From Symbiodinium sp. CCMP2592 (taxonomy: Eukaryota; Sar; Dinophyceae; Suessiales; Symbiodiniaceae), in contig CAJNDT010005873.1 of the NCBI GenBank assembly GCA_905221615.1, positions 389,764 through 453,763 of the forward strand: 64,000 nucleotides of DNA. The letters run 5' to 3'. Below the pieces are notes generated by a model, which did no database searches, had not been told where the DNA came from, and saw only the letters and a list, made by a program, of their open reading frames with translations. Shown here piece by piece: positions 1 through 64,000 of this stretch (positions are counted from its first letter, which is position 1; every line of letters starts with the position of its first letter). Made by a program: the position numbers and the translations under genes.

Positions 1-176
1 GCTATAACAACACAATCGCTCCCAGTGGCACCGATAAATAAGCAGAAATTGCAACAGTCCGCACCCAGTCAACATAAAAACACATGTGCTCCAAGAGCCA
101 CGCAGTTTCGTTCAAGGCATCCGCCTCAACCACAAGCTCGAGCTACACTGGCAAGGCTTCAACAACTTGTTGTCGC

Positions 177-2473
177 CTCGAAGAATGGATGATGGAGGAT
201 CTTTGTAGCGGAGTGCCGCCGGTTCGGGTCCCACTGCATCATGGCCTTCATCGCAACGAGCTCTCATGCTTCAGACGTATTGCCACGGCCACACCTGCAT
301 CAGCTGGATGCCATCGGCATTTGCCTGTGGCACGAGCGTCTCCAGTCTCGTAGGCACAAACCTTATAAACAAGCAATCACGATGGAGGTTGGCTCTGGCG
401 GCATGGGCGACTCAGGTTGGGGCTGTGGAAATCGGTAGCCCAGCTGGGCTGCTAGTTTGAAGCCTTCTGGCCAGCTGACCTCGCCAGAAGCAAACCTCCT
501 TGTGGCTTCGACTGGGTCTCCGTAATAGGATGCGCGCTGTTGTGGGAGTGCCCAACACGGAGCAAATCTTGTAGAGCCTCAAATGCAGAACAATGCACTT
601 TCGGATTTCAAAGCCAACACCTGGCATCACCGGGGTCACTGAGGTGACTCTACCGCTTTGGCGGTTTGTAGCTATCGCAGCCAGAGACCTTATCAGCTAT
701 ACCTGTCGCTAGAAGTAGAGCGGTCTGCAGCAAGCAGAGCAAACAACATTCCTGGCATGTCTGCCTCGTGCCCCAAAGTAAAGTCAAAGGCAAGGGACTG
801 GTCGCTCTCAGATGCTCCCGGAAATAGCGGCCTGCCACAGGCGCATTCAAACACCGAACATGATTACTTGCAACCCTGCCTCAGCGTGTACAACTCGGCC
901 ATGATGCCACCACAGGCCTGAGAACAATACAAGGCAGCCCCCCTCCCCCAGGATGCACGGCGCAAGGATAACAAGAAACTCAATCCGACAAGCCCGGCCC
1001 AAATGTCTAACGGGGAGTTGTAGATGGAGCTACGCAGCAGCACCTGCAACGGATTCAGCTCGGAGGCTCAATCAGCTAATGATTGGGCCTCCGGTGCTCG
1101 GTACCACCGAGTCGAAACGTACTCGGTGAAGGGAGGGCGCCTGAAGGAGAAAGCTCTGCGACACTGAGGGGGGCCTTGCAAACTTCCGAGCGCGCGACGC
1201 TCTAATTTCACGCGCCAAGCCAAAGTCAGCGAGTTTAACGGTCTCCCCACTAACCTGAGGCTGTGCTCTGCTTCAGAGCAAGAAACCCTTCCGTGGCTGC
1301 TATCTGAGCTACCAGCGAGCAGGTTCTCTGGCTTCCTGGAGTGAATCAGTCAATCTTGCTTCGGATCCCTTAACTCAGGCGTCTTGCTGAGCAAAAGACA
1401 TGTCTCGATGAAAGTAGCCGTGTTTATGCACATAGTTCATGGCCTGCCGGCTAACACATCAAAGCGTGGCATGACATTCACGGTGGGAGCAGATGCCACA
1501 ATGCCGCAGTTGCCCCCTGCCTGCATGGTCTGAAACATGATATTTCGAACCTTGCTCTCTGGAATCGCACGAACCTCAGTCTTGGTTCAGTTCCGTCTCT
1601 GTGCTGACGGCTGAGTACTGTCCAGCTCTAAAGAAGATCAGGACATCGGCTCTGGATTTCATGAACTCGTACAGATTGGCCTGGTCGATACAAGACTGAC
1701 AAGGACACGTGCATGATGAACATTGCAAGGACATCTGAACAAGTTCTGTCCTCCATGAACTCAAACACTAGATGAAGCTCATCGTTTTCTCTGATGACCT
1801 GCACAGCCAAGCCAGACTGTCTAAGAGTGACATAAACACAGACACACACGGTTTGAAGCCACCCGGTGGCCTCCTTGAGCTTCACGATGTTGGGATGTAT
1901 AAGCCTTGGAGAGGGAGCATGTGGGGGAGGGGGCTGACATCGGTAGTGCATCCAAAAAGTGGATCTTAAGACCCTGGCTTCCGCAATGACGCGATCTCAC
2001 GAAGCTTCATGCATTCATCCCAGCCTCGGCTTCAAGCCAAGATGCCACAGACATCTCTGACCGATCCGACGGCTGAAGTAGGGAGAGAGCTATAGTACTT
2101 CTGTTTCATCTTCTTGATTGCCACCTGTCGGATCAGCACTGTCCGAGAATCTCGATTGAGAAAGTGTCCAGTGAGAAAGAGCAGCCCGTGCGCACCCATT
2201 CATTTGTCTGCTTGTTCTGGGCTTTCAGAACTGAACCATATGTCCTGAATCGAAAACAAAGCGGATTGAGGTGGCAAGTTCTAGGACCGGAGAGAAAGGA
2301 AAGCAGCCAAGCTGACACGAGTTGGCGAGGCATGAACTAAGTGCTCGTCCCGTCTCCAAGCGTCTTGAGCACCTGCCAACTGCCAACGACTGCCAACTTG
2401 CCAACGACAGACAAGCAACACCAACAGTCCCATGCGTGCAAATGCGTGCATGTGCCACCTTGTAGCGGTTCAT
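177..2473 (-). CDS. RCK/MAK/ICK-like protein kinase, 20-exon gene (kinase domain)
   Basis: Ser/Thr kinase of the MAK/ICK/MOK (RCK) group, whose known members act in cilium length control. I assembled it by hand from exons (+ coordinates): 2459-2473, 2350-2372, 2196-2244, 2091-2124, 1979-2024, 1871-1904, 1751-1798, 1651-1680, 1521-1574, 1400-1443, 1317-1335, 1199-1254, 1089-1140, 999-1043, 880-917, 799-831, 536-577, 424-474, 295-346, 177-245. They sum to 834 nt (278 codons) with phases matching at every junction. Motifs in order: LGDGTYGSV (glycine loop), VAIKKMKQKYY (ATP lysine), HPNIVKLKE, VIRENDELHLVFEFME, HGYFHRDMKPENLL (catalytic loop), VKLADFGLARE (DFG), TEYVSTRWYRAPE (TxY-type activation loop), DIWACGGIMAELYTLR, PLFPGASESDQ, KICSVLGTP, WDPNRRHSATKILHHPFF. 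Donors are 11 GC, 6 GT and 2 GA. The last exon reads into a stop at 159-161, or splices at a GC donor to a tail outside the window. The start is the MNRYK ATG at 2473. Kinase identity is very secure; single exon edges are less so. Confidence 0.9.
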
Positions 2474-5400
2474 CAAGTGCCGCGCACTGGAGACGGGATC
2501 CTTCTACTGATATGCGTACGACTCGCGACTCTGACTTTTTCAGCCGTGCACGCACCGCGAAATGTGGAAATTTTACTAGCCAGCCTCTCCGTCCTCTGCG
2601 CACAAAGGCGCCCTAATCGAGCTTTGAGCCAGGATGGCAATCCGCAAGCAATCACAGCGCACAGTTTGTCTGACTGGCAGCATAACCGGACTGCTCAGGC
2701 ACTGAAAAAGATTGAACCTGGAAGCCTACAACGGGCATGTTCCTGACGGAGGACGTCGTGTTGCCGTCTTCGGTTCAGGGACAGCACCGGCCATCTCGCC
2801 AGTAATTGGATTCGCCACTGGCGCCTGGCACTCAAGATGGGGACAGTTCAAGCGACAAACAACCTTTGCATCTCCTCAGCTGCCTGCCTGCTGGCGGCCG
2901 TTGCACTCAGCAGCACGCCGTTGCTCCTCAACGAGTTTCCGACATCAAGGTCACATGAGCAGCTCTTTCTCTTTTACAAGAACTCCTGAAGTGTTTGATC
3001 GCTGCAAAGCACTCGCATTCCGCTTGCCACCCCCATCTGGGGGCGATATACTCCGAAACTCATCTTGCAGCTGCAATGCGGCCAGTGTCCATGGGTTTTT
3101 TTAGCAGCAGTCAAGAAACGTACTGAAGTTTAGATGGAATCCACATTTCGGCTCATGTCTACTGGCCCTGTTGTCATCGACGGGCCCGCACTTTATCGGG
3201 AGATCTCTGTAAATGTGAATGTCTGCTCAAGAAACAACAGGGTAACACTCATCTGCATGTGCTGAAAAAGCACAGATTGAGGTGGCTCTCGGCAAGTTCT
3301 TTAAACTTATACTGATACCGTCTGCTTACTGACAAGCCTTAACAATCTGCTGTTCAAGCTGAAATTACGTGTGCATGGGAACACAAGTACGATTGTGACT
3401 TAGTGGCGTTGCTTCGGCTGAAGAACTTGAGCTGACAGTCTGCTCACGGCACTATTCTTGTGCAGAGTCGATCGTCTCTGCTGTCTGCTGTGACAACAAG
3501 ATGCACTCTCCCTCAAGATCAGAAAAGCCCTTGATCTACATCTGTCAGCCGCTTGGAACTGCGGCTCACGGCCCTACTACGAATTCGAGACATGCGGTCG
3601 TTGTTGCTGTTGCTGATCACGTCCTTGGGATCCCTACCAAATCAGCTTTTTGCTTCATATGGAGGCAGCCATTTCAACTGGGCATTGATCTGCCAACGTC
3701 GAGGGTACGTGTAGAGGTTGTGATTAAGAGGCCCTGAGCAGGTGGGATTTCATCTACAGCGTCGAACGAACGCAAGATGTAAGGATCGTGGGTGCTTGAT
3801 AGTGCAAGACTCACACAGCCGTCTCTAGCTCTAGCTAGACAAGAACACGACGAAGCTCCTTCAAGACATGCCGCGCTGCCACATCTTTTTCGCCGTGCGT
3901 CACGCCAGCTGCCACAGTTGCCGAACGGCCTCCAGCTTACTGCTAGGCACTCTTCCTGAGGCCTGACGGGGCCGCCGGAAGGAAAAGCTACAAAAAGACC
4001 TGGATGCAAGATCAGGAGCTGCCAGGGTTGACAAGACCGCTGCAAGGCAGGTGTGGATGTTGGGCACTCTCTGCAACTGCCACAGCTTCAGACGTGCTCA
4101 GGCTTACCTGCAATCATTCCGTGGAAGAGTGCATTTGGGTATCCTGGCCGCTCAGTTAATAAAGAAAGTGGTGCAAGAGAGGCGTATCAGCTCCCTCGAA
4201 ACCACCACGCAAGCTCAAGCGCGTCCGAGCCTCCCAACTTTCTGGGATGCTGCGCAGCCCGCAAAAGGCGTCTTTACCGCGGCCCTTTGCTTGCCCCGCC
4301 ACCAGGCCGCCTTCCACGGATAAGGCCGTAAGCTGCCTCAACAACGGTGCCGAGTCGAACGTCGAGCTTCAGGCTGCATGGCGGCAAGTCGAAGCTCTTC
4401 CCCATCCTTGCCTGGAAAGCCGGTGGTCTGTACTTGCGGGCCATGTGCAATGAAGTATGGGTCTATGGCGCTTTACATCCCTAGGGCCTGTCGCCTGCCC
4501 TAGGGCCCCTTGTTTGGATGGCGTAGGGCTGAGGGCACTGCAGGCGAAGGGCTCGTCCTCCGGCAAACGCAGGCCTTGCCGGAGGAGGCCAAGGCGAACA
4601 CCTCGCCCGCCTCGCCCCTCAAAAGCCAAGGAGCCAATCACAGCAGGTCCGTTTTGGGGGGGTTTTGGAGGTTTTGGTGCACAGACGTGACGGCCGGAGC
4701 GGCTGTGAGGGGCTTGACCAGACCCCAGGCTATGCGGAGCAAGGCCGGTAGAGGCCCCTGGGCGAAGCGAGAAGGAGCACATCGCAGTCTCTGGGCATCA
4801 AGGCGGCGCAACCCCAGCATGTCTCCAGTTGCCATGAAACAAGGCACTTTTGCAGCATCTGCTTATGCAACTGAATGCAGACGACTTCTGCTGCAGGCAA
4901 CCACGCCGAATTTGGTGCAGCGGTGCATCGCTGGCCGCCGTGCTGTACGTCCCGCGGATCGTATCAAAGACATACGCTGAGCAAATGGCGCCAGCCTCGA
5001 ACCACGGACCAACTTGCAACCTGCCGCTTGACGCTGGAACCCCCGGAGGAGATCCCGACATGATGCTTCAGCAGCGCGACGCCTGTTCTGCATGACCTCG
5101 GCATTTGCAGCCCCGTCATCTCGGAGTCGGGACTTTTCTGATGGGATGCCTGGTCATCAACCTCGATGACGCCTGCGGGTGGCGCGGTGCAATCGTGAAC
5201 GCGTTTTGCATGGCATGGGGATCAGGAGAGGCTTCTTGATGTCATGCTACGCAGGTCTCTTCATGCTTGCTTGCACCTCTAACGCAGTCCAAAGTCAGGG
5301 CCGAAGCATGCAAGCAACAACAATTTTGGACTTGCTGCCGCCACGAGGACAGGCGAATGTGCAGCAGTAGGTGCAAGGGGAGATCAGCTGCATGGCCTTC

Positions 5401-6788
5401 CTATGCTGCGAGCGCCTGCCTTTTTGCCAGAGCCCAGCCCCGGGTTGACAGTGCCAGGTCTGATCGTTTTGCGTTTTGGCTTGAGACGGCTCGGTGCAGT
5501 CACAGCTGGCGCAAGCGAGCCGGGAACCCACGGCGGCCGCCTCGTTGACACGGACAAGCTGCATAGCTCACCTGCGTCCACACACAGGGGACACCTCCGA
5601 AATGCCCCGATTCTGGCTACGCATACACCACTCCCTATTGCTTGACGGTACCATGCCTGGGATGCAGTGAGGCATCGCATGGCGAATTTCGCCAGAGAGG
5701 CCCGGTACCTCGAAACTTGAAAGGGCTCCGTGTCCTCCAACGCCGTGACGGCGGTCTGAAACTATGGGCCTTTGAGTTCCGCTGCGTGGATCTAACTACC
5801 ACTCTGAGTATGCCGGAGGTGCTGACGGGCCCGAGGTGCGGCCTGGGCCTGAGCCCTCCAAGCCTCCAAGGCTGGGGAAGTGGCTCACACCACACCACAG
5901 CCCCTACATTCCCTCACAATGAAAAGTCTGCATGTTCGCGAACCAACAGGACAAGGCGTGAGCAATGCCGCAGGGCGAGTTCTGCAACCAGTATCTGATC
6001 TGCACTTGTGCCCAGACGCATGGGGACGAAAGCTCAAATGGGGGCTCTGTGTCCTAAAGTAGCCAGGCTCCCCATCCGAGGATACGAAACACCCAGAAAG
6101 GCGCATTAGCAGCATCATTCAAAACCCGTTTCTCATCGAAACTGCGTGCTGGGGCTGTACCCGGCGAAAATGCACCGTTCTGGTGGCTTCTGCCAAGGAA
6201 CATTCGGGCTCCAGACGAAAGCCCTCCTCAAGTTTGAGGAAGGAGCTTTCGTAACAATCTCCCAGAGACAAGTCGCCATGTTGGGAGGCCAGCTCTCATC
6301 AGAGAACCTTAGAATCAAAACTCACGCCTCCGGTCTAAGAGAGCCGCGGTCCACATCAGGACGCTCTGCCATGCACTTGGTGTCATCGTGACGTCACAGT
6401 GACTCGCGAGGAGGCTGCAAGCCTCTAAGCCTCCGCCTGGCCTCCATGTTGCCGCAGAGTTCAAGTCCAACTTGGCCCTGAGCCGTGGCGCCATCTACGT
6501 CCCCGAGCGAGGAGCCCCGGAGCCGAGTATGAAGGAGAGAAGTAGATGAAGTAGAATTGCGGCCGATAGGAGTCGGCCCCAAAGCCTCTTGCCGCTAGCA
6601 TGCGTCTTTGTCAAGGTCATGTCGGTCTGCGAAACGCCTTGGCCACAACCGTCGCAAGGCTGTTCAGACTCCGACTGCAGCGGCCGTCGAAGAACGCACT
6701 GGACATGAAGACCGTCATGCGCAAAACATCTGTTGAGCCGCAGTTCGTATGCTAATCATTGCCGCAGGCTTGCTGCTGGGGCACAGCT
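2474..6788. other. No supportable gene
   Basis: Only short, overlapping open frames occur here on both strands, with no recognisable motif and no chain of AG|G-bounded exons that I could join. GC-rich stretches around 4.2-4.8 kb open many frames by composition alone. Upstream regulatory and 5' UTR sequence of the kinase gene should lie just right of 2473, but I see no recognisable promoter element. Confidence 0.5.
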
Positions 6789-7478
6789 CGCCACTGGCGG
6801 TCTCCCAAAGCATTGAAAGCGGCGACGTCTGAGGCCAAGAGCTGCCAATGCGTCCCGGTGCCATCTGCCAACCGAGAGAGCAGGTAGGTTGGGCGGCTCA
6901 CATACGTCCGCCGCTCAACGGCCCTCCTCATGCACAGGCAAGTCCTGCAAGCACAGTGGGTGGGGAGCAGAAGGTCATTTCTGTACTTGAAGCCGTCAAG
7001 GGCTTCCGAGCAAGAGTCCAGTAGATTCAGTGCACAGCCGGTGGAGACTATGTCCATGCAGCTAAAGCAGCTCTGCCAGAAACGGGGCACAACAAAAACT
7101 GTTGCAATCAAATTTCGGCGTCAGAGATGACTTCAGAGGAGCACCAGAACTCTGCACGCGGTCATCAGTCCTACCTGGTCCGCTTGCCGGATCGTCAAGC
7201 CAGCACATGGGGAACAGTTCCCGGCAATCCGAATCAATCCGACATGATGAAAACCACTTAGCTGTGTCTAAAACTTTGTTGGTGATGAAAAACTAGCAAA
7301 CTTCTTCAACCCGCGCTCCAAACTGTGTCCATGTCTTGCTTAAGACCTCTGCCTGCCCAAGGCATGGCCTCTGCGAACTGACGGATGCACTGCAAAAGCC
7401 TTTGACGACCAGAAGCACGCCCAGAACGCAACTAGAGCAGCTCAGAGCCCCGAACGCGACGCGTCTCGCCAATCTCTG
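6789..7478. repeat. 690-bp direct duplication, copy 1
   Basis: This block recurs at 7992-8681 at a constant offset of 1203 bp, with no indel and three substitutions noticed (about 99.5% identity). The copies are separated by 513 bp of unrelated sequence. No terminal repeats, coding motif or target duplication were seen, so it looks like a recent segmental duplication rather than a transposon. Confidence 0.9.
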
Positions 7479-7991
7479 CCTAGATCTGACATTTCTTGGA
7501 AGCCTCGAGGCCCTTGTGCAGGCGTGACTGCGGGCGTAAATCTGGCAAAGGCAAAGGCCTCCACTGCGTCAAACAAAAGCTCCGGGCAGCGATTGGCAGC
7601 AACCCCGTAGCCGTATACAGCCGACAACTAGTGTGGAGAACTAGGCACGCTCTGTACCCTCAGGCTCTGCACAGAACTCCTGCAGGAGCCGCAAGACAGA
7701 CGCCACCTCGCGCCGAACAGGCAACTGCGGCTGGATGGACTTGGCCACAGCGTGGACGAGGATCATTGAGATCTGGACGCGTTCCTGCTTGACGAGACTG
7801 TGTCGTGCCTCAATCCGGTCGCCCGCGCTTCACCATGCAGCACCGACACAGTCGCAAAGCGAATACTGCATAATACTGCGCTGCGCCTCGAAAGGTCGGA
7901 AGCGCAGGCCAGCAGCACTGCATTTGTCGGCTGTGTCAAGGTGCTGCTGTTTTGGCCGCGGAAGCATGCCCCAGGGCTTCTGGCTGTTGCC
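7479..7991. other. Spacer between duplicated blocks
   Basis: The 513 bp between the two 690-bp copies. No gene, repeat or motif recognised. Confidence 0.5.
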
Positions 7992-8681
7992 CGCCACTGG
8001 CGGTCTCCCAAAGCATTGAAAGCGGCGACGTCTGAGGCCAAGAGCTGCCAATGCGTCCCGGTGCCATCTGCCAACAGAGAGAGCAGGTAGGTTGGGCGGC
8101 TCACATACGTCCGCCGCTCGACGGCCCTCCTCATGCACAGGCAAGTCCTGGAAGCACAGTGGGTGGGGAGCAGAAGGTCATTTCTGTACTTGAAGCCGTC
8201 AAGGGCTTCCGAGCAAGAGTCCAGTAGATTCAGTGCACAGCCGGTGGAGACTATGTCCATGCAGCTAAAGCAGCTCTGCCAGAAACGGGGCACAACAAAA
8301 ACTGTTGCAATCAAATTTCGGCGTCAGAGATGACTTCAGAGGAGCACCAGAACTCTGCACGCGGTCATCAGTCCTACCTGGTCCGCTTGCCGGATCGTCA
8401 AGCCAGCACATGGGGAACAGTTCCCGGCAATCCGAATCAATCCGACATGATGAAAACCACTTAGCTGTGTCTAAAACTTTGTTGGTGATGAAAAACTAGC
8501 AAACTTCTTCAACCCGCGCTCCAAACTGTGTCCATGTCTTGCTTAAGACCTCTGCCTGCCCAAGGCATGGCCTCTGCGAACTGACGGATGCACTGCAAAA
8601 GCCTTTGACGACCAGAAGCACGCCCAGAACGCAACTAGAGCAGCTCAGAGCCCCGAACGCGACGCGTCTCGCCAATCTCTG
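7992..8681. repeat. 690-bp direct duplication, copy 2
   Basis: Second copy of the block at 6789-7478. The match begins at CGCCACTGG and ends at AATCTCTG in both copies. Flanking sequences differ on both sides. Confidence 0.9.
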
Positions 8682-9541
8682 TCTGGCACGTCAGATGCAC
8701 AGAGAGTTGCCGGTGGCAGATTTTCAGCATTCACCCAAAGCCAGAAGCTCAAGCTGTATGCACGCCCTGGCCGCTGTCTGCTCCACTCCTCTACTACCCG
8801 CGGCTTCTCCGTGTAGTCTGTGCCCCTGAGTTAGAGCGTCTATGAACCCCTAACGGCCCTCAAGCGGTAAGTAATTGGGATCACGATACTCCATCCTGAA
8901 CAGAAGGGGGGGAAGTGGGCGCCTACAGGAAATTATCCGGTTTAATTTTCTGAGACAATCTGACACAGGTTGCCGTGAATGAAGACCAGCCGACAAGCTT
9001 GCGTCCGCCCTGCGTCTGGAAGCAAACATGCAGGCATCATCTTGCTCATGCACGCGTCCGAGCCTTTCTCTCCTATTTGGATTCCACCACGCACCCCTCG
9101 TGAGATAGTCCGGACGCCGAAGCGACAGTCTCGGGTTGGAGACGAGAGTCAGGTTGAGGTCGGGCGTCCGGACTCCCCAAAGCTAACCTTGCAGGCTGTC
9201 CTACGGGTCCCTGCAGGCAGCGCTGGTTTCCTCACTGATGCAAGCCATCCGCCGCGCCTGCAAGGTACTTCCCAGCTAGGGCCAGCCCTAGCAGAGGCAT
9301 ATCATGACAGTGCCGTCTCAACTAAACTAGAGCGCGTACCGCAGACACAGCGGAACCTTGGCACCAGCGTCACATGAGAACTCCGAGCTGTTCGGGGTGG
9401 CATGCAGTTCTTCAGACTGGAGCGTGGCATGCTGAGGCTGCCAGCCACACTTCGGTGCCCAGGCTGCCAGCGGCCATCGTAATGGCGAAGACATGGGCCG
9501 AGACAGAACTTTGACATCTGGCCCGGAGCTCACGGAAAATC

Positions 9542-9593
9542 CTAGGGCCTAAAGGGCCTAAAGGGTATAAAGGGCCTAAAGGGCCTGGCCTAA
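9542..9593. repeat. GGCCTAAA short tandem repeat
   Basis: Four to five imperfect copies of a GGGCCTAAA-like unit in a row, one changed to GGGTATAAA. Simple-sequence repeat with no apparent role. Confidence 0.8.
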
Positions 9594-10139
9594 GTAAACC
9601 CTAGGTGAGACCTCGGAAGTGGCTAAAGCAGAGTGAGAGACCAGCAACTGCGCGAGCTCCACTTTCACAACCCTTGAAGACTTTTAGGCTTGGGGTCTGC
9701 TTCTTGGATTCTCGGGTGGCTGGGGTGCTACAGCTTGCAAGATCTCCGTCTGCAAGTAAGGCGAGCGCATCACGAAAGCCTGGAGGCCCTGAGCAGACGA
9801 GGATCACCGTGAAATTTGCGGACCTGCCTTTGGCTGAGATCTCACACCTTCACCGTTGCTCCGCAGCTCCGCCGGACTCGGACTGGTGCATCGCGTCGCC
9901 GCGTCGCATCCCTTGAAGACGCAGACGTCCTTAGAATCTTATGCCGCTGAAGCAAAGGTAGCACTGTAGCACATGTGGATCAAGCTAGTGACTGGGGGCT
10001 TCAGGCACCCGGCACAGCCAGTAATCATTCGGAAACTTCACACCGATGCAGCCACATCCAATGCACAACACTATATCTGAATCGACAGAGCCTGGGGATC
10101 GCTACCCAGCCTTCATACGATCAGCACCCTTCCTGCTGC

Positions 10140-10300
10140 TGTCGCAACGCCGAACCAAACACAATGTTGGCAGCAAGTCGGATGTAACTGTCTTGCCTCA
10201 TGCTGCATGCTAGTAGTTGAGATATGCCTGCCTGAGTTGTCCTGGATGAAATGAGAATCCTCTTCAGAGACTTGACGCCTTCATTTCAGCCTTGACGAGT
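10140..10300. repeat. Diverged direct repeat, copy 1
   Basis: Shares a series of blocks with 10890-11045, including GAACCAAACACAA, TTGGCRGCAAG, GGATGTAACT, TATGCCTG, GAAATGAG and TTCAGCCTT. Spacing between blocks varies by small indels. An old duplication or dispersed repeat of unknown type. Confidence 0.6.
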
Positions 10301-10794
10301 GGGAACACGCCGGTGGCTTTGTCTTGCAAAGCGTCGTCCATCTTCCCTGCCTCAGTTGACGATGCTCATGCCGTGCGAGTCCTGGTTGCGGCACTGCGCC
10401 TGCTCCATGCAGTTCTTCCTGCGACTGACGATGGGCACGGGACAAAAATGAAGTTGCATCGAAAGCCAAAGCGGCTCACGTTAGCTGGCAAGGTCCTGCC
10501 ACGGACCTGGGTTGAGGATGTTTGGGCTAAGGTACGATAAGAATGCAGCCCAAGCAGCACCAGTTTCAGGCATCTTCACACGTTTCCGGATGCTTCAGAG
10601 AGAAAACCACTTCACGGGGTTGACCACCCCCAACTTGACATGCACGTGCATTAGGGTTGCCCCCCTCTCCTGAGTGCTTCTTAAGTGACCCCCTATAGCA
10701 CAAACTTTACACTCGCAAGATAGGGTGGAGGAGTTTTTGTCAGGACGTTTGGCTCGAGGTTGTTCTTGTAAAACGTTTGGCTACACTCTTTCTG

Positions 10795-10815
10795 GTTTAG
10801 GGTTAGGGGTTAGGG
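10795..10815 (+). repeat. Telomere-like TTTAGGG/TTAGGG patch
   Basis: Reads as TTTAGGG followed by two degenerate TTAGGG units, with further GGG-rich sequence to 10850. TTTAGGG is the plant-type telomere repeat, also reported for dinoflagellates. It is too short to be a telomere; it could be an interstitial remnant or chance. Confidence 0.4.
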
Positions 10816-10889
10816 CCAGAGTTTGGGGCCTAGGGTTTGGGACCAGAAGAAACCCGCATGAGCCAAACCTTCTAAAGATAACAAAATTG

Positions 10890-11045
10890 GCCCGCAAGGC
10901 AGAACCAAACACAACGTTGGCGGCAAGCGGGATGTAACTTTCTTGCCTTCTGTGCTCAAATGAGGTATGCCTGTCTAAGTTATGCTGGGTGAAATGAGCA
11001 TCCTTCCTGCAGTTGACGCGTTCACTTCAGCCTTTGCGAATCGAC
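10890..11045. repeat. Diverged direct repeat, copy 2
   Basis: Partner of 10140-10300; same order of shared blocks about 750 bp downstream. Confidence 0.6.
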
Positions 11046-14000
11046 ATTGACAGCTGAGGCTCGCCTTCAATGAAGCCAGAACCCACCCAGAGTGGCACGG
11101 AACAGCATGCCCAAGATGCCCAAGACATGCAGCTACACCGGCCAAACCAAGAAGTATGTTCAATAGGCAAGGCAACGCCACGAGGCATCTGTTGGACGCA
11201 TGTCGCGGAAATCTGTGCCCGGAGCCAGATCCAGCCCGCAGCATTAGGAGATCCGGGCAAGCTACTGCATCAGTGCCGCCTACCCAAACCTAGTCTGGAT
11301 ATACGCGGCAAGTTCGTCCTGCTGCTGATGCATTCACAAGAAGAGCCATGCTCGCGCAAGCTCTTAGGAATGATAACTACGGCTTCATCTGGAAGGCGGT
11401 TTGGTGCCTTGCATGGGACCGCGATGCTGGCAGTCGCCGGAGCTTCCACTCACTCGATCATAGCTTGACGGTCATTGCCATGCAGACATAGTCCTTGCTG
11501 CGGCACGGCAATTATGAGTCATGGTGGGCACCAGCCATGAATTTGATGTATCTCTACGACAGAACAAGAGACAATGTGATCGGAGATTGTGAATGGTGTG
11601 CAGTGATGAATTCAACAATACTCCGCCGATGCAGAACGATTCAGAAGCCCGTAAGCCGAACCAGACACAACCTTGTGCTTCTTCATGTTCGGGGTTGAAG
11701 TATGCTCACATGTTGGCTCGCCCAGAGAACTTGCCGCATGCCTGAAACATGACACGCAACCCGGCACGCCTAATGCACCGAGAACTGCCATCAGGAGAAG
11801 CAAACGCATCAACGCCGGCTACCTAACTTGTCACACGAAGAAGATCCTTGCTGCAGCTGATGCAAGGTGGCTTCATCTGCAGGGCGTTTTGCCTTCTTCC
11901 CATGTTGCAAGGGGCTCAGCTAAGCTTTCACCCAATCGGTTAAGTTGACACTTAACTTCCAGTCTTGGATGATCCCTGCAACTTTCCCACTCTGCGATGT
12001 AGGCTGAGACCATGAGCGATCGCGAATAGTCTTATTCCTAGAAGAGATCCCTTTTTGCAGCATGACCATCAACATCATAGTTGTTGGTACGAAGTTAATT
12101 GCACAAGGACATGGGCTGCACGTATGCACTGTGTTCGCCCGGGTTCAACGAACCCGGGGTGGACATGGCAACACACGGGCACCTTAAGAGCGTTTGGGGT
12201 TATCGTTGAGGACTACCTGCTCTAGGACAGAATGACAGACGACGGTCTCCCCAAATTAGCAAACTAAGGACATTTATTGAGGGGTGTCGTTTTTGGGCTT
12301 CCCCTGTGGTTTTACAGTATTTTTGTACATCGCATATCACAGCGACCTCCTGAAGGCTAGGCACTGAGGTGTGGACTTTACGAGATCCCTCATACGCTAT
12401 GACGCTTCAGTCTCAATAACCGGGAGAAAACAAAGGAACCCGGCAAGTGAACTAGGGCCGCCCTCTTGTAAAGTTTTTGGCGTTTGGTGCTTCAGGGATC
12501 CTTATCAGGCTTGGCAGTCCGGTACCTTCGTAGGTTTTTCGGCAAGGCAGGGCATCACGCATTGTGGCATGATGCAACCGGCGGGTGGAAGCTTCAATTG
12601 CTTCATCAGGTTCATGCACGGGAAGATGTTCCGCCCTTGCATTTGCAGGAGCCATGTGGGCTTGCTGCAGCTGCGGCATCAAAGCGGTACTGTGATGCAC
12701 GGTCACCTCGCGAACATCCGCTGAAAGCAGCAAAATGTCTACAGTTTCGCAGAGCGTGTCTGCGTTTTCTAGATAAGTCTTCGTGCTGCTGAGTCTTCTT
12801 GCCGTGCATCAGTGCTTCGAGCTTCAGGCGCCGACTAGCTGATGAAAGGCGTCCGCAGCTCCACAGGACTCCCTGAAGATCGTGGCAGCCGCACAGCGAC
12901 CAAGCAAAGCGTGAATCTTTGCTGGGGAACAAATGTCAGTAGGCCGGGAGCCCAAAGTCGCTCGTTTACGACCTGGTCCTTGGATCTGGTGCAGCTCCAG
13001 CAGAGCAAATCCCATCAGTGGCCGATGGCAGCTCGTTTCTGTAGGAAATTGCAACGCGGCACTCCTGTGGCGTGAGATGTCGCATATCTGCTTCTGCCAC
13101 ACTTTGAAGATCCCCTCCATGGGTTGAACGGACAGTTGCTCACTACAACCTTCACACATGCAAAGTGCACTTTATCACCTCCGCTGCATGCTCTGCAAGA
13201 GCCAGGCAAGCTCAAGTGATGCAGGGCTGGCAGCATTTCCGGCCTTTGCAACGCCGTCCTCCTGAGGCATACGGGCGGTGGTCACAATGGCAATGTATGG
13301 CCCTGCTGATTCAACGTCCATCCTGGGCACAGTGAAAGGCAGAAGCGAGAAAAGTAAAAGTATCCCCGAACCGTACTGGCGAGGACCACGAATCCGAAAG
13401 AATCCACAGATGCAACCAAGCATCGGCACCTCGATTTTGAGAGTCGTCCGCAGCATGGCCTGCACAATGCTGAGAAGCGATGGCGTCAGTCCTGCAAGGG
13501 GGAAAATTCACAAGCCGGCATCCGTTAGTTGTCGCTGTGAGATGATCGCAATTGATGCGCTTGTGACTGCCTCTTCCCGGCAGGGGCACGCCGGATTTTC
13601 TTCTGCTTTCAATGCGGCTCCTGCGAAGTGATGCATCGGACCCACATCGAACCAGCCTTTGTCCATGGCACTGACGTTATAAGCCAATGTTCTCAAAGCG
13701 GGTAGCTGAATGACGATGGGCTGCTGCAAAAAGCAGAATCTATGGAGTCTATGGGCTGTGCGGGATTGTTCTCATTATTAGCCCTACGGATTCACTTGGT
13801 GAGTTGGCACGGACTCCCATGTCTTGCTTTGAAGCCCCATACCTGCACATAAGTAAAGGTTTCTGCACAATGCACAGTGGGCAACAGCCGCCACGTCAAA
13901 TACCCCTGCTCACACCAACATATATCCAGCCCAGCCGCTTTACTCTTTTCGATCATTTTTCACCTACGTCGACCTACGGTGCTTACGTTTATGTGCCAAG

Positions 14001-14589
14001 TGAATACAAAGGTCCGAACACAACGCGAAACGCTGCTACTTTCACAAGGAATCGTCGTCTCCTTTGTCACGTAGCGGGTTTTCGGCAGTCTGTTGCAGCC
14101 AAACATAGCTCCCTTTTAGAGTGGGGTGGGGGGGGTCTGAAAGGAAATTGGGTATTGGAAAATCATCAACATCGTTTCCTCGCGGGGGTGGGTTTAGGGA
14201 CTTTCTGGAAGTAATGAGCCAGAAAGGCTTGGAGGCCAGTATGCCAGTGTGGGAGTGCTATTATGGAAGTTGGGAAGCTGAGCGGAAACTCCCAGCTGCC
14301 AGCATGCCAATGGAGCACAACACACGTGCGACATGCCAGTTCACCTCAAGTTAAGCACTTTAAGGAAAGTCAAGGCATGCGTAGTATGGCACCAACTTCA
14401 ATTTCAAGCGGATTCTTCACCTTTGGAAGAAAACGAAGTTCGTACGTCGCAAACAAGCTCGGCAACGCTTTTCGGCGTGCAAATACTCACACATCAAGAA
14501 CCTACTCGACCTACTCGGGGTTCGCCTGTGCTTCCGCAACTGTTCGGCGGAATCTTGCATCAAATCCTCACGCCGTGCCATCTCTGCTT

Positions 14590-14729
14590 GTACCTAGGAG
14601 GCTCGAACCTTCTTAAAACCCGGCGGGGGAAAGGGAACGACAGCAGTACGCACAAGAAGACTTCGTTTTGGTCCGCACAGCCCGAGATCACACAGTGCAC
14701 ATGAAACCTCCTGCATGCAGGAGATGACG
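14590..14729 (-). repeat. Solo B-type split repeat of the element A family
   Basis: About 140 bp matching the B1 and B2 repeats of element A (17870-18045 and 17173-17356), starting at the same GTACC end and stopping at GATGACG where relic Y begins. It is more diverged than the two copies in element A, so it belongs to an older relative that Y later interrupted. Confidence 0.75.
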
Positions 14730-14859
14730 TTTTAGGTAGGCTTGCACTGCTCTAGCACTTCAGCTCTCTTTTTTAACCGTGTTGGATCTGTAGGCTGGCG
14801 GCTAACCAAAGGCTGACCGAGCAAGAAGGCATGATCGGTCATACAGGAAAATACCCCCG
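14728..14859 (-). repeat. Relic Y split repeat B2
   Basis: 131-132 bp nearly identical to 15531-15661; the copies differ by one T in a T run and a few substitutions. Taken as the outer B repeat because it sits distal to the pol remnant. Confidence 0.75.
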
Positions 14860-15530
14860 GTTAGTCTTGGTGAGAAACGAGTGAAAGAGGCTTGCAATCG
14901 TTGTGAATTAAGGCAAATGCTGAGGCAGCAATGGCTGAGCATCACATTGCACAGTGATGGCTGCAAAAGGCAGGGCTTTTCGCTGTAGGCGATAGGTAAA
15001 ACCGTACCCCCGGGAGCAGGCGTCCGGGGTTGAAGTAGGCCTAGGCGGCCACTTGGCGTGAGACAAGAGCTGGGCTCGCGTGAAAAGTCAGAAGGCTAGT
15101 CAAGAGGCGAAGTCGGCGTCGCGTGGCAGACCTGAGCGCGGGGGTTAGGGAGGGAAACCCGAGGGGTGGGGCTTGCAACTCGTGGCTGACGTCGAAGAAG
15201 AAGAAGGCCTGCAGGGCAAACGAACTGCGGTAGGTTAAATAAGCTTCGAAGGCAAGGCCGAGGCTGTCGATCAGGGATCCAGGGCTGGGTCCACGGTTGT
15301 CTTGTGCAACCTGAAAGCAAAAGGCTATCGATTGGCTTTGCATGCGATAGCAGCAGCCCTCGGTGCGCGGCGGCAGCGCTGAATGCTGAATACCTGGCAA
15401 GGCTGCAGGCTAAAGGTGCGGGGCTTTTCGAGAACTGCAAGTGCTAGAGCCAGGCTACACGAAGGCATGTAGGCATGTCACGTGTAGAGATTCACAAGCT
15501 CCGAAAACATTCCTGAAACAAAACAGGTAA
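14860..15530 (-). other. Relic Y region between B2 and B1 (A2 candidate)
   Basis: By analogy with elements A-D this stretch should hold A2, but its partner A1 is outside the window. Minus-strand open frames at 15041-15440 have no recognisable motif. Confidence 0.4.
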
Positions 15531-15661
15531 CGTTTTAGGTAGGCTTGCACTGCTCTAGCACTTCAGCTCTCTTTTTAACCGTGTTGGATCTGTAGGCTGG
15601 CGGCTAACCAATGGCTGACCGAGCAAGAAGAGATGATCGGTCATACAGGAAAATACCCCCG
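15531..15661 (-). repeat. Relic Y split repeat B1
   Basis: Partner of 14728-14859. Lies 165 bp beyond the 3' end of the pol remnant, as B1 does in the intact elements. Confidence 0.75.
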
Positions 15662-15825
15662 CTTTGGTGACAGATCCAACCGGTAAACAGGGCAGTAAGA
15701 AGAGTTCCCCCACCGCGGGCGGTGGAGCTGGACCTGGGCAAGACAGGATGTGGCAGAAGGTTCTAGGCTAGAACATGTGGGCAGCAAGCGGCAGAAGAGG
15801 GCTATCTGATATTTTCGCCCCGCGG

Positions 15826-17113
15826 CTAGACCTCTCTGTGGGCTGACTTGGTCAGTCCTGTCGTGGCAAGTGGCAAGAGAGGGCTGGGCACTTCGGGTGC
15901 GCTGGCCCAGGAGGCCTCAGAGGCAGCGGAGGCAAGGCGTTTCAGTGAAATACGGACGCTCTCTTGCGGTCTATGGTTAAAGGCTTGGAGACGTCCTCGG
16001 CTGAGATCGTCTGCCCACTGATTGTGGGCTCCCGCCACGTGGGACACTTGAAGGTCAACCCCATGGCAGGATGACCAAGAGGCTATGAGCTGAAGGAACT
16101 GGGAAAGCGGCCAGCTGGGCGTAAACAACTTGTTGACACCCGCTTCAGAAGGCGTGTTATCGCTCTGTGAAGGCAAGCAGACCGCAAACTGAGAGAAGGC
16201 GTGCCGCTCACGCGCGGTCATGGCTAAGGCCAGTTGGGCTAGGGTCTCGAAGCAGGCGATGTACTTCTGGGCATCCTTGGTGAGAAAAGGCCAGGTGTGT
16301 CTGACCTCATCCGTGCTCCAGGACTCGGCAAACCACGCCATGCTCTGCTTGGTAGTGATCCACCCCCTATGCCGACCCTGTCTCCTTCCGCTGTCCTGGG
16401 CAGCCTTGGAAAGCCTTATCTCAGGGCATGTTGGGTCGGATATAGGCGGACCCAAGTAGGGCCTGAAGACTTGGGTTGCGCTGGCAGGTCGGCCTTGCAA
16501 CGCACGGGTCGGCTGCCGACCTCGATGATGCGTGCCTTGACAGGCAGGTTGACTCCGGGTATGAGACGGCAGATGACTGCCCTGGAGTCGAGGCTGTGTA
16601 GGAAGGCTGGCCGCATTCGTGGGGAGATAGAGCAGTTGCTTCCTGGAGGGCTGTTGAGAACGCTATGGAGTGGTGCGACGTGGGCTCGGAGGACTTTGCT
16701 TATGGCTGTTGCCCACATAAGCAGACCAATGCATGCCTCGAGGTCCTTTCTGGGGACCTTCTTCTTGGCCAAAAGAGCTCGCAGCTGACTGCAGAGCTTC
16801 GCAAAGCTCCACGGTTTCGAGGCCAAAGTTGAAATGCCAAACGCAGCACACAAGGCTGTCTCCCACCGAGGCCTTCTTCCAGCTGATGGGAGCCGCTAGG
16901 CTAGATAAGGTGGCTATAAGGAGGAAGAGAAGCTCGGGAGCGTGTGCCCGGAGCAGGGCTGTCAGCAGGTCATCGACATACAGCCAGGCTTTGTGAGGGG
17001 CAAAGGCTAGGGCATGATGTGCGATTCGAGTGACAAGGCCTCCTACGCGCTGCCACCAGTAGGCAGAGAACTTGTCTCCGAAATGACAGACCACATACCT
17101 GAAAGGATCTTTT
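15826..17113 (-). pseudogene. Relic Y pol: reverse transcriptase-RNase H remnant
   Basis: Three minus-strand frames in turn carry one broken pol: 17094-16663 with the RT catalytic box LYVDDLL, 16853-16416 with the RT connection (ACIGLLMWA), and 16500-15826 with RNase H. RNase H shows FETLAQLALA (Glu), SDNTPSEAGVNKL (Asp) and SHVAGAHNQWADDLSRG (final Asp block). At least two frameshifts separate the frames. The 5' part is missing because element Z inserted at 17113. Within this window the RNase H organisation is closest to element A. Confidence 0.8.
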
Positions 17114-17172
17114 CTTATTTGCTGCCACGTAAATCGCTTGCAAATCTAAGCTCGTATATTTCATAATATGTT
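17114..17172 (-). mobile_element. Element Z, first piece (start of B2)
   Basis: 59 bp identical to 35407-35465, continuing at 25942 after element A. The join ATGTT + ATCAGC, seen uninterrupted at 35461, shows that element A inserted here without target duplication. Confidence 0.9.
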
Positions 17173-17356
17173 GTACCCAGGAGGCTCAAAACTTTCTTAA
17201 AACCCGGAGGGTTTAAGGAAAGGGTTTAAGGAACAGGGAACGACAGCAGTACGCCAGTACGCACAAGGAGACTTCGTTTTGGTCCGCACAGCCCGACATC
17301 ACACAGTGCAAATGAAACCTCCTGCATACAGGAGATGACGAGAGGGATTTGCCCCC
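17173..17356 (-). repeat. Element A split repeat B2
   Basis: Matches B1 (17870-18045) except for an 8-bp tandem gain (ACGCCAGT) near 17250. Its outer end is the left boundary of the element. Confidence 0.88.
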
Positions 17357-17420
17357 CCATCCAGATTGGGCTGTTATGAACAGACCATATGAGAAATAAT
17401 ATACAGGGTGGGCCGGGTGG
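17357..17420 (-). other. Element A bridge between B2 and A2, G-rich
   Basis: Sequence present only once in the element, ending in GGTGGGCCGGGTGGG directly against A2. Elements B, C, D and Z have a similar G-rich run at the same place. Confidence 0.6.
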
Positions 17421-17869
17421 GACACTAAAAGGACTAAAAGTCCCCTTCCGGTTGATCCAGAATGTATCGGCGCGATATATACCGTTGAACTGACAAGGGG
17501 CGAATAGCCCACAATCAAATGCCATAAAATCACTAACAACTGAAATGATGAATCAAAGAGTTGGAAAGTACCTCCTTTGAGGAGGAGAGTTAAAAGGTAA
17601 AACTTCTTCAAAATCATCCTCACATAAATGTTTCGCAAAAGGGAGAACTGAAATGAATCGCGTGAAAAGGAAACTGAAAACTGCAAGCAACTGACATGAC
17701 TGACATAACTGACATGACTGAGAGCAACTGCATGTAGGCCGTGGACCGAAGCCCGATGGCTGAGGCGTACAGAACTGAGAGTGGTCTCAAGCCCCCATTG
17801 TTCCCCCCCTCCCCCCCGGGCCTCCTTGGAACAAACTGTTTGGCCCGCTTCGCTACCCAAACTAGGCTT
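17421..17869 (-). repeat. Element A split repeat A2
   Basis: 449 bp, same length as A1 (25493-25941) at a constant 8072-bp offset, with few substitutions. It contains a GGACTAAAAGTCC hairpin near its inner end and a short TGACATGAC/TGACATAAC tandem patch around 17695-17727. Confidence 0.92.
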
Positions 17870-18045
17870 GTACCCAGGAGGCTCAAAACTTTCTTAAAAC
17901 CCGGAGGGTTTAAGGAAAGGGTTTAAGGAACAGGGAACGACAGCAGTACGCACAAGGAGACTTCGTTTTGGTCCGCACAGCCCGACATCACACAGTGCAA
18001 ATGAAACCTCCTGCATACAGGAGATGACGAGAGGGATTTGCCCCC
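17870..18045 (-). repeat. Element A split repeat B1
   Basis: 176 bp, directly abutting A2 and ending 28 bp from the pol stop codon. Confidence 0.88.
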
Positions 18046-18073
18046 TTTCGCAGACGAGGGCATCTCCTTTCCC

Positions 18074-21000
18074 TCATCCCCACTGACTTTTCTCGAATCT
18101 TATTCGAGGAGCTGAGGTTGTTCCATCATCCGCAATCGAGGCCTTGATGGAATCAAGTTCAGACTGAAAGCTCGCGAATCTCAAGAGAGACGGCAGAACT
18201 GATAAGGTCATATCTGACCAGCTGAAGGGCAGTCTCAAGTTTTCATCGAAGTCCTCGAAAACATGTTTGGTGATGCGGTCCGCCTCCTGATTGGAGTCCC
18301 TGGGCCTCCAGCTGAGATTGCATCTGAAACCCAGAGCGTCACAAAAGGTGACGAACTCCATCACCACAAACATGAGTGGCACTCGAGTCGTGAGCAGCTT
18401 GCAAGACAGCGCCTCGGCAGATTTATTATCAGTCCCGCCACAGAAGCTAGCACGGAAGTGTCCAGGGACTGACCAAAGATCCTTGAAATGGCGTCTCAAC
18501 AAGTGGAGCGCTGCCAACGATGCGAGAACCTCAGCGGAAGTGCTCGCCCACGAGCTGCCCGAATCCTTCTTGAAAAGCCAAGGAACTTCATCCCTGCCCA
18601 AGATGATCTGAAACCATGGTGCCTTCTTTGGGTCCGGTCCTTTGTGAAGAAACCATCCGCCCAGGACCACGGAAGTATCATTACAAGCTGCATCCGTGCG
18701 GAAAAGCTCCCCAACGTCCTTCTCAAGACGGCCTGACTCGTAAGTGCGAGCACCGTGCCTCAAGCGGTCAGCGATAAACCTCAAGACACAACGGATAAGG
18801 TTGGGTAGCGCGAGAACCGCTCCCTTCCGTACAGCAGCCAGCCAAGCGTAACCGGGAGCCAAGAAGGGTCTAATCCAGATCAAAACCTGGGACATGAAAC
18901 CGAGTCTCCCGTGAAGCTCATGAAATCGTCGGACATCAACAAGCCAGCCATTTCCCTCCATGGATTCGATGCCACTGATGATCCAATGGCACCTCTTCTC
19001 AGAAATTCCCAGCTTGAAGCGCCCATAATCAATCCAATAACCGACCCAATCAAGCTGCAATCCTCCACGCCATTTTCGTTCTGAAAAGGGGGTACCCTGG
19101 AGGCAAAGAAGCGCAAGGGACATCCAAAGATTGAGCCAGCGATCGGGCCCCCCACTGAGCACATGAAGATCATCAGCATAAATGAGCATGAAGAGGAATG
19201 CCTGAAGAAGAACTCTGAGGGAAAGCCTGCCCACAAGACCGATGATCCGCGCAAACCAATAAGCCGCTGAAGCAATTCCGAAAGTCCCGGTGCGATTGAC
19301 CCAGACCACAGAGGAATCGCTCCGAGTTCTGCAGGAGAGCACCCCCCAATGGTCGGGATGGTGCAAGTAGCGCCTGTGCGCCTTTTTCACGTCCCCCACA
19401 AGCCCGAAGAGGACTTTCTCATCAGACACGTTGCCCAGCTTTTGGATCGCGGACACTTCCCTAGCCCCTGGCGATTCAAGACGGTCCAGCATAACAATCT
19501 CATTGTTGACGTGGACCCCGTGGGTCCCATCATGGACCACACGAAAGTCTTGGTCAGGTTTCGGAATCACTGCCTGCGCTGCAATACGAAGTGCCGCCCC
19601 CGGATAGCGGGCCCAGGCCTCTGAAAGAGAAAGTGGGAACATACGGCCTTCTGCCTCTTCTTTTGCAAATGCCTCCTCAAGCGATTTTGCAACCTCAGGG
19701 CCGTCCCGATAATTATCCATCAGCGGTTGCCAGTCGGACTCATCGTATTTCTGATCCTTTCGACGAGCTCTGAAGACTTGAGGGACCGGCCCCAATGGCG
19801 CAGTGTGTCCGACCTCCACACCATTCACGAAGCAGAACTTGCCCTCCTCGATGATGCGGTAGTCGGGATCCTCCAAGATTTTTAGGGTCTGTGCCATTGC
19901 CCTCAAGTAGAATGGCTGATGAGGGATCAGCTCCCTTGCTCGTACAGGATCCGGCAGCATGCAGAACCAGTCCTCGCGAAGTTTGTCCATTGCCTCCGGA
20001 GCGAACAAGGGACCATTCCAATGCCCCGTCGCCAGACGAAAAGTCGCTTTTGCCAGATCAGGCACATTTTCAAGAACAAACTTTCGAACACGATCCTTAA
20101 GCTGTTGAGCGAAGGAAGTGGCGGCAGGAGACATGTGGCGCCCCCGGCAGATAGGTTTCCAACGCCCCGGCGAGCATCTACCGAAGCCGTCCACAAACTC
20201 GTCAGTCGCCCCTGCGAACTCGCCCACCAAGGGCGGTCCCTCACAGCCAGACTTCAGCTCACTATAAGGTAGGTCCTCAATCTCCTTCCCATCGTCACCA
20301 GCATCCCCTGCGGTCGTGGTCTCGCAGTGGCCCCGCTTTCGCTTTCCTGGCAGGTCGAATCCCAAGTCAAGTAAAGCATCCCGGTCCGATTCCACAAGCT
20401 GTCCGTCGTTCGCAATGGCGTACCCGGCCAGGACCAACCGACAACCTTCCCAGTCCTCCGTGGAATGCCAGACATGTGGATCGAAGGTAATCTTGCCGCC
20501 GTCCCAGTCCAGGATATGACCCGACAGCCAAGAACCATTTATGAAACGACGGACTGAACCGCCCTCCGACTGAACCCAGAGACCGCCACCCGAAAACCCT
20601 GAACAGGCCAGAAGCAGATTATCAAAAGGTCCATTCGTGGTGTCCCGGTGCGGCGGTTGCTTAAGATCACGAAAGAATGCTAAAGAAGTAAAGGATCGGC
20701 CAGGGAAGCCACACGAGAGCAGCTTGGCCAATAGCTCTGAAGACAAGGGAAAACTCCTCGTGTTGCGCCGGATGCCAACCTTGTCAGAGTGAACAAAGGC
20801 TCCTGCAGTGAACGATCGCTGACCTTCGACAACCTTAGAAGTCTGTCGAACTCTGTCTTCATCCGGCAGTAATTCAGAAATGCGCAGAAGTTGCCCGTGA
20901 GAAATTGTCCCATTCCTCAAGCATTCCGCAGCAAGTCGCTCCGCAGGGGAAGCGCCCGAGCCAGCCTCAACTTCCTTCGCTGGAAACTGAAAACATGGTT

Positions 21001-21856
21001 CCAGCAGCTGTGTAGGAGCCGATGCAGCCAGTGTTCCCCCCCCATCGAAGACGGAGAAACACCATTCAGCAATGGTTCTGCACAAATCGTCCGGGTAAGC
21101 TGCGGCCGCGGAAGTAGCGGCAGGCCCGAGCAGTTTTTGCTGATGTCGATGACCACAGTACTTCGGTAAAGGGCCGAGGTATCGATCTGAAGCGTCAAAC
21201 CGAGGCGGCCCAGTGAAGGGCATTCGAGAAGTAACCGGAATAGAAGACAGAAAACGTGTGGGCTTGGGCGAAAACGCCCCATATTGGCATTGGTATACTG
21301 CGAAAGTGATGACATTCTCATGCTTGAAGAGAGCAACGGCCTCCGGTAGCTGCCATATGGAAGCCGGAGCATGACCGTTGGTAGTGAGTCCCAAATCTTC
21401 AGGATGCTCAAGTAGAAAAGGTACTGAATTCGAAAGCGCATTTGTGCAGACCTCAAAAGCAAAAGAGACAAGCTGATTGCCATGTTCAACAAGAGCTCGG
21501 TGAGAATCAGATAGCCACGGAAAGCCCCGAGAATAAAGACGTGATCGCAGTGGCCGAGGACCCGGCTGCACACACCGAGCCCGCGAAAATGTCCCACAAG
21601 GTGGGGTCACCAAAACCACATCCCACTCAGAGTTCTTAACCTCCTGCAAGCATCGATCCGCGATGGCAGGATCCAAAAGGTCTAGTTTGGGATCGCGGCA
21701 GATGTCAATTTCAGACATTACCAAAGTGATACTCTGTGCCTTGCAAAGCGCCTCCAGGGAGCCACGAACATCCGATTTGCGAGTGGGACCTGAAAACAGA
21801 TACAACACGCGAAGCGTAGGACGTATCCCAGAAGTACCATCGCCAACTGAATTCAA
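18074..21856 (-). CDS. Element A pol: MTase-like / 2OG dioxygenase-like / RT / RNase H
   Basis: Uninterrupted 1260-residue polyprotein. (1) Residues 15-250: cytosine-C5 methyltransferase-like fold with LRVLYLFSG (SAM loop), VTPPCGTFSR (catalytic Cys87), FLLEHPEDLG (Glu150, ENV equivalent) and QYGAFSPKPTRF (motif VIII-like). (2) About 350-485: 2OG/Fe(II) dioxygenase-like core with PPHRDTT (H403, D405) and HSTEDWEGCRLVLAGY (H464, R473). (3) About 770-990: RT with VGDVKKAH (motif A) and IYADD (motif C). (4) About 1060-1210: RNase H with FRTDAACN and RPRDSNQEADR. All key residues of the dioxygenase and methyltransferase are present, so this copy could be active. Substrates are unknown; DNA bases are a natural guess. 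It follows gag with a 15-bp gap and has the most divergent RT of the intact elements. Confidence 0.88.
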   Translation of the reverse strand: MNSVGDGTSGIRPTLRVLYLFSGPTRKSDVRGSLEALCKAQSITLVMSEIDICRDPKLDLLDPAIADRCLQEVKNSEWDVVLVTPPCGTFSRARCVQPGPRPLRSRLYSRGFPWLSDSHRALVEHGNQLVSFAFEVCTNALSNSVPFLLEHPEDLGLTTNGHAPASIWQLPEAVALFKHENVITFAVYQCQYGAFSPKPTRFLSSIPVTSRMPFTGPPRFDASDRYLGPLPKYCGHRHQQKLLGPAATSAAAAYPDDLCRTIAEWCFSVFDGGGTLAASAPTQLLEPCFQFPAKEVEAGSGASPAERLAAECLRNGTISHGQLLRISELLPDEDRVRQTSKVVEGQRSFTAGAFVHSDKVGIRRNTRSFPLSSELLAKLLSCGFPGRSFTSLAFFRDLKQPPHRDTTNGPFDNLLLACSGFSGGGLWVQSEGGSVRRFINGSWLSGHILDWDGGKITFDPHVWHSTEDWEGCRLVLAGYAIANDGQLVESDRDALLDLGFDLPGKRKRGHCETTTAGDAGDDGKEIEDLPYSELKSGCEGPPLVGEFAGATDEFVDGFGRCSPGRWKPICRGRHMSPAATSFAQQLKDRVRKFVLENVPDLAKATFRLATGHWNGPLFAPEAMDKLREDWFCMLPDPVRARELIPHQPFYLRAMAQTLKILEDPDYRIIEEGKFCFVNGVEVGHTAPLGPVPQVFRARRKDQKYDESDWQPLMDNYRDGPEVAKSLEEAFAKEEAEGRMFPLSLSEAWARYPGAALRIAAQAVIPKPDQDFRVVHDGTHGVHVNNEIVMLDRLESPGAREVSAIQKLGNVSDEKVLFGLVGDVKKAHRRYLHHPDHWGVLSCRTRSDSSVVWVNRTGTFGIASAAYWFARIIGLVGRLSLRVLLQAFLFMLIYADDLHVLSGGPDRWLNLWMSLALLCLQGTPFSERKWRGGLQLDWVGYWIDYGRFKLGISEKRCHWIISGIESMEGNGWLVDVRRFHELHGRLGFMSQVLIWIRPFLAPGYAWLAAVRKGAVLALPNLIRCVLRFIADRLRHGARTYESGRLEKDVGELFRTDAACNDTSVVLGGWFLHKGPDPKKAPWFQIILGRDEVPWLFKKDSGSSWASTSAEVLASLAALHLLRRHFKDLWSVPGHFRASFCGGTDNKSAEALSCKLLTTRVPLMFVVMEFVTFCDALGFRCNLSWRPRDSNQEADRITKHVFEDFDENLRLPFSWSDMTLSVLPSLLRFASFQSELDSIKASIADDGTTSAPRIRFEKSQWG

Positions 21857-21871
21857 CGGACCACGGCGAAG

Positions 21872-23130
21872 TCAGGAGCCACCTTGCGCGCCGTGCTGAT
21901 ATGCTGGATGGTTGCCTTGGCAGCCCTTCACACGACATGCGTGAACGCGCTGGCAGCCTTTGACCTGACATCCCCGCTTGATGTTGTATGCATAACACAG
22001 CTCGCGACCATCCGGGGTCTTGGCCACCAAATCGTACCAGGACTCCCCGACCTGAATCTTGCCAGTGGACTTGCCCCCTTTGCCGTCCTTGCCACCTTTG
22101 CCGTCCTTGCCGCCCTTTTCCCCTTTGCCGTCCTTGCCTTTGCGGGGCCACTTTGGAGGGGGAGGATCATGAGCGGCCGAACGTTTTGACAAGGCGATCT
22201 GAGAGGTGAAGTGGAGCTCCTTGAGCTCGGTATTCCGAGTGGCCTCATACAACTTGTCACCGAGCGGGGTACCGTCGCGATGGGCCTCCTTGATAGCCCA
22301 CTTACGAAGCTCAAACTCGTACTGAAGCAAGACATTCCAAGGCACAGACAGTGCCTGTTTCTCCGCATGAGAAGAGCTTGCTGGAGCAGTGGAAGCCACT
22401 TGCATGCTGTAACACTTGTCACCCAACAGGAACTCAAGGAAACGATCAAAGTGTGACAGCTGCAGCCCCTGCAAATATGCACGACCGCGACACTTGGCTG
22501 AGAGCATGACCCAAGTGGAGGCCTCGAGGCGAAGCTTCGCCCGCAGCTCCTCCGTATTCTGCGGAAGTCGACCCTTTGGCTTCTGTCGCATGACCCGAAG
22601 CCGGCCCTGATTGTCCAAGGAAGTCTGAAGTTGCAGCGAGTTGGACTCTTTTCGAGAAATAACTTCATCAAGATAGCATTCTCAATCTGTTCAAGCTTGT
22701 GTGCCAAGTACTCAGGCGCCGGCTCCTCGGACTCCGGCACGGTGTAGCCGCGAACAGCTTCCAGGGCGACCCGCATGGCCGCGCGATCCGAAGAGGCGAG
22801 TGGCTTCTGAACACCCAAAACCTTAGCCTCAGCACGAAGCTTAGCCTCCTCCTCACGAATCATCTTGGAAGCTTCCCACGCAGTGATGATGCATGCCATC
22901 CTAGCTCGATCCGCCGCGCTCTCCGGCCTGATAGCGAAATCGGCTGTAATCGCAGTACGAGCTGCCCCACGATCATCAGCGAAAGCAGCAAAAGTGCGAA
23001 TGCTCTTGTAATGTTGACCGATAGCAAACTGAAGTGCAAGTTCGACCCCGTGTTCCTCAAGAAGGAACACAAAGTCTGCATCCACATTAGCCTGCAAGTA
23101 CGCCCGCTGCGCAGCTGGGTCCGCGGCCAT
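21872..23130 (-). pseudogene. Element A gag-like protein with CCCH finger (one frameshift)
   Basis: Nucleocapsid-type protein. The N-terminal half reads from 23130 (MAADPAAQR) to about 22.67 kb; the C-terminal half continues in another frame to 21872, so one frameshift is inferred after a conserved EN dipeptide. The C-terminal half has a Lys/Gly-rich basic tract (GKDGKGEKGGKDGKG) and a finger starting CYAYNIKRGC, with VHACRVKGCQGNHP at the end. This is the same CCCH-plus-C...C...H layout as in elements B, C and D, rather than the CCHC knuckle of LTR elements. Presumed to package element RNA. Whether the break is mutation or programmed frameshifting cannot be told from one copy. Confidence 0.72.
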
Positions 23131-23439
23131 GACGCTTCACTACCGCGGGTCTAAAATCAAGTCACCTAAAAGACTGACAGAATGCACTGAAGCTGAAGAC
23201 TGAAACCCCGAAGGGGAGCTGAAAGTGAAGCAAGCTTCGCAGATCTGAGAGTTGCCACATCGTGACACACATGTTCTGATATCTGATAAGGGAACCTTGA
23301 GCATACCGCCGGCATCCCACAGAATTTGCGCGAAGTTGCGCCAGAGCTGAAAGCACTCACGCATGGACTGATAGTGCACTGAAAGCTGCACGCAGAGCGC
23401 CCTCCCGTCTTTATTCACACACACTTCCAACGAGTTGCA
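23131..23439 (-). other. Element A region between YR and gag
   Basis: About 310 bp with no gene. It may hold the translation or splicing signal for gag; nothing recognised. Confidence 0.5.
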
Positions 23440-25461
23440 TCAAGTGTGAAAAGATGGGTCGCCCAACTCGAGCGGCTCTGCTGGCTCACCCAAGTCTGTG
23501 GAGGAAGACTCCCCCGAACTTGAAGATGAGCTCTCCTTATCACGATAGCACAATTTACAGAAACTGTCGGCCACCGAAGAATCAACCTTCCACACCTCAG
23601 CGAAGCGATGACAACTACCGGGAGTGACCCAGCAGCCATTCCGTATGTGCAGCCGCCTGTGCCCTGAGTGCCTGCTGATGCTCACCCAAAACGGAGACTC
23701 TCCAGAATCTTGTGAAGAGTTAGAAACCAACGGGGCCGGGGCAGCGTCGTCCGACCTTTCGGTGGCATCCTCAAGCAGCGGCCATCTCTGATTCAAAACC
23801 TTGCAACCATTCACGGTGCGCATCACGGCATGAAGCTTCAACCAAGGTTCAGGGTCCAGGCCTCTCTCCCGAAGCCAGGCCCTAAGCTCATCAAACAACT
23901 CTTCCTCATCATAGCCAGGCTTTCCGCCCGAGAGTTTGTCGCAAACCCGTTGCTGCAAGTCATGCACGATCTGGCGACATGTATGTATGTAATCAGCACT
24001 CTGGTGCAGACCGACATGCCACCTGCCAAGGTAATCTCTCTGCTCCTTCGGAACACCAAGCACCGCTGCAATTGTCGGCAAAACATGTCTCATACTGTGA
24101 CCTGTCCAGAAGAGATAGCACTCATCGCCCAGCAGCTTCCCCTCAGCCCTGGATCTCCAAACATCTTCACCGAGCTTCCTGAATGGAACCAAAAGCTGGC
24201 GCCAAATAAGACGCATGTAATTGCTAATGACCTCCGGCTTGGCGAATTTGTAAGACGGCTCCTCAAAATCTTCAGAAGACTGGAAAACCAAGAAAGTGCG
24301 ATCAAGCTGTCCCAAGCTTTTCCACAGGTCAAATCCAGTGCCCAACCAATCACGTCCTGATATCCCGACACACCTGCCTATAAAGAAAGGAACTTCGGCC
24401 ACCTTCTTATCAGGTCCTGTCGTCTTGGTCTTCACTAAAAAGCCCTTAAGCCCCTCACGAAAAAGCCTAAGGCGAGAAACGTCAATTCCTTGCAGATCAG
24501 AGACACGCATACAAGCCCATACGCAAACCAAGCAGGCCCACATCAGGCACCGAGCATAATGAGGGTTCGTACCAGTCACCACAAAAATTTCCAAAGATAA
24601 TAACATCGCCACCGAAAGGGGAGCCGCCTGCTTCCTGCTGGTTTTCCCCTCCTGCACTTCAGCCCCGGTGCTCTTTGAGGCCGCGACGACCAATCGGTTC
24701 TTGCACAGCTGATTTGTCAAAGGAACCTGTCCAGCATCCTCAATGACAGACAATGCGCTCATAAGCTCAGAAATGCAGCTCTTTGTACCCACCTCCTGCT
24801 CCAAGAAGATGAGGTAATCTACAACATCAGAAGGACTCTTCGGGAAAGGGTAACCTTTCACTGAAAGCATCCAGTCACGAGCCTTGCGCCAGGTCCTTGC
24901 ACGATTCCTGAGTGTCTTGGACCTCCGAGCCCCCAAGGCTCGGAGAGCATAAGAAACACGCTGCTCCTCATTCTCAACCGGAATGTCAACGATAGGAAGC
25001 TTTGCCTCCACCATGATCTGAACCAGGACAGTTCCCCAGAATTTCTTGGAAGATTTTTCTGCATCCGCCGGGGTCCCGGCGCCATTCGAAATCCATCTAG
25101 CATGTGCACGACTGGTCTGCTTGCAAAGATCAAGACTATTGCTCACGCACTGATCGAAGATATCACAAGGAGACACCGAATTTCCAGGGGTCGCTTCAAT
25201 TCGTGTGGCCTTCGCAGTAAGCCTGCTTTGCACCCGCTTGAAAAGACCTGTGTGAGCAGTCATCCACTCCCAGATCTGAGATCCCAACCGTTTGTGGTCC
25301 GAAGGAATCGAACTCGGAGTGATCTGCTCTGCCAATCGCACAGCGTCTTCAACACTGTCCACTGCGCATGCCAGGTGCCAAGGAGTCTGAAAGTGAATGC
25401 GAAGCAAACCCACAGCACTGCAGCCCTTCTCTTCAAGAAGGCCCCACAGCCTATCTTCCAT
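23440..25461 (-). CDS. Element A tyrosine recombinase
   Basis: 673-residue protein starting at the first ATG inside A1 (MEDRLWGLL); a longer frame to 25983 runs through the repeat into Z and is not credible. The C-terminal catalytic domain has the four expected parts: ACMRVSDLQ (Arg319), GHSMRHVLPTI (His455, Arg458), YLGRWHVG (Trp481/His482) and SADYIHT (Tyr491 nucleophile). This is the integrase of YR retrotransposons and would insert a circular copy by site-specific strand exchange. The tail has a Ser-rich acidic stretch plus a His/Cys cluster ending CKLCYRD. Unlike elements B-D it keeps HxxR. It is the first gene on the coding strand, which is unusual. Confidence 0.88.
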   Translation of the reverse strand: MEDRLWGLLEEKGCSAVGLLRIHFQTPWHLACAVDSVEDAVRLAEQITPSSIPSDHKRLGSQIWEWMTAHTGLFKRVQSRLTAKATRIEATPGNSVSPCDIFDQCVSNSLDLCKQTSRAHARWISNGAGTPADAEKSSKKFWGTVLVQIMVEAKLPIVDIPVENEEQRVSYALRALGARRSKTLRNRARTWRKARDWMLSVKGYPFPKSPSDVVDYLIFLEQEVGTKSCISELMSALSVIEDAGQVPLTNQLCKNRLVVAASKSTGAEVQEGKTSRKQAAPLSVAMLLSLEIFVVTGTNPHYARCLMWACLVCVWACMRVSDLQGIDVSRLRLFREGLKGFLVKTKTTGPDKKVAEVPFFIGRCVGISGRDWLGTGFDLWKSLGQLDRTFLVFQSSEDFEEPSYKFAKPEVISNYMRLIWRQLLVPFRKLGEDVWRSRAEGKLLGDECYLFWTGHSMRHVLPTIAAVLGVPKEQRDYLGRWHVGLHQSADYIHTCRQIVHDLQQRVCDKLSGGKPGYDEEELFDELRAWLRERGLDPEPWLKLHAVMRTVNGCKVLNQRWPLLEDATERSDDAAPAPLVSNSSQDSGESPFWVSISRHSGHRRLHIRNGCWVTPGSCHRFAEVWKVDSSVADSFCKLCYRDKESSSSSSGESSSTDLGEPAEPLELGDPSFHT

Positions 25462-25492
25462 TGCGCGAAGAAGCCTGAAAAGGCGCCCCCCA

Positions 25493-25941
25493 GACACTAA
25501 AAGGACTAAAAGTCCCCTTCCGGTTGATTCAGAATGTATCGGCGCGATATATATCGTTGAACTGACAAGGGGCGAATAGCCCACAATCAAATACCATAAA
25601 ATCACTAACAACTGAAATGATGAATCAAAGAGTTGGAAAGTACCTCCTTTGAGGAGGAGAGTTAAAAGGTAAAACTTCTTCAAAATCATCCTCACATAAA
25701 TGTTTCGCAAAAGGGAGAACTGAAATGAATCGCGTGAAAAGGAAACTGAAAACTGCAAGCAACTGACATGACTGACATAACTGACATGACTGAGAGCAAC
25801 TGCATGTAGGCCGTGGACCGAAGCCCGATGGCTGAGGCGTACAGAACTGAGAGTGGTCTCAAACCCCCATTGTTCCCCCCCTCCCCCCCGGGCCTCCTTG
25901 GAACAAACTGTTTGGTCCGCTTCGCTACCCAAACTAGGCTT
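25493..25941 (-). repeat. Element A split repeat A1
   Basis: 449-bp partner of 17421-17869. Lies immediately upstream of the YR gene on the coding strand and should hold the promoter. Its outer end GGCTT meets Z sequence ATCAGC. Confidence 0.92.
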
Positions 25942-26213
25942 ATCAGCAATATGATAACAAAAAGGTTCACTCATAAAATTCAAGATGATATATCTCGAAA
26001 GGAGGAAATATGAGAGATCGCACTTCGCACTCAGCCTCTTTTGCTCTCAATGGGGATGGTCCATCACTGCCGGCGGGAACGACGGCCTGGCGGTAGGCCC
26101 ACACACATCAACCATCCCAACCAACATGAAGCGAAAAGCTCAACTTCACGGGTGGGACAGGGCGGGATAAGAAAATTCAAGCTGGCGAGCCACAGCTGCG
26201 CATGCTGAGTTTT
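25942..26213 (-). mobile_element. Element Z, second piece (rest of B2, bridge, start of A2)
   Basis: 25942-26080 matches 35466-35604 and completes B2. About 90 bp of bridge follows, ending in GGGTGGGACAGGGCGGG, then the first ~45 bp of A2, which resumes at 35287 after element B. Confidence 0.85.
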
Positions 26214-26567
26214 CTTCTTCTTTAAAATCAGCGATGTTTGAGAAAGGCAATTACCGACGATCCTGTACAAAGTATCATCTCAGTGATATTCACAATAAGA
26301 ATATCAAAAAACTTCGCAATCCGATATATTCAAATGAATCCAGCTCGATATGAATATGACTCTATCAAAAGAGTCGAGCTCGATGCTCAATGGTATTTCC
26401 GGTCAAGTTAAAAATTGACAGCAGAGAAGGTCGCGCACTCTTCGTTTTCTCTTCAGCGATCAGGGGTTTGAACGAATTCGGAATTCGGGAACCATTGCAT
26501 CCGGGCCGCAGCCGATGCGAAGAGCACGGGCCTGAAGCCGCTCAGAGTTTGTCCCGAACACACCCCC
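26214..26567 (-). repeat. Element B split repeat B2
   Basis: About 354 bp matching B1, with a 3-bp CTT gain at the outer end. Contains the hairpin GACTCTATCAAAAGAGTC. Confidence 0.88.
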
Positions 26568-26597
26568 CCCCACAGATGTCTGGGTCGGGCGGGCGGG
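26568..26597 (-). other. Element B bridge, G-rich
   Basis: 30-bp link between B2 and A2 containing GTCGGGCGGGCGGGG against A2. Same position as the G-rich runs of A, C, D and Z. Confidence 0.65.
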
Positions 26598-26840
26598 GAA
26601 AAGTTTTAAAAGCTCAGCTCGAGCAATCACTTCGTCACAAACACAAATATTGTCAGTGATGCAAAGAAGCATGGGCATGCGACAATGATCTGTAAAGCAT
26701 GCCAAATACTCTTCTTGAAAAACCACCCAAAAAGGGAGGCGGAAAGTTAAATCGCATAAAGTGATGTTGCCAAATGTCAAACACGGCCTGCGGCCTGTCG
26801 CCGATTTCAAAGAAAGAAAAGTCTGCAGGCAGAAAAGTTT
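26598..26840 (-). repeat. Element B split repeat A2
   Basis: 243 bp matching 35044-35286. Abuts B1 directly. Confidence 0.9.
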
Positions 26841-27191
26841 CTTCTTTAAAATCAGCGATGTTTGAGAAAGGCAATTACCGACGATCCTGTACAAAGTATC
26901 ATCTCAGTGATATTCACAATAAGAATATTAAAAAACTTCGCAATCCGATATATTCAAATGAATCCAGCTCGATATGACTATGACTCTATCAAAAGAGTCG
27001 AGCTCGATGCTCAATGGTATTTCCGGTCAAGTTAAAAATTGACAGGAGAGAAGGTCGCGCACTCTTCGTTTTCTCTTCAGCGATCAGGGGTTTGAACGAA
27101 TTCGGAATTCGGGAACCATTGCATCCGGGCCGCAGCCGATGCGAAGAGCACGGGCCTGAAGCCGCTCAGAGTTTGTCCCGAACACACCCCC
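26841..27191 (-). repeat. Element B split repeat B1
   Basis: 351 bp; ends 14 bp from the pol stop. Confidence 0.88.
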
Positions 27192-27205
27192 TCGGATCGA
27201 CGAAC

Positions 27206-30200
27206 TCAGAGCAGGTAGGCGTCAATCAAAGATTGGTCAACAAAGTAAGGCTCTACCTCTGCCGCACGAACGACCTTCTGCGCTTTCCAACCTTCGCCCC
27301 TGGAGGGCCAGTCGGCGATGTTCGAAGAGGATGGCACCCTCTCTATCCACGAGATGCAAGGGGCGACGGCCTCGACCATAGACAAGGCCAGGGCCAAGCG
27401 ATGCATCGCGTCACTTCTGCTTTGACCACGCAATACCACAGATCTAGCGGCATCGTTGTCAATGAAGAATATGATTCTCTTTCCTGAAAGAAAATTCTGA
27501 AGGCAGGCCCTGATCATCAAGAGGGCATACAGCTCTACCTCACAGATGATTTGCTCCCCGACCTCCTCTCGCCAGCGAACCACTAGGCGCTCAGGGACCT
27601 GTCCTTGGAAAACTCTGGAAACGCCGCTGCTCGCATCAAGAATCACTGCACCGATCCCGGCGAAGGCTTTGGCAGGCTCCCAAGCTCCATCAGTCCGCAC
27701 CAGGATAGGAGGCTCTCCGGTCGAATCGCAACTTATGCAGCGGGGCCTCGTGCTCACAAGAATTTTGATCGTGTGCTTGCACATCTCGCTGACGGTCTTT
27801 GGCGAAGGCCTGTCTCCAGCTAGAAAGCCAGATAGCCATTTGCACGAATGCTTGAGGGCACGACCGGCAAAGAAACCAGATGAAAAGTTGAGCAAGCCCA
27901 GCAAAATCTGAGCCTGATGAACCGTAAGGAAACCAGAAGCAGCCACAGATTCAAGCTTCTCCACGATCCGATCGATCCTGCCAGGTTTGTTCGAGAGGAC
28001 GATGCTTCTCTTCGACAAGTTGCTCAAGTCAATCTGCATTCCCAAGACGGAGAAAACCTCCGCGAAAGGATGTGATTTGCTGCCTGTCTTGGCGTGGCCC
28101 CAGCCCAGAATGTCTAAGAATTCGCTGATGATGCTATCAGTGTCACTGGAAGAAAGCGATGTCGAAAACATCGGGTAGTCATCAAAGTACACTGAGCTGG
28201 GCAGCTTGAATATCTTCAGCAGCAGTTTGTGAAGGCTTCTGCTCGTACGCACGAACCCATAAACCGAAGCAGTAAGACCGAAGAGCAGCGAATTTGCAAT
28301 GAAGAATTGATCCTCGCCAGAGGGGCCTTTGTGGTAGATCACAGCAAGAGAGCGGTGCTCCTTCTTCATTGGCATCTGCTTGTACGCCTTCGACAAGTCA
28401 AGGCACTTGCCCAACCACGACCGAGGGGGCTCGCCCGTGGCGCGTGATCTCTCGGCCTCTTCGATGGCAATCCTTGCTGCTAGAGCTGCAACGAAGTCGG
28501 AACTCTGGAGCTCCAACTTGATGGTGGCCGTAAAGCAGTTGTTGATCAAAGCCTCGTGCCCGTCATCAATGGGTCTAGGTTTGTTCTCGGCTCCTTGAAG
28601 GATTAGGAACCTTCGTATGCAGTTCCAATCGTCTGAGTGAAAGAAAGAAGACACTTGGCTTTCGGTGTAAGGGCCTTCCAGGAAACCCAGATCGACTTCG
28701 TCCATAGTAGCCTTCGACAGCAACTCTTGAAGGTCGGCTGCCTGCGTGCCACTGGATCCAATCATCACCTTTCGGCGGAACGAAGCAGTACCCTTTAGAT
28801 CCTGTTCCGACATGGTAGCCGGCACAATCTTTCGGTTGAAAGGCTGAGGGCAGGCTGACTGCCCTACAATCGGGACGCCTGACATCATGAAATCGCAAAC
28901 TTGCATGTCGTCAAAACCGTTCTGGTTCTGCTCAAGAAGATGCTTCCACAGAAGAAGACGCTTTCCCGCCACAACCTTTTCGAACCAAGGGTCGAACGAA
29001 GAATGTAATCGAGCCTCGTCGGCCTCGAACTTTTTGGCAAGGATCTTTATTTTCAAAAGTTGAAGCTTTCGATGATCGACCACCTCTTTCTCAGTGTTTT
29101 TCACGCAGAAGCTGGTTGCATCGAGCTGATCCTGGTCAAGGGCTACGGCAGTGTCGACGGGATGCTTTAGCGTCAAGGCCTTCGCAACATGATCCTGCAT
29201 TGACAAGTACCACCCCACCTTGACCGAGCCTTTGGGCGGATCGGAACTCTTAAGGAAACCAGAGGGGGGAACCTTGCTGGAAGCCTCATCCGAAACCCTA
29301 GGGAGCTTAGCAGGAGGGTATACCGCTTTATCACTAGCAACCCATCCGTCAGACACAGCTACATTGTCAACTGCATGGCTGTCTTCGGCTGCCTTCTCTC
29401 TCCCGCTATCCTTCCCAGCAACCTGAGAGAGAAGGACGCGACAAGAATCGTCAGGCTGGAAAGAGACCGGCTCCCACGTGACCTTGCGGAACTCAGGAAT
29501 CAAAGGAGGGAAGCGGCGATGCTGCCGACCAAGAACAGCAACGGAGCTGGCTGCCAAGTCAGGAGATGCTTGCAAAGACAAACCCATGAAAGAAGCCGCG
29601 CTCTCCAGACAGGAGGCCATACGCTTGCAAAGCAGAACTGGGTAAGCCGACCCAAGAGAAGATGACAGCTGCATAGAACGCTCATGGAACACGAGGCCCC
29701 ACGGGCGGTGTGTGTGATTGCCTGGGCAAGTAGCTCGAAGCGAGGTGAACAAGCCTCGAGTGCACAAGAAACGAGATGACTTCGGTCGATCGGAACCATG
29801 ACAACACTGGTCGAAATCAACGTATTCCAAGGCAGCGGGAGGCCAAAGCAAGCCCTCGGCCTCAGCAAAGCATTGAAGAACCTTCCAGAACAACGAAGTC
29901 CGAGGATTCTCAACGCTGACATTGATGCCCGAAGCAGAACAATGAAGGAGAAGCTTGTAGACGAAACGGTACAGGACGTTGTCTCTACGCACCGCAAGGC
30001 TCTGCTGAGACCCGGCACTCAATGACGGCAGACCTAACGGGAAGTCCTCGGACCGCAGAGGTTTAGGGGCCTTAGAGGCAAGGGCATGGTTCTTTGGCAG
30101 GGGGCGCTCGCGAGAGCGAGAAGCCGTGCCCGCAGGGGGCGATGCATGCATGTGAAAGGGAGGGCACTCCTTGATGAGATCCCAAAAGATTGCCTGTGCT

Positions 30201-31024
30201 GCATCTAAGGTCAGATCAAGCTTGGCTACGGGAGAGACTGCTCGGTAGCAAGAACTATCTAACCCTAAGACCCGAAAACCCAAATCCTTGCAAGCCTTGC
30301 TGAAACGGGCACTGCCAGCGAAAAGCTCGTAAACCCAGGAGTCTGATTTCACAGGCGGCTGTTCCTGGGCAGTCACAGGAATGGGAAAGGAGAGATCAGG
30401 CGGGGGCCTAAACCCGAGATTAAGCAGGGTCCTTGCTGACTCAGTTGAGATTTTCTCAAGGCTCGCGACAGTGAAGGCCACGCAAACCAATCGATCGCCA
30501 ACCCAGCTTTCAGTCTCGTGAGGGTATTTGAAGGCATCGAAAGTGACAGGGGACTCGAGGCTAAGCATTGAGCCTTTTACGATGTCACCTTTGATTGACC
30601 GTGTGTGAGGTCCGCATCCATCTGCAATCCAGATGCCACCTCCCTGAAAAGATGTCACGGCTATGACCCCGTTAGGGGTATGATGGTTCCTGGAATCAAC
30701 ATGCAAATCGGTTTTAGTGTTGTGAAACAGACTGATAGTCGTGAAGAAATGATCTGGCAAGAAAGTGCGAACAAAAGTGGTGAAGAGCTTGACGCAGAAT
30801 GGAAACAGCGCACATTCACTCCGAAGACCCTGTAATCCACCCTTTGCGTATGCCCCACAACTGAAACTGCTAGGAGGCTGCGAGGAGGCTCCTCTAGAAG
30901 GAATCTCCTTGGGCAAAAGATCGAAAATCTGAACAACATCTCGCTTAGTAATCCCTGACCCTCTGGCCAAAATGGCCTGCGCGAGGGCTTCAGCATCACT
31001 AGGGGCAGAGTCCGAAGTGGCCAC
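27206..31024 (-). CDS. Element B pol: 2OG dioxygenase-like / MTase-like / RT / RNase H
   Basis: Open 1272-residue polyprotein with the first two modules in the opposite order to element A. 2OG-like core at about 65-190: TDLHVDSRN (H108, D110) and HETESWVGDRLV (H169, R178), followed by LLNLGFRPP. MTase-like core at about 230-470: VYELFAGSARFSKAC (SAM loop), ASPPAGTASRSR (Ala298 where the catalytic Cys should be), NVSVENPRTS (ENP 372-374) and DQCCHGSDRPKSSRF. RT: RPIDDGHEALINN, CLDLSKAYKQM, LLFGLTASVYG and VYFDDYPMF. RNase H: VRTDGAWEP, CEVELYALL, FIDNDAARS, ERVPSSSNIADWPSR. The dioxygenase looks intact, while the MTase has lost its nucleophile and may only bind. Confidence 0.88.
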   Translation of the reverse strand: MATSDSAPSDAEALAQAILARGSGITKRDVVQIFDLLPKEIPSRGASSQPPSSFSCGAYAKGGLQGLRSECALFPFCVKLFTTFVRTFLPDHFFTTISLFHNTKTDLHVDSRNHHTPNGVIAVTSFQGGGIWIADGCGPHTRSIKGDIVKGSMLSLESPVTFDAFKYPHETESWVGDRLVCVAFTVASLEKISTESARTLLNLGFRPPPDLSFPIPVTAQEQPPVKSDSWVYELFAGSARFSKACKDLGFRVLGLDSSCYRAVSPVAKLDLTLDAAQAIFWDLIKECPPFHMHASPPAGTASRSRERPLPKNHALASKAPKPLRSEDFPLGLPSLSAGSQQSLAVRRDNVLYRFVYKLLLHCSASGINVSVENPRTSLFWKVLQCFAEAEGLLWPPAALEYVDFDQCCHGSDRPKSSRFLCTRGLFTSLRATCPGNHTHRPWGLVFHERSMQLSSSLGSAYPVLLCKRMASCLESAASFMGLSLQASPDLAASSVAVLGRQHRRFPPLIPEFRKVTWEPVSFQPDDSCRVLLSQVAGKDSGREKAAEDSHAVDNVAVSDGWVASDKAVYPPAKLPRVSDEASSKVPPSGFLKSSDPPKGSVKVGWYLSMQDHVAKALTLKHPVDTAVALDQDQLDATSFCVKNTEKEVVDHRKLQLLKIKILAKKFEADEARLHSSFDPWFEKVVAGKRLLLWKHLLEQNQNGFDDMQVCDFMMSGVPIVGQSACPQPFNRKIVPATMSEQDLKGTASFRRKVMIGSSGTQAADLQELLSKATMDEVDLGFLEGPYTESQVSSFFHSDDWNCIRRFLILQGAENKPRPIDDGHEALINNCFTATIKLELQSSDFVAALAARIAIEEAERSRATGEPPRSWLGKCLDLSKAYKQMPMKKEHRSLAVIYHKGPSGEDQFFIANSLLFGLTASVYGFVRTSRSLHKLLLKIFKLPSSVYFDDYPMFSTSLSSSDTDSIISEFLDILGWGHAKTGSKSHPFAEVFSVLGMQIDLSNLSKRSIVLSNKPGRIDRIVEKLESVAASGFLTVHQAQILLGLLNFSSGFFAGRALKHSCKWLSGFLAGDRPSPKTVSEMCKHTIKILVSTRPRCISCDSTGEPPILVRTDGAWEPAKAFAGIGAVILDASSGVSRVFQGQVPERLVVRWREEVGEQIICEVELYALLMIRACLQNFLSGKRIIFFIDNDAARSVVLRGQSRSDAMHRLALALSMVEAVAPCISWIERVPSSSNIADWPSRGEGWKAQKVVRAAEVEPYFVDQSLIDAYLL

Positions 31025-31057
31025 GAGGTCAGGCCCCTGGGGCCTCGCATGGCCCCA

Positions 31058-32267
31058 TCACTGTACCTGATTTGTGCATTCTGAAAAGGGGTGATCCCCA
31101 AAACATCGCCAACACTGGTGAAAGCCTCGCGGGCATCTTCCCTTCGTCACCTTGAGCTTGCATGTGCCCAAGTTAAACCCAAAACAATTCGGCCTGCCCT
31201 GATGATCTTTGGCCGCGCAGCCATCCGGAATGGTTACACGGGGTGCCTTGCCACCGCCCTTTTCACCGCCCTTGGTGGATGTCTTGCCCTTTCCGTCACC
31301 TTTGTTAGGCGTGGCAAGCTCCTTGAAAGGGCGCTTCGTTGGGTGAGGTGCAGGAGGAGCTACAAGCGGCTGAAGAAACTGAGTTATCTCCTGGCTACCC
31401 GATAGATCGCGCAAAGCTGCATCCATGGGTTTCTCAACACCTATGGGTTTCTGCAATTGTCCTTCAAGCATGTCGGCCAACCGGACAAAAAGCTCACGAT
31501 CTGCCGTAACAACTTGCCCCAAGCTAACTGCCACATATCCCTTCGGCACAGTACGCTGAACTGCTTCGAAGAGCTTGTTGATCCAAGTTTCCATAGCTTC
31601 AAAGCTGCACAAGTGACCCAGATCAAATGCTAGTGACCGTCTCTGAAAAGCCTGCCGGAGAGGGTACATGCCTGTGGTGTCGCACGTCGGCTCCGGCTTC
31701 TTCTGAATCACCTTGAGGTTGCCCTCGTTGTCCATCTGAACGGCAGAATCCTTCTTCTGGAGAGACATCTCTTGGAAGCGGGATATCCATCTGTTGATCG
31801 GAATGTACTTGAGTGAATTATTCTCGTACGTCGTACATGTCAGTCACAAGGTCGATACAGCTATGGGCCGGTGTGGTATGAGAAGTTAGAATGAGACCCG
31901 ACAGCCTACGATGCTGCGCCTCAACGCGCTCCTTTCTCTCGGCTTGGGGCAGGCGTCGCACTGAGCCTTCCGGCGTGCCTTCGACCCTAGATTTGAGGTC
32001 CGCCACATTGAGTGATTGCGACTCGAAAAGCAGCCTACGAATCACCGAGACCTGAAAGGAGCTGGGTGCCGGGGTGACTACGGTGGCTAGCCTCGCATCG
32101 ACAGCTTCGTCTGTTAGGCCCTGCGGCGTCGCCGATGCGGCGAAAGCCAGTTTTCCAAATGTGTTGTATCCAGCATCAATCAAACGACTCAGAAGATCGT
32201 TGCTGAGGCCTATTTTACTGCATCTTTCACGGAATGATGCTTCACTGTCTAGTATGACAGAGGACAT
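31058..32267 (-). pseudogene. Element B gag-like protein with CCCH finger (one frameshift)
   Basis: The N-terminal part 32267-31818 (MSSVILDSEASFRERC) ends at a stop right after YDVRE; the C-terminal part continues in another frame from about 31.82 kb (NNSLKYIPIN) to 31058. Elements C and D read through the same spot in frame. The shared N-terminal domain has a ...GKLAFA-type block. The C-terminus has a GKGKTSTKGGEKGGGK basic tract and a CCCH finger beginning CFGFNLGTCK, with CWRCFGDHPFSEC at the end. Presumed RNA-packaging protein. Confidence 0.75.
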
Positions 32268-32728
32268 GGCTCAACCTGCAAGCTACTCGGGCTCGGCCGC
32301 TGACACAGAATCGAAGCTGAATGCTTCGGTCGCTGTCTGAGCCAACGGGCACCGGATCCGAGCTTCGACGTATAGCAATTCCACTGCAAAGCTGACCCTA
32401 ACATCGTGATTTCAGCAACGTCACTTTGCGCATGTTCGCCAAAACTTCCGGCACCACGGGCCATAGGCCGGTGCATACTGTAGGGTTGTGTTTCACAGTC
32501 CTACATCAGATCTAGCCCGCAACATCTCCAAGAGATAAGGTCTGGGTTTTCGGTATGCCCCGGACTCGGAGAGCCGGCATCCGCAGTCTGTCACCTCGGG
32601 TCATAGACCGGTGCCATGTGTATTCTCCGGAGCCACGTTATACAGCCCCAACAGTTCACATCAAAGTCGAATGAACTTCACTCCTCAATGGGGAAGGCAA
32701 GTCCCACGGATCCGAAGGATCGGGACGT
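32268..32728 (-). other. Element B region between YR and gag
   Basis: No separate gene. It holds two copies of a motif like GGCCATAGGCCGGTGC (near 32460 and 32600) and probably part of the frameshifted YR tail. Confidence 0.4.
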
Positions 32729-34993
32729 CTATTTTGCAATTGGCCATGCCACAAGCTCGCCACGGGCCAAAAGCCGGCGATGAATGGAACCGCAATGGTA
32801 CATCCCACCAACGAGCTCGGCCGATTTTTCGTTCGAAAGTATCTGTTCAATCAGCGCCCGACATCGCCCGCCTGCACTGATGGCAGGTGTCCGGATCATC
32901 GGCATCGTCTTCCTCGAAGTCCCTGTATCTGTCTGTGAGGGGACGCCCACAAAAGAAAGTGCCCTCATCCCTAAGTCGATGAACAATGCCAGACAGGCTA
33001 TGCACTCAGAGCTCCGCCACGGTGCATTCGAAGGGTGGCCTAAGCTCCCGGCCGGAACGCGGCATCGGCTCATACCCCACAAGGGACTCGGCAGACTCAG
33101 AAGACTCCACATCGGCGGCGCCCACATGCTGATCTTCAGGAGGAGCGCGAGCCTGTGAAGCAGTGAAGCCGTCGTGTCGCCGGTGAGCGCCGATGCCACT
33201 GCAGCTACTCTGTCCGTGACCTCGGCATCCGGATCGAATTGGTTCTGGCGGATGGTCCTGAACATGGCCAAGATTTTGCCCGACAAGTTGATGTAGAACT
33301 GTCGACTATAAATCAGGGTCGAAGAAGGGCCGCCCTTCCTGAGGTGATGTCCCATCAACAACCTCTCCTTTGGGGTAAAAGAAATTATAGGAGACCAGCC
33401 GCTCCACGTGATCAAGGTAGTCTTGAAGCTGTGGGTCCCTATCGACTCATTAGGTCCAGGGGCCATGTCCAATGAGGTTAGGATGTCGATCAAGATGTCA
33501 CTGGCCTCCTCTGAGGACATTCGCTCCTGGCCCCAGCATCCCCACTTCTGCGACCAGGAAGGCAAACACCCTCGGTCAAACTGGATGCCTTCTCTCTCGC
33601 GTGCCTCCAACCAGAGCTGCGCCCACGGCGTGTTGCTCACCCCAGTTGAGACGCATACGTACGGGAGCAGGCGCGTTTTGGCCTCCACGGTGGTAGACGT
33701 CTTCGATCCAAGGGCCTCCGCAATTAGCAATTGGCCTTCTCCATCAGAGGTGAGAGTCAAAGACAGAACGTTCTGAGAATCGCTCCAACGACATGATGTG
33801 TGTATACAAAAGAGAAATTGCCCGATTACACATCGGGTCCAGTCAGAGCATCTCTCCATCAGAAGCTCCAATGCCTCCACTCGTCGACGACTGAGAGAGT
33901 CTCTCTGTCTCAGAGGAGCCTTCTTGAGCTTCAAGTCCTGTGCGACGCCACGCACCCTCGAAGACAAGATGGCTTCCAAGTCCATGTACTTGAAACGAGC
34001 AATGGCATGAAAGAACCTCAAGGCCTCCAGGATATGAGAAGCCGTAGAAGCTTTAGCACCATGCTCCCGGAATCCTGAAAAGATCGCGTAGACTTGAGCC
34101 TCGTTAAGTCGCCATGGTGAATCCAGCGAAGCATCATAGGACCTCACCACAAAAACCTGCAGCGATAGGGATCTCTTCTGTACAGTCAAGGACGCCTTTC
34201 CCCTGAAAGCGTCTGCCAGGCTCTGCATTATGACTTGGTCATCTTCCATAGCCTTTCCTTGATCAACCAGGCTGCTGCCTAAGGCTGTGGCCTCAGGGTC
34301 AATCAAGATCAGCATCTTGAACCTCCTCAAAGAAGAATCCCTTATGTCTGCATCCGATTTCGGCAGCCTCGCTTTGGCCAACCTTCTGGTCACCGTCCAA
34401 GGGATGTGGGCGAACACATCAGGCTCAGGACCCCTCTCCTTTGCCATAGACAAAGTTTCGCTCACCCCAACAGAAGTCGAAAGCCTCAAGAAAAATTCAG
34501 AGCACTGATCAAGGTGTGAAGGCTTTGAATCCCAGGGCTGACGTGGTAACTCAAACCTCCTTCTCTTGTGAACTGCTGCAGCCACCATTTGAGAAGCGTC
34601 CAGCTCAGCCATCGGTCCTTCAAGCCAAGACAGCTTATTGGATTGCGATCCTGGCAAATGTGGAGGAGCAGCAGAAGAGGAAACAGGTATCTCTTCTTCC
34701 ACGCACTCAACACTTCCCAAGTCATTGTCTTGAACTTGAGAATACCACTCTCTCTCATCCGCAGAAAAATCCAAAATCTCGGCTTCAGCATAGGTTTCGC
34801 GTCCTTCCATACTCAAGAGGTCCGACTGCTGAACATCTGCCATGTCATCCCGAAGCAGACCCTCAAGGTGTTCTTCGAATGGGTCCCCGGCTGTGGCAGG
34901 ACCATCCTGTATCAGCCCCCAAACATTGTAAGGAGCTTCTGCCGAATCACCCCCTTCCATCTCAGAAGCTTCGAATGGCATCTGATGGTTCAT
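32729..34993 (-). pseudogene. Element B tyrosine recombinase (frameshifted tail)
   Basis: The main frame starts at 34993 (MNHQMPFEAS), just inside A1. An acidic N-terminal region is followed by the recombinase core: HTSCRWSDSQ (Arg box I), IGTHSFKTTLITW (His box II with Lys where Arg is usual), RLLMGHHLRKGG (second His) and LIYSRQFYINL (Tyr). After about 33.16 kb the frame is no longer conserved; another frame there carries VHSLSGIVHR, FFCGRPL and CHQCRR, matching the His/Cys tail of the other elements, and contains one in-frame stop. The core is complete, so the lesions affect only the tail. Confidence 0.8.
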
Positions 34994-35043
34994 TGTCTAA
35001 GGCTGAGCGCAGAAGAAGCAGGCTCGAAGACGCCAGCTGACAC

Positions 35044-35286
35044 GAAAAGTTTTAAAAGCTCAGCTCGAGCAATCACTTCGTCACAAACACAAATATTGTC
35101 AGTGATGCAAAGAAGCATGGGCATGCGACAATGATCTGTAAAGCATGCCAAATACTCTTCTTGAAAAACCACCCAAAAAGGGAGGCGGAAAGTTAAATCG
35201 CATAAAGTGATGTTGCCAAATGTCAAACACGGCCTGCGGCCTGTCGCCGATTTCAAAGAAAGAAAAGTCTGCAGGCAGAAAAGTTT
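35044..35286 (-). repeat. Element B split repeat A1
   Basis: 243-bp partner of 26598-26840, just upstream of the YR start on the coding strand. Confidence 0.9.
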
Positions 35287-35406
35287 CAACTACCCCAACG
35301 AGCTCAAGTGATTCAAAATCAAGCAAGCTAATTTGCCACAGCAAATTTTTACAAGTCAACAAATAATGTCGCATCCCCTTCTGTGTGATCGTTTGGGGAG
35401 TGTCGA

Positions 35407-35604
35407 CTTATTTGCTGCCACGTAAATCGCTTGCAAATCTAAGCTCGTATATTTCATAATATGTTATCAGCAATATGATAACAAAAAGGTTCACTCATAA
35501 AATTCAAGATGATATATCTCGAAAAGAGGAAATATGAGAGATCGCACTTCGCACTCAGCCTCTTTTGCTTTCAATGGGGATGGTCCATCACTGCCGGCGG
35601 GAAC
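35407..35604 (-). repeat. Element Z split repeat B1
   Basis: 198 bp equal to 17114-17172 joined to 25942-26080, with only a few substitutions. Provides an empty-site reference for element A. Confidence 0.9.
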
Positions 35605-35609
35605 CCCCA

Positions 35610-35745
35610 TCAACACGCAGTGGAAGACACCTCCCACGAGAGTGACGAAGTGAGAATGCCCTCAAGGCCGCTGGTATCCAACCTGCTTGGTGCATCAGCG
35701 GGGTTACTATGCGTAGGCGTAGGTACTCTTGAGTACCAAGCCCTT
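35610..35745 (-). pseudogene. Element Z pol, C-terminal fragment (RNase H end)
   Basis: The minus strand reads AWYSRVPTPTHSNPADAPSR and runs to a stop at 35610-35612, five bases beyond B1. This is the last RNase H block (compare ARVPSPSNPADLLSR in element D). The rest of pol is separated by element E. It identifies Z as another member of the group. Confidence 0.8.
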
Positions 35746-35906
35746 ATGAACAAACTTCGGACTTTTGCAAGTACTCTGAGCCTGAATGTTACGTCGATCG
35801 TACATGCTTCGCATGCTCTTCGAGAAAACTACACGAGTGGTCAAAAGCTACCAAAACTGTTCTAGCAAAATAAGAGTACAGGGCATAGGGGAAAATGTTG
35901 ATCACC
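35746..35906 (-). repeat. Element E split repeat B2
   Basis: 161 bp starting ATGAACAAACTTCGG and ending GTTGATCACC; partner at 61423-61583, over 25 kb away because of nested insertions. Confidence 0.88.
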
Positions 35907-36540
35907 CCGCCCGGACATCCCCAGTGACTTAGACTGGAAGATGTTCGCATCAACATACAGCGTACGATACATCACAGTAGCGACCACTTCTCACTACAGG
36001 ATACACGGCTCAATACGTCAGCGTAGCTACGATCTAAAGTCGTCTGTACACTACGCGCACTCCATCAAAGGCTCGGACAGCCGATGACGAAATGCAAGCT
36101 TGACTCACCCAAGCGCAGGCGTTCGAAGTTCAAGCGCTCCTGTCAAGAACCAAAACAATTCATGGCGGATCATGCATCATGCTTAACATTGATGCCCGGG
36201 ATTATAGCGGCCTAGTGACCGCTGAAAGCTCATCACGAGACTTTCCTTCGGAGTCATGACCGCTCCACGGTCAACACAATTGTTGTTCGGACATAACCAG
36301 ATTGACACCAAAATGGTGTGTATCGTGCACAGTCTTGCACGCTCCAAGACTCCAAGGATGGTTCACACATCAAGCTCAAGAATGATTCACAGGTGGTTTT
36401 CTGAAGCTATGTACAATCGTCGCTGGTCGTCAATGACACACACACAAAGGTAGTGCCACTGACTATGTACAGATGGCCAATGCATCAGCATCAAGAGCAT
36501 TCAAGACACAAGTGTGTTGCGGCACGCATTCCAAGGATCA
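35907..36540 (-). other. Probable 3' LTR/UTR region of X plus edge of E
   Basis: About 630 bp without a gene between B2 of E and the last X reading frame. A 3' LTR of X would be expected here on the coding strand, but no matching copy was found right of gag, so LTR ends cannot be placed. Small palindromes occur, such as GACCGCTCCACGGTC near 36260. Confidence 0.45.
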
Positions 36541-36834
36541 TCACTTTTGTTTCTTGCTGCCACCAAAGCAACTTCCGCACGGCTTGTAACCGCGCTCACG
36601 GGCTGTGGCGATTCCAAGCTTCACGATCTCATCAGCATTGTTCAGACAAGTGCAATTCCTGCTTTTGTGGTACGACTTACCCCGTCTCAAAGTGCAATAA
36701 ACATGCAACTCAGGCACATGCTGGATCACATCGTTGGAACCGCGTGCGGCATCGCCATCTATGCACGATTCGGCTCTGGTATTGGCAGCGTTCTCTCTCT
36801 TGTTCGATCTTTCGCCTCGTGGTATTCTCCCCAA
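36541..36834 (-). CDS. Element X tail: small Cys/His zinc-motif segment
   Basis: 97-residue frame overlapping the end of the RT frame. Its C-terminus reads ELHVYCTLRRGKSYHKSRNC, then IATARERGYKPCGSCFGG: the pattern YH-x3-C ... A-x3-GY-x-PC-x2-C, a known small metal-binding motif found at the ends of some nucleases and surface proteins. Probably the original end of the X polyprotein, now one frame away from the upstream membrane and coiled-coil part. The frame change lies within 36759-36834. Confidence 0.6.
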   Translation of the reverse strand: MGRIPRGERSNKRENAANTRAESCIDGDAARGSNDVIQHVPELHVYCTLRRGKSYHKSRNCTCLNNADEIVKLGIATARERGYKPCGSCFGGSKKQK

Positions 36835-39785
36835 GCGATACGGTCGTAGTTCATTTCAGCGATCAATCTGCTCAAGCGCTCGTTCTCCTGCTCAGCGGCA
36901 TGCAGTGCGGCTCGCACCCGTCGCAGGCACATCATGATTGCCAGGCAGAACGCTGAAAGGCTGCAGGTGAAAGTCAATGGAACCCAATTCCACCAACCGT
37001 CGGTTCCCTGCTCGTACACTTCTTCGGTGGAGGTGCTGGCATTGCTCACGTTCAAGGTGATGTCATCTTCATTGCCCTCTGTGGTCCATAGCCGCCCAAG
37101 GCTCAAAGATTTCAAGGCAAGAAGGATAGCACATGCGCAAATCACCAAGACGGCCAGCGACTGTGGCCACCGTGCATCATCATCGGTCTGCACACCGACC
37201 TCACGCCTGGTACCACTGCTCTCGGCACCTTGCACAAGCGACAGCATCATCACCATCATTGCAGTGCTGAAGCTCTGCATCCCGTTGCTCTTCAGCGTCT
37301 TACACACAAGTCTGCGAACCCTCTGTGTTTCACGCTCACGCTGCAACTGCTCCAACAACGCATCATGCTCTGCACGGCCTACCTCCTCTATGCAGTCACC
37401 CGCACAGCACACAAAGTCATGCATGCACAGCAAAGCACGGAGGCGGGATCCTGAGCACGGTACCTTGGTTCCCAGATCCGATGGGTTCCTCCTCCCATCG
37501 ACCGGCTGCACACGAAGTGTGCGATCAGCTGTCTTCTCCTGTATCCAGAGAAAGCGTCCACTCAAGTGCCGAATCTTCGATACACCTTGCTTCATCGAAA
37601 TCTGGCGGCAGCTCTGGTTGTCTGCGCGCATGCACAGCTCGACGCTGACCTCAAGAAGAAACTGAAGGATACGTTGCAAGAATATCCCATCACACGATGC
37701 AGAAACGAGTGCATAGAACTCACTCTCGGTGCTGCTCAGGCTCACACAACGCTGCGATCTGCAAGACGTGTAAATGCAGCAGCCATTCAGGAAGAACGAT
37801 GAGCTGCTCATTGAGCGACGGGTCTGCTTGTTGCCGCTCCAGTCGGCATCGCAGAAAACCTCAAGCAGAGCACTATCAAGAGACTCCTCGGCATCAGGTG
37901 GCTCAAGAATGCTTGCTCGATCGCCCTTGGCATGCACTTTGCTTGCGTAGCCGGCTGTTCCAACAAGATACCCTGCAAGGCGTTGCGCAAACTGCCAGCC
38001 GCGCTCGGTCGGTGCTTTAAGCTTCTGGGCCAACACCCTCACCGTGAAAGCAATGTCACTGCGATCCTGTGACACATACATGCCTATCCCAACGGCGCTG
38101 CGGTACTTGGCTGCTCGAGCAGAGTCCAGCTCCTTGCTTGCATCCGGCATGAGAAGCTCCTTGGTGCATGGCGTAGGGAACTTCCGATGCAACGGCACAC
38201 CAAGAAGGTTTGCCATATTCACAGCATGATCCGCAAGCGGCTTTATCAAGATCCCATCATCAAGAATTATGTGCTCTCTTTTAAGAAACTTGAAGCTGTC
38301 CCCAGGCATGCAGGCTACCTCGTAGGACACTTCAAAGGTTTTCTCAAAGCTTGGGACTAGCTCTTTAAGAAGCCACTGGACAAACCCAACAAGGCACAAG
38401 TCATTTACATGTATCAACCCGGGGTTTACACGGCCCTTGGGATCAACGATCTTATACACCGATGGGCACTCAGCACAGCTTGTGAGCTTGTGCTCCTCAC
38501 GGATGTAGTTCATGATGAATTGATGCCATCGGGCTGTCCCGTCCCGCTGTCCAGGGAGCATCTTGAGAAACCGCATTCGGCTTGCAAATCCAGGGATCTT
38601 GGCCAGCATGGGACGCTCCTGAGGGACGTTGAGAAAAGCGTCACGCACATCAAGCGCGATCACTCCTATGCGGTCGGTCTCATCAGGAGACTCTCTGGCT
38701 TGCCGGCTGAGCTCGCAATACAGCCACGGCAAAAGCTTGGTGGTGATGGCTGACGTTGCTGGTGCATAAAGATCCTCTCTGCCCCGCTCCAGCCACCGGT
38801 ACTCGCGAGCTACCAGCCTGGACCGTCTAAAGTACATCATCTTGTCTTTGTGCAGTTTCTTGCGCCATGTCCTCACGAACTTCGAAGACAATTCCTTGTG
38901 GTCCGACGTGTCCACTTCATCCCCGATCTCCTCAAGGACGCCTTTGCGAAGCAGGCGCTGCACCTCGAAAGAATCAGCGATTCGATCAAGCTCCTCTTGC
39001 TGTTGCTCGGACAAATCAGGGATCGAATCATACCAAAGACACTCCTCGTTGTCAAGGGCATGGCTGTCCTCAGTGTTGGTCACATCCCACTCAGCTGCAG
39101 CCTCATCTGACAACTCAAGATACTTTTCAGCATCCTCCCACTCAGGGGCTGATTCAAGAACCTCATCATTGATGGGAAGCTCCTCAGCGCCAACCCTGGC
39201 GATGCGCTGGTACTTGGATGCCTGCCCGCTGGGCTGCAAATCGATAGCATCTTGCGCCCGCTTTGCAACATCGATGAGAAGATCATCATCTGTCATCGGT
39301 ATCACCGGCGTTCCGCCTTCAGGAGACGGCGGATCAGAAGCAGCAACTTCCATTGGTGACTCAAGCGGCGCTGGGGCTGTAGCAGGCTCAACAACACTTG
39401 TCGGAGCACGATCAGACCTGTCAAGAAGAAGCGTGGCTCTCGAAGAAGGCGCTGGGGTCCCCGCCGCAACGCTTGGCGGTTGCACTGACTCAGCTGGCAC
39501 AGGTGCAGGAGGGATCCCCGCCATGGCCGGCATGTCTGGCATTCTTGGCACCTCAACCTGAACCTCACCTTGGGGAGCATCGGGCTCACCCTTGTCAGCT
39601 GGCTTCGGCACGCGATGCCTAGCCTGCGGAACGACCTTTGTGCCAAGCAAACCAAGCTGATAATCCCAAGGAAATCCTTTGGCATCAATCGCCAGACTCT
39701 GCTCAGACTCCCACGGCTTGTCATTTCGCCTGATTGACTTGGTGAGCCACACTCCCGCAGAGTTGCACAAAACATACATGTCATT
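36759..39785 (-). pseudogene. Element X pol part 2: RT-RNase H plus membrane tail
   Basis: Open for about 1010 residues; frame positions beyond 39785 belong to D. Copia-type RT: YFRRSRLVAREY, VIALDVRDAF (motif A, about residue 392) and LIHVNDLCLVG (about 475), where the usual YVDD is HVND, losing one catalytic Asp. RNase H: VFCDADWSG, SSTESEFYAL, MRADNQSC, DLGTKV. After RNase H come about 180 extra residues: a signal-like hydrophobic run ending VQGAES, two membrane-type segments (SLAVLVICACAILLALKSL and VPLTFTCSLSAFCLAIMM), and a short coiled-coil-like stretch. The 5' end is cut by element D; the 3' end is out of frame with the zinc motif. Confidence 0.82.
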
Positions 39786-39992
39786 TAAAATTCTTTCATT
39801 GTTGTTTCTGAGCAGTTCTAGCACTCACAGGCGAAGGCACAAGTACACAGCAACTGTGAACACACTGAACATGCTGGCGCGACACTCTTTTTCTCTGGTG
39901 ACTTTGGGAATCCACGATCCTCGTCGGTCGAACACCACCATACGGCAGTGACTAACCTAGTGCACTAGGGATGGCAGGACAGGCTAACCCCA
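39786..39992 (-). repeat. Element D split repeat B2
   Basis: 207 bp equal to 49062-49268 apart from about one substitution. Confidence 0.92.
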
Positions 39993-40184
39993 TCCGCAAC
40001 GGCCTACGGTGCATCAGCATAGCGGCTGATCTCAAGAAGAGTGGCACTTCAAGAGTTTGTGTCATTAACAAGGCTGGCAACGTGCAAGCTGCAAAGCCCA
40101 GGGCCCCAGCAGGAAGCTGAGCTCAAGAGCGGCACGAGAGCCGAAATCTGTTTGCGAATGTGCCCAAGTTGGGTGGGCGGGCGG
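39993..40184 (-). other. Element D bridge, G-rich end
   Basis: About 190 bp present once, ending GGTGGGCGGGCGGG directly against A2. No gene. Same placement as in A, B, C and Z. Confidence 0.65.
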
Positions 40185-40194
40185 GAAAATTTTT

Positions 40195-40434
40195 ATTTCC
40201 AACGAAAGCGGTATTTCACAAAAGGGAGAATCCAATCAAATATAATTCCAATATAATAAAAGTCGTGGCTCAAGCACTCGGTCAAACCCTCTCTCTTTTC
40301 ACGCAAGCGGGGTATGTTCTGGTGAGAGTCACATGCATGGTGAAGTAGAAAGGGTGCACACACCCATCACACCGCATACACCATGTGCCACTGCACATAG
40401 ATGAACGGCAATCCGTCATCTCTCACCCCACCCC
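40195..40434 (-). repeat. Element C split repeat B2
   Basis: 240 bp, matching B1 at a 463-bp offset. Confidence 0.93.
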
Positions 40435-40455
40435 CCCACAGGGCGGGCGGGCGGG
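40435..40455 (-). other. Element C bridge, G-rich
   Basis: 21-bp link between B2 and A2 containing GGGCGGGCGGGCGGG, the clearest case of the shared G-rich bridge. Confidence 0.7.
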
Positions 40456-40657
40456 ACAAAAATTGTTCTCACGGCGGCTGCACACAGCCCAAATGCTACA
40501 GAGAACAAGGAATCGCAACAAAAAGGACATGTCGCACAAAAATGGTGCAATCACCAAACATGCACACATAAATCAGCCATGGAAAATACCGCAGCACTGC
40601 AAATCAGAAAATCGTTTGGGAAATAAAATGCTGTCTCGCAAGCGAGAAGGCTTATTT
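40456..40657 (-). repeat. Element C split repeat A2
   Basis: 202 bp matching 48730-48931. Ends with the hairpin TCTCGCAAGCGAGA then GGCTTATTT, abutting B1. Confidence 0.93.
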
Positions 40658-40897
40658 ATTTCCAACGAAAGCGGTATTTCACAAAAGGGAGAATCCAATC
40701 AAATATAATTCCAATATAATAAAAGTCGTGGCTCAAGCACTCGGTCAAACCCTCTCTCTTTTCACGCAAGCGGGGTATGTTCTGGTGAGAGTCACATGCA
40801 TGGTGAAGTAGAAAGGGTGCACACACCCATCACACCGCATACACCATGTGCCACTGCACATAGATGAACGGCAATCCGTCATCTCTCACCCCACCCC
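40658..40897 (-). repeat. Element C split repeat B1
   Basis: 240 bp; ends 15 bp before the pol stop. Confidence 0.93.
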
Positions 40898-40912
40898 ACT
40901 TCAAGAGAGATG

Positions 40913-43900
40913 TTAGGAAAGAGTTATAACTTGTTGCACAACATCCTGGTATATGGCATTGACTGAAGACGCATCAGCGACACGGTCCTGAGGAAGCATC
41001 TCACAAGCAATGTTGCGACTCGGTGCATCCGCAATATTGCTGCACGATGGTACACGCGCACACCAAGGAAGCAAGGTACCCTGCTCACAGGTTCTGGCAA
41101 AGATATGGCAAATGCGGGTGACAGCCCACGAAGCAGAGTAGCCCTTTATCAGAGCAAAGCGGGCCCCCTCGTTGTCAAGATATGCCATGCACTCTGAAGA
41201 CGCAAGGTGCTGGTTCCAAAGCACGAAGGCTACAACCACTGCAACGGTTTCCAACTCGCCGATACCCGTGATGGCATCCACTGGAAGCAAAGGGCGAATG
41301 TCGCTCTCGCACAAGGGCAAACCGAACCAGCTTACGACAGAACCCAAAGGAGAGATTAGGACACCCCCTAGACCCCCAGTGAAATCAGGCTCAAAGCTCG
41401 CATCGGTGAATACATACCAAGGCTGCCCCAAGGATTTTGTAATGCGCCTCGGCGACCCGTGCAATACACGATCCAGCAGAAAGCCGAGAGCATCCCGAGC
41501 GGGGCCGGATAGCTTGGGAACGAAAGGCCAGGCGTGAACATGGGAGCTGATGTGCTTAAGAGCGTAGTGCCCCGCTTTCCCCATGACCTGAGCGTTCGCA
41601 AAGGATAGCTTGCCTCTCAGCTCAAGACCTTCCTTATAAGACAACACACCTTCATCAAAAATGCGGGTCACCAATGCACGAATGTCGCCTTTGCGTTTGT
41701 CCGTGTTGTCGACAGTGACCACGCAGTCACCTGTGTTCCCCAAGTCAAAGCGAAGCCCCAGCGCAGACACTTGTCTGGAGAACACATCAGCTTTGGGTCC
41801 CTCCTCGTCGAAGACCCAGCCAAGGAGTTGGAACAGCAGCTCCATGGTCGCACCCGTGTTGTCAGCAAGGCAATCAGGCGAGGCGACGATGAAGTCATCG
41901 TAGTAAGAGGTGGTGGGCACAAGCAGGCAACGATTGGCAAGCCATTGGATGCACCTGGAACATCTAATGAAGCCATTCACTGAGGCCCTCGATCCGAAGG
42001 GGAGGCAGACCTGAGTAAAGAGCATGGTCTTTTGCTTGTGTGGGTCATACACAGCAATGACCGCAAAGCAACGCGAGCTCAAGGCGACACACAACTGGCG
42101 GTAGGCCGCCGTCAGGTCGAAGGCACGACCCTTGATCCATGAAGGTTTCTTCGCATCACGAAGCTTCGTGCACAACCTTACAAACATAGCTGCTGCCACA
42201 TCTGCAGTGTCGACGGTGGGCTGTTCCAAAGTCGTCACACAAGAGTTAACACCACTCCTGCTGTAATCATCAATGGGACGCAGCTTCCCACCCTGCAACA
42301 AAGGAAATCTGTGGGACACAACATGCCCCTGCGGCAAAGAGTCCCAATCGTAAGGACCCAGGAGCCAGCCTGAGTCTACCTCCTTCATTGTCTTTTCCCA
42401 CAACAAGATGTCCTTCTCCCGATCACCGGAAGATCCCAAGGAGACCTTGAGAGCCTCGTTGGCTCGAGGGGCCGTCGCACACAGGTCATCAGGGTGCAAG
42501 GAGGCTGGAGTAACCTTACCCGGCAGGACATTAGAAACAGGCGACGTGCCCACTAAGTCAAAGCCAGACCAAATATCCCGAGCAAGGTTTACATCGTCAT
42601 AGCCCTCGGCTGCGATGATTTCGTCAAGCAGCTGCAGCCGCTTCTTACACAGAACACGTCTCATGTGCGGGTCGTCTATGTCCCAAGAAGGGTCTGGGTC
42701 ACGTTCAATCTCACACGCACGCGAGGTCCACTTGTCGAGCCATCTCCTCCTCTTATCAACCACGGCATGCGGCGGAGCCTTCGCGAGCATATCCACACAC
42801 GACTCAAGATGATCCGGCAATGAAGAAAGTGAAGAGCTGGGATGGCCTGCCCTCACAGCAGCACGCACGAACTCACTTTCACTGAAAGGAACTCCAAAGG
42901 TTGCATGCGGAGTCGGCTGCGCAGGCCCGACCACAGGTGCAGTTTCCCCACTCTTGCACGGCTGATCAGGAGGGCGTGCCGGCACCGCACAGGCGTCCAG
43001 AGACGGTTGCACGGGACCGACCACCGGCACAGTTCCCCCAATCTTGCACTGGCGATCCTGAGGGCACATCGCTGTCGCACAAGTGACCGGCATAGGGTGG
43101 CCAGGCAACGGAAAGCCCAAGTCCTGTAGGACTTGCACATCCTCTTTCTTTAGAGAAGCAACACGATTCGGAGTGAATCCGATCAACACGACTCTGGAGC
43201 CTTCCCAAGGTAAAGTGCAGTGGAAGCGATGTGCATCGAACTCCACGGGGCCGTCGGCCACTTGCAGGACACGACCAGAAGTCTTTCCAAGGGGTGTGGT
43301 TCGCACATGCTGACCCTCCTCATCCTGTATCCAGATGCCCCCTTTTGCAAAGTCAGTCAAGGCCAACACATAGTTGGAACTCCCATCCAAGTTATTGGCA
43401 TCCCTATGCATCGGAGTGCACACATTGGAGTATATCGCCACTGTGGCGAACGTGGCATGCGGAAAGCGGGCACGCAGAAGCCTTACAGCTAATCGAACAG
43501 CGTTCGGAAACAGTTTGGTGTTCCTGCGCAGACCACACAAAGTGCCCTGGGAGTAGGCACCGGCAGACCAGGCCTTCTCACGCGCGTCACTGACACCCCT
43601 GGCCGGGACCTCGGGGGGTAACGTGTCAAAAACCTGCAACAGCTGCGCTTGCGTAGGAACGTCACACACGTCCGCCGCCAACACTTCGGCTTCGCTTGAC
43701 ACAGTCAACACTGCAGCACTGCTACAAGGATCGGAAAAAGCTAAACCAGAAGGAGAAGGCGAACCATCCACTAAACCCGAAGGGGAAGGAGGAACCGGCG
43801 GGGAAACCCTAGAGGAGGATGTCGCCATCGTGCCATCGGCCATTGCTGCAGCAGGAGAATCCCCGCCAGTGGCACACAATGTCTCGGAAGATTTGTCACC

Positions 43901-44839
43901 GCTGACTGGCACACTCGCCCCCTTTGAAGACACAGCAGCGGTGAGTGAGAGGGTTGGGAGCAGCTGAGCTCCAGCAGGCACGACCACATCGTGCACCCGC
44001 AGCGGCTGAGGAAGCCGGCGCTTGTTGTCCAAGGTCGGCAGCGCACTCAAGGGTACGCGAACGAAGTACTTGAACTCCGGAACCGGCGCAAGTAGAGGCT
44101 TGCGAGGCTGCTTACCAGTGCCAACCTGGGCTGCAAACAAAGGTGGCAGGCCTGAAGCATCGACATCAAGGTGCTTGATCATGACTAAAGCCAAAGCCCT
44201 GTACATGCGTCCCATAGCTGCATCCAAACTGGCTTTGGCCAGAGGCAACTGCAACACAGGCGGTGTAATGTCAGCCAAAGCGTGAGGGCAAGAAGATGCA
44301 AACAATATGTGACCGCGAACCCCTGGGGCGAAGCGGCCCAAGTCGACATCAACTGCAGAAGAAGAAACCTGAAGACCCAGCGAAGTCTTCCAGAAGGGCG
44401 AGCGGGATGGGGCCTCGATGGTCCACATGGTATCCGTATCAGCACAGTGCTTGATGAGCTGAGCAAAATTGTAAGTGCACCGTTCCACTTCACGCTGGAT
44501 ATCACTTGAATTCGAGAGCTTGTTAGAAAAGACGGAGGCAGGGCAGCGGATGTGAACCCAAGCACATGTGGGCTCACGAACCCACGATGCGCACAATGCA
44601 AAGCCTCCGGGGGACAAAATGTCAATGGGAACTACAGGCGCCGCAGAAGCTTGAGAGCACCCTCTGCCAATCGCAAAAGAGTTTGGTAACACCTTTCGGA
44701 GACAACCACACAAGCTGGCACGCCTAGCAAAAATTTCAATGCAGAAGATTCTATCACTCACACGTGGAGCAAGGTCCTTACCTGGCTTCGCAAAGTGCAC
44801 GGACGACCCCTGACACTCGGGCACTGCACACGCAATCAC
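40913..44839 (-). CDS. Element C pol: degenerate MTase-like / 2OG dioxygenase-like / RT / RNase H
   Basis: Open 1308-residue polyprotein. Residues 30-215 follow the MTase layout but with altered motifs: FCIEIFARRASLCGCLRK for the SAM loop, IRCPASVFSN for PPC (no Cys after Pro), TIEAPSRSPFWK for ENP and DVDLGRFAPGVRGHILF for motif VIII, so it is probably inactive. A Ser/Pro-rich linker follows (about 300-390). The 2OG-like core spans about 430-560: CTPMHRDANN (H478, D480) and FHCTLPWEGSRVVLIGF (H540, R549), then LQDLGFPLPG. A linker block FVRAAVRAGHP is shared with D and E. RT: RPIDDYSRSGVNSC, AFDLTAAYRQLC, LPFGSRASVNGF, TSYYDDFIV. RNase H: VFTDASFEP, GELETVAVV, AYLDNEGAR, ARVPSCSNIADAPSR. The dioxygenase is intact by motif. 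Confidence 0.88.
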   Translation of the reverse strand: MIACAVPECQGSSVHFAKPGKDLAPRVSDRIFCIEIFARRASLCGCLRKVLPNSFAIGRGCSQASAAPVVPIDILSPGGFALCASWVREPTCAWVHIRCPASVFSNKLSNSSDIQREVERCTYNFAQLIKHCADTDTMWTIEAPSRSPFWKTSLGLQVSSSAVDVDLGRFAPGVRGHILFASSCPHALADITPPVLQLPLAKASLDAAMGRMYRALALVMIKHLDVDASGLPPLFAAQVGTGKQPRKPLLAPVPEFKYFVRVPLSALPTLDNKRRLPQPLRVHDVVVPAGAQLLPTLSLTAAVSSKGASVPVSGDKSSETLCATGGDSPAAAMADGTMATSSSRVSPPVPPSPSGLVDGSPSPSGLAFSDPCSSAAVLTVSSEAEVLAADVCDVPTQAQLLQVFDTLPPEVPARGVSDAREKAWSAGAYSQGTLCGLRRNTKLFPNAVRLAVRLLRARFPHATFATVAIYSNVCTPMHRDANNLDGSSNYVLALTDFAKGGIWIQDEEGQHVRTTPLGKTSGRVLQVADGPVEFDAHRFHCTLPWEGSRVVLIGFTPNRVASLKKEDVQVLQDLGFPLPGHPMPVTCATAMCPQDRQCKIGGTVPVVGPVQPSLDACAVPARPPDQPCKSGETAPVVGPAQPTPHATFGVPFSESEFVRAAVRAGHPSSSLSSLPDHLESCVDMLAKAPPHAVVDKRRRWLDKWTSRACEIERDPDPSWDIDDPHMRRVLCKKRLQLLDEIIAAEGYDDVNLARDIWSGFDLVGTSPVSNVLPGKVTPASLHPDDLCATAPRANEALKVSLGSSGDREKDILLWEKTMKEVDSGWLLGPYDWDSLPQGHVVSHRFPLLQGGKLRPIDDYSRSGVNSCVTTLEQPTVDTADVAAAMFVRLCTKLRDAKKPSWIKGRAFDLTAAYRQLCVALSSRCFAVIAVYDPHKQKTMLFTQVCLPFGSRASVNGFIRCSRCIQWLANRCLLVPTTSYYDDFIVASPDCLADNTGATMELLFQLLGWVFDEEGPKADVFSRQVSALGLRFDLGNTGDCVVTVDNTDKRKGDIRALVTRIFDEGVLSYKEGLELRGKLSFANAQVMGKAGHYALKHISSHVHAWPFVPKLSGPARDALGFLLDRVLHGSPRRITKSLGQPWYVFTDASFEPDFTGGLGGVLISPLGSVVSWFGLPLCESDIRPLLPVDAITGIGELETVAVVVAFVLWNQHLASSECMAYLDNEGARFALIKGYSASWAVTRICHIFARTCEQGTLLPWCARVPSCSNIADAPSRNIACEMLPQDRVADASSVNAIYQDVVQQVITLS

Positions 44840-44860
44840 ATCGCCCGTGCACGTCCCCTG

Positions 44861-46114
44861 TCACTCAGTGCTCGCCGAGGAGTCATGCTCGCTCATCGGA
44901 TGCGGCTTGTAACACCCTGGCTTGCAGCACACATGCTTGAACTTGCATTTCGCTCCGGCCTTGCACTTGCCCAAGTTGAAGTTGAAACAGATCGGTTTGT
45001 TATCTGGCGTTCTCGAGTGCATTCCCTTAAGGACCTCGGGAATCGGGTCGCGAGTGATCTTGGCCTTCTTGTTCGGGCTCTCATCGTCATTCGTGGTCTT
45101 AGTGCGCTTACGACCCTTCCCCTCCTTATCAGCCTTGCCCCCGCCCTTGCCACGGCCCTTCACAGGCAACAAGAAGTACATCACAGTTGTGTTAAACTCA
45201 AGCTTCTCAAACTCCTTGTCGAGGGGGAGGGATCCGTCAGGACCTGGTTTCAAGTTGCCATTGCACACACGAGCAAGCTCCAAGAAGCACTGCCGGTCGG
45301 CTCGTAGCACTTGCGCGCGTGAAACGCGCTGGAATTCGGGAGGCGGGTCTTGGCTCATGATGCGGAAGAGGCGTTCATTCCATTTTTGCACACATGCATA
45401 GGATGCAAGACCCACTAAGTCCATGGCTAAGGCACGCCTCATCATCGCCTGGTAAAGGGCCAAGTCGCTGTCAAGCGTGATTGCAGCTGTCGCCTCCTCG
45501 TCCTTGACAATCAACCCAGTCTTATTTGCATCCAAATGCAAGGCCTTGGGAGGCTTCTCAGAACAAAGCTCCGCGTCCCGAGTGATGCATTCATTGGGTG
45601 CCAGATACTTCAACTCATCATTCTCGCGCATGGTTGCTAATCTGTCATACACACAATGTGCCACAGCAAGCGGGCCCTCCAATGGCAAACCGGCGAGACG
45701 CCGCTTCTGAGCTTCAATGCGCATGGAGCGCTCTGATGCGGGCAATTTCCGCGGCACTTCATCTGTGGATTGCATGGACGATCTCAGTTCAGCCACTGTC
45801 ATTGTTTGAGCTTCGAAGATAAGCTGCTTCAAAGCCGAGCTATCTCCTAAGGTGATGCTGGCCCCCGGCCGGAGGGCTAAGACGAAGGCATCCATGTCAT
45901 CACTCGAAGGCTGATTCCCCGGAAGCGTAACAGCATAACTAAGCTTCCCTAGGGTCGTGATTCCTGAAGCTTTCAAGGCATCGACCCACGGAGCTGTTAA
46001 GCCCGCTCGCTCACACTGCCTGTCAAGGGCGGCTGTAGAGGTCAAGAGCGACAGTGCGGCCATGCTAACTAAGAAGCCCAGGCTTAGCGACCTATAACAA
46101 AGCACACCTGGCAA
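44861..46114 (-). CDS. Element C gag-like protein with CCCH finger
   Basis: Open 417-residue frame; the likely start is the second Met (MAALSLLTSTAAL) or nearby. The N-terminal domain shares with B and D a block of RC/QC, then GITTLGKLSYAV, a long acidic spacer, and LIFEAQTMTVAELR (compare LHFEAQTMLIAQLR in D). Next come MRENDELKYL, a basic tract (GRGKGGGKADKEGKGRKR) and a finger beginning CFNFNLGKCKAGAKCKFKH, then CCKPGCYKPHP. This is the most complete gag of the window and shows what the frame should be in A and B. Ends 21 bp before pol. Confidence 0.8.
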   Translation of the reverse strand: MPGVLCYRSLSLGFLVSMAALSLLTSTAALDRQCERAGLTAPWVDALKASGITTLGKLSYAVTLPGNQPSSDDMDAFVLALRPGASITLGDSSALKQLIFEAQTMTVAELRSSMQSTDEVPRKLPASERSMRIEAQKRRLAGLPLEGPLAVAHCVYDRLATMRENDELKYLAPNECITRDAELCSEKPPKALHLDANKTGLIVKDEEATAAITLDSDLALYQAMMRRALAMDLVGLASYACVQKWNERLFRIMSQDPPPEFQRVSRAQVLRADRQCFLELARVCNGNLKPGPDGSLPLDKEFEKLEFNTTVMYFLLPVKGRGKGGGKADKEGKGRKRTKTTNDDESPNKKAKITRDPIPEVLKGMHSRTPDNKPICFNFNLGKCKAGAKCKFKHVCCKPGCYKPHPMSEHDSSASTE

Positions 46115-46383
46115 CAGCAGAACACATGCAAGTCAGGAACAATCCAGCAGGAGAATACCGTTCCAACTCAAACATGAAAGCATGTGATGTTGCTTGCCTG
46201 ATCAGTGTTGCCTCAGCCAAAGCGCACTCGCGTGATAACATGAAATCGCTACCAAGGGCATTCCCTGGGATGCGCACTCGCAATCACAAGATGACATCTA
46301 CTGCATTCAGAACATGAGCACTCTCCACATGCACACCAATGCTGCACGCAGCAGAAGGCACTCCGACTCCACACTGAAAACTT
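46115..46383 (-). other. Element C region between YR and gag
   Basis: About 270 bp, no gene seen; presumably carries expression signals for gag. Confidence 0.5.
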
Positions 46384-48489
46384 TTACGCGCCGTCATTGC
46401 GGTTCATAAGCTCATCAAGCCGCTCATTGAGCGCTTGTGTGGAATCCAGCAGCTCGCCTTTCCAACAAACTGCACACCTGGGCCACTTGAAGTAGGACCC
46501 ATCAAGCCACCTGTACACATTGGCAGTGCGCCTCCCGCACTTCGTCTTACAAGACGTCTGCGCTCCTTGAGGGCGATGCAGCATCTTCGACTTGATGTGT
46601 TGCCAGCACGGCTCCTTGATCTCATACGGCTGGCATACTCCACTCGCTGTGATGGTCTGCTCCTCCGTCTCACTGGCATCGGAAGAGCAGGAGCTCGATG
46701 ATGAATCGGATGAACTGGCACCACCGCTCTCCAGCTCCGTGTCCCGTACACCGTCCGCGAACAACTCAGGGAAAAGCACTTCACTCCCAGATCCAGGTTC
46801 CTGATCTCCCTCATTGTTTAGCGGCTGCTCCACACGATGCCAGGAGCCATCATCACGATCACGACCGCTTGCCTGTGAGGCTTCGGGCGACTCTGAAGGC
46901 ACATTGTTCGCATAATAATGCTCAAGCTCTCCTGGCTCCTCTGCTGGATGCTCCATCTCACCTGGATCTTGCTGTGGCAGGGCCCCCAGGCCGAAAGCAC
47001 CGCCTGAACTCCCAAGTTGAACACTTGCAAAATCCCCAAACGTGGGCAGCAGAGGTTCCTTTGTGAGCCAGCCCGAGCGGGTCTTATCTGGCCTGAAGAC
47101 GTTCGACCGAATTTCCGCAAGCATAGCCCTGTACGCGCGCAGAGGCGCGCTCAGCAACTCTCGGCTGTAGCATGCCAACGAGCCTGAGCCCGGAGCATGG
47201 TGACCAAGAAGTAAGCCATCCCGCTCACCAAAGCCGCGCTTGCCGACCCAAGCCAGTGTCGTACCCTTCAAGACATGCGATGTACGCCGCTGATCCCCGT
47301 CCAGATCCAGGGCATTGCACAACATGTGACCGGCTTCGCTTGAAGTGCACCGTCTCTTGCACAGCTGCCCTTCGGCGTCTGGGGCACGAACCAGAGGCCC
47401 AAAGGGATCTGCGTCCCACTGCACACCAAGACGAAGACCAGCACTCATCCAAGCTCCCACCCAGTTGGCATCAGTAACCCCAGGAAATGGAGCTACCAGA
47501 GGCATCGCACGCCGCTTGGTCTTTGACGTGTTGCTGGTCTTGTGGTCACGAGTCCTGGCTTCTACAAAGCCAGACAACTGGTCCTCGCCCTCGAAGTCTA
47601 CCCATATGCACTGCAGATTCCTAAGATCGGACCACCTCGATCGACTGTACAGGCAGAAGACAAGCCCGCCCAGCACATAAGTGTCTGCATCACACAAAGT
47701 GAGGCTGGCGACAAGCTTCTCTAGCTTGGCAACACACTCCACACTGAGGGGAACCTGCTGCTTCACCTCTGCCCGCTCGCCCTCGAGTCTCTTAGCACGG
47801 CCCTGCAACCTGCGGTCCTCAAGAATTTCTTTGCAAAACGGCATGCCCATAACATGATGTGCAAAGTTCATGGCTTCGAAGAGACCTGTCACTGCACTTG
47901 CCGACGCGCCCAGAGACTTGACGAAGTCTGTAAACGATTCGCAGTCCCAAGGCCAAGCAGCCCTCCTTTCTCTAAGATGCCACCTTAAGCACCTAAGCAA
48001 AGAGTTGGCGCGCTTAATGGCAGTCCTAGGGGATTTAATGCCAAAGACATCCCGGATCAACTCGTCCCTGGCCGATTCACCTTCTGCAATTAAGCATTGA
48101 GCAGCCTGCTCGCCAACCTGTCCAGGGTCGCTTTGCGCTAAGCTGAAGATGCAACACCACTTGTTAATCGCTAAGACCCAAAGGTGATCGTCCTCAGCTT
48201 GGGTAGAGATATCAGCCCGAGCAGAGAAGGATTTCTCGAACAGTGTGCACGGGGCAGGCCTGACACGAATGCACGGCACGTCATCAAGGGCTGGGGTATC
48301 AGAGTCCTCTATTGCAGGAGGGCAAGGTTGCCTCAGGACGGGATGCTCTAAAACCCCATTGCCAAAAATGCACGACATAATCCCAGACTCCCAGGGAAGC
48401 CTGGGCAGAGTATCCACGATGCCACTGGTGCGTGCATGCAAGATCAAGCGGTCGATGTCTGCATCATCAATAGCACGGTCATGTGACAT
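46384..48489 (-). CDS. Element C tyrosine recombinase
   Basis: Open 701-residue protein. The catalytic domain shows LYSRSRWSDLRN (Arg box I), RTSHVLKGTTLAWVG (His with Lys where Arg is usual), GLLLGHHAPGS (second His) and LACYSRELL (Tyr). Downstream are an acidic/Ser-rich linker (SSSDSSSSSCSSD) and a His/Cys tail: HIKSKMLHRPQ, TKCGRRT and CAVCWKGE. It should insert circular element DNA. The start at 48489 lies about 240 bp inside the A1 repeat edge. The Lys substitution is shared with B and D. Confidence 0.88.
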   Translation of the reverse strand: MSHDRAIDDADIDRLILHARTSGIVDTLPRLPWESGIMSCIFGNGVLEHPVLRQPCPPAIEDSDTPALDDVPCIRVRPAPCTLFEKSFSARADISTQAEDDHLWVLAINKWCCIFSLAQSDPGQVGEQAAQCLIAEGESARDELIRDVFGIKSPRTAIKRANSLLRCLRWHLRERRAAWPWDCESFTDFVKSLGASASAVTGLFEAMNFAHHVMGMPFCKEILEDRRLQGRAKRLEGERAEVKQQVPLSVECVAKLEKLVASLTLCDADTYVLGGLVFCLYSRSRWSDLRNLQCIWVDFEGEDQLSGFVEARTRDHKTSNTSKTKRRAMPLVAPFPGVTDANWVGAWMSAGLRLGVQWDADPFGPLVRAPDAEGQLCKRRCTSSEAGHMLCNALDLDGDQRRTSHVLKGTTLAWVGKRGFGERDGLLLGHHAPGSGSLACYSRELLSAPLRAYRAMLAEIRSNVFRPDKTRSGWLTKEPLLPTFGDFASVQLGSSGGAFGLGALPQQDPGEMEHPAEEPGELEHYYANNVPSESPEASQASGRDRDDGSWHRVEQPLNNEGDQEPGSGSEVLFPELFADGVRDTELESGGASSSDSSSSSCSSDASETEEQTITASGVCQPYEIKEPCWQHIKSKMLHRPQGAQTSCKTKCGRRTANVYRWLDGSYFKWPRCAVCWKGELLDSTQALNERLDELMNRNDGA

Positions 48490-48729
48490 GAAGAGAGGCT
48501 AGGCAAACACACCCCCTTGGAAGCTAGCCAAGAAGGAGCACATGCGAAATGAAAGTCCTGAGCAAAGCACAATGCACGGCCAAAGTGCAGGCTGATTAGA
48601 GCAGGCCTGCTCTAGCAAGCCAGATCCATCCGCTGGTCACGCGAGACCAGCTTGCACACCCTCTAGGAGGGAACGTCGAAAGAGGGCCCGGTTAAAGCAG
48701 GAGCAGTTAGGGACTCGGGCCCAAGTTGA

Positions 48730-48931
48730 ACAAAAATTGTTCTCACGGCGGCTGCACACAGCCCAAATGCTACAGAGAACAAGGAATCGCAACAAAAAGG
48801 ACATGTCGCACAAAAATGGTGCAATCACCAAACATGCACACATAAATCAGCCATGGAAAATACCGCAGCACTGCAAATCAGAAAATCGTTTGGGAAATAA
48901 AATGCTGTCTCGCAAGCGAGAAGGCTTATTT
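48730..48931 (-). repeat. Element C split repeat A1
   Basis: 202-bp partner of 40456-40657; outer end GGCTTATTT is the right boundary of C. Confidence 0.93.
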
Positions 48932-49061
48932 CTTTTGAGCCACTGTGGCTCACACTGCACGGAGATGTATTCTGCTGCACCAAGTCTCATCAGAAACGAA
49001 ACTCCCCCGAGTTTCTCAAATCAAGAATTTTAAAACGCTATCAACAAGTTGACCGCCAGCT
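48932..49061 (-). repeat. Element D split repeat A2 (main part)
   Basis: Together with 40185-40194 it forms the 140-bp A2 equal to A1 (57128-57267). It holds two hairpins: the 17-bp palindrome TGAGCCACTGTGGCTCA and GAAACTCCCCCGAGTTTC. Confidence 0.92.
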
Positions 49062-49268
49062 TAAAATTCTTTCATTGTTGTTTCTGAGCAGTTCTAGCAC
49101 TCACAGGCGAAGGCACAAGTACACAGCAACTGTGAACACACTGCACATGCTGGCGCGACACTCTTTTTCTCTGGTGACTTTGGGAATCCACGATCCTCGT
49201 CGGTCGAACACCACCATACGGCAGTGACTAACCTAGTGCACTAGGGATGGCAGGACAGGCTAACCCCA
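49062..49268 (-). repeat. Element D split repeat B1
   Basis: 207 bp equal to 39786-39992; ends 9 bp before the pol stop. Confidence 0.92.
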
Positions 49269-49277
49269 ACTTAACCG

Positions 49278-52200
49278 CTAAGCGAGGATTTCACTAAGGG
49301 CACTCTCCACATCCGAAGACCTAATCTTCCTGCTGCCAACACGAAGTGTGTCCACCTTTTCGCGAGAAAGGAGGTCAGCAGGGTTCGATGGGCTTGGTAC
49401 CCTCGCCACCCACACGTTAGCACTGATCATGTCTTCAATTGTAAGGAATAGTGCGGCTTGAGTTTTTGCGAATAAGTTCCGCCCCCGACCCGAAATGCAC
49501 AGGTCTCTCACACTATTGTTATCAACGTAAGCGACAAGAGGTCTTCCCGTCATTGCATCTTTCCAAGCTACCAGTGCGACTACATATGCCAAAAGTTCTG
49601 CTTCGAAAATGATGGTCTTCTTGTCATCAAGTCCTAGTTTCTGCATAAGTGTAACACTCAAGAAACATGAAAAGAATCGCAATGCCTTACCTTCGCAGTC
49701 ATACAAGATTCCTCCTATGCCGCAACACGGTTTGTTCTCTGTCCTGTCGAATGCCGCATCGGTGAAGAGATACACTGGTTTCTGGCAAGGCCTTGCCAGG
49801 ATTCGTGGCTTGCACACTTCAAGAATGTTGGCATACATCAGCATGGCATCTTTGCAGGCCGGGCCGATTTCATCTCGGCCACTAACGATATGTTCGGTGA
49901 CAGCCTGTAAACACAAGCGACTCGCCCGACCGAAAATCTGGTTGTCCGCGAACTGCATGCGACCCCTGAGCTTCTGCGCCGCACTGATTGACATAACTCC
50001 CTGGCCTGCTGTTTTTCTCAAGATTTCCTGCAACTCACTTTTCCGGGTCGATGTGTTGTCCACCTCGACTCTTCCGCTGCAGTAAGGTCGCAAGTCGAAG
50101 ACAACCCCTAGGCAAGAAAACGTTTTTCCAAACTTTTCCGCTTTGCTACCATCCTCGGCGAACCGCCAGCCTAACAACCTAAAAAGTCGCGGCACAAACT
50201 CTTCCAGGGCTTGGACGTCGTCATCGGGACAGATGATCGGAAAGTCATCGTAATAATTTGCCCATAAGAAGCCAAGTGCACAGCCTACATACCAGATGCT
50301 ATGAGATACTCTTAGGAAAGAGTAGACGGAGCGTGCGGCCCCGAAGGGCAATGCCAGCGTCTGGTATATCACCGGGTCACCCGACTCGGGGTCGGGGAAG
50401 GTAACGAACGAGGCATCAAGGGCGCCCTCACTCAATCCAAGCTGCCCGTATGCCGCCTTCAAGTCATAGCATCTGCCGCTCATGGGTCTTCGGGGCATGC
50501 ACTCTTGGCACTTCATGCACAACGCTGACACGACCTCTACTCCATGTGGCTTCGGCGACTCGGACGTCTGCACTGCATCGTTCACGGTGCTAGCACTAAG
50601 ATCGTCCACCAACCTGACCTTTCTGCTGTCTCCTACACCTTGCTCAAGGCCAAACCTTTTACTGACCAAAGAACTATGCTTAAGTTGATCTTTCCCAACG
50701 GGACCCCTAAGCCAACCCTCTGCGACTTCCTTCATCGATTTGTCCTGGACCTCCTTATCTAGGTGGCCCTGCGATTTCAGGTTGCCGAGCACCTTCTCGC
50801 GGCTCGCCACAGCCCTCGCCTTGACCTGCTCAGGAGTAGCGACTGCGGGCTTGAACGACTGGTCAAACACTCCTGTCAGCGGCACCTGACCCAGAAGTTC
50901 AGTGCCACGCGCTACTTCCTCCACTACACCTAAGTCCTCATACCCAAGGGATTCAAGCACTTCCCGCCACACCAGTAGACCTTTACCGCCTAAGATATTT
51001 TTCAAGTGCTCCGGCAAATGACTTTTCAACTCTTCCTCTTGGGGGCGTAACTCTTCCGCCCTGCGCTCCCACTTCCTGAACCATTCTTCCCGGAAAGCCT
51101 TCAGTTCCTCTTTGCTGTGCGACTTGTTCAACTCCACAGCTTTTTCAAGGGGTTGCGGGAGATTGACGGGCACCAGTTTTGGATGCCCTGACTTGACGGC
51201 CTCACGCACGAATGCTTCGGGCTTGAAGGGAATGCCCCAGGCTACTTCACAACGGTTCCGCAATTCATCAGCCTGCTCTTTCCCCTTATTGGCCGTGAGG
51301 GGGGAGACCCGCAGAAGCTGAGCCTCGGCAGGGATAACACGCAAAGTGCAGGAACATTCCAAGGGAACAGTCCATGGCGTTTTGATGCGTTGCATGGCCT
51401 CACAGGGCAGGGAGACTGACGACGGTCCGGTCATGACGACAACCTGCGCATGTTCGGGGACTAAAGGAGGAAATCGTGAGGCTTTGGGCGGGTTCCCGAT
51501 CACAGCCTGGCAGGCTGTTTGCAAGGAGTGGGGTTGTTGCAAGCGCGTTTCCGGGTTCCAACCAAGACTGCAAGCATGGCGTGCGAGTGCGTGGGCAATG
51601 GGAGCAGCTAGCTTGGGCGGGTAGGCGGTCTCCTGATCAGCTGCATGTTGCGCCGCACAGGCTTTACCTGGGCAGTCTTTTGCCAAGGATGCAAAGCACG
51701 GTGACGTGCTGACAATGGTAGTTCGCTTTGGCTGGGAGCTACCGAAAGCACATTGGTCAAAGCTGACAGAGTGTGCACAAAGATGCTGAACGCGACGGAA
51801 GGCAGATGTGTCCCAGTAGGAACTGCGCTGAGGGTTTTCAATGGCGCAGAGCACACGTCGGCGCTGACACTCCTCAACAACATCACTCAGGAATTGGTAC
51901 AAAGCGTCATGCGAGGATGCATCACAGGGTGGTGAAGCGAAAACGGCCACCAGCAGAGGGCTCTGCAGCCAGAAGCGACAGAGCTCACGACCTTCGGGTG
52001 TCAAGAGGTCGGCTAGAAGTGGCAAGGCGGCAGCCTGAGATTGCACACAGTGGTCCACTGCATGCGCAGCGGTTACGCCAAGCTTCCTAAGGCAGGCCGT
52101 GACACGCCCCGTGCCTGAGAACAGCTCGAAGATTACGGGGCATGTGGGGATTAAACCAGATTCGAGGCTAGGCTGAGGGGGAGGTTTTAGGGTATGACAA

Positions 52201-52862
52201 ATAAAATCCCCCGTGGCTAACTGCGGTATCTGGAAGCCGAGACTTGTCAGCTCAGCACGCAAGGCCTGACCGAAAGCATCGTATCCTTTGACAGTGAAGC
52301 CTGCAAGAACAACTCGGTGACCCGTCCATGGGCAGGTAGCATGTTTTGCATGAGCATCGAAAAACGCACAAGTGCGTGAGACTGGAAGCAGCTCACCGCA
52401 GCCGGGATAGGCTGGATCAGGGCAGACCTGAGAACCTGAGGACGATTCGACCCAGAGCTCTCCATGATCAAAGCCAGTCAAACCGATTAGAAAATTGTCT
52501 ACACCGCTGCATTGTTCCGATCGGCATGCAGGGGCGCTTGCACATCTGCGAAGAGCATGAGACTAGTAAAAGGGTGATCCTGCACCCACTGCTTGGCATA
52601 TGCAGCCAGCATCTGGGTCACAAGGGGAAAAGACCGCATATTGGTGCGTAAAGCGTGGACTCCACCATGCACAGTCGCACCTGTGCCCCAGACGAAGCCG
52701 TCCGGGGGATAGCCTGGGCGATTCTGAGGATCAGAATCTAACAAAGTGGTGAGCTTCACCACTTGGTCTGCAGTAATTGAAGATTGTGCCAAACAAACCT
52801 CAGCAAATGCTTCTGCCGGATGTGTGTTGTTGGCCTGATGAAGAGTATTAAGCACGACGTCT
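49278..52862 (-). pseudogene. Element D pol: 2OG dioxygenase-like / MTase-like / RT / RNase H (one frameshift)
   Basis: Two frames: 52855-52499 carries the N-terminal half of the 2OG-like domain up to FADVQAPLHADRNN (HxD); 52481-49278 (1067 residues) continues with HATCPWTGHRVVLAGF (distal His and Arg, 9 apart). One base change near 52.50 kb joins them. MTase-like core: VIFELFSGTGRVTAC (SAM loop), FASPPCDASS (Cys186 present), CAIENPQRSSYW (ENP) and DQCAFGSSQPKRT. Linker FVREAVKSGHP. RT: RLVDDLSASTVNDA, CYDLKAAYGQL, LPFGAARSVYSF, NYYDDFPI. RNase H: LFTDAAFDR, EAELLAYVV, AYVDNNSVR, ARVPSPSNPADLLSR. The MTase motifs are intact; the dioxygenase is broken in this copy. Confidence 0.82.
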
Positions 52863-52924
52863 CCTGTGCAGGTACTGGCACAGTCATTGACAGCTGACGG
52901 CGGGTGATTTTGCTCTGGAGGTTG

Positions 52925-54079
52925 TCACTGCGGGCATTTGGTGATCGGGTGATCACCCTCACACTTGGCACATACATGCTCTCTTGTGCAAGCACTGCCG
53001 AGCTTACAACCTTCCAAGTTAAAACCATAACACACTTGCAAACCTTTGGATGTATAGGCCTTACCACCGGCATCCTTGATTCGCTTGGGAATTGCCACAT
53101 TGTGCTGCTGGGGAGGCGGCGCGACGCCAGTGCCTTTGCCTTTGCCCCCCTTGCCTTTGCCATTGCCTTTCCACGTCTTGCCTTTACCCGTGTACGGGAC
53201 CCGCGGCGGGCTGTAGTCCCGCTTGCGCTTGTTACCGACCGGTAACGGCAGCAGCAATGCAGAGACCTGGTATGAATCCAATGCATCATGCAAGTGTGTG
53301 TCCATGTCGCGCGTCCCATCAGTTTGCTGGCGGGGTCGAGTACCCCGCTCGACCATATGCACCCACACCATCTTGTCCGCATCCTGTAGCTGTGTGAGGC
53401 TGACTCGACTGTGACCATAGGCACTTAGGGATACGCAACGGGCCATGTTGTATGCATACCCTCGCCTCTTCAGGGCTTCAAGAAAAGCCAACGCTCCGCG
53501 GGCGGGCTGCTCAGGAGTGTCGGTCACTTCCTTGACATTGATTTTGCCTGATTCCACTTCAAGCACTTTACTCGGCTGCCGGTGGTTCAGCACCTCATGC
53601 TGTCTACTCACGCATTTTTCAACTGGAATATGCCTTAGGACATTCTCTCGTTCCTGTGCACTAGTGAGCTCCAACAGGCTGTGGCCTGGCTCCGTCGTTG
53701 GGTCAAGAAAAAGTCCGGGATTGGCATCTTTAAAAAGCTTTACTCGCTGATCACGCTCGGCTTCCGGAAGCTTCTGTCGACTATTGGCATCGGGATCCAC
53801 AATGCTTTGCCGCAGCTGTGCTATGAGCATTGTTTGGGCCTCAAAATGAAGACGTTTGAAACTCAGAACTTCACCAACACTCAGGCCAGTCAAGTTTGCG
53901 TCGACCCATTCCTTGATTTGGGAGTCCTGAATATCCTGCCCTGGCACTCCGACTGCGTGGGCGACCTGGCCCAGGGTTTTCACACCGATGCCTGCCAGTT
54001 TCGTAATGGACTCGGAGGTTATGCCATATGCCTTGCATCGCTGCTCGAAGTGGGCAGTGGAGTCAAGATACGCGGACAT
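52925..54079 (-). CDS. Element D gag-like protein with CCCH finger
   Basis: Open 384-residue frame starting MSAYLDSTAHFEQRC. Shares with B and C the N-terminal GVKTLGQVAHAVG block and LHFEAQTMLIAQLR. A basic Gly/Lys tract (GKGKTWKGNGKGKGGKGKG) precedes the finger CYGFNLEGCKLGSACTREH and CAKCEGDHPITKC. The stop lies about 60 bp before the pol frame begins. Confidence 0.8.
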   Translation of the reverse strand: MSAYLDSTAHFEQRCKAYGITSESITKLAGIGVKTLGQVAHAVGVPGQDIQDSQIKEWVDANLTGLSVGEVLSFKRLHFEAQTMLIAQLRQSIVDPDANSRQKLPEAERDQRVKLFKDANPGLFLDPTTEPGHSLLELTSAQERENVLRHIPVEKCVSRQHEVLNHRQPSKVLEVESGKINVKEVTDTPEQPARGALAFLEALKRRGYAYNMARCVSLSAYGHSRVSLTQLQDADKMVWVHMVERGTRPRQQTDGTRDMDTHLHDALDSYQVSALLLPLPVGNKRKRDYSPPRVPYTGKGKTWKGNGKGKGGKGKGTGVAPPPQQHNVAIPKRIKDAGGKAYTSKGLQVCYGFNLEGCKLGSACTREHVCAKCEGDHPITKCPQ

Positions 54080-54404
54080 GGTTCAGAAAGAAAGCTACGT
54101 AGGTTTTTGACGAAGTACGAACCATGATCCATCAAAGAACACATGTAGTGCTGTTGAGGGTTTCTGTGAAGCTTCAGGTGTTTCTGTGATTTGTGTCAGT
54201 CGACATGTCTGAACCATCTATGCCAAAACTTGCGCATGCACACACAACTCAAACCTCGTTCACGATACACGTCAGGCTACCTGCACATGTTCAGCTCCAC
54301 AGATGACACGCTTCCCTCAGGCATCGCACGGACACCATATTTTTCACTTCCCCTTGGAAGGACTCGCTAGCCCTGAGGCTACATCCTGTGCCGCAGTACG
54401 CAGC
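54080..54404 (-). other. Element D region between YR and gag
   Basis: About 325 bp with no gene or recognised signal. Confidence 0.5.
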
Positions 54405-57149
54405 CTACTTGTCGGCTTTCCGACATGTCTGGCAAAATGCCATTGCTTCTCGTGAGTCTTGGAGCTTCTCGAAATTCTTGGACCCTGAGCGCCCGCAAGA
54501 GAAGACCATTGTTCCTCCCTCCGAGGTGAAGACGATCCTATGTGCGATGCGAGACTTCACATGCACAGCAACTTCGTGACGCGGCCACTCCACGTCCATC
54601 CCCGGTACCTTGGTAGGCATTCTGGGGGGGACTTCTCCCGAATCACTGGACGCAGAGCTGGAGCTCTCACTGGAAGAAGATGAATCAGAGTCAGAGTCTA
54701 CACAGACTGGACCAGCTGGGTCGGCAATGGGACCCGCTACAGCAGCGACTTCAGTTTTCACGTCTGAGCCTGAGTGACGGAAAGCCTGATCCTGCTCATG
54801 CAGCGTCGGTGCATTCGACTCGAGAGCTTGCGACCTCAAGGGAAAATACTCTGATCGGGCAGCATCAGGTGCGAAGCGCTTCGCTGCCACTTCCAATAGC
54901 ATGCATTGCAGCTCCCGCGCGGGGGCCGTGGCAAGATCCATAGCATACAAGGCTCGTGAGCTGACGGTCGCTGAAGTGTGGCGGCCCAACACCGCACAAA
55001 CATCGTCACACAATCCAAACTTCGCCGCCCAAGAGAGAAGGGTTCGTTTCAGCGAATGCGATGACACACATGATAACCTGTCTTTGCTTGACACTGGCAG
55101 AAGAATCTTCCTGAGGAAAGATGTGATCTCATGTGACCTGATTTCACGCAGGCAAAGGGTGTCGCCATATGAGTTGGCGGGTGCCCTCAGGATAGGACCC
55201 TTCAACTCGCCCTCTAGCTTCAAGCCTGCATCTTCCAAACACTCCTGAGCTGCATTCAGCCACGTCTGTCCATGCACCCCGATGGCCGGTATGAGCACCG
55301 GCAACAACTCTCTGCACCGCGCCTGTGCACGGCGCGTCTTGTGCTGACCCAGCTCAATGATGAGAAAGCCTCCCGCCGGTGAGTGGTCATGCGTGACATT
55401 CTGCACATCCGCCAGGTCAGAATGCCTGGCTCTTGCGTACAATGCTAAGAGTATGTATGCCACCATCGCAAGGTCGTATGTGTGCAGCTCGCGTTGCTCC
55501 AACAGCCGGTGCAGGAACAGGATCTCACTCACCGTGAGGGGCAATGCTTGCTTAATCCAACCCTTGCCGGCGCGCATCTGTTCAGTGATTCCGCTGACAC
55601 GTCTACTTTTGAGGATGTGCGTAAGGTCCAAACCCAACACATGGTGTAAGAACCGAAACATAGATACACAGTCGGCTCCTCGCGACGGGGGCGAGCCTGA
55701 ATGCCTCAGGTGGCTGAGATACCCCCACACGGTGGCCTCGTGTAGGTAACAGCCGCTCTGAACACATGACTCCATACACCACTTTAGGTAATTTGCAAGG
55801 TTGCCTACACGCTTGTTTAATGTGAGAGGACTCCTCACCCCGATTGCCGCTTCCAGCGACTCAGCGTCGACTTGCCCTTGGTGCAGAAGCTCCGGGGGAA
55901 CAAAGGCGTTACCCACTAGCTCTACGTTAATGGCTAACTTGCGGATTCCAACCTGAAGCAACTCCTCACGGCGTTCAAGATATCCCACATCTTTAACAAC
56001 CTTCACAACCAGCTTAAAGATTGGCTCGGACGGCGAGGGCAGTTTGGCTGCTGGCGAAAGACTCGGTGCAACTACAACGGGGGGGGGCTCCGGCATGCTA
56101 CGTCGTGGCATCCCTTTCAAGCTTGGCAAGCTCGGCAAGTTATCGGCAAAGATGCTCTTCATGGTTCATGGGACCTCGCTCCCACGGAAGTTGAAATCCT
56201 CGTGGTGGCACTGGGTGCCGTACAAGCTCGTTCATGACCTGCTCTTGTACAAAGACAGGATCGGCCTCACGACTGCCTGCCGACACCTGTTCGGTCACTT
56301 CGCCCATGCATTCCTCACTGCCTACAAGACTGTGGAGCGCCCTGTCAAGAGCAGCCTCAGCTTCTGCATCAGCGGAAAGGTTACGCAAGGCCTCACTAAA
56401 CCCATTGTCATATTCTCGATAGTACTCTAGCTCCTCTTGCTCATCGAAGTCATAACTTGCCAAATGCTCTTCCCGGACCGGCTCGGCCGGCTGAGAAGGT
56501 ACATCGCCCGGAAGCTCCTCGCCAGGGCCCTGGGCATCCTCCAAAGAGGCTAGAATGCTTTCGGAAGCGACCGGAAGCTGCAGCTCTCCATCTTCAAAAG
56601 CACTGGGACCCACACTCAACGGTCCCTTCTCCAACAACACCCCTGCGACTCCTGAAGCCAACCCCACATTGTTCGAGGACGGTGCGGGATCTGAGGAGGC
56701 GGTGTCGGGCGCGGCCATCCCTGGGTGGCGGCAGCACAAAGCAGCTGAGGCAGGACTTGGGTATTCACAAACCAAGATGTCTGCAAAAGCAGCAAGCGCT
56801 CCTGGCAAGGCAGAAAGGCCCAAACAGTTGCAGTTACTGCAGAATCGTCGAAGAGGTCTTCAAAGCACGCAAGCACTACACTAGAAGAGCCCGAGGCGGG
56901 GCTGGCAGACTCAAGCGGCCTCTGCAAGCGGAACTCTAAAGCCGTAACTCGAAGTTGCAAAGAGGAGATCTGATCCTGTAGGATATCCTCGACAGCCCGC
57001 AGGGAGCTGGGGTGCACCACCGACGAACCCGCACTGGTGGCGGAGGTATGGCTCATACAAGGAGGCTGCACCTCGTGATAGCACCCAGAGCCTGCTAGAA
57101 TGTCTAGGAGCTTAGAAGGCCTCAAATGAAAATTTTTCTTTTGAGCCAC
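54405..57149 (-). pseudogene. Element D tyrosine recombinase (frameshifted N-terminal region)
   Basis: The catalytic part is open from 56162 to 54405: LYARARHSDLADV (Arg box I), CVSSHSLKRTLLSW (His with Lys), CAVLGRHTSAT (second His) and SSRALYAMDL (Tyr). Tail: HVKSRIAHRIVF, SCGRSG, CQTCRK. The acidic N-terminal region is in another frame (56823-56140, ending QLPWERGPMN), so a frameshift near 56.15 kb separates them; element C shows the joined form (LPWESGIM). A further frame up to 57149 may include the true start inside A1. Same HxxK as B and C. Confidence 0.78.
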
Positions 57150-57267
57150 TGTGGCTCACACTGCACGGAGATGTATTCTGCTGCACCAAGTCTCATCAGA
57201 AACGAAACTCCCCCGAGTTTCTCAAATCAAGAATTTTAAAACGCTATCAACAAGTTGACCGCCAGCT
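57128..57267 (-). repeat. Element D split repeat A1
   Basis: 140 bp, uninterrupted; the reference for the site where element C entered A2. Confidence 0.92.
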
Positions 57268-59028
57268 GCTTGGACTCTTAGTCAGCATGAGGGCTCTGTG
57301 CCATCGGCGGTCGCCTTTGTGCTTCCCTTTTCGGTAGCCCCAGACGGGCTCGGCATACATTCCAAGCTTGCCTGAATACCTGAACCCGGTTGCTCGCTCA
57401 AAAGCGGTGGCACCTCCTCTGACAGCAAACCTGTTAAGGATGAACGCTGCATGCACGTAACTCCATGCCATCAAGGGGTGACTGGGTCCTAGGTCATCAG
57501 GGCCTAAACCGAACTTGGCACGGGCCTGGTCAAGGAAAACATTGGAAAGCCCTCGCAGCAGATCAACCGTCTTTTCCACATACCCTTTGGAGGCATGGGA
57601 CTCGACAGCAGCATTGCGCACAACGGTTTTGAAGTTCAATCTTGTTCGGACACCGATGATCAAGTTTTGCAGCGCGACAGTGCTCGGCTCATTGTCGGTC
57701 TGGAGGGCAATCGTGTTATGCCCCAGCGACTGCACAAATCTGGTCAGCTCGATCGCTGCAAATTTCAAATCATCTTTACCCTTGCTTGCAACCGGAAGTC
57801 CGAAAACTGAACCTGTCGGTGTATCGCGCGCTACTGAAATTGTGAGCTTGTGGTGCTGAAGGTCTGCATCATCTGTGGTCACGGAAGTGTAACAGAAGTC
57901 GAAGCTTACAATTGGCGTGTCCCGGTCGGGACTGTCGGGGATCGACTGGTGTCGGTCCTCAAGCCCGCGCATGGACAAGCAGCGATCAAACCAGCCTTGG
58001 AAAGGCCAGTGAGTGAGATTGTGCAAATCACGCTCGGCCTTCGATGGCTCTTTGTTCATTGCCTGACCTTTTGCAACACGCGTGCTGTCGCCTTCGACTG
58101 CTTGAGCAACCTCACTCTTCAGAGCAATGTCCTGCTTCTCAAGATAACACTTCAACCTGTCAAGACAGCGCTGCTTGCTCCCGGACTGGGAGAGACCAGC
58201 AGCCTTGCACGAAGCTCTGATGACATTCAAAGTCGATGCCAAAGACAACTCGACACCATCATACACCAGAACATCTCGCTCACTCTTGCGCTCCGGCATC
58301 GGCGCATCTGCAACTTCAACATCAGGCAAGGGAGACACACTCACCTCGGCGGGCTCGAAAGCCTCTGCCATTCCATCATCACTGGGCTCATATTCATCAA
58401 GCTCCCCTGCATTGGGATCTGCTGGCTGCGGCCCGCTCCAACTGATGTAGTCCTTGACTGACCTGCTCGGCACGATCATCATGTCCTCAAGCGGTGCTCG
58501 ATCAGTCGTGAGCACACACACAACATCGGATTCCCCGTGCGGTAGCACAGCAGACAACTCCTGAAGTTCACCCCAGCTCACACAGTGTTCAAGCAGGAGC
58601 CAGTGGTCGTAGCCGTCTCGGCACGGCTTCACAAGCGTGGTTCTGCATGGCCACCCAACAGGGGCAACGATGGAAGGATCGATGAAGTGCGACCCTCGGC
58701 CGCGGAAGAACATGTCACCCTGCTCTGACATCTGCCATCCAAACGGTGCATCAATCATGCTTGCATCAATCGTTGCTTGAACAAACCTGACATGGAGTGC
58801 AGGATTCACAGACTGCTCACCGACACGGTAAATGGCAGCTTTGGTGCATAGCGAATTGCCCTTGAAGCTCATCGGCACTCGGATGCCACTGTCATGCTCA
58901 AGACACATGGTGGGCTTGCGCTGTGGCCACCACCCAGCACGCATGAGCTTGCCCTTGCACAGATGCAATCGCGCAAACTTCTCGCCACACAATCGGCTCA
59001 CCTTCTTCACTCTGCAAAACGAAATCAA
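57268..59028 (-). pseudogene. Element X pol part 1: SAP domain and integrase (3' end cut by D)
   Basis: Open frame of about 585 residues from the gag overlap to the D insertion. In order: end of the protease region, a spacer, and a SAP-like DNA-binding motif (LNVIRASCKAAGLSQSGSKQ followed by CLDRLKCYLE). Then a GAG-pre-integrase zinc region (HNLTHWPFQGWFDRCLSMRG) in which the first Cys appears replaced by Phe, and an integrase core with SFDFCYTS (Asp), LQTDNEPS (Asp) and VESHASKGYVEKTV (Glu): a DDE triad. After the core, GDRRWHRALMLTKSPS runs into D and resumes at 39785. Integrase catalytic residues are intact but the gene is split. Confidence 0.85.
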
Positions 59029-60850
59029 CTTCTCTCAAATCGTTCACAGCAAGTGGCTCGCCCTGTGCATCTTTCAATGCCAAGCCTCCGGCGCCCTGAC
59101 TGGTGCCATGCGTGGCATAGCAAAGTGGCAGGCAACTCATGTCTGCTCCACTGTCAAGGATGATCTCATGAGCTTCTGAGTCGTGCACCAACATGTCAAT
59201 GGAATGCACTGCGCACACAAACTGAGGAATCCCGCTGCAGTCTGACTCGTCCTGAAGATCAAAGGTCGATGCAGCTATGCACCACGACCCTGCATTGGCA
59301 TCACAAGCTGACATGTCGAAGCTGTGGTCACACTCAGACCCGGTACCCTCTGGCACGCTGCACTGGTCTTGCTCAAGCAAAATGGGACCCTCTGGCACGC
59401 TGCACTGATCGTAAAATTCAAAACGACCTGTGGGGACTGGATTGCCTCGGCTCTCAAACCCGGTGAAAATGTTATCAAGACAATCGCTCAAGCCATCCGA
59501 ACACTCGAAGCGCTCAACTCCCGAAATTGTCAAGACATCTGAAACTGGATATCCCAAGCCAAGGTGGCTGGCACGCATTGCATCAAGAAAATCAAAATCT
59601 GAAAATTCTGAAATCCCTCTCGGCATGCAACCTGTGGGGCACTGGATTGCCTTGGCTCTCAAACCCGGCTCGGCTATAACGGCACGCACATGGCCGCCTG
59701 CAAACCAGCTTGACGTGTCACCAAGATCAAAGACCTGCACCCGGCGAACGGCTGTGGTTGCCGTGCTCGATGCTGCAGCCTGGCTTGCACTATCTGACGG
59801 CTGCACCTCGGAAACCTGATTGACACGGCCCTTCTCATGCTTCTGCTTAAGCCAGCAATCCTTCTCCAAGTGACCCTTGCGCTCACAGTAACGGCAGGTG
59901 CGAGTCTCAGCCGAAGGTTGCGAACCCTTGGGGTTGTTGTTGTTACCACCTTTGCCCTTTCCTTTCGGCTTGCCTTGATTCTTGCCCTTGCCGCCCTGTG
60001 GCTTACCGCCTTGACCTTTGCCCTTTTGCTTGCCTTTGCCTTTGTCACCTTTGCCCTTCGGCTTGCCCTTATTCCATGCGACACGATCAATCTCCATGGG
60101 CGCGGGACCGCCTGAGGACGAAGATGCAATGCCAAACGTGCTGGCAATCGAAGTGCTCCACTTTGTCTGGGAAGTGTCCCAGCGCTCAATCAAATTCCGA
60201 AGATCCTGATACGTGGAGCTTTCTGTGATCAAGACGGTGGCCTGGGTCCTGAGTTGTCCAGACAGACATCGGAGGACAGCGGCCAAACGATTGTCGTCTG
60301 ACATGCTAGTGCCAGTCAAGCCTTCATATTCATTCACCGCACTCTCGAAGCGGGTGAGTTGGGTCATAAGGCCGGTCCGGTTGTCAAATGCGGGCCACGA
60401 GTGTATTGCTTGCAACAACGCCAAAATGCGATTGCGCGAACTCGGCATTAAATCTTGACTGAGGATTCTATATGCCTCAAACCCGTTTGCATCTGTCAAG
60501 GATTTCAAGACTCGCTTGCCTTTGTCATGCAAGAGCCCGGCTAAGACACCGTAAAGAAGTCGGGACCTGTCTGCTTCAGTTTCAGTCAAGGATGAAAGCG
60601 CAATCGGATTGGCAGGCCTACGACGGATTGTCTGAAGCTCCACGCCAAATGCTCGATCAAGACAAGAGAGGTACTGTTCCAACTCCCAAGACCAATTAGC
60701 CGTAGCCCACAGTGAAAGCTCTGCATCCCGGTCCTTGGGACGGAAAGGCTCAGGAGCCTTGAGGACCTTTGCAAGGTCGCGCCCTCGGATCGCCTGCTCC
60801 CTAGGCGCTGCAGTGTTGCTGGAAACAAGGGTTGTCAGGTTTTCCAACAC
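58898..60850 (-). pseudogene. Element X gag and protease
   Basis: 650-residue frame with a non-ATG first codon (GTG at 60850) directly after a stop, so the N-terminus is probably missing or spliced on. A Gag helical region (about residues 30-240) is followed by a long Lys/Gly/Gln tract (GKPKGKGDKGKGKQKGKG), a CCHC knuckle (TCRYCERKGHLEKDCWLKQ) and an aspartic protease site (EIILDSGADMSCLPL) with typical following strands. It ends out of frame relative to the integrase frame, with a 131-bp overlap; the integrase frame carries the better protease end (LMRAGWWPQRKP). This could be a programmed or a mutational shift. Confidence 0.8.
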
Positions 60851-61236
60851 TTAACCTGAGGAAAACCACCTAGACTAGCGATCAGGGACCTTTCAAAGTC
60901 CGGCACCTCAGTCTGGGCGTGCACAAAGGATTCTTGCACTGAAAACGGTATGCAATTGGCGGTGCAGATGGCAGCTCCCTCGCAAAAGAACTTCTCCTTC
61001 CACTCCTTCTCTCTCAAACACTTGCTTGCAAATTTGTAAAGCTCAGGCACAGTGTGCAATGATTGGGCTCTGGCTTCGCACACGGCAAAGCTGGTACGCA
61101 AAATGCGCACAAAGGACTCCCTGCTTCTACCCTCGGGCTGAGGTCTCGCCCAAAGCTGCTCCTCGTACACAGACAAGAGAAGCTCACGCAGCAATTCAAC
61201 TCCTGCTAAGGTTGTCGTGATTCGTTGTTCAAGCAA
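60851..61236 (-). CDS. Unidentified open frame next to X gag
   Basis: About 130 residues on the minus strand (ending SLGGFPQVKCWKT just inside the X gag start, in another frame). Composition looks coding (helical, charged, several Cys: KFASKCLREKEWKEKFFCEG). I recognise no family and it resembles none of the gag proteins here. It could be a lost N-terminal exon of X gag, part of the E bridge, or a captured fragment. Confidence 0.35.
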
Positions 61237-61422
61237 AGCAAAGCTCGCGGCAGCTATGGCTCGTCCGGTTGGCGCCGGGATTGCGAAGCTACGGCACTAC
61301 AGCCTAGGTTCACCGAAATCACGCAACACTCTCAGAGGAACGCTGTCACAGCCTGGGCCCCTGAACTCAAGCCCACAAGAAGTCCACGTGTCCCGAAGCT
61401 GGGTCGGCCCAGCTCCGCTACC
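61237..61422 (-). other. Probable A2 of element E
   Basis: By position directly before B1 this should be A2, but A1 is outside the window. A GGTTGGCGCCGGGA run near 61270 could be the G-rich bridge seen in the other elements. Confidence 0.4.
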
Positions 61423-61583
61423 ATGAACAAACTTCGGACTTTTGCAAGTACTCTGAGCCTGAATGTTACGTCGATCGTACATGCTTCGCATGCTCTTCGA
61501 GAAAACTACACGAGTGGTCAAAAGCTACCAAAACTGTTCTAGCAAAATAAGAGTACAGGGCATAGGGGAAAATGTTGATCACC
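61423..61583 (-). repeat. Element E split repeat B1
   Basis: 161-bp partner of 35746-35906. Its inner end contains the stop codon of the E pol frame. Confidence 0.88.
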
Positions 61584-64000
61584 TTAGCTGTAGGTCCAGC
61601 TCAAGATTTCGGATCTCCTCAGTGATAGAGGCACCCTCAACTGTCGATGAACAAGATCGCACTAGTGAGTACTTGGCTGCATCATTGTCCACGAAGCTGA
61701 CTACTTGGGCTCCCCCAAGAAGATGTTGCCATTTCCTGTAGGAGAGCCACACTGGGTACAGCTCCAAAGCATAAATTGGATTGGACGATTCTTTCAGGAG
61801 TCGCCTCATGACTTCCTTTGGGGCCCTTTCGCTGAATGCCGATACAGCCCTTCCACTCTGGTCGTAAAGAATGGCACCAACTGCACCAAACTCTCGCTCA
61901 GGCTCGCAAGATCCGTCGGTGAACAGGTACCAGGTAGCCAAGGATCGGGCCGAAATTTGCAAAGGAATCGCCGACTCAAGCCTTCTCCTCAAGGTAACAA
62001 TCGCTGCAGTCACAACTGGGGGCAACTTCGTGGCAGTCGCCCCCGATCGCGCAAAGTGGTCGATCGTCCGCAAGGCCTGAGCTGGGCCCCTGCCGTACGC
62101 GTGTCCTTCAAAGAAGTTCATGCGACCCCTCAATCTCTCGGACTCCTTCTGAGAGAGTCGGTTGCACTCCAGCGTTTCGGACAGTGCAGATTTGAGCTCG
62201 GATACCCGCTTCTCGGTATGCCCAATCTCAATTTTCCCTTGCTTAAATCCCCTAAGGTCAACCGAAAGCCCCAGCATGCCAAACTGCTCACAGAAGGCCG
62301 GCGCTTTCTTACCTTCTTTGGCGAAGTCAAGTCCTAGCAGAGAAAATAAAGACTCTATGGCATAAGCGGTATTCTTTTTCAACGACTCCTTACTGACGAC
62401 AGAGTAGTCGTCGAAGAAAGCCGTCCACAGGGCCCTGAGGCCTATAACCCCGATCTGCCAAATGCAGGCGCTTATTCTAAGAAAGGCCGACACTGAGCCT
62501 ATACCCCCAAAGGGGAGGGAACTAAACCCGAAGAGGACAGGGTTAGGGTTTCCAGGCTCTGCCACCATGAATCTCAGCAAGTCGAAATCCCGCTGGCAGA
62601 TTGGGAATTGTTTGTACGCACTCTTGAGGTCATACGTACGGCCGCATAAGGAAAAGTTAGGGTCCGTAACCAACGACGTGGCGTACGCAAGCATCGCAGC
62701 CATCTTATCGATCGAATGAAGTACGAACTTTTCCCTGAGCCCCACCGTCGCATTAAGACCGCAACAAGAGAGATCATCTATCACCCGAATTTTGCCTCCT
62801 TGAAGAATGCCAAGATTCTAGCAACCACTTTCCCATCCATCTGTTGCTCCGAACACTTCCAGATCCATCCATGTGCTTCTTCCGAAAGCGTCTCCTCCCA
62901 AGTGGCTTTTTCCAGATCATCATCCTGCCTGACCTGGGTCTTCTGCAAAGTGGCGGCATTGAAGCCGCTTGACAGAATCTTCAACGACTCCACTGATAGC
63001 TCCGGCCTCTTTGCCGACGGTGGGAACGAACCACTGCTCGGCATCCACCCGCTGAGACTAAAGCCCTCAAGCATATCGTTCACCAGATTGGTGTCGGGAA
63101 GGTTGTAGTGCTCTGCCATTTCTTGCCACAGCAAAAGCCTTTATCCCTCCAAAATTTTCTTTATGTGGGGGGGGGAGGCCCTCGTGCAGCGCTGCTTCCT
63201 GTTTTTCCAAAGCCTTGGCTCTGGAACGCCACTTCGCAATGAAAGCTAGGCGAGTCTTTGCAAGTTTTACCTCGTCCCCCACGATGTTTTCTTTCACCAC
63301 CTCCTTCAAGATCGGCTCCAAGGAAGATTTGAAATCAGCAGGGTGTCCACAAGTCACAGCCCGTTTGACAAAGGCTTCAGGCGAGGCAGGTATGCCAAAA
63401 GTGAAGACCTCAATCAAGCTGTCTGGGCGAAGAGACTTTGGATCAAGCTGAAGTTTCACGCCCTCTATGGGAGTTCGTTTCTCGGCCTGGTGCTCCCCCC
63501 ACATAAGAAGACGCCGAGAAAGCAACACTGCATGCTGTGGCGCGGCAGGTGGCGAAGTTGACGGCTCGACCACAATTTGCAAACGATGGCTGTACTCCGG
63601 GAGCAGCTGCGGCAAGCTAGCTCCTGCGGGCTGGAGTCCGAGAGCCAGCCGCTGCAACTTCCGCGCTGAGGATTCAGCGGCATCAGGCAAATAGAGCCTC
63701 TCTCGAACACCTGCGTTGCGACACACTTGCTTCAACATGCCTGCCACTCGCTCGCAGAAAATCTGCGGGTAAGCTGACGATGAACGGTCAGCAATGAATT
63801 GGCGACGCTCCGATGCCACGGGGATCCAAGGTTCATGCTTGCACAACTTTGCTCCGGGACACTGCGCAGCAAGGGAGTCAAAGGCATGATCTGAAGTCCA
63901 AAGCTGAAGCAGCTTGGGCCTGGCACCTCCATGTTGGCACATATGGAATTGCACGGTTGATCCAGCATGCATTGCAGCCAAGGATTTGAAGTAATCCGTT
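61579..64000 (-). pseudogene. Element E pol: MTase end / linker / RT / RNase H (several lesions, partial)
   Basis: The frame 62784-61579 holds RT (RVIDDLSCCGLNA, TYDLKSAYKQF, LPFGGIGSVSAF, TAFFDDYSV) and RNase H (LFTDGSCEP, ALELYPVWL, SFVDNDAAK); the last RNase H block (VPS-SN-AD) is absent. Upstream, 63134-62781 and 63981-63067 carry the linker (FVKRAVTCGHP) and the end of the MTase-like domain (FHMCQHGGARPK). Frames change near 62.79 kb and in the G run at about 63.17 kb, where a stop also follows. MTase next to RT suggests the 2OG-MTase order of B and D; the 2OG part would be outside the window. Confidence 0.8.

Follow-up and report, generated by a model that had tools for sequence, protein, structure and literature searches.

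The window, that is, the whole stretch of 64,000 nucleotides of Symbiodinium sp. CCMP2592 DNA analysed here, harbours at positions 17171–25941, on the minus strand, a DIRS-like retrotransposon, hereafter called element A; its host is a dinoflagellate of the Symbiodiniaceae type, the type of alga that includes coral symbionts. Its features, and the target site lacking it, are as follows.

17171..25941, minus: element A, whole extent (split direct repeats and empty-site comparison)
25493..25941, minus: Repeat A, first copy, 449 bp (98.9% identity to 17421–17869)
23440..25983, minus: tyrosine-recombinase-like ORF, its ORF start lying upstream of the real start (R, K and H common to the ORFs of elements A–D)
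21872..23130, minus: gag-like region in two frames, 23130–21928 and 22618–21872 (ORF list and frame reading)
21872..21874, minus: TGA separating gag from pol, the frame being unchanged across it (also in elements B, C and D)
18074..21856, minus: pol ORF, listed at 1260 aa (its frame is open from 21871)
21023..21817, minus: putative C5-methyltransferase-like domain, residues 14–278 (profile alignment, Pfam and PDB comparisons)
20333..20854, minus: putative 2OG/Fe(II) dioxygenase-like domain, core residues 335–508 (profile, alignment, Pfam, HHalign)
18107..19786, minus: reverse transcriptase (RT) and RNase H, about residues 691–1250 (profile from elements A–D and two relatives)
17868..18045, minus: Repeat B, first copy (matches 17171–17356)
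17421..17869, minus: Repeat A, second copy (pairs with 25493..25941)
17171..17356, minus: Repeat B, second copy (pairs with 17868..18045)
35407..35604, plus: target-site copy without element A

Element A has the A-coding-B-A-B arrangement of split direct repeats, with repeat pairs of 449 bp and 186 bp, and its genes are ordered as the recombinase-like ORF, gag, and pol. The flanks of the element match the empty site at 35407–35604 over 59 of 59 bp and at 98.6% of 141 bp, and they overlap there by TT only; for element A, to which this comparison is confined, no target-site duplication was found. The split direct repeats, the absence of a target-site duplication, and the RT and RNase H in pol place element A in the DIRS-like class. 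The YADD and RNase H-like motifs of its pol were read by eye. The Pfam family RVT_1 matched 12 of 28 related sequences, and its lowest E value (3.7e-6) came from element B; the scan of element A itself gave no match to it. The PDB search with the whole-pol profile returned RNase HI only.

The recombinase-like ORFs of element A and of three further elements in the window (B, C, and D, listed below) share invariant R, K, and H residues, and a candidate Tyr was picked out by eye. The HxxR of this ORF reads HxxK in elements B, C, and D, the Tyr is spread over more than one alignment column, and the Pfam scans matched no recombinase family. The gag region of element A occupies two frames, as compared to the single reading in the relative P0006, and this copy may therefore be dead. 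In all four elements, gag and pol lie in one frame, separated by one TGA, and pol is probably made as a gag–pol fusion by readthrough of this codon. The ORF at 18074–21856, presented in the preliminary description as a retrotransposon polyprotein, is real and encodes 1260 amino acids, but on the minus strand, from 21856 down to 18074; the plus-strand reading is full of stops and was ruled out. The listed pol start, a TTG, is wrong, as the pol frame extends upstream to gag across the TGA.

What precedes the RT in pol? Residues 14–278 are predicted to form a very divergent C5-cytosine-methyltransferase-like domain. In its alignment, the PP dipeptide is present in 118 of 118 rows, the Cys of PPC in 115, and Glu150 in 114; the cysteine is gone in element B, P0022, and P0099. 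The PPC Cys and the motif VI Glu of the C5-cytosine methyltransferases are thus present, while no PF00145 (DNA_methylase) score reaches the cut-off. PF00145 is the sole Pfam family matched by four of the 13 methyltransferase domain rows (best E 0.028), and it was detected in only two of nine whole proteins, at 12.5 and 11.7 bits against a cut-off of 22. The domain of element A itself gave no match in Pfam, PF00145 included, or in NCBIfam. The PDB search with the methyltransferase-like domain yielded only three matches, all of them DNMT2.

The core residues 335–508 would likewise form a putative 2OG/Fe(II)-dioxygenase-like domain, probably a TET/JBP-like one. Its profile matched 46 proteins or frames, from which 43 rows were counted with element A standing in as the query; the four matches that are not rows are A's own frame, P0006 and element D's upstream half (both too short), and P0097 (E 0.0088). 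Within the HxDxxN motif, H403, D405, and N408 are each kept in 42 of the 43 rows, and the sole exception is element D's downstream half, whose domain a frameshift has split and whose HADRNN is found in the neighbouring frame. H464 and R473 are conserved in all 41 rows that reach them, the other two being gapped. The domain thereby has the HxD...H triad and the Arg for 2OG of the 2OG/Fe(II) dioxygenases. In a 17-row alignment (24–69% identity to A), 12 of 203 first-row positions are invariant and include all five motif residues, for which random choice gives p of about 3e-7 by hand calculation, active-site H, D, N, and R tending to stay anyway. The conservation of these motif residues is far beyond chance. 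C87, E150, H403, D405, H464, and R473, named in the preliminary description, were found at their places, and both motifs are kept across many relatives. This conservation supports its joining of a methyltransferase-like and a dioxygenase-like domain to RT–RNase H within a retrotransposon; the observation is confirmed, and the interpretation built on it is partly supported.

Tet_JBP (PF12851) was matched weakly by two of the 17 dioxygenase domain rows and by P0159 (best E 0.027), and the best score of 14.2 bits lies below the cut-off of 34.9; among the elements, element C is the best match. Of the methylase and dioxygenase families in Pfam, the scanned members touch DNA_methylase and Tet_JBP alone, weakly and always below the curated cut-offs. 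The Pfam comparison suggested earlier reaches these two families through other members, but the two domains of element A match no Pfam family, and its dioxygenase-like domain has no match in PHROGs. No dioxygenase was among the PDB matches of the dioxygenase profile. The invariant N that closes HxDxxN, three residues past the D, is a feature of TET enzymes. This motif, together with Pfam scans of the elements and relatives that give Tet_JBP and no AlkB-type family, argues against an AlkB-like demethylase that would strip the transcript or cDNA of the element of m6A, m1A, or 6mA. We consider such an enzyme somewhat unlikely, even though orchid Gypsy elements carry an AlkB domain shown by assay to demethylate m6A in RNA (PMC9289625, in excerpt) and 6mA has been reported in dinoflagellate DNA (PMC6680887, in excerpt).

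Weak links to phage proteins were also found. P0087 matches phrog_274 (E 0.0006), whose label, "DNA endonuclease V", was not accepted for this match, because the same stretch of a cyanophage protein annotated as a 2OG-Fe(II) oxygenase matches phrog_274 as well as phrog_61, a 2OG family. HHalign placed H, D, H, and R of the dioxygenase in register with those of this cyanophage protein, with a probability of 2.8%. The P0087 dioxygenase domain has four weak phage matches (E 0.8–0.9), some annotated as 2OG-Fe(II) oxygenases, and its methyltransferase domain has one unrelated phage match (E 0.8). As 2OG oxygenases are diverse and the cyanophage relative is named leprecan-like in one record, the domain might hydroxylate a protein, be it gag, RT, or some host factor, instead of a base. 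This seems decidedly improbable, since the domain has a methyltransferase-like one and RT as neighbours, and since Tet_JBP, not the prolyl hydroxylases, is what is touched in Pfam.

A viral or prokaryotic source was rejected on the basis of database searches. IMG/VR contained no relative of the methyltransferase profile or of the A and C pols, the bacterial and archaeal genomes contained no relative of A's pol in a search reaching close relatives only, and the phage proteins gave no match to A's methyltransferase domain or to P0159. When free-standing or host dioxygenase relatives were sought, 17 short proteins were found; of the eight examined, seven resemble fragments of these same elements, and the other, P0159, is divergent and retrieved only phosphatases from the PDB.

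Element A resembles the SymbioDIRS-Dnmt3 retrotransposons of dinoflagellates (de Mendoza et al. 2018, PMC5890265, in excerpt) in its host group, its A-coding-B-A-B plan, its pol methyltransferase with RT, its recombinase-like sequence in another ORF, and the occurrence of more than one domain order. The methyltransferases of dinoflagellate retroelements mentioned in the preliminary description are in print, but those are recognisable Dnmt3 or orphan DNMTs detected with PF00145, and the domain described here is far more divergent. Could element A be an ordinary, already described SymbioDIRS-Dnmt3, with a misread linker as its dioxygenase? The shared plan speaks for this, yet we regard it as highly improbable: the SymbioDIRS-Dnmt3 methyltransferases, which fall in Dnmt3, are recognised by PF00145, which finds nothing in element A, and conservation in the dioxygenase region exceeds that of the preceding linker in eight of nine relatives of A, the exception being P0016 (30% versus 44%). 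The excerpted text of PMC5890265 mentions no dioxygenase, AlkB, or TET.

The other three elements of the window carry the same putative modules in different arrangements.

27206..31024, minus: element B pol, in the order dioxygenase-like, methyltransferase-like (PPA, the Cys being lost), RT
40913..44839, minus: element C pol, with methyltransferase-like N-terminal remnant without PPC (by eye), dioxygenase-like, and RT
49278..52924, minus: element D pol region, with frameshift-split dioxygenase-like, methyltransferase-like with PPC (weak match), and RT

The A-coding-B-A-B plan recurs in B and C, and also in D, where it surrounds an insertion. The iron motif is kept by all four elements, split by the frameshift in D, while the methyltransferase cysteine is missing from B and C. 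The dioxygenase module has been exchanged between element lineages with its active site intact: the dioxygenase tree groups the lineages at 100/99, and the RT tree rejects that union (p-AU 4e-48). Most of the relatives retrieved lack the dioxygenase, 97 entries having the methyltransferase–RT arrangement. In the C lineage, the PPC-less N-terminal region is retained at 51–76% identity in seven of the eight relatives compared. Considering this lineage and the cysteine losses in B, P0022, and P0099, the putative methylating and oxidising activities are not always paired. The same two observations would suit domains of which one or both are now non-enzymatic and bind nucleic acid or act as a scaffold within pol; we judge this unlikely, as the iron and 2OG residues are invariant wherever rows reach them and nearly all methyltransferase-like rows retain the cysteine.

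Published examples already exist of DIRS elements with methyltransferases and of Gypsy elements with AlkB. DIRS elements with a Dam-like adenine methyltransferase share the DIRS plan and a DNA methyltransferase within the element (PMC5890265, in excerpt). The Dam-like protein is an adenine enzyme with a fold other than the C5 type. We know of no dioxygenase in those elements. The literature search found no dioxygenase in any DIRS element, and no methyltransferase–dioxygenase pair within one retrotransposon pol. Fungal TET/JBP genes are said (Iyer et al. 2014) to be associated with transposons, but these are DNA transposons, not retrotransposons. A dinoflagellate 5hmU-producing enzyme (Li et al. 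2024, by its title) reportedly ties base oxidation to transposable elements by silencing them. The orchid Ty3/Gypsy elements likewise unite a retrotransposon with a 2OG dioxygenase, but this is a recognisable AlkB (PF13532) in a separate ORF, with no methyltransferase reported in the excerpted text (PMC9289625).

The best reading, to which we assign roughly even chances, is that a DIRS-like element carries in its pol a methylating and oxidising pair that would modify the bases of its own nucleic acid. Pol would start with the divergent C5-cytosine-methyltransferase-like domain, followed by the TET/JBP-like dioxygenase, ahead of RT–RNase H, and the presumed gag–pol fusion would let both domains travel with RT. 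Their targets would be bases of the element's nucleic acid, chiefly freshly made cDNA still awaiting insertion by the recombinase. There, the first domain would transfer a methyl group to cytosine, and the second would oxidise 5-methylpyrimidines (5mC, thymine, or host-made hmU). As a result, the cDNA would resemble host DNA, or the host silencing mark would be spoiled. More tentatively, in a genome with hydroxymethyluracil-marked repeats, the element may edit its cDNA with a write-and-oxidise toolkit, passing as host DNA or over-oxidising the silencing mark, and elements may have passed the oxidising module among themselves as part of an arms race.

The pairing of methylation and oxidation could thus help element A to disguise its DNA or evade silencing. 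Base-modifying domains of transposons may escape annotation, since their scores fall under the Pfam cut-offs. Oxidised thymine is abundant in dinoflagellates, and in Breviolum most repeats show 5hmU enrichment (PMC11071213, in excerpt), so a transposon-borne oxidase would provide a cloneable starting point for finding what writes or removes these marks.

Element A, a DIRS-like retrotransposon of the minus strand, contains a 1260-residue pol open reading frame (ORF; 21856 to 18074). On that strand, it presents a first repeat A, a tyrosine-recombinase-like ORF, a gag-like region, pol, and then repeat B, repeat A and repeat B. This layout corresponds to the A-coding-B-A-B plan of the DIRS elements described in PMC5890265.

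Repeats of element A and further elements of the window
17171-25941, minus strand: element A, mobile element with the 1260-residue pol
25941-25493, minus strand: element A repeat A, first copy
18045-17868, minus strand: element A repeat B, first copy
17869-17421, minus strand: element A repeat A, second copy
17356-17171, minus strand: element A repeat B, second copy
27206-31024: element B pol, gene order as in A
40913-44839: element C pol, gene order as in A
49278-52924: element D pol, gene order as in A
61579 onward: element E, partial

The copies of repeat A are 98.9% identical across 449 bp, and elements B and C have their repeats arranged in this way as well. At 35407-35604 the target site occurs once more without the element; the flanks of element A overlap there by TT only, and there is therefore no target-site duplication. 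The tyrosine-recombinase-like ORF was assigned by eye from its motifs, with R, K and H common to four such ORFs, and a Pfam search of this ORF for a recombinase family found none. The named relatives retrieved by a protein search with element A are Symbiodinium proteins, which places the window in a dinoflagellate of Symbiodiniaceae type. A quick RT tree with several long branches has two deep groups and separates element A from B, C, D and E, which fall together in the second.

An apparent insertion of element C (40192-48935) lies within the terminal repeats of D (39785-39992 and 48929-57267). A 161-bp repeat pair (35746-35906 and 61423-61583), 100% identical at a distance of about 26 kb, is probably the pair of B repeats belonging to element E, between which further elements lie. 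By eye, a 1021-residue minus-strand ORF (36759-39824), without a Pfam match, resembles a Copia-like retroelement, and two minus-strand ORFs of 593 and 650 residues (57247-60850) resemble the integrase- and gag-like parts of a retroelement.

How is pol expressed? In each of the four divergent elements, A to D, pol follows gag in one shared frame, and a single stop codon, always TGA, separates the two.

The gag/pol TGA codons, minus strand
21872-21874: element A
31058-31060: element B
44861-44863: element C
52925-52927: element D

The first in-frame ATG past the TGA lies 51, 163, 144 and 95 codons further on in A, B, C and D, respectively, and hence pol is unlikely to start at the TTG that the ORF finder chose. 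As the simplest reading, this arrangement suggests that pol is made as a gag-pol fusion by TGA readthrough. The gag of element A is split over two frames, while that of the relative P0006 reads in one, which may point to a defective copy of element A or to an error in the assembly.

The methyltransferase-like (MT) domain spans residues 14-278. Its motifs, ordered by eye, are YLF(A/S)G, an acidic residue, PPC, EHPEDLG, QCxFG...KPTR and AYPxxLCxxIA, which we take to be the C5-methyltransferase motifs I, II, IV, VI, VIII and X. The preliminary description named the PPC cysteine and Glu150 as intact in element A. Among the 118 aligned rows, which include A but neither C, D nor some of the short matches, PP is present in 118, the cysteine in 115, Glu150 in 114 and the arginine of KPTR in 116. 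The cysteine is absent from element B, P0022 and P0099, and PPC is absent from the N-termini of element C and three relatives. The Pfam DNA_methylase family was matched by 4 of the 13 domain rows scanned (best E 0.028), although below threshold, and no other Pfam family was matched by these rows. Two of nine whole proteins also matched it across the PPC stretch (E 0.098 and 0.17). An NCBIfam scan of the domain gave no match. In the PDB, the MT profile matched nothing but three DNMT2 chains (E 0.014 to 0.017), with alignments that extend as far as PPC.

The dioxygenase-like (OG) domain has its core at residues 335-508. Its profile was matched by 46 proteins or frames, and in the 43 rows counted, H403, D405 and N408 are each kept in 42, and H464 and R473 in 41, with two gaps each. 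The sole mismatch is an element D fragment downstream of a frameshift; its HADRNN half sits in the adjacent frame, and thus the iron motif is kept by all of A to D. In Pfam, two of the 17 domain rows matched Tet_JBP, the best being element C (E 0.027), and so did the divergent relative P0159 (E 0.075), but the domain of element A itself had no Pfam match. By our arithmetic, HxD falls close to a single profile column (about 90) in the matched stretches of both element C and P0159. The domain scans also returned BDHCT and SUKH-4, and P0132, scanned whole, matched RVT_1 and Folate_carrier. P0087, the most distant row, links to phage 2OG oxygenases: it matched phrog_274 (E 0.0006; 1 of 17 rows in the PHROG scan), a family that is also matched, together with the 2OG family phrog_61, by a cyanophage protein annotated as 2OG-Fe(II) oxygenase. 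HHalign placed H, D, H and R of the OG family and that protein in register (p 0.016, but a probability of only 2.8%), and a PDB search with the OG profile found no dioxygenase. The predicted enzyme identities of both domains rest on motif invariance together with mutually consistent family matches below threshold.

Two cyanophage proteins (L001, 574-1095; L002, 577-1095) match PHROG families that carry the name DNA endonuclease. The same residues of L001, the one scanned, also match 2OG-Fe(II) oxygenase families, and the endonuclease names may be wrong.

The fetched proteins and window frames, a set with many partial entries and shaped by its queries (element A, the OG domain of element C and the OG alignment), comprise 97 MT-RT, 22 OG-RT, 19 OG, 17 MT-OG-RT (listed as 18, with element A twice), 4 RT, 3 MT, 3 MT-OG and 3 OG-MT-RT architectures. 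The queries with element A and the OG alignment scored only the 8000 candidates sharing most words. In several MT-RT relatives, DUF4326 occupies the OG slot, and the slot between MT and RT seems to take up accessory domains. DUF4326 (PF14216) was found between the MT-like domain and RT in P0082, P0087 and P0097 (E 5e-14 to 2e-16). On a 115-row RT tree, the dioxygenase requires seven changes of state. P0010 is 60% identical to element A in the OG domain, as compared to 37% in RT-RNase H and 40% in MT. The 40-row OG tree unites the A and P0010 groups (support 100/99), whereas this union is rejected by an RT tree built from 26 selected rows (p-AU 4e-48), for a grouping named after the anomaly had been noticed. 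We conclude that the OG module has been passed between element lineages, with its predicted active site kept.

TET/JBP genes reportedly occur with fungal DNA transposons. DNMTs are already known in dinoflagellate DIRS and LINE elements (PMC5890265), and AlkB in orchid Gypsy elements (PMC9289625). Neither a dioxygenase in a DIRS-like pol nor a methyltransferase together with a dioxygenase in one retrotransposon was found in the literature searched (titles, abstract beginnings and passages of individual papers, from a collection with few subscription journals and no bioRxiv preprints).

TGA readthrough would tether the MT and OG domains to RT. The cDNA of DIRS elements is made before insertion, and the study in PMC5890265 suggests that the pol-borne DNMT methylates it, perhaps to avoid recognition as foreign. 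An added oxidase could turn 5mC, thymine or host-made hmU of the cDNA into a further oxidised base. The OG domain is also found beside the Cys-less methyltransferase in B and C, and would thus seem to be useful in its own right. A dinoflagellate hmU enzyme is reportedly tied to the silencing of transposable elements, to go by the title of a 2024 paper. In Breviolum, most repeats other than some LINEs are enriched in 5hmU, which accompanies reduced accessibility (PMC11071213). An element-borne enzyme might either copy or undo this host hmU mark.
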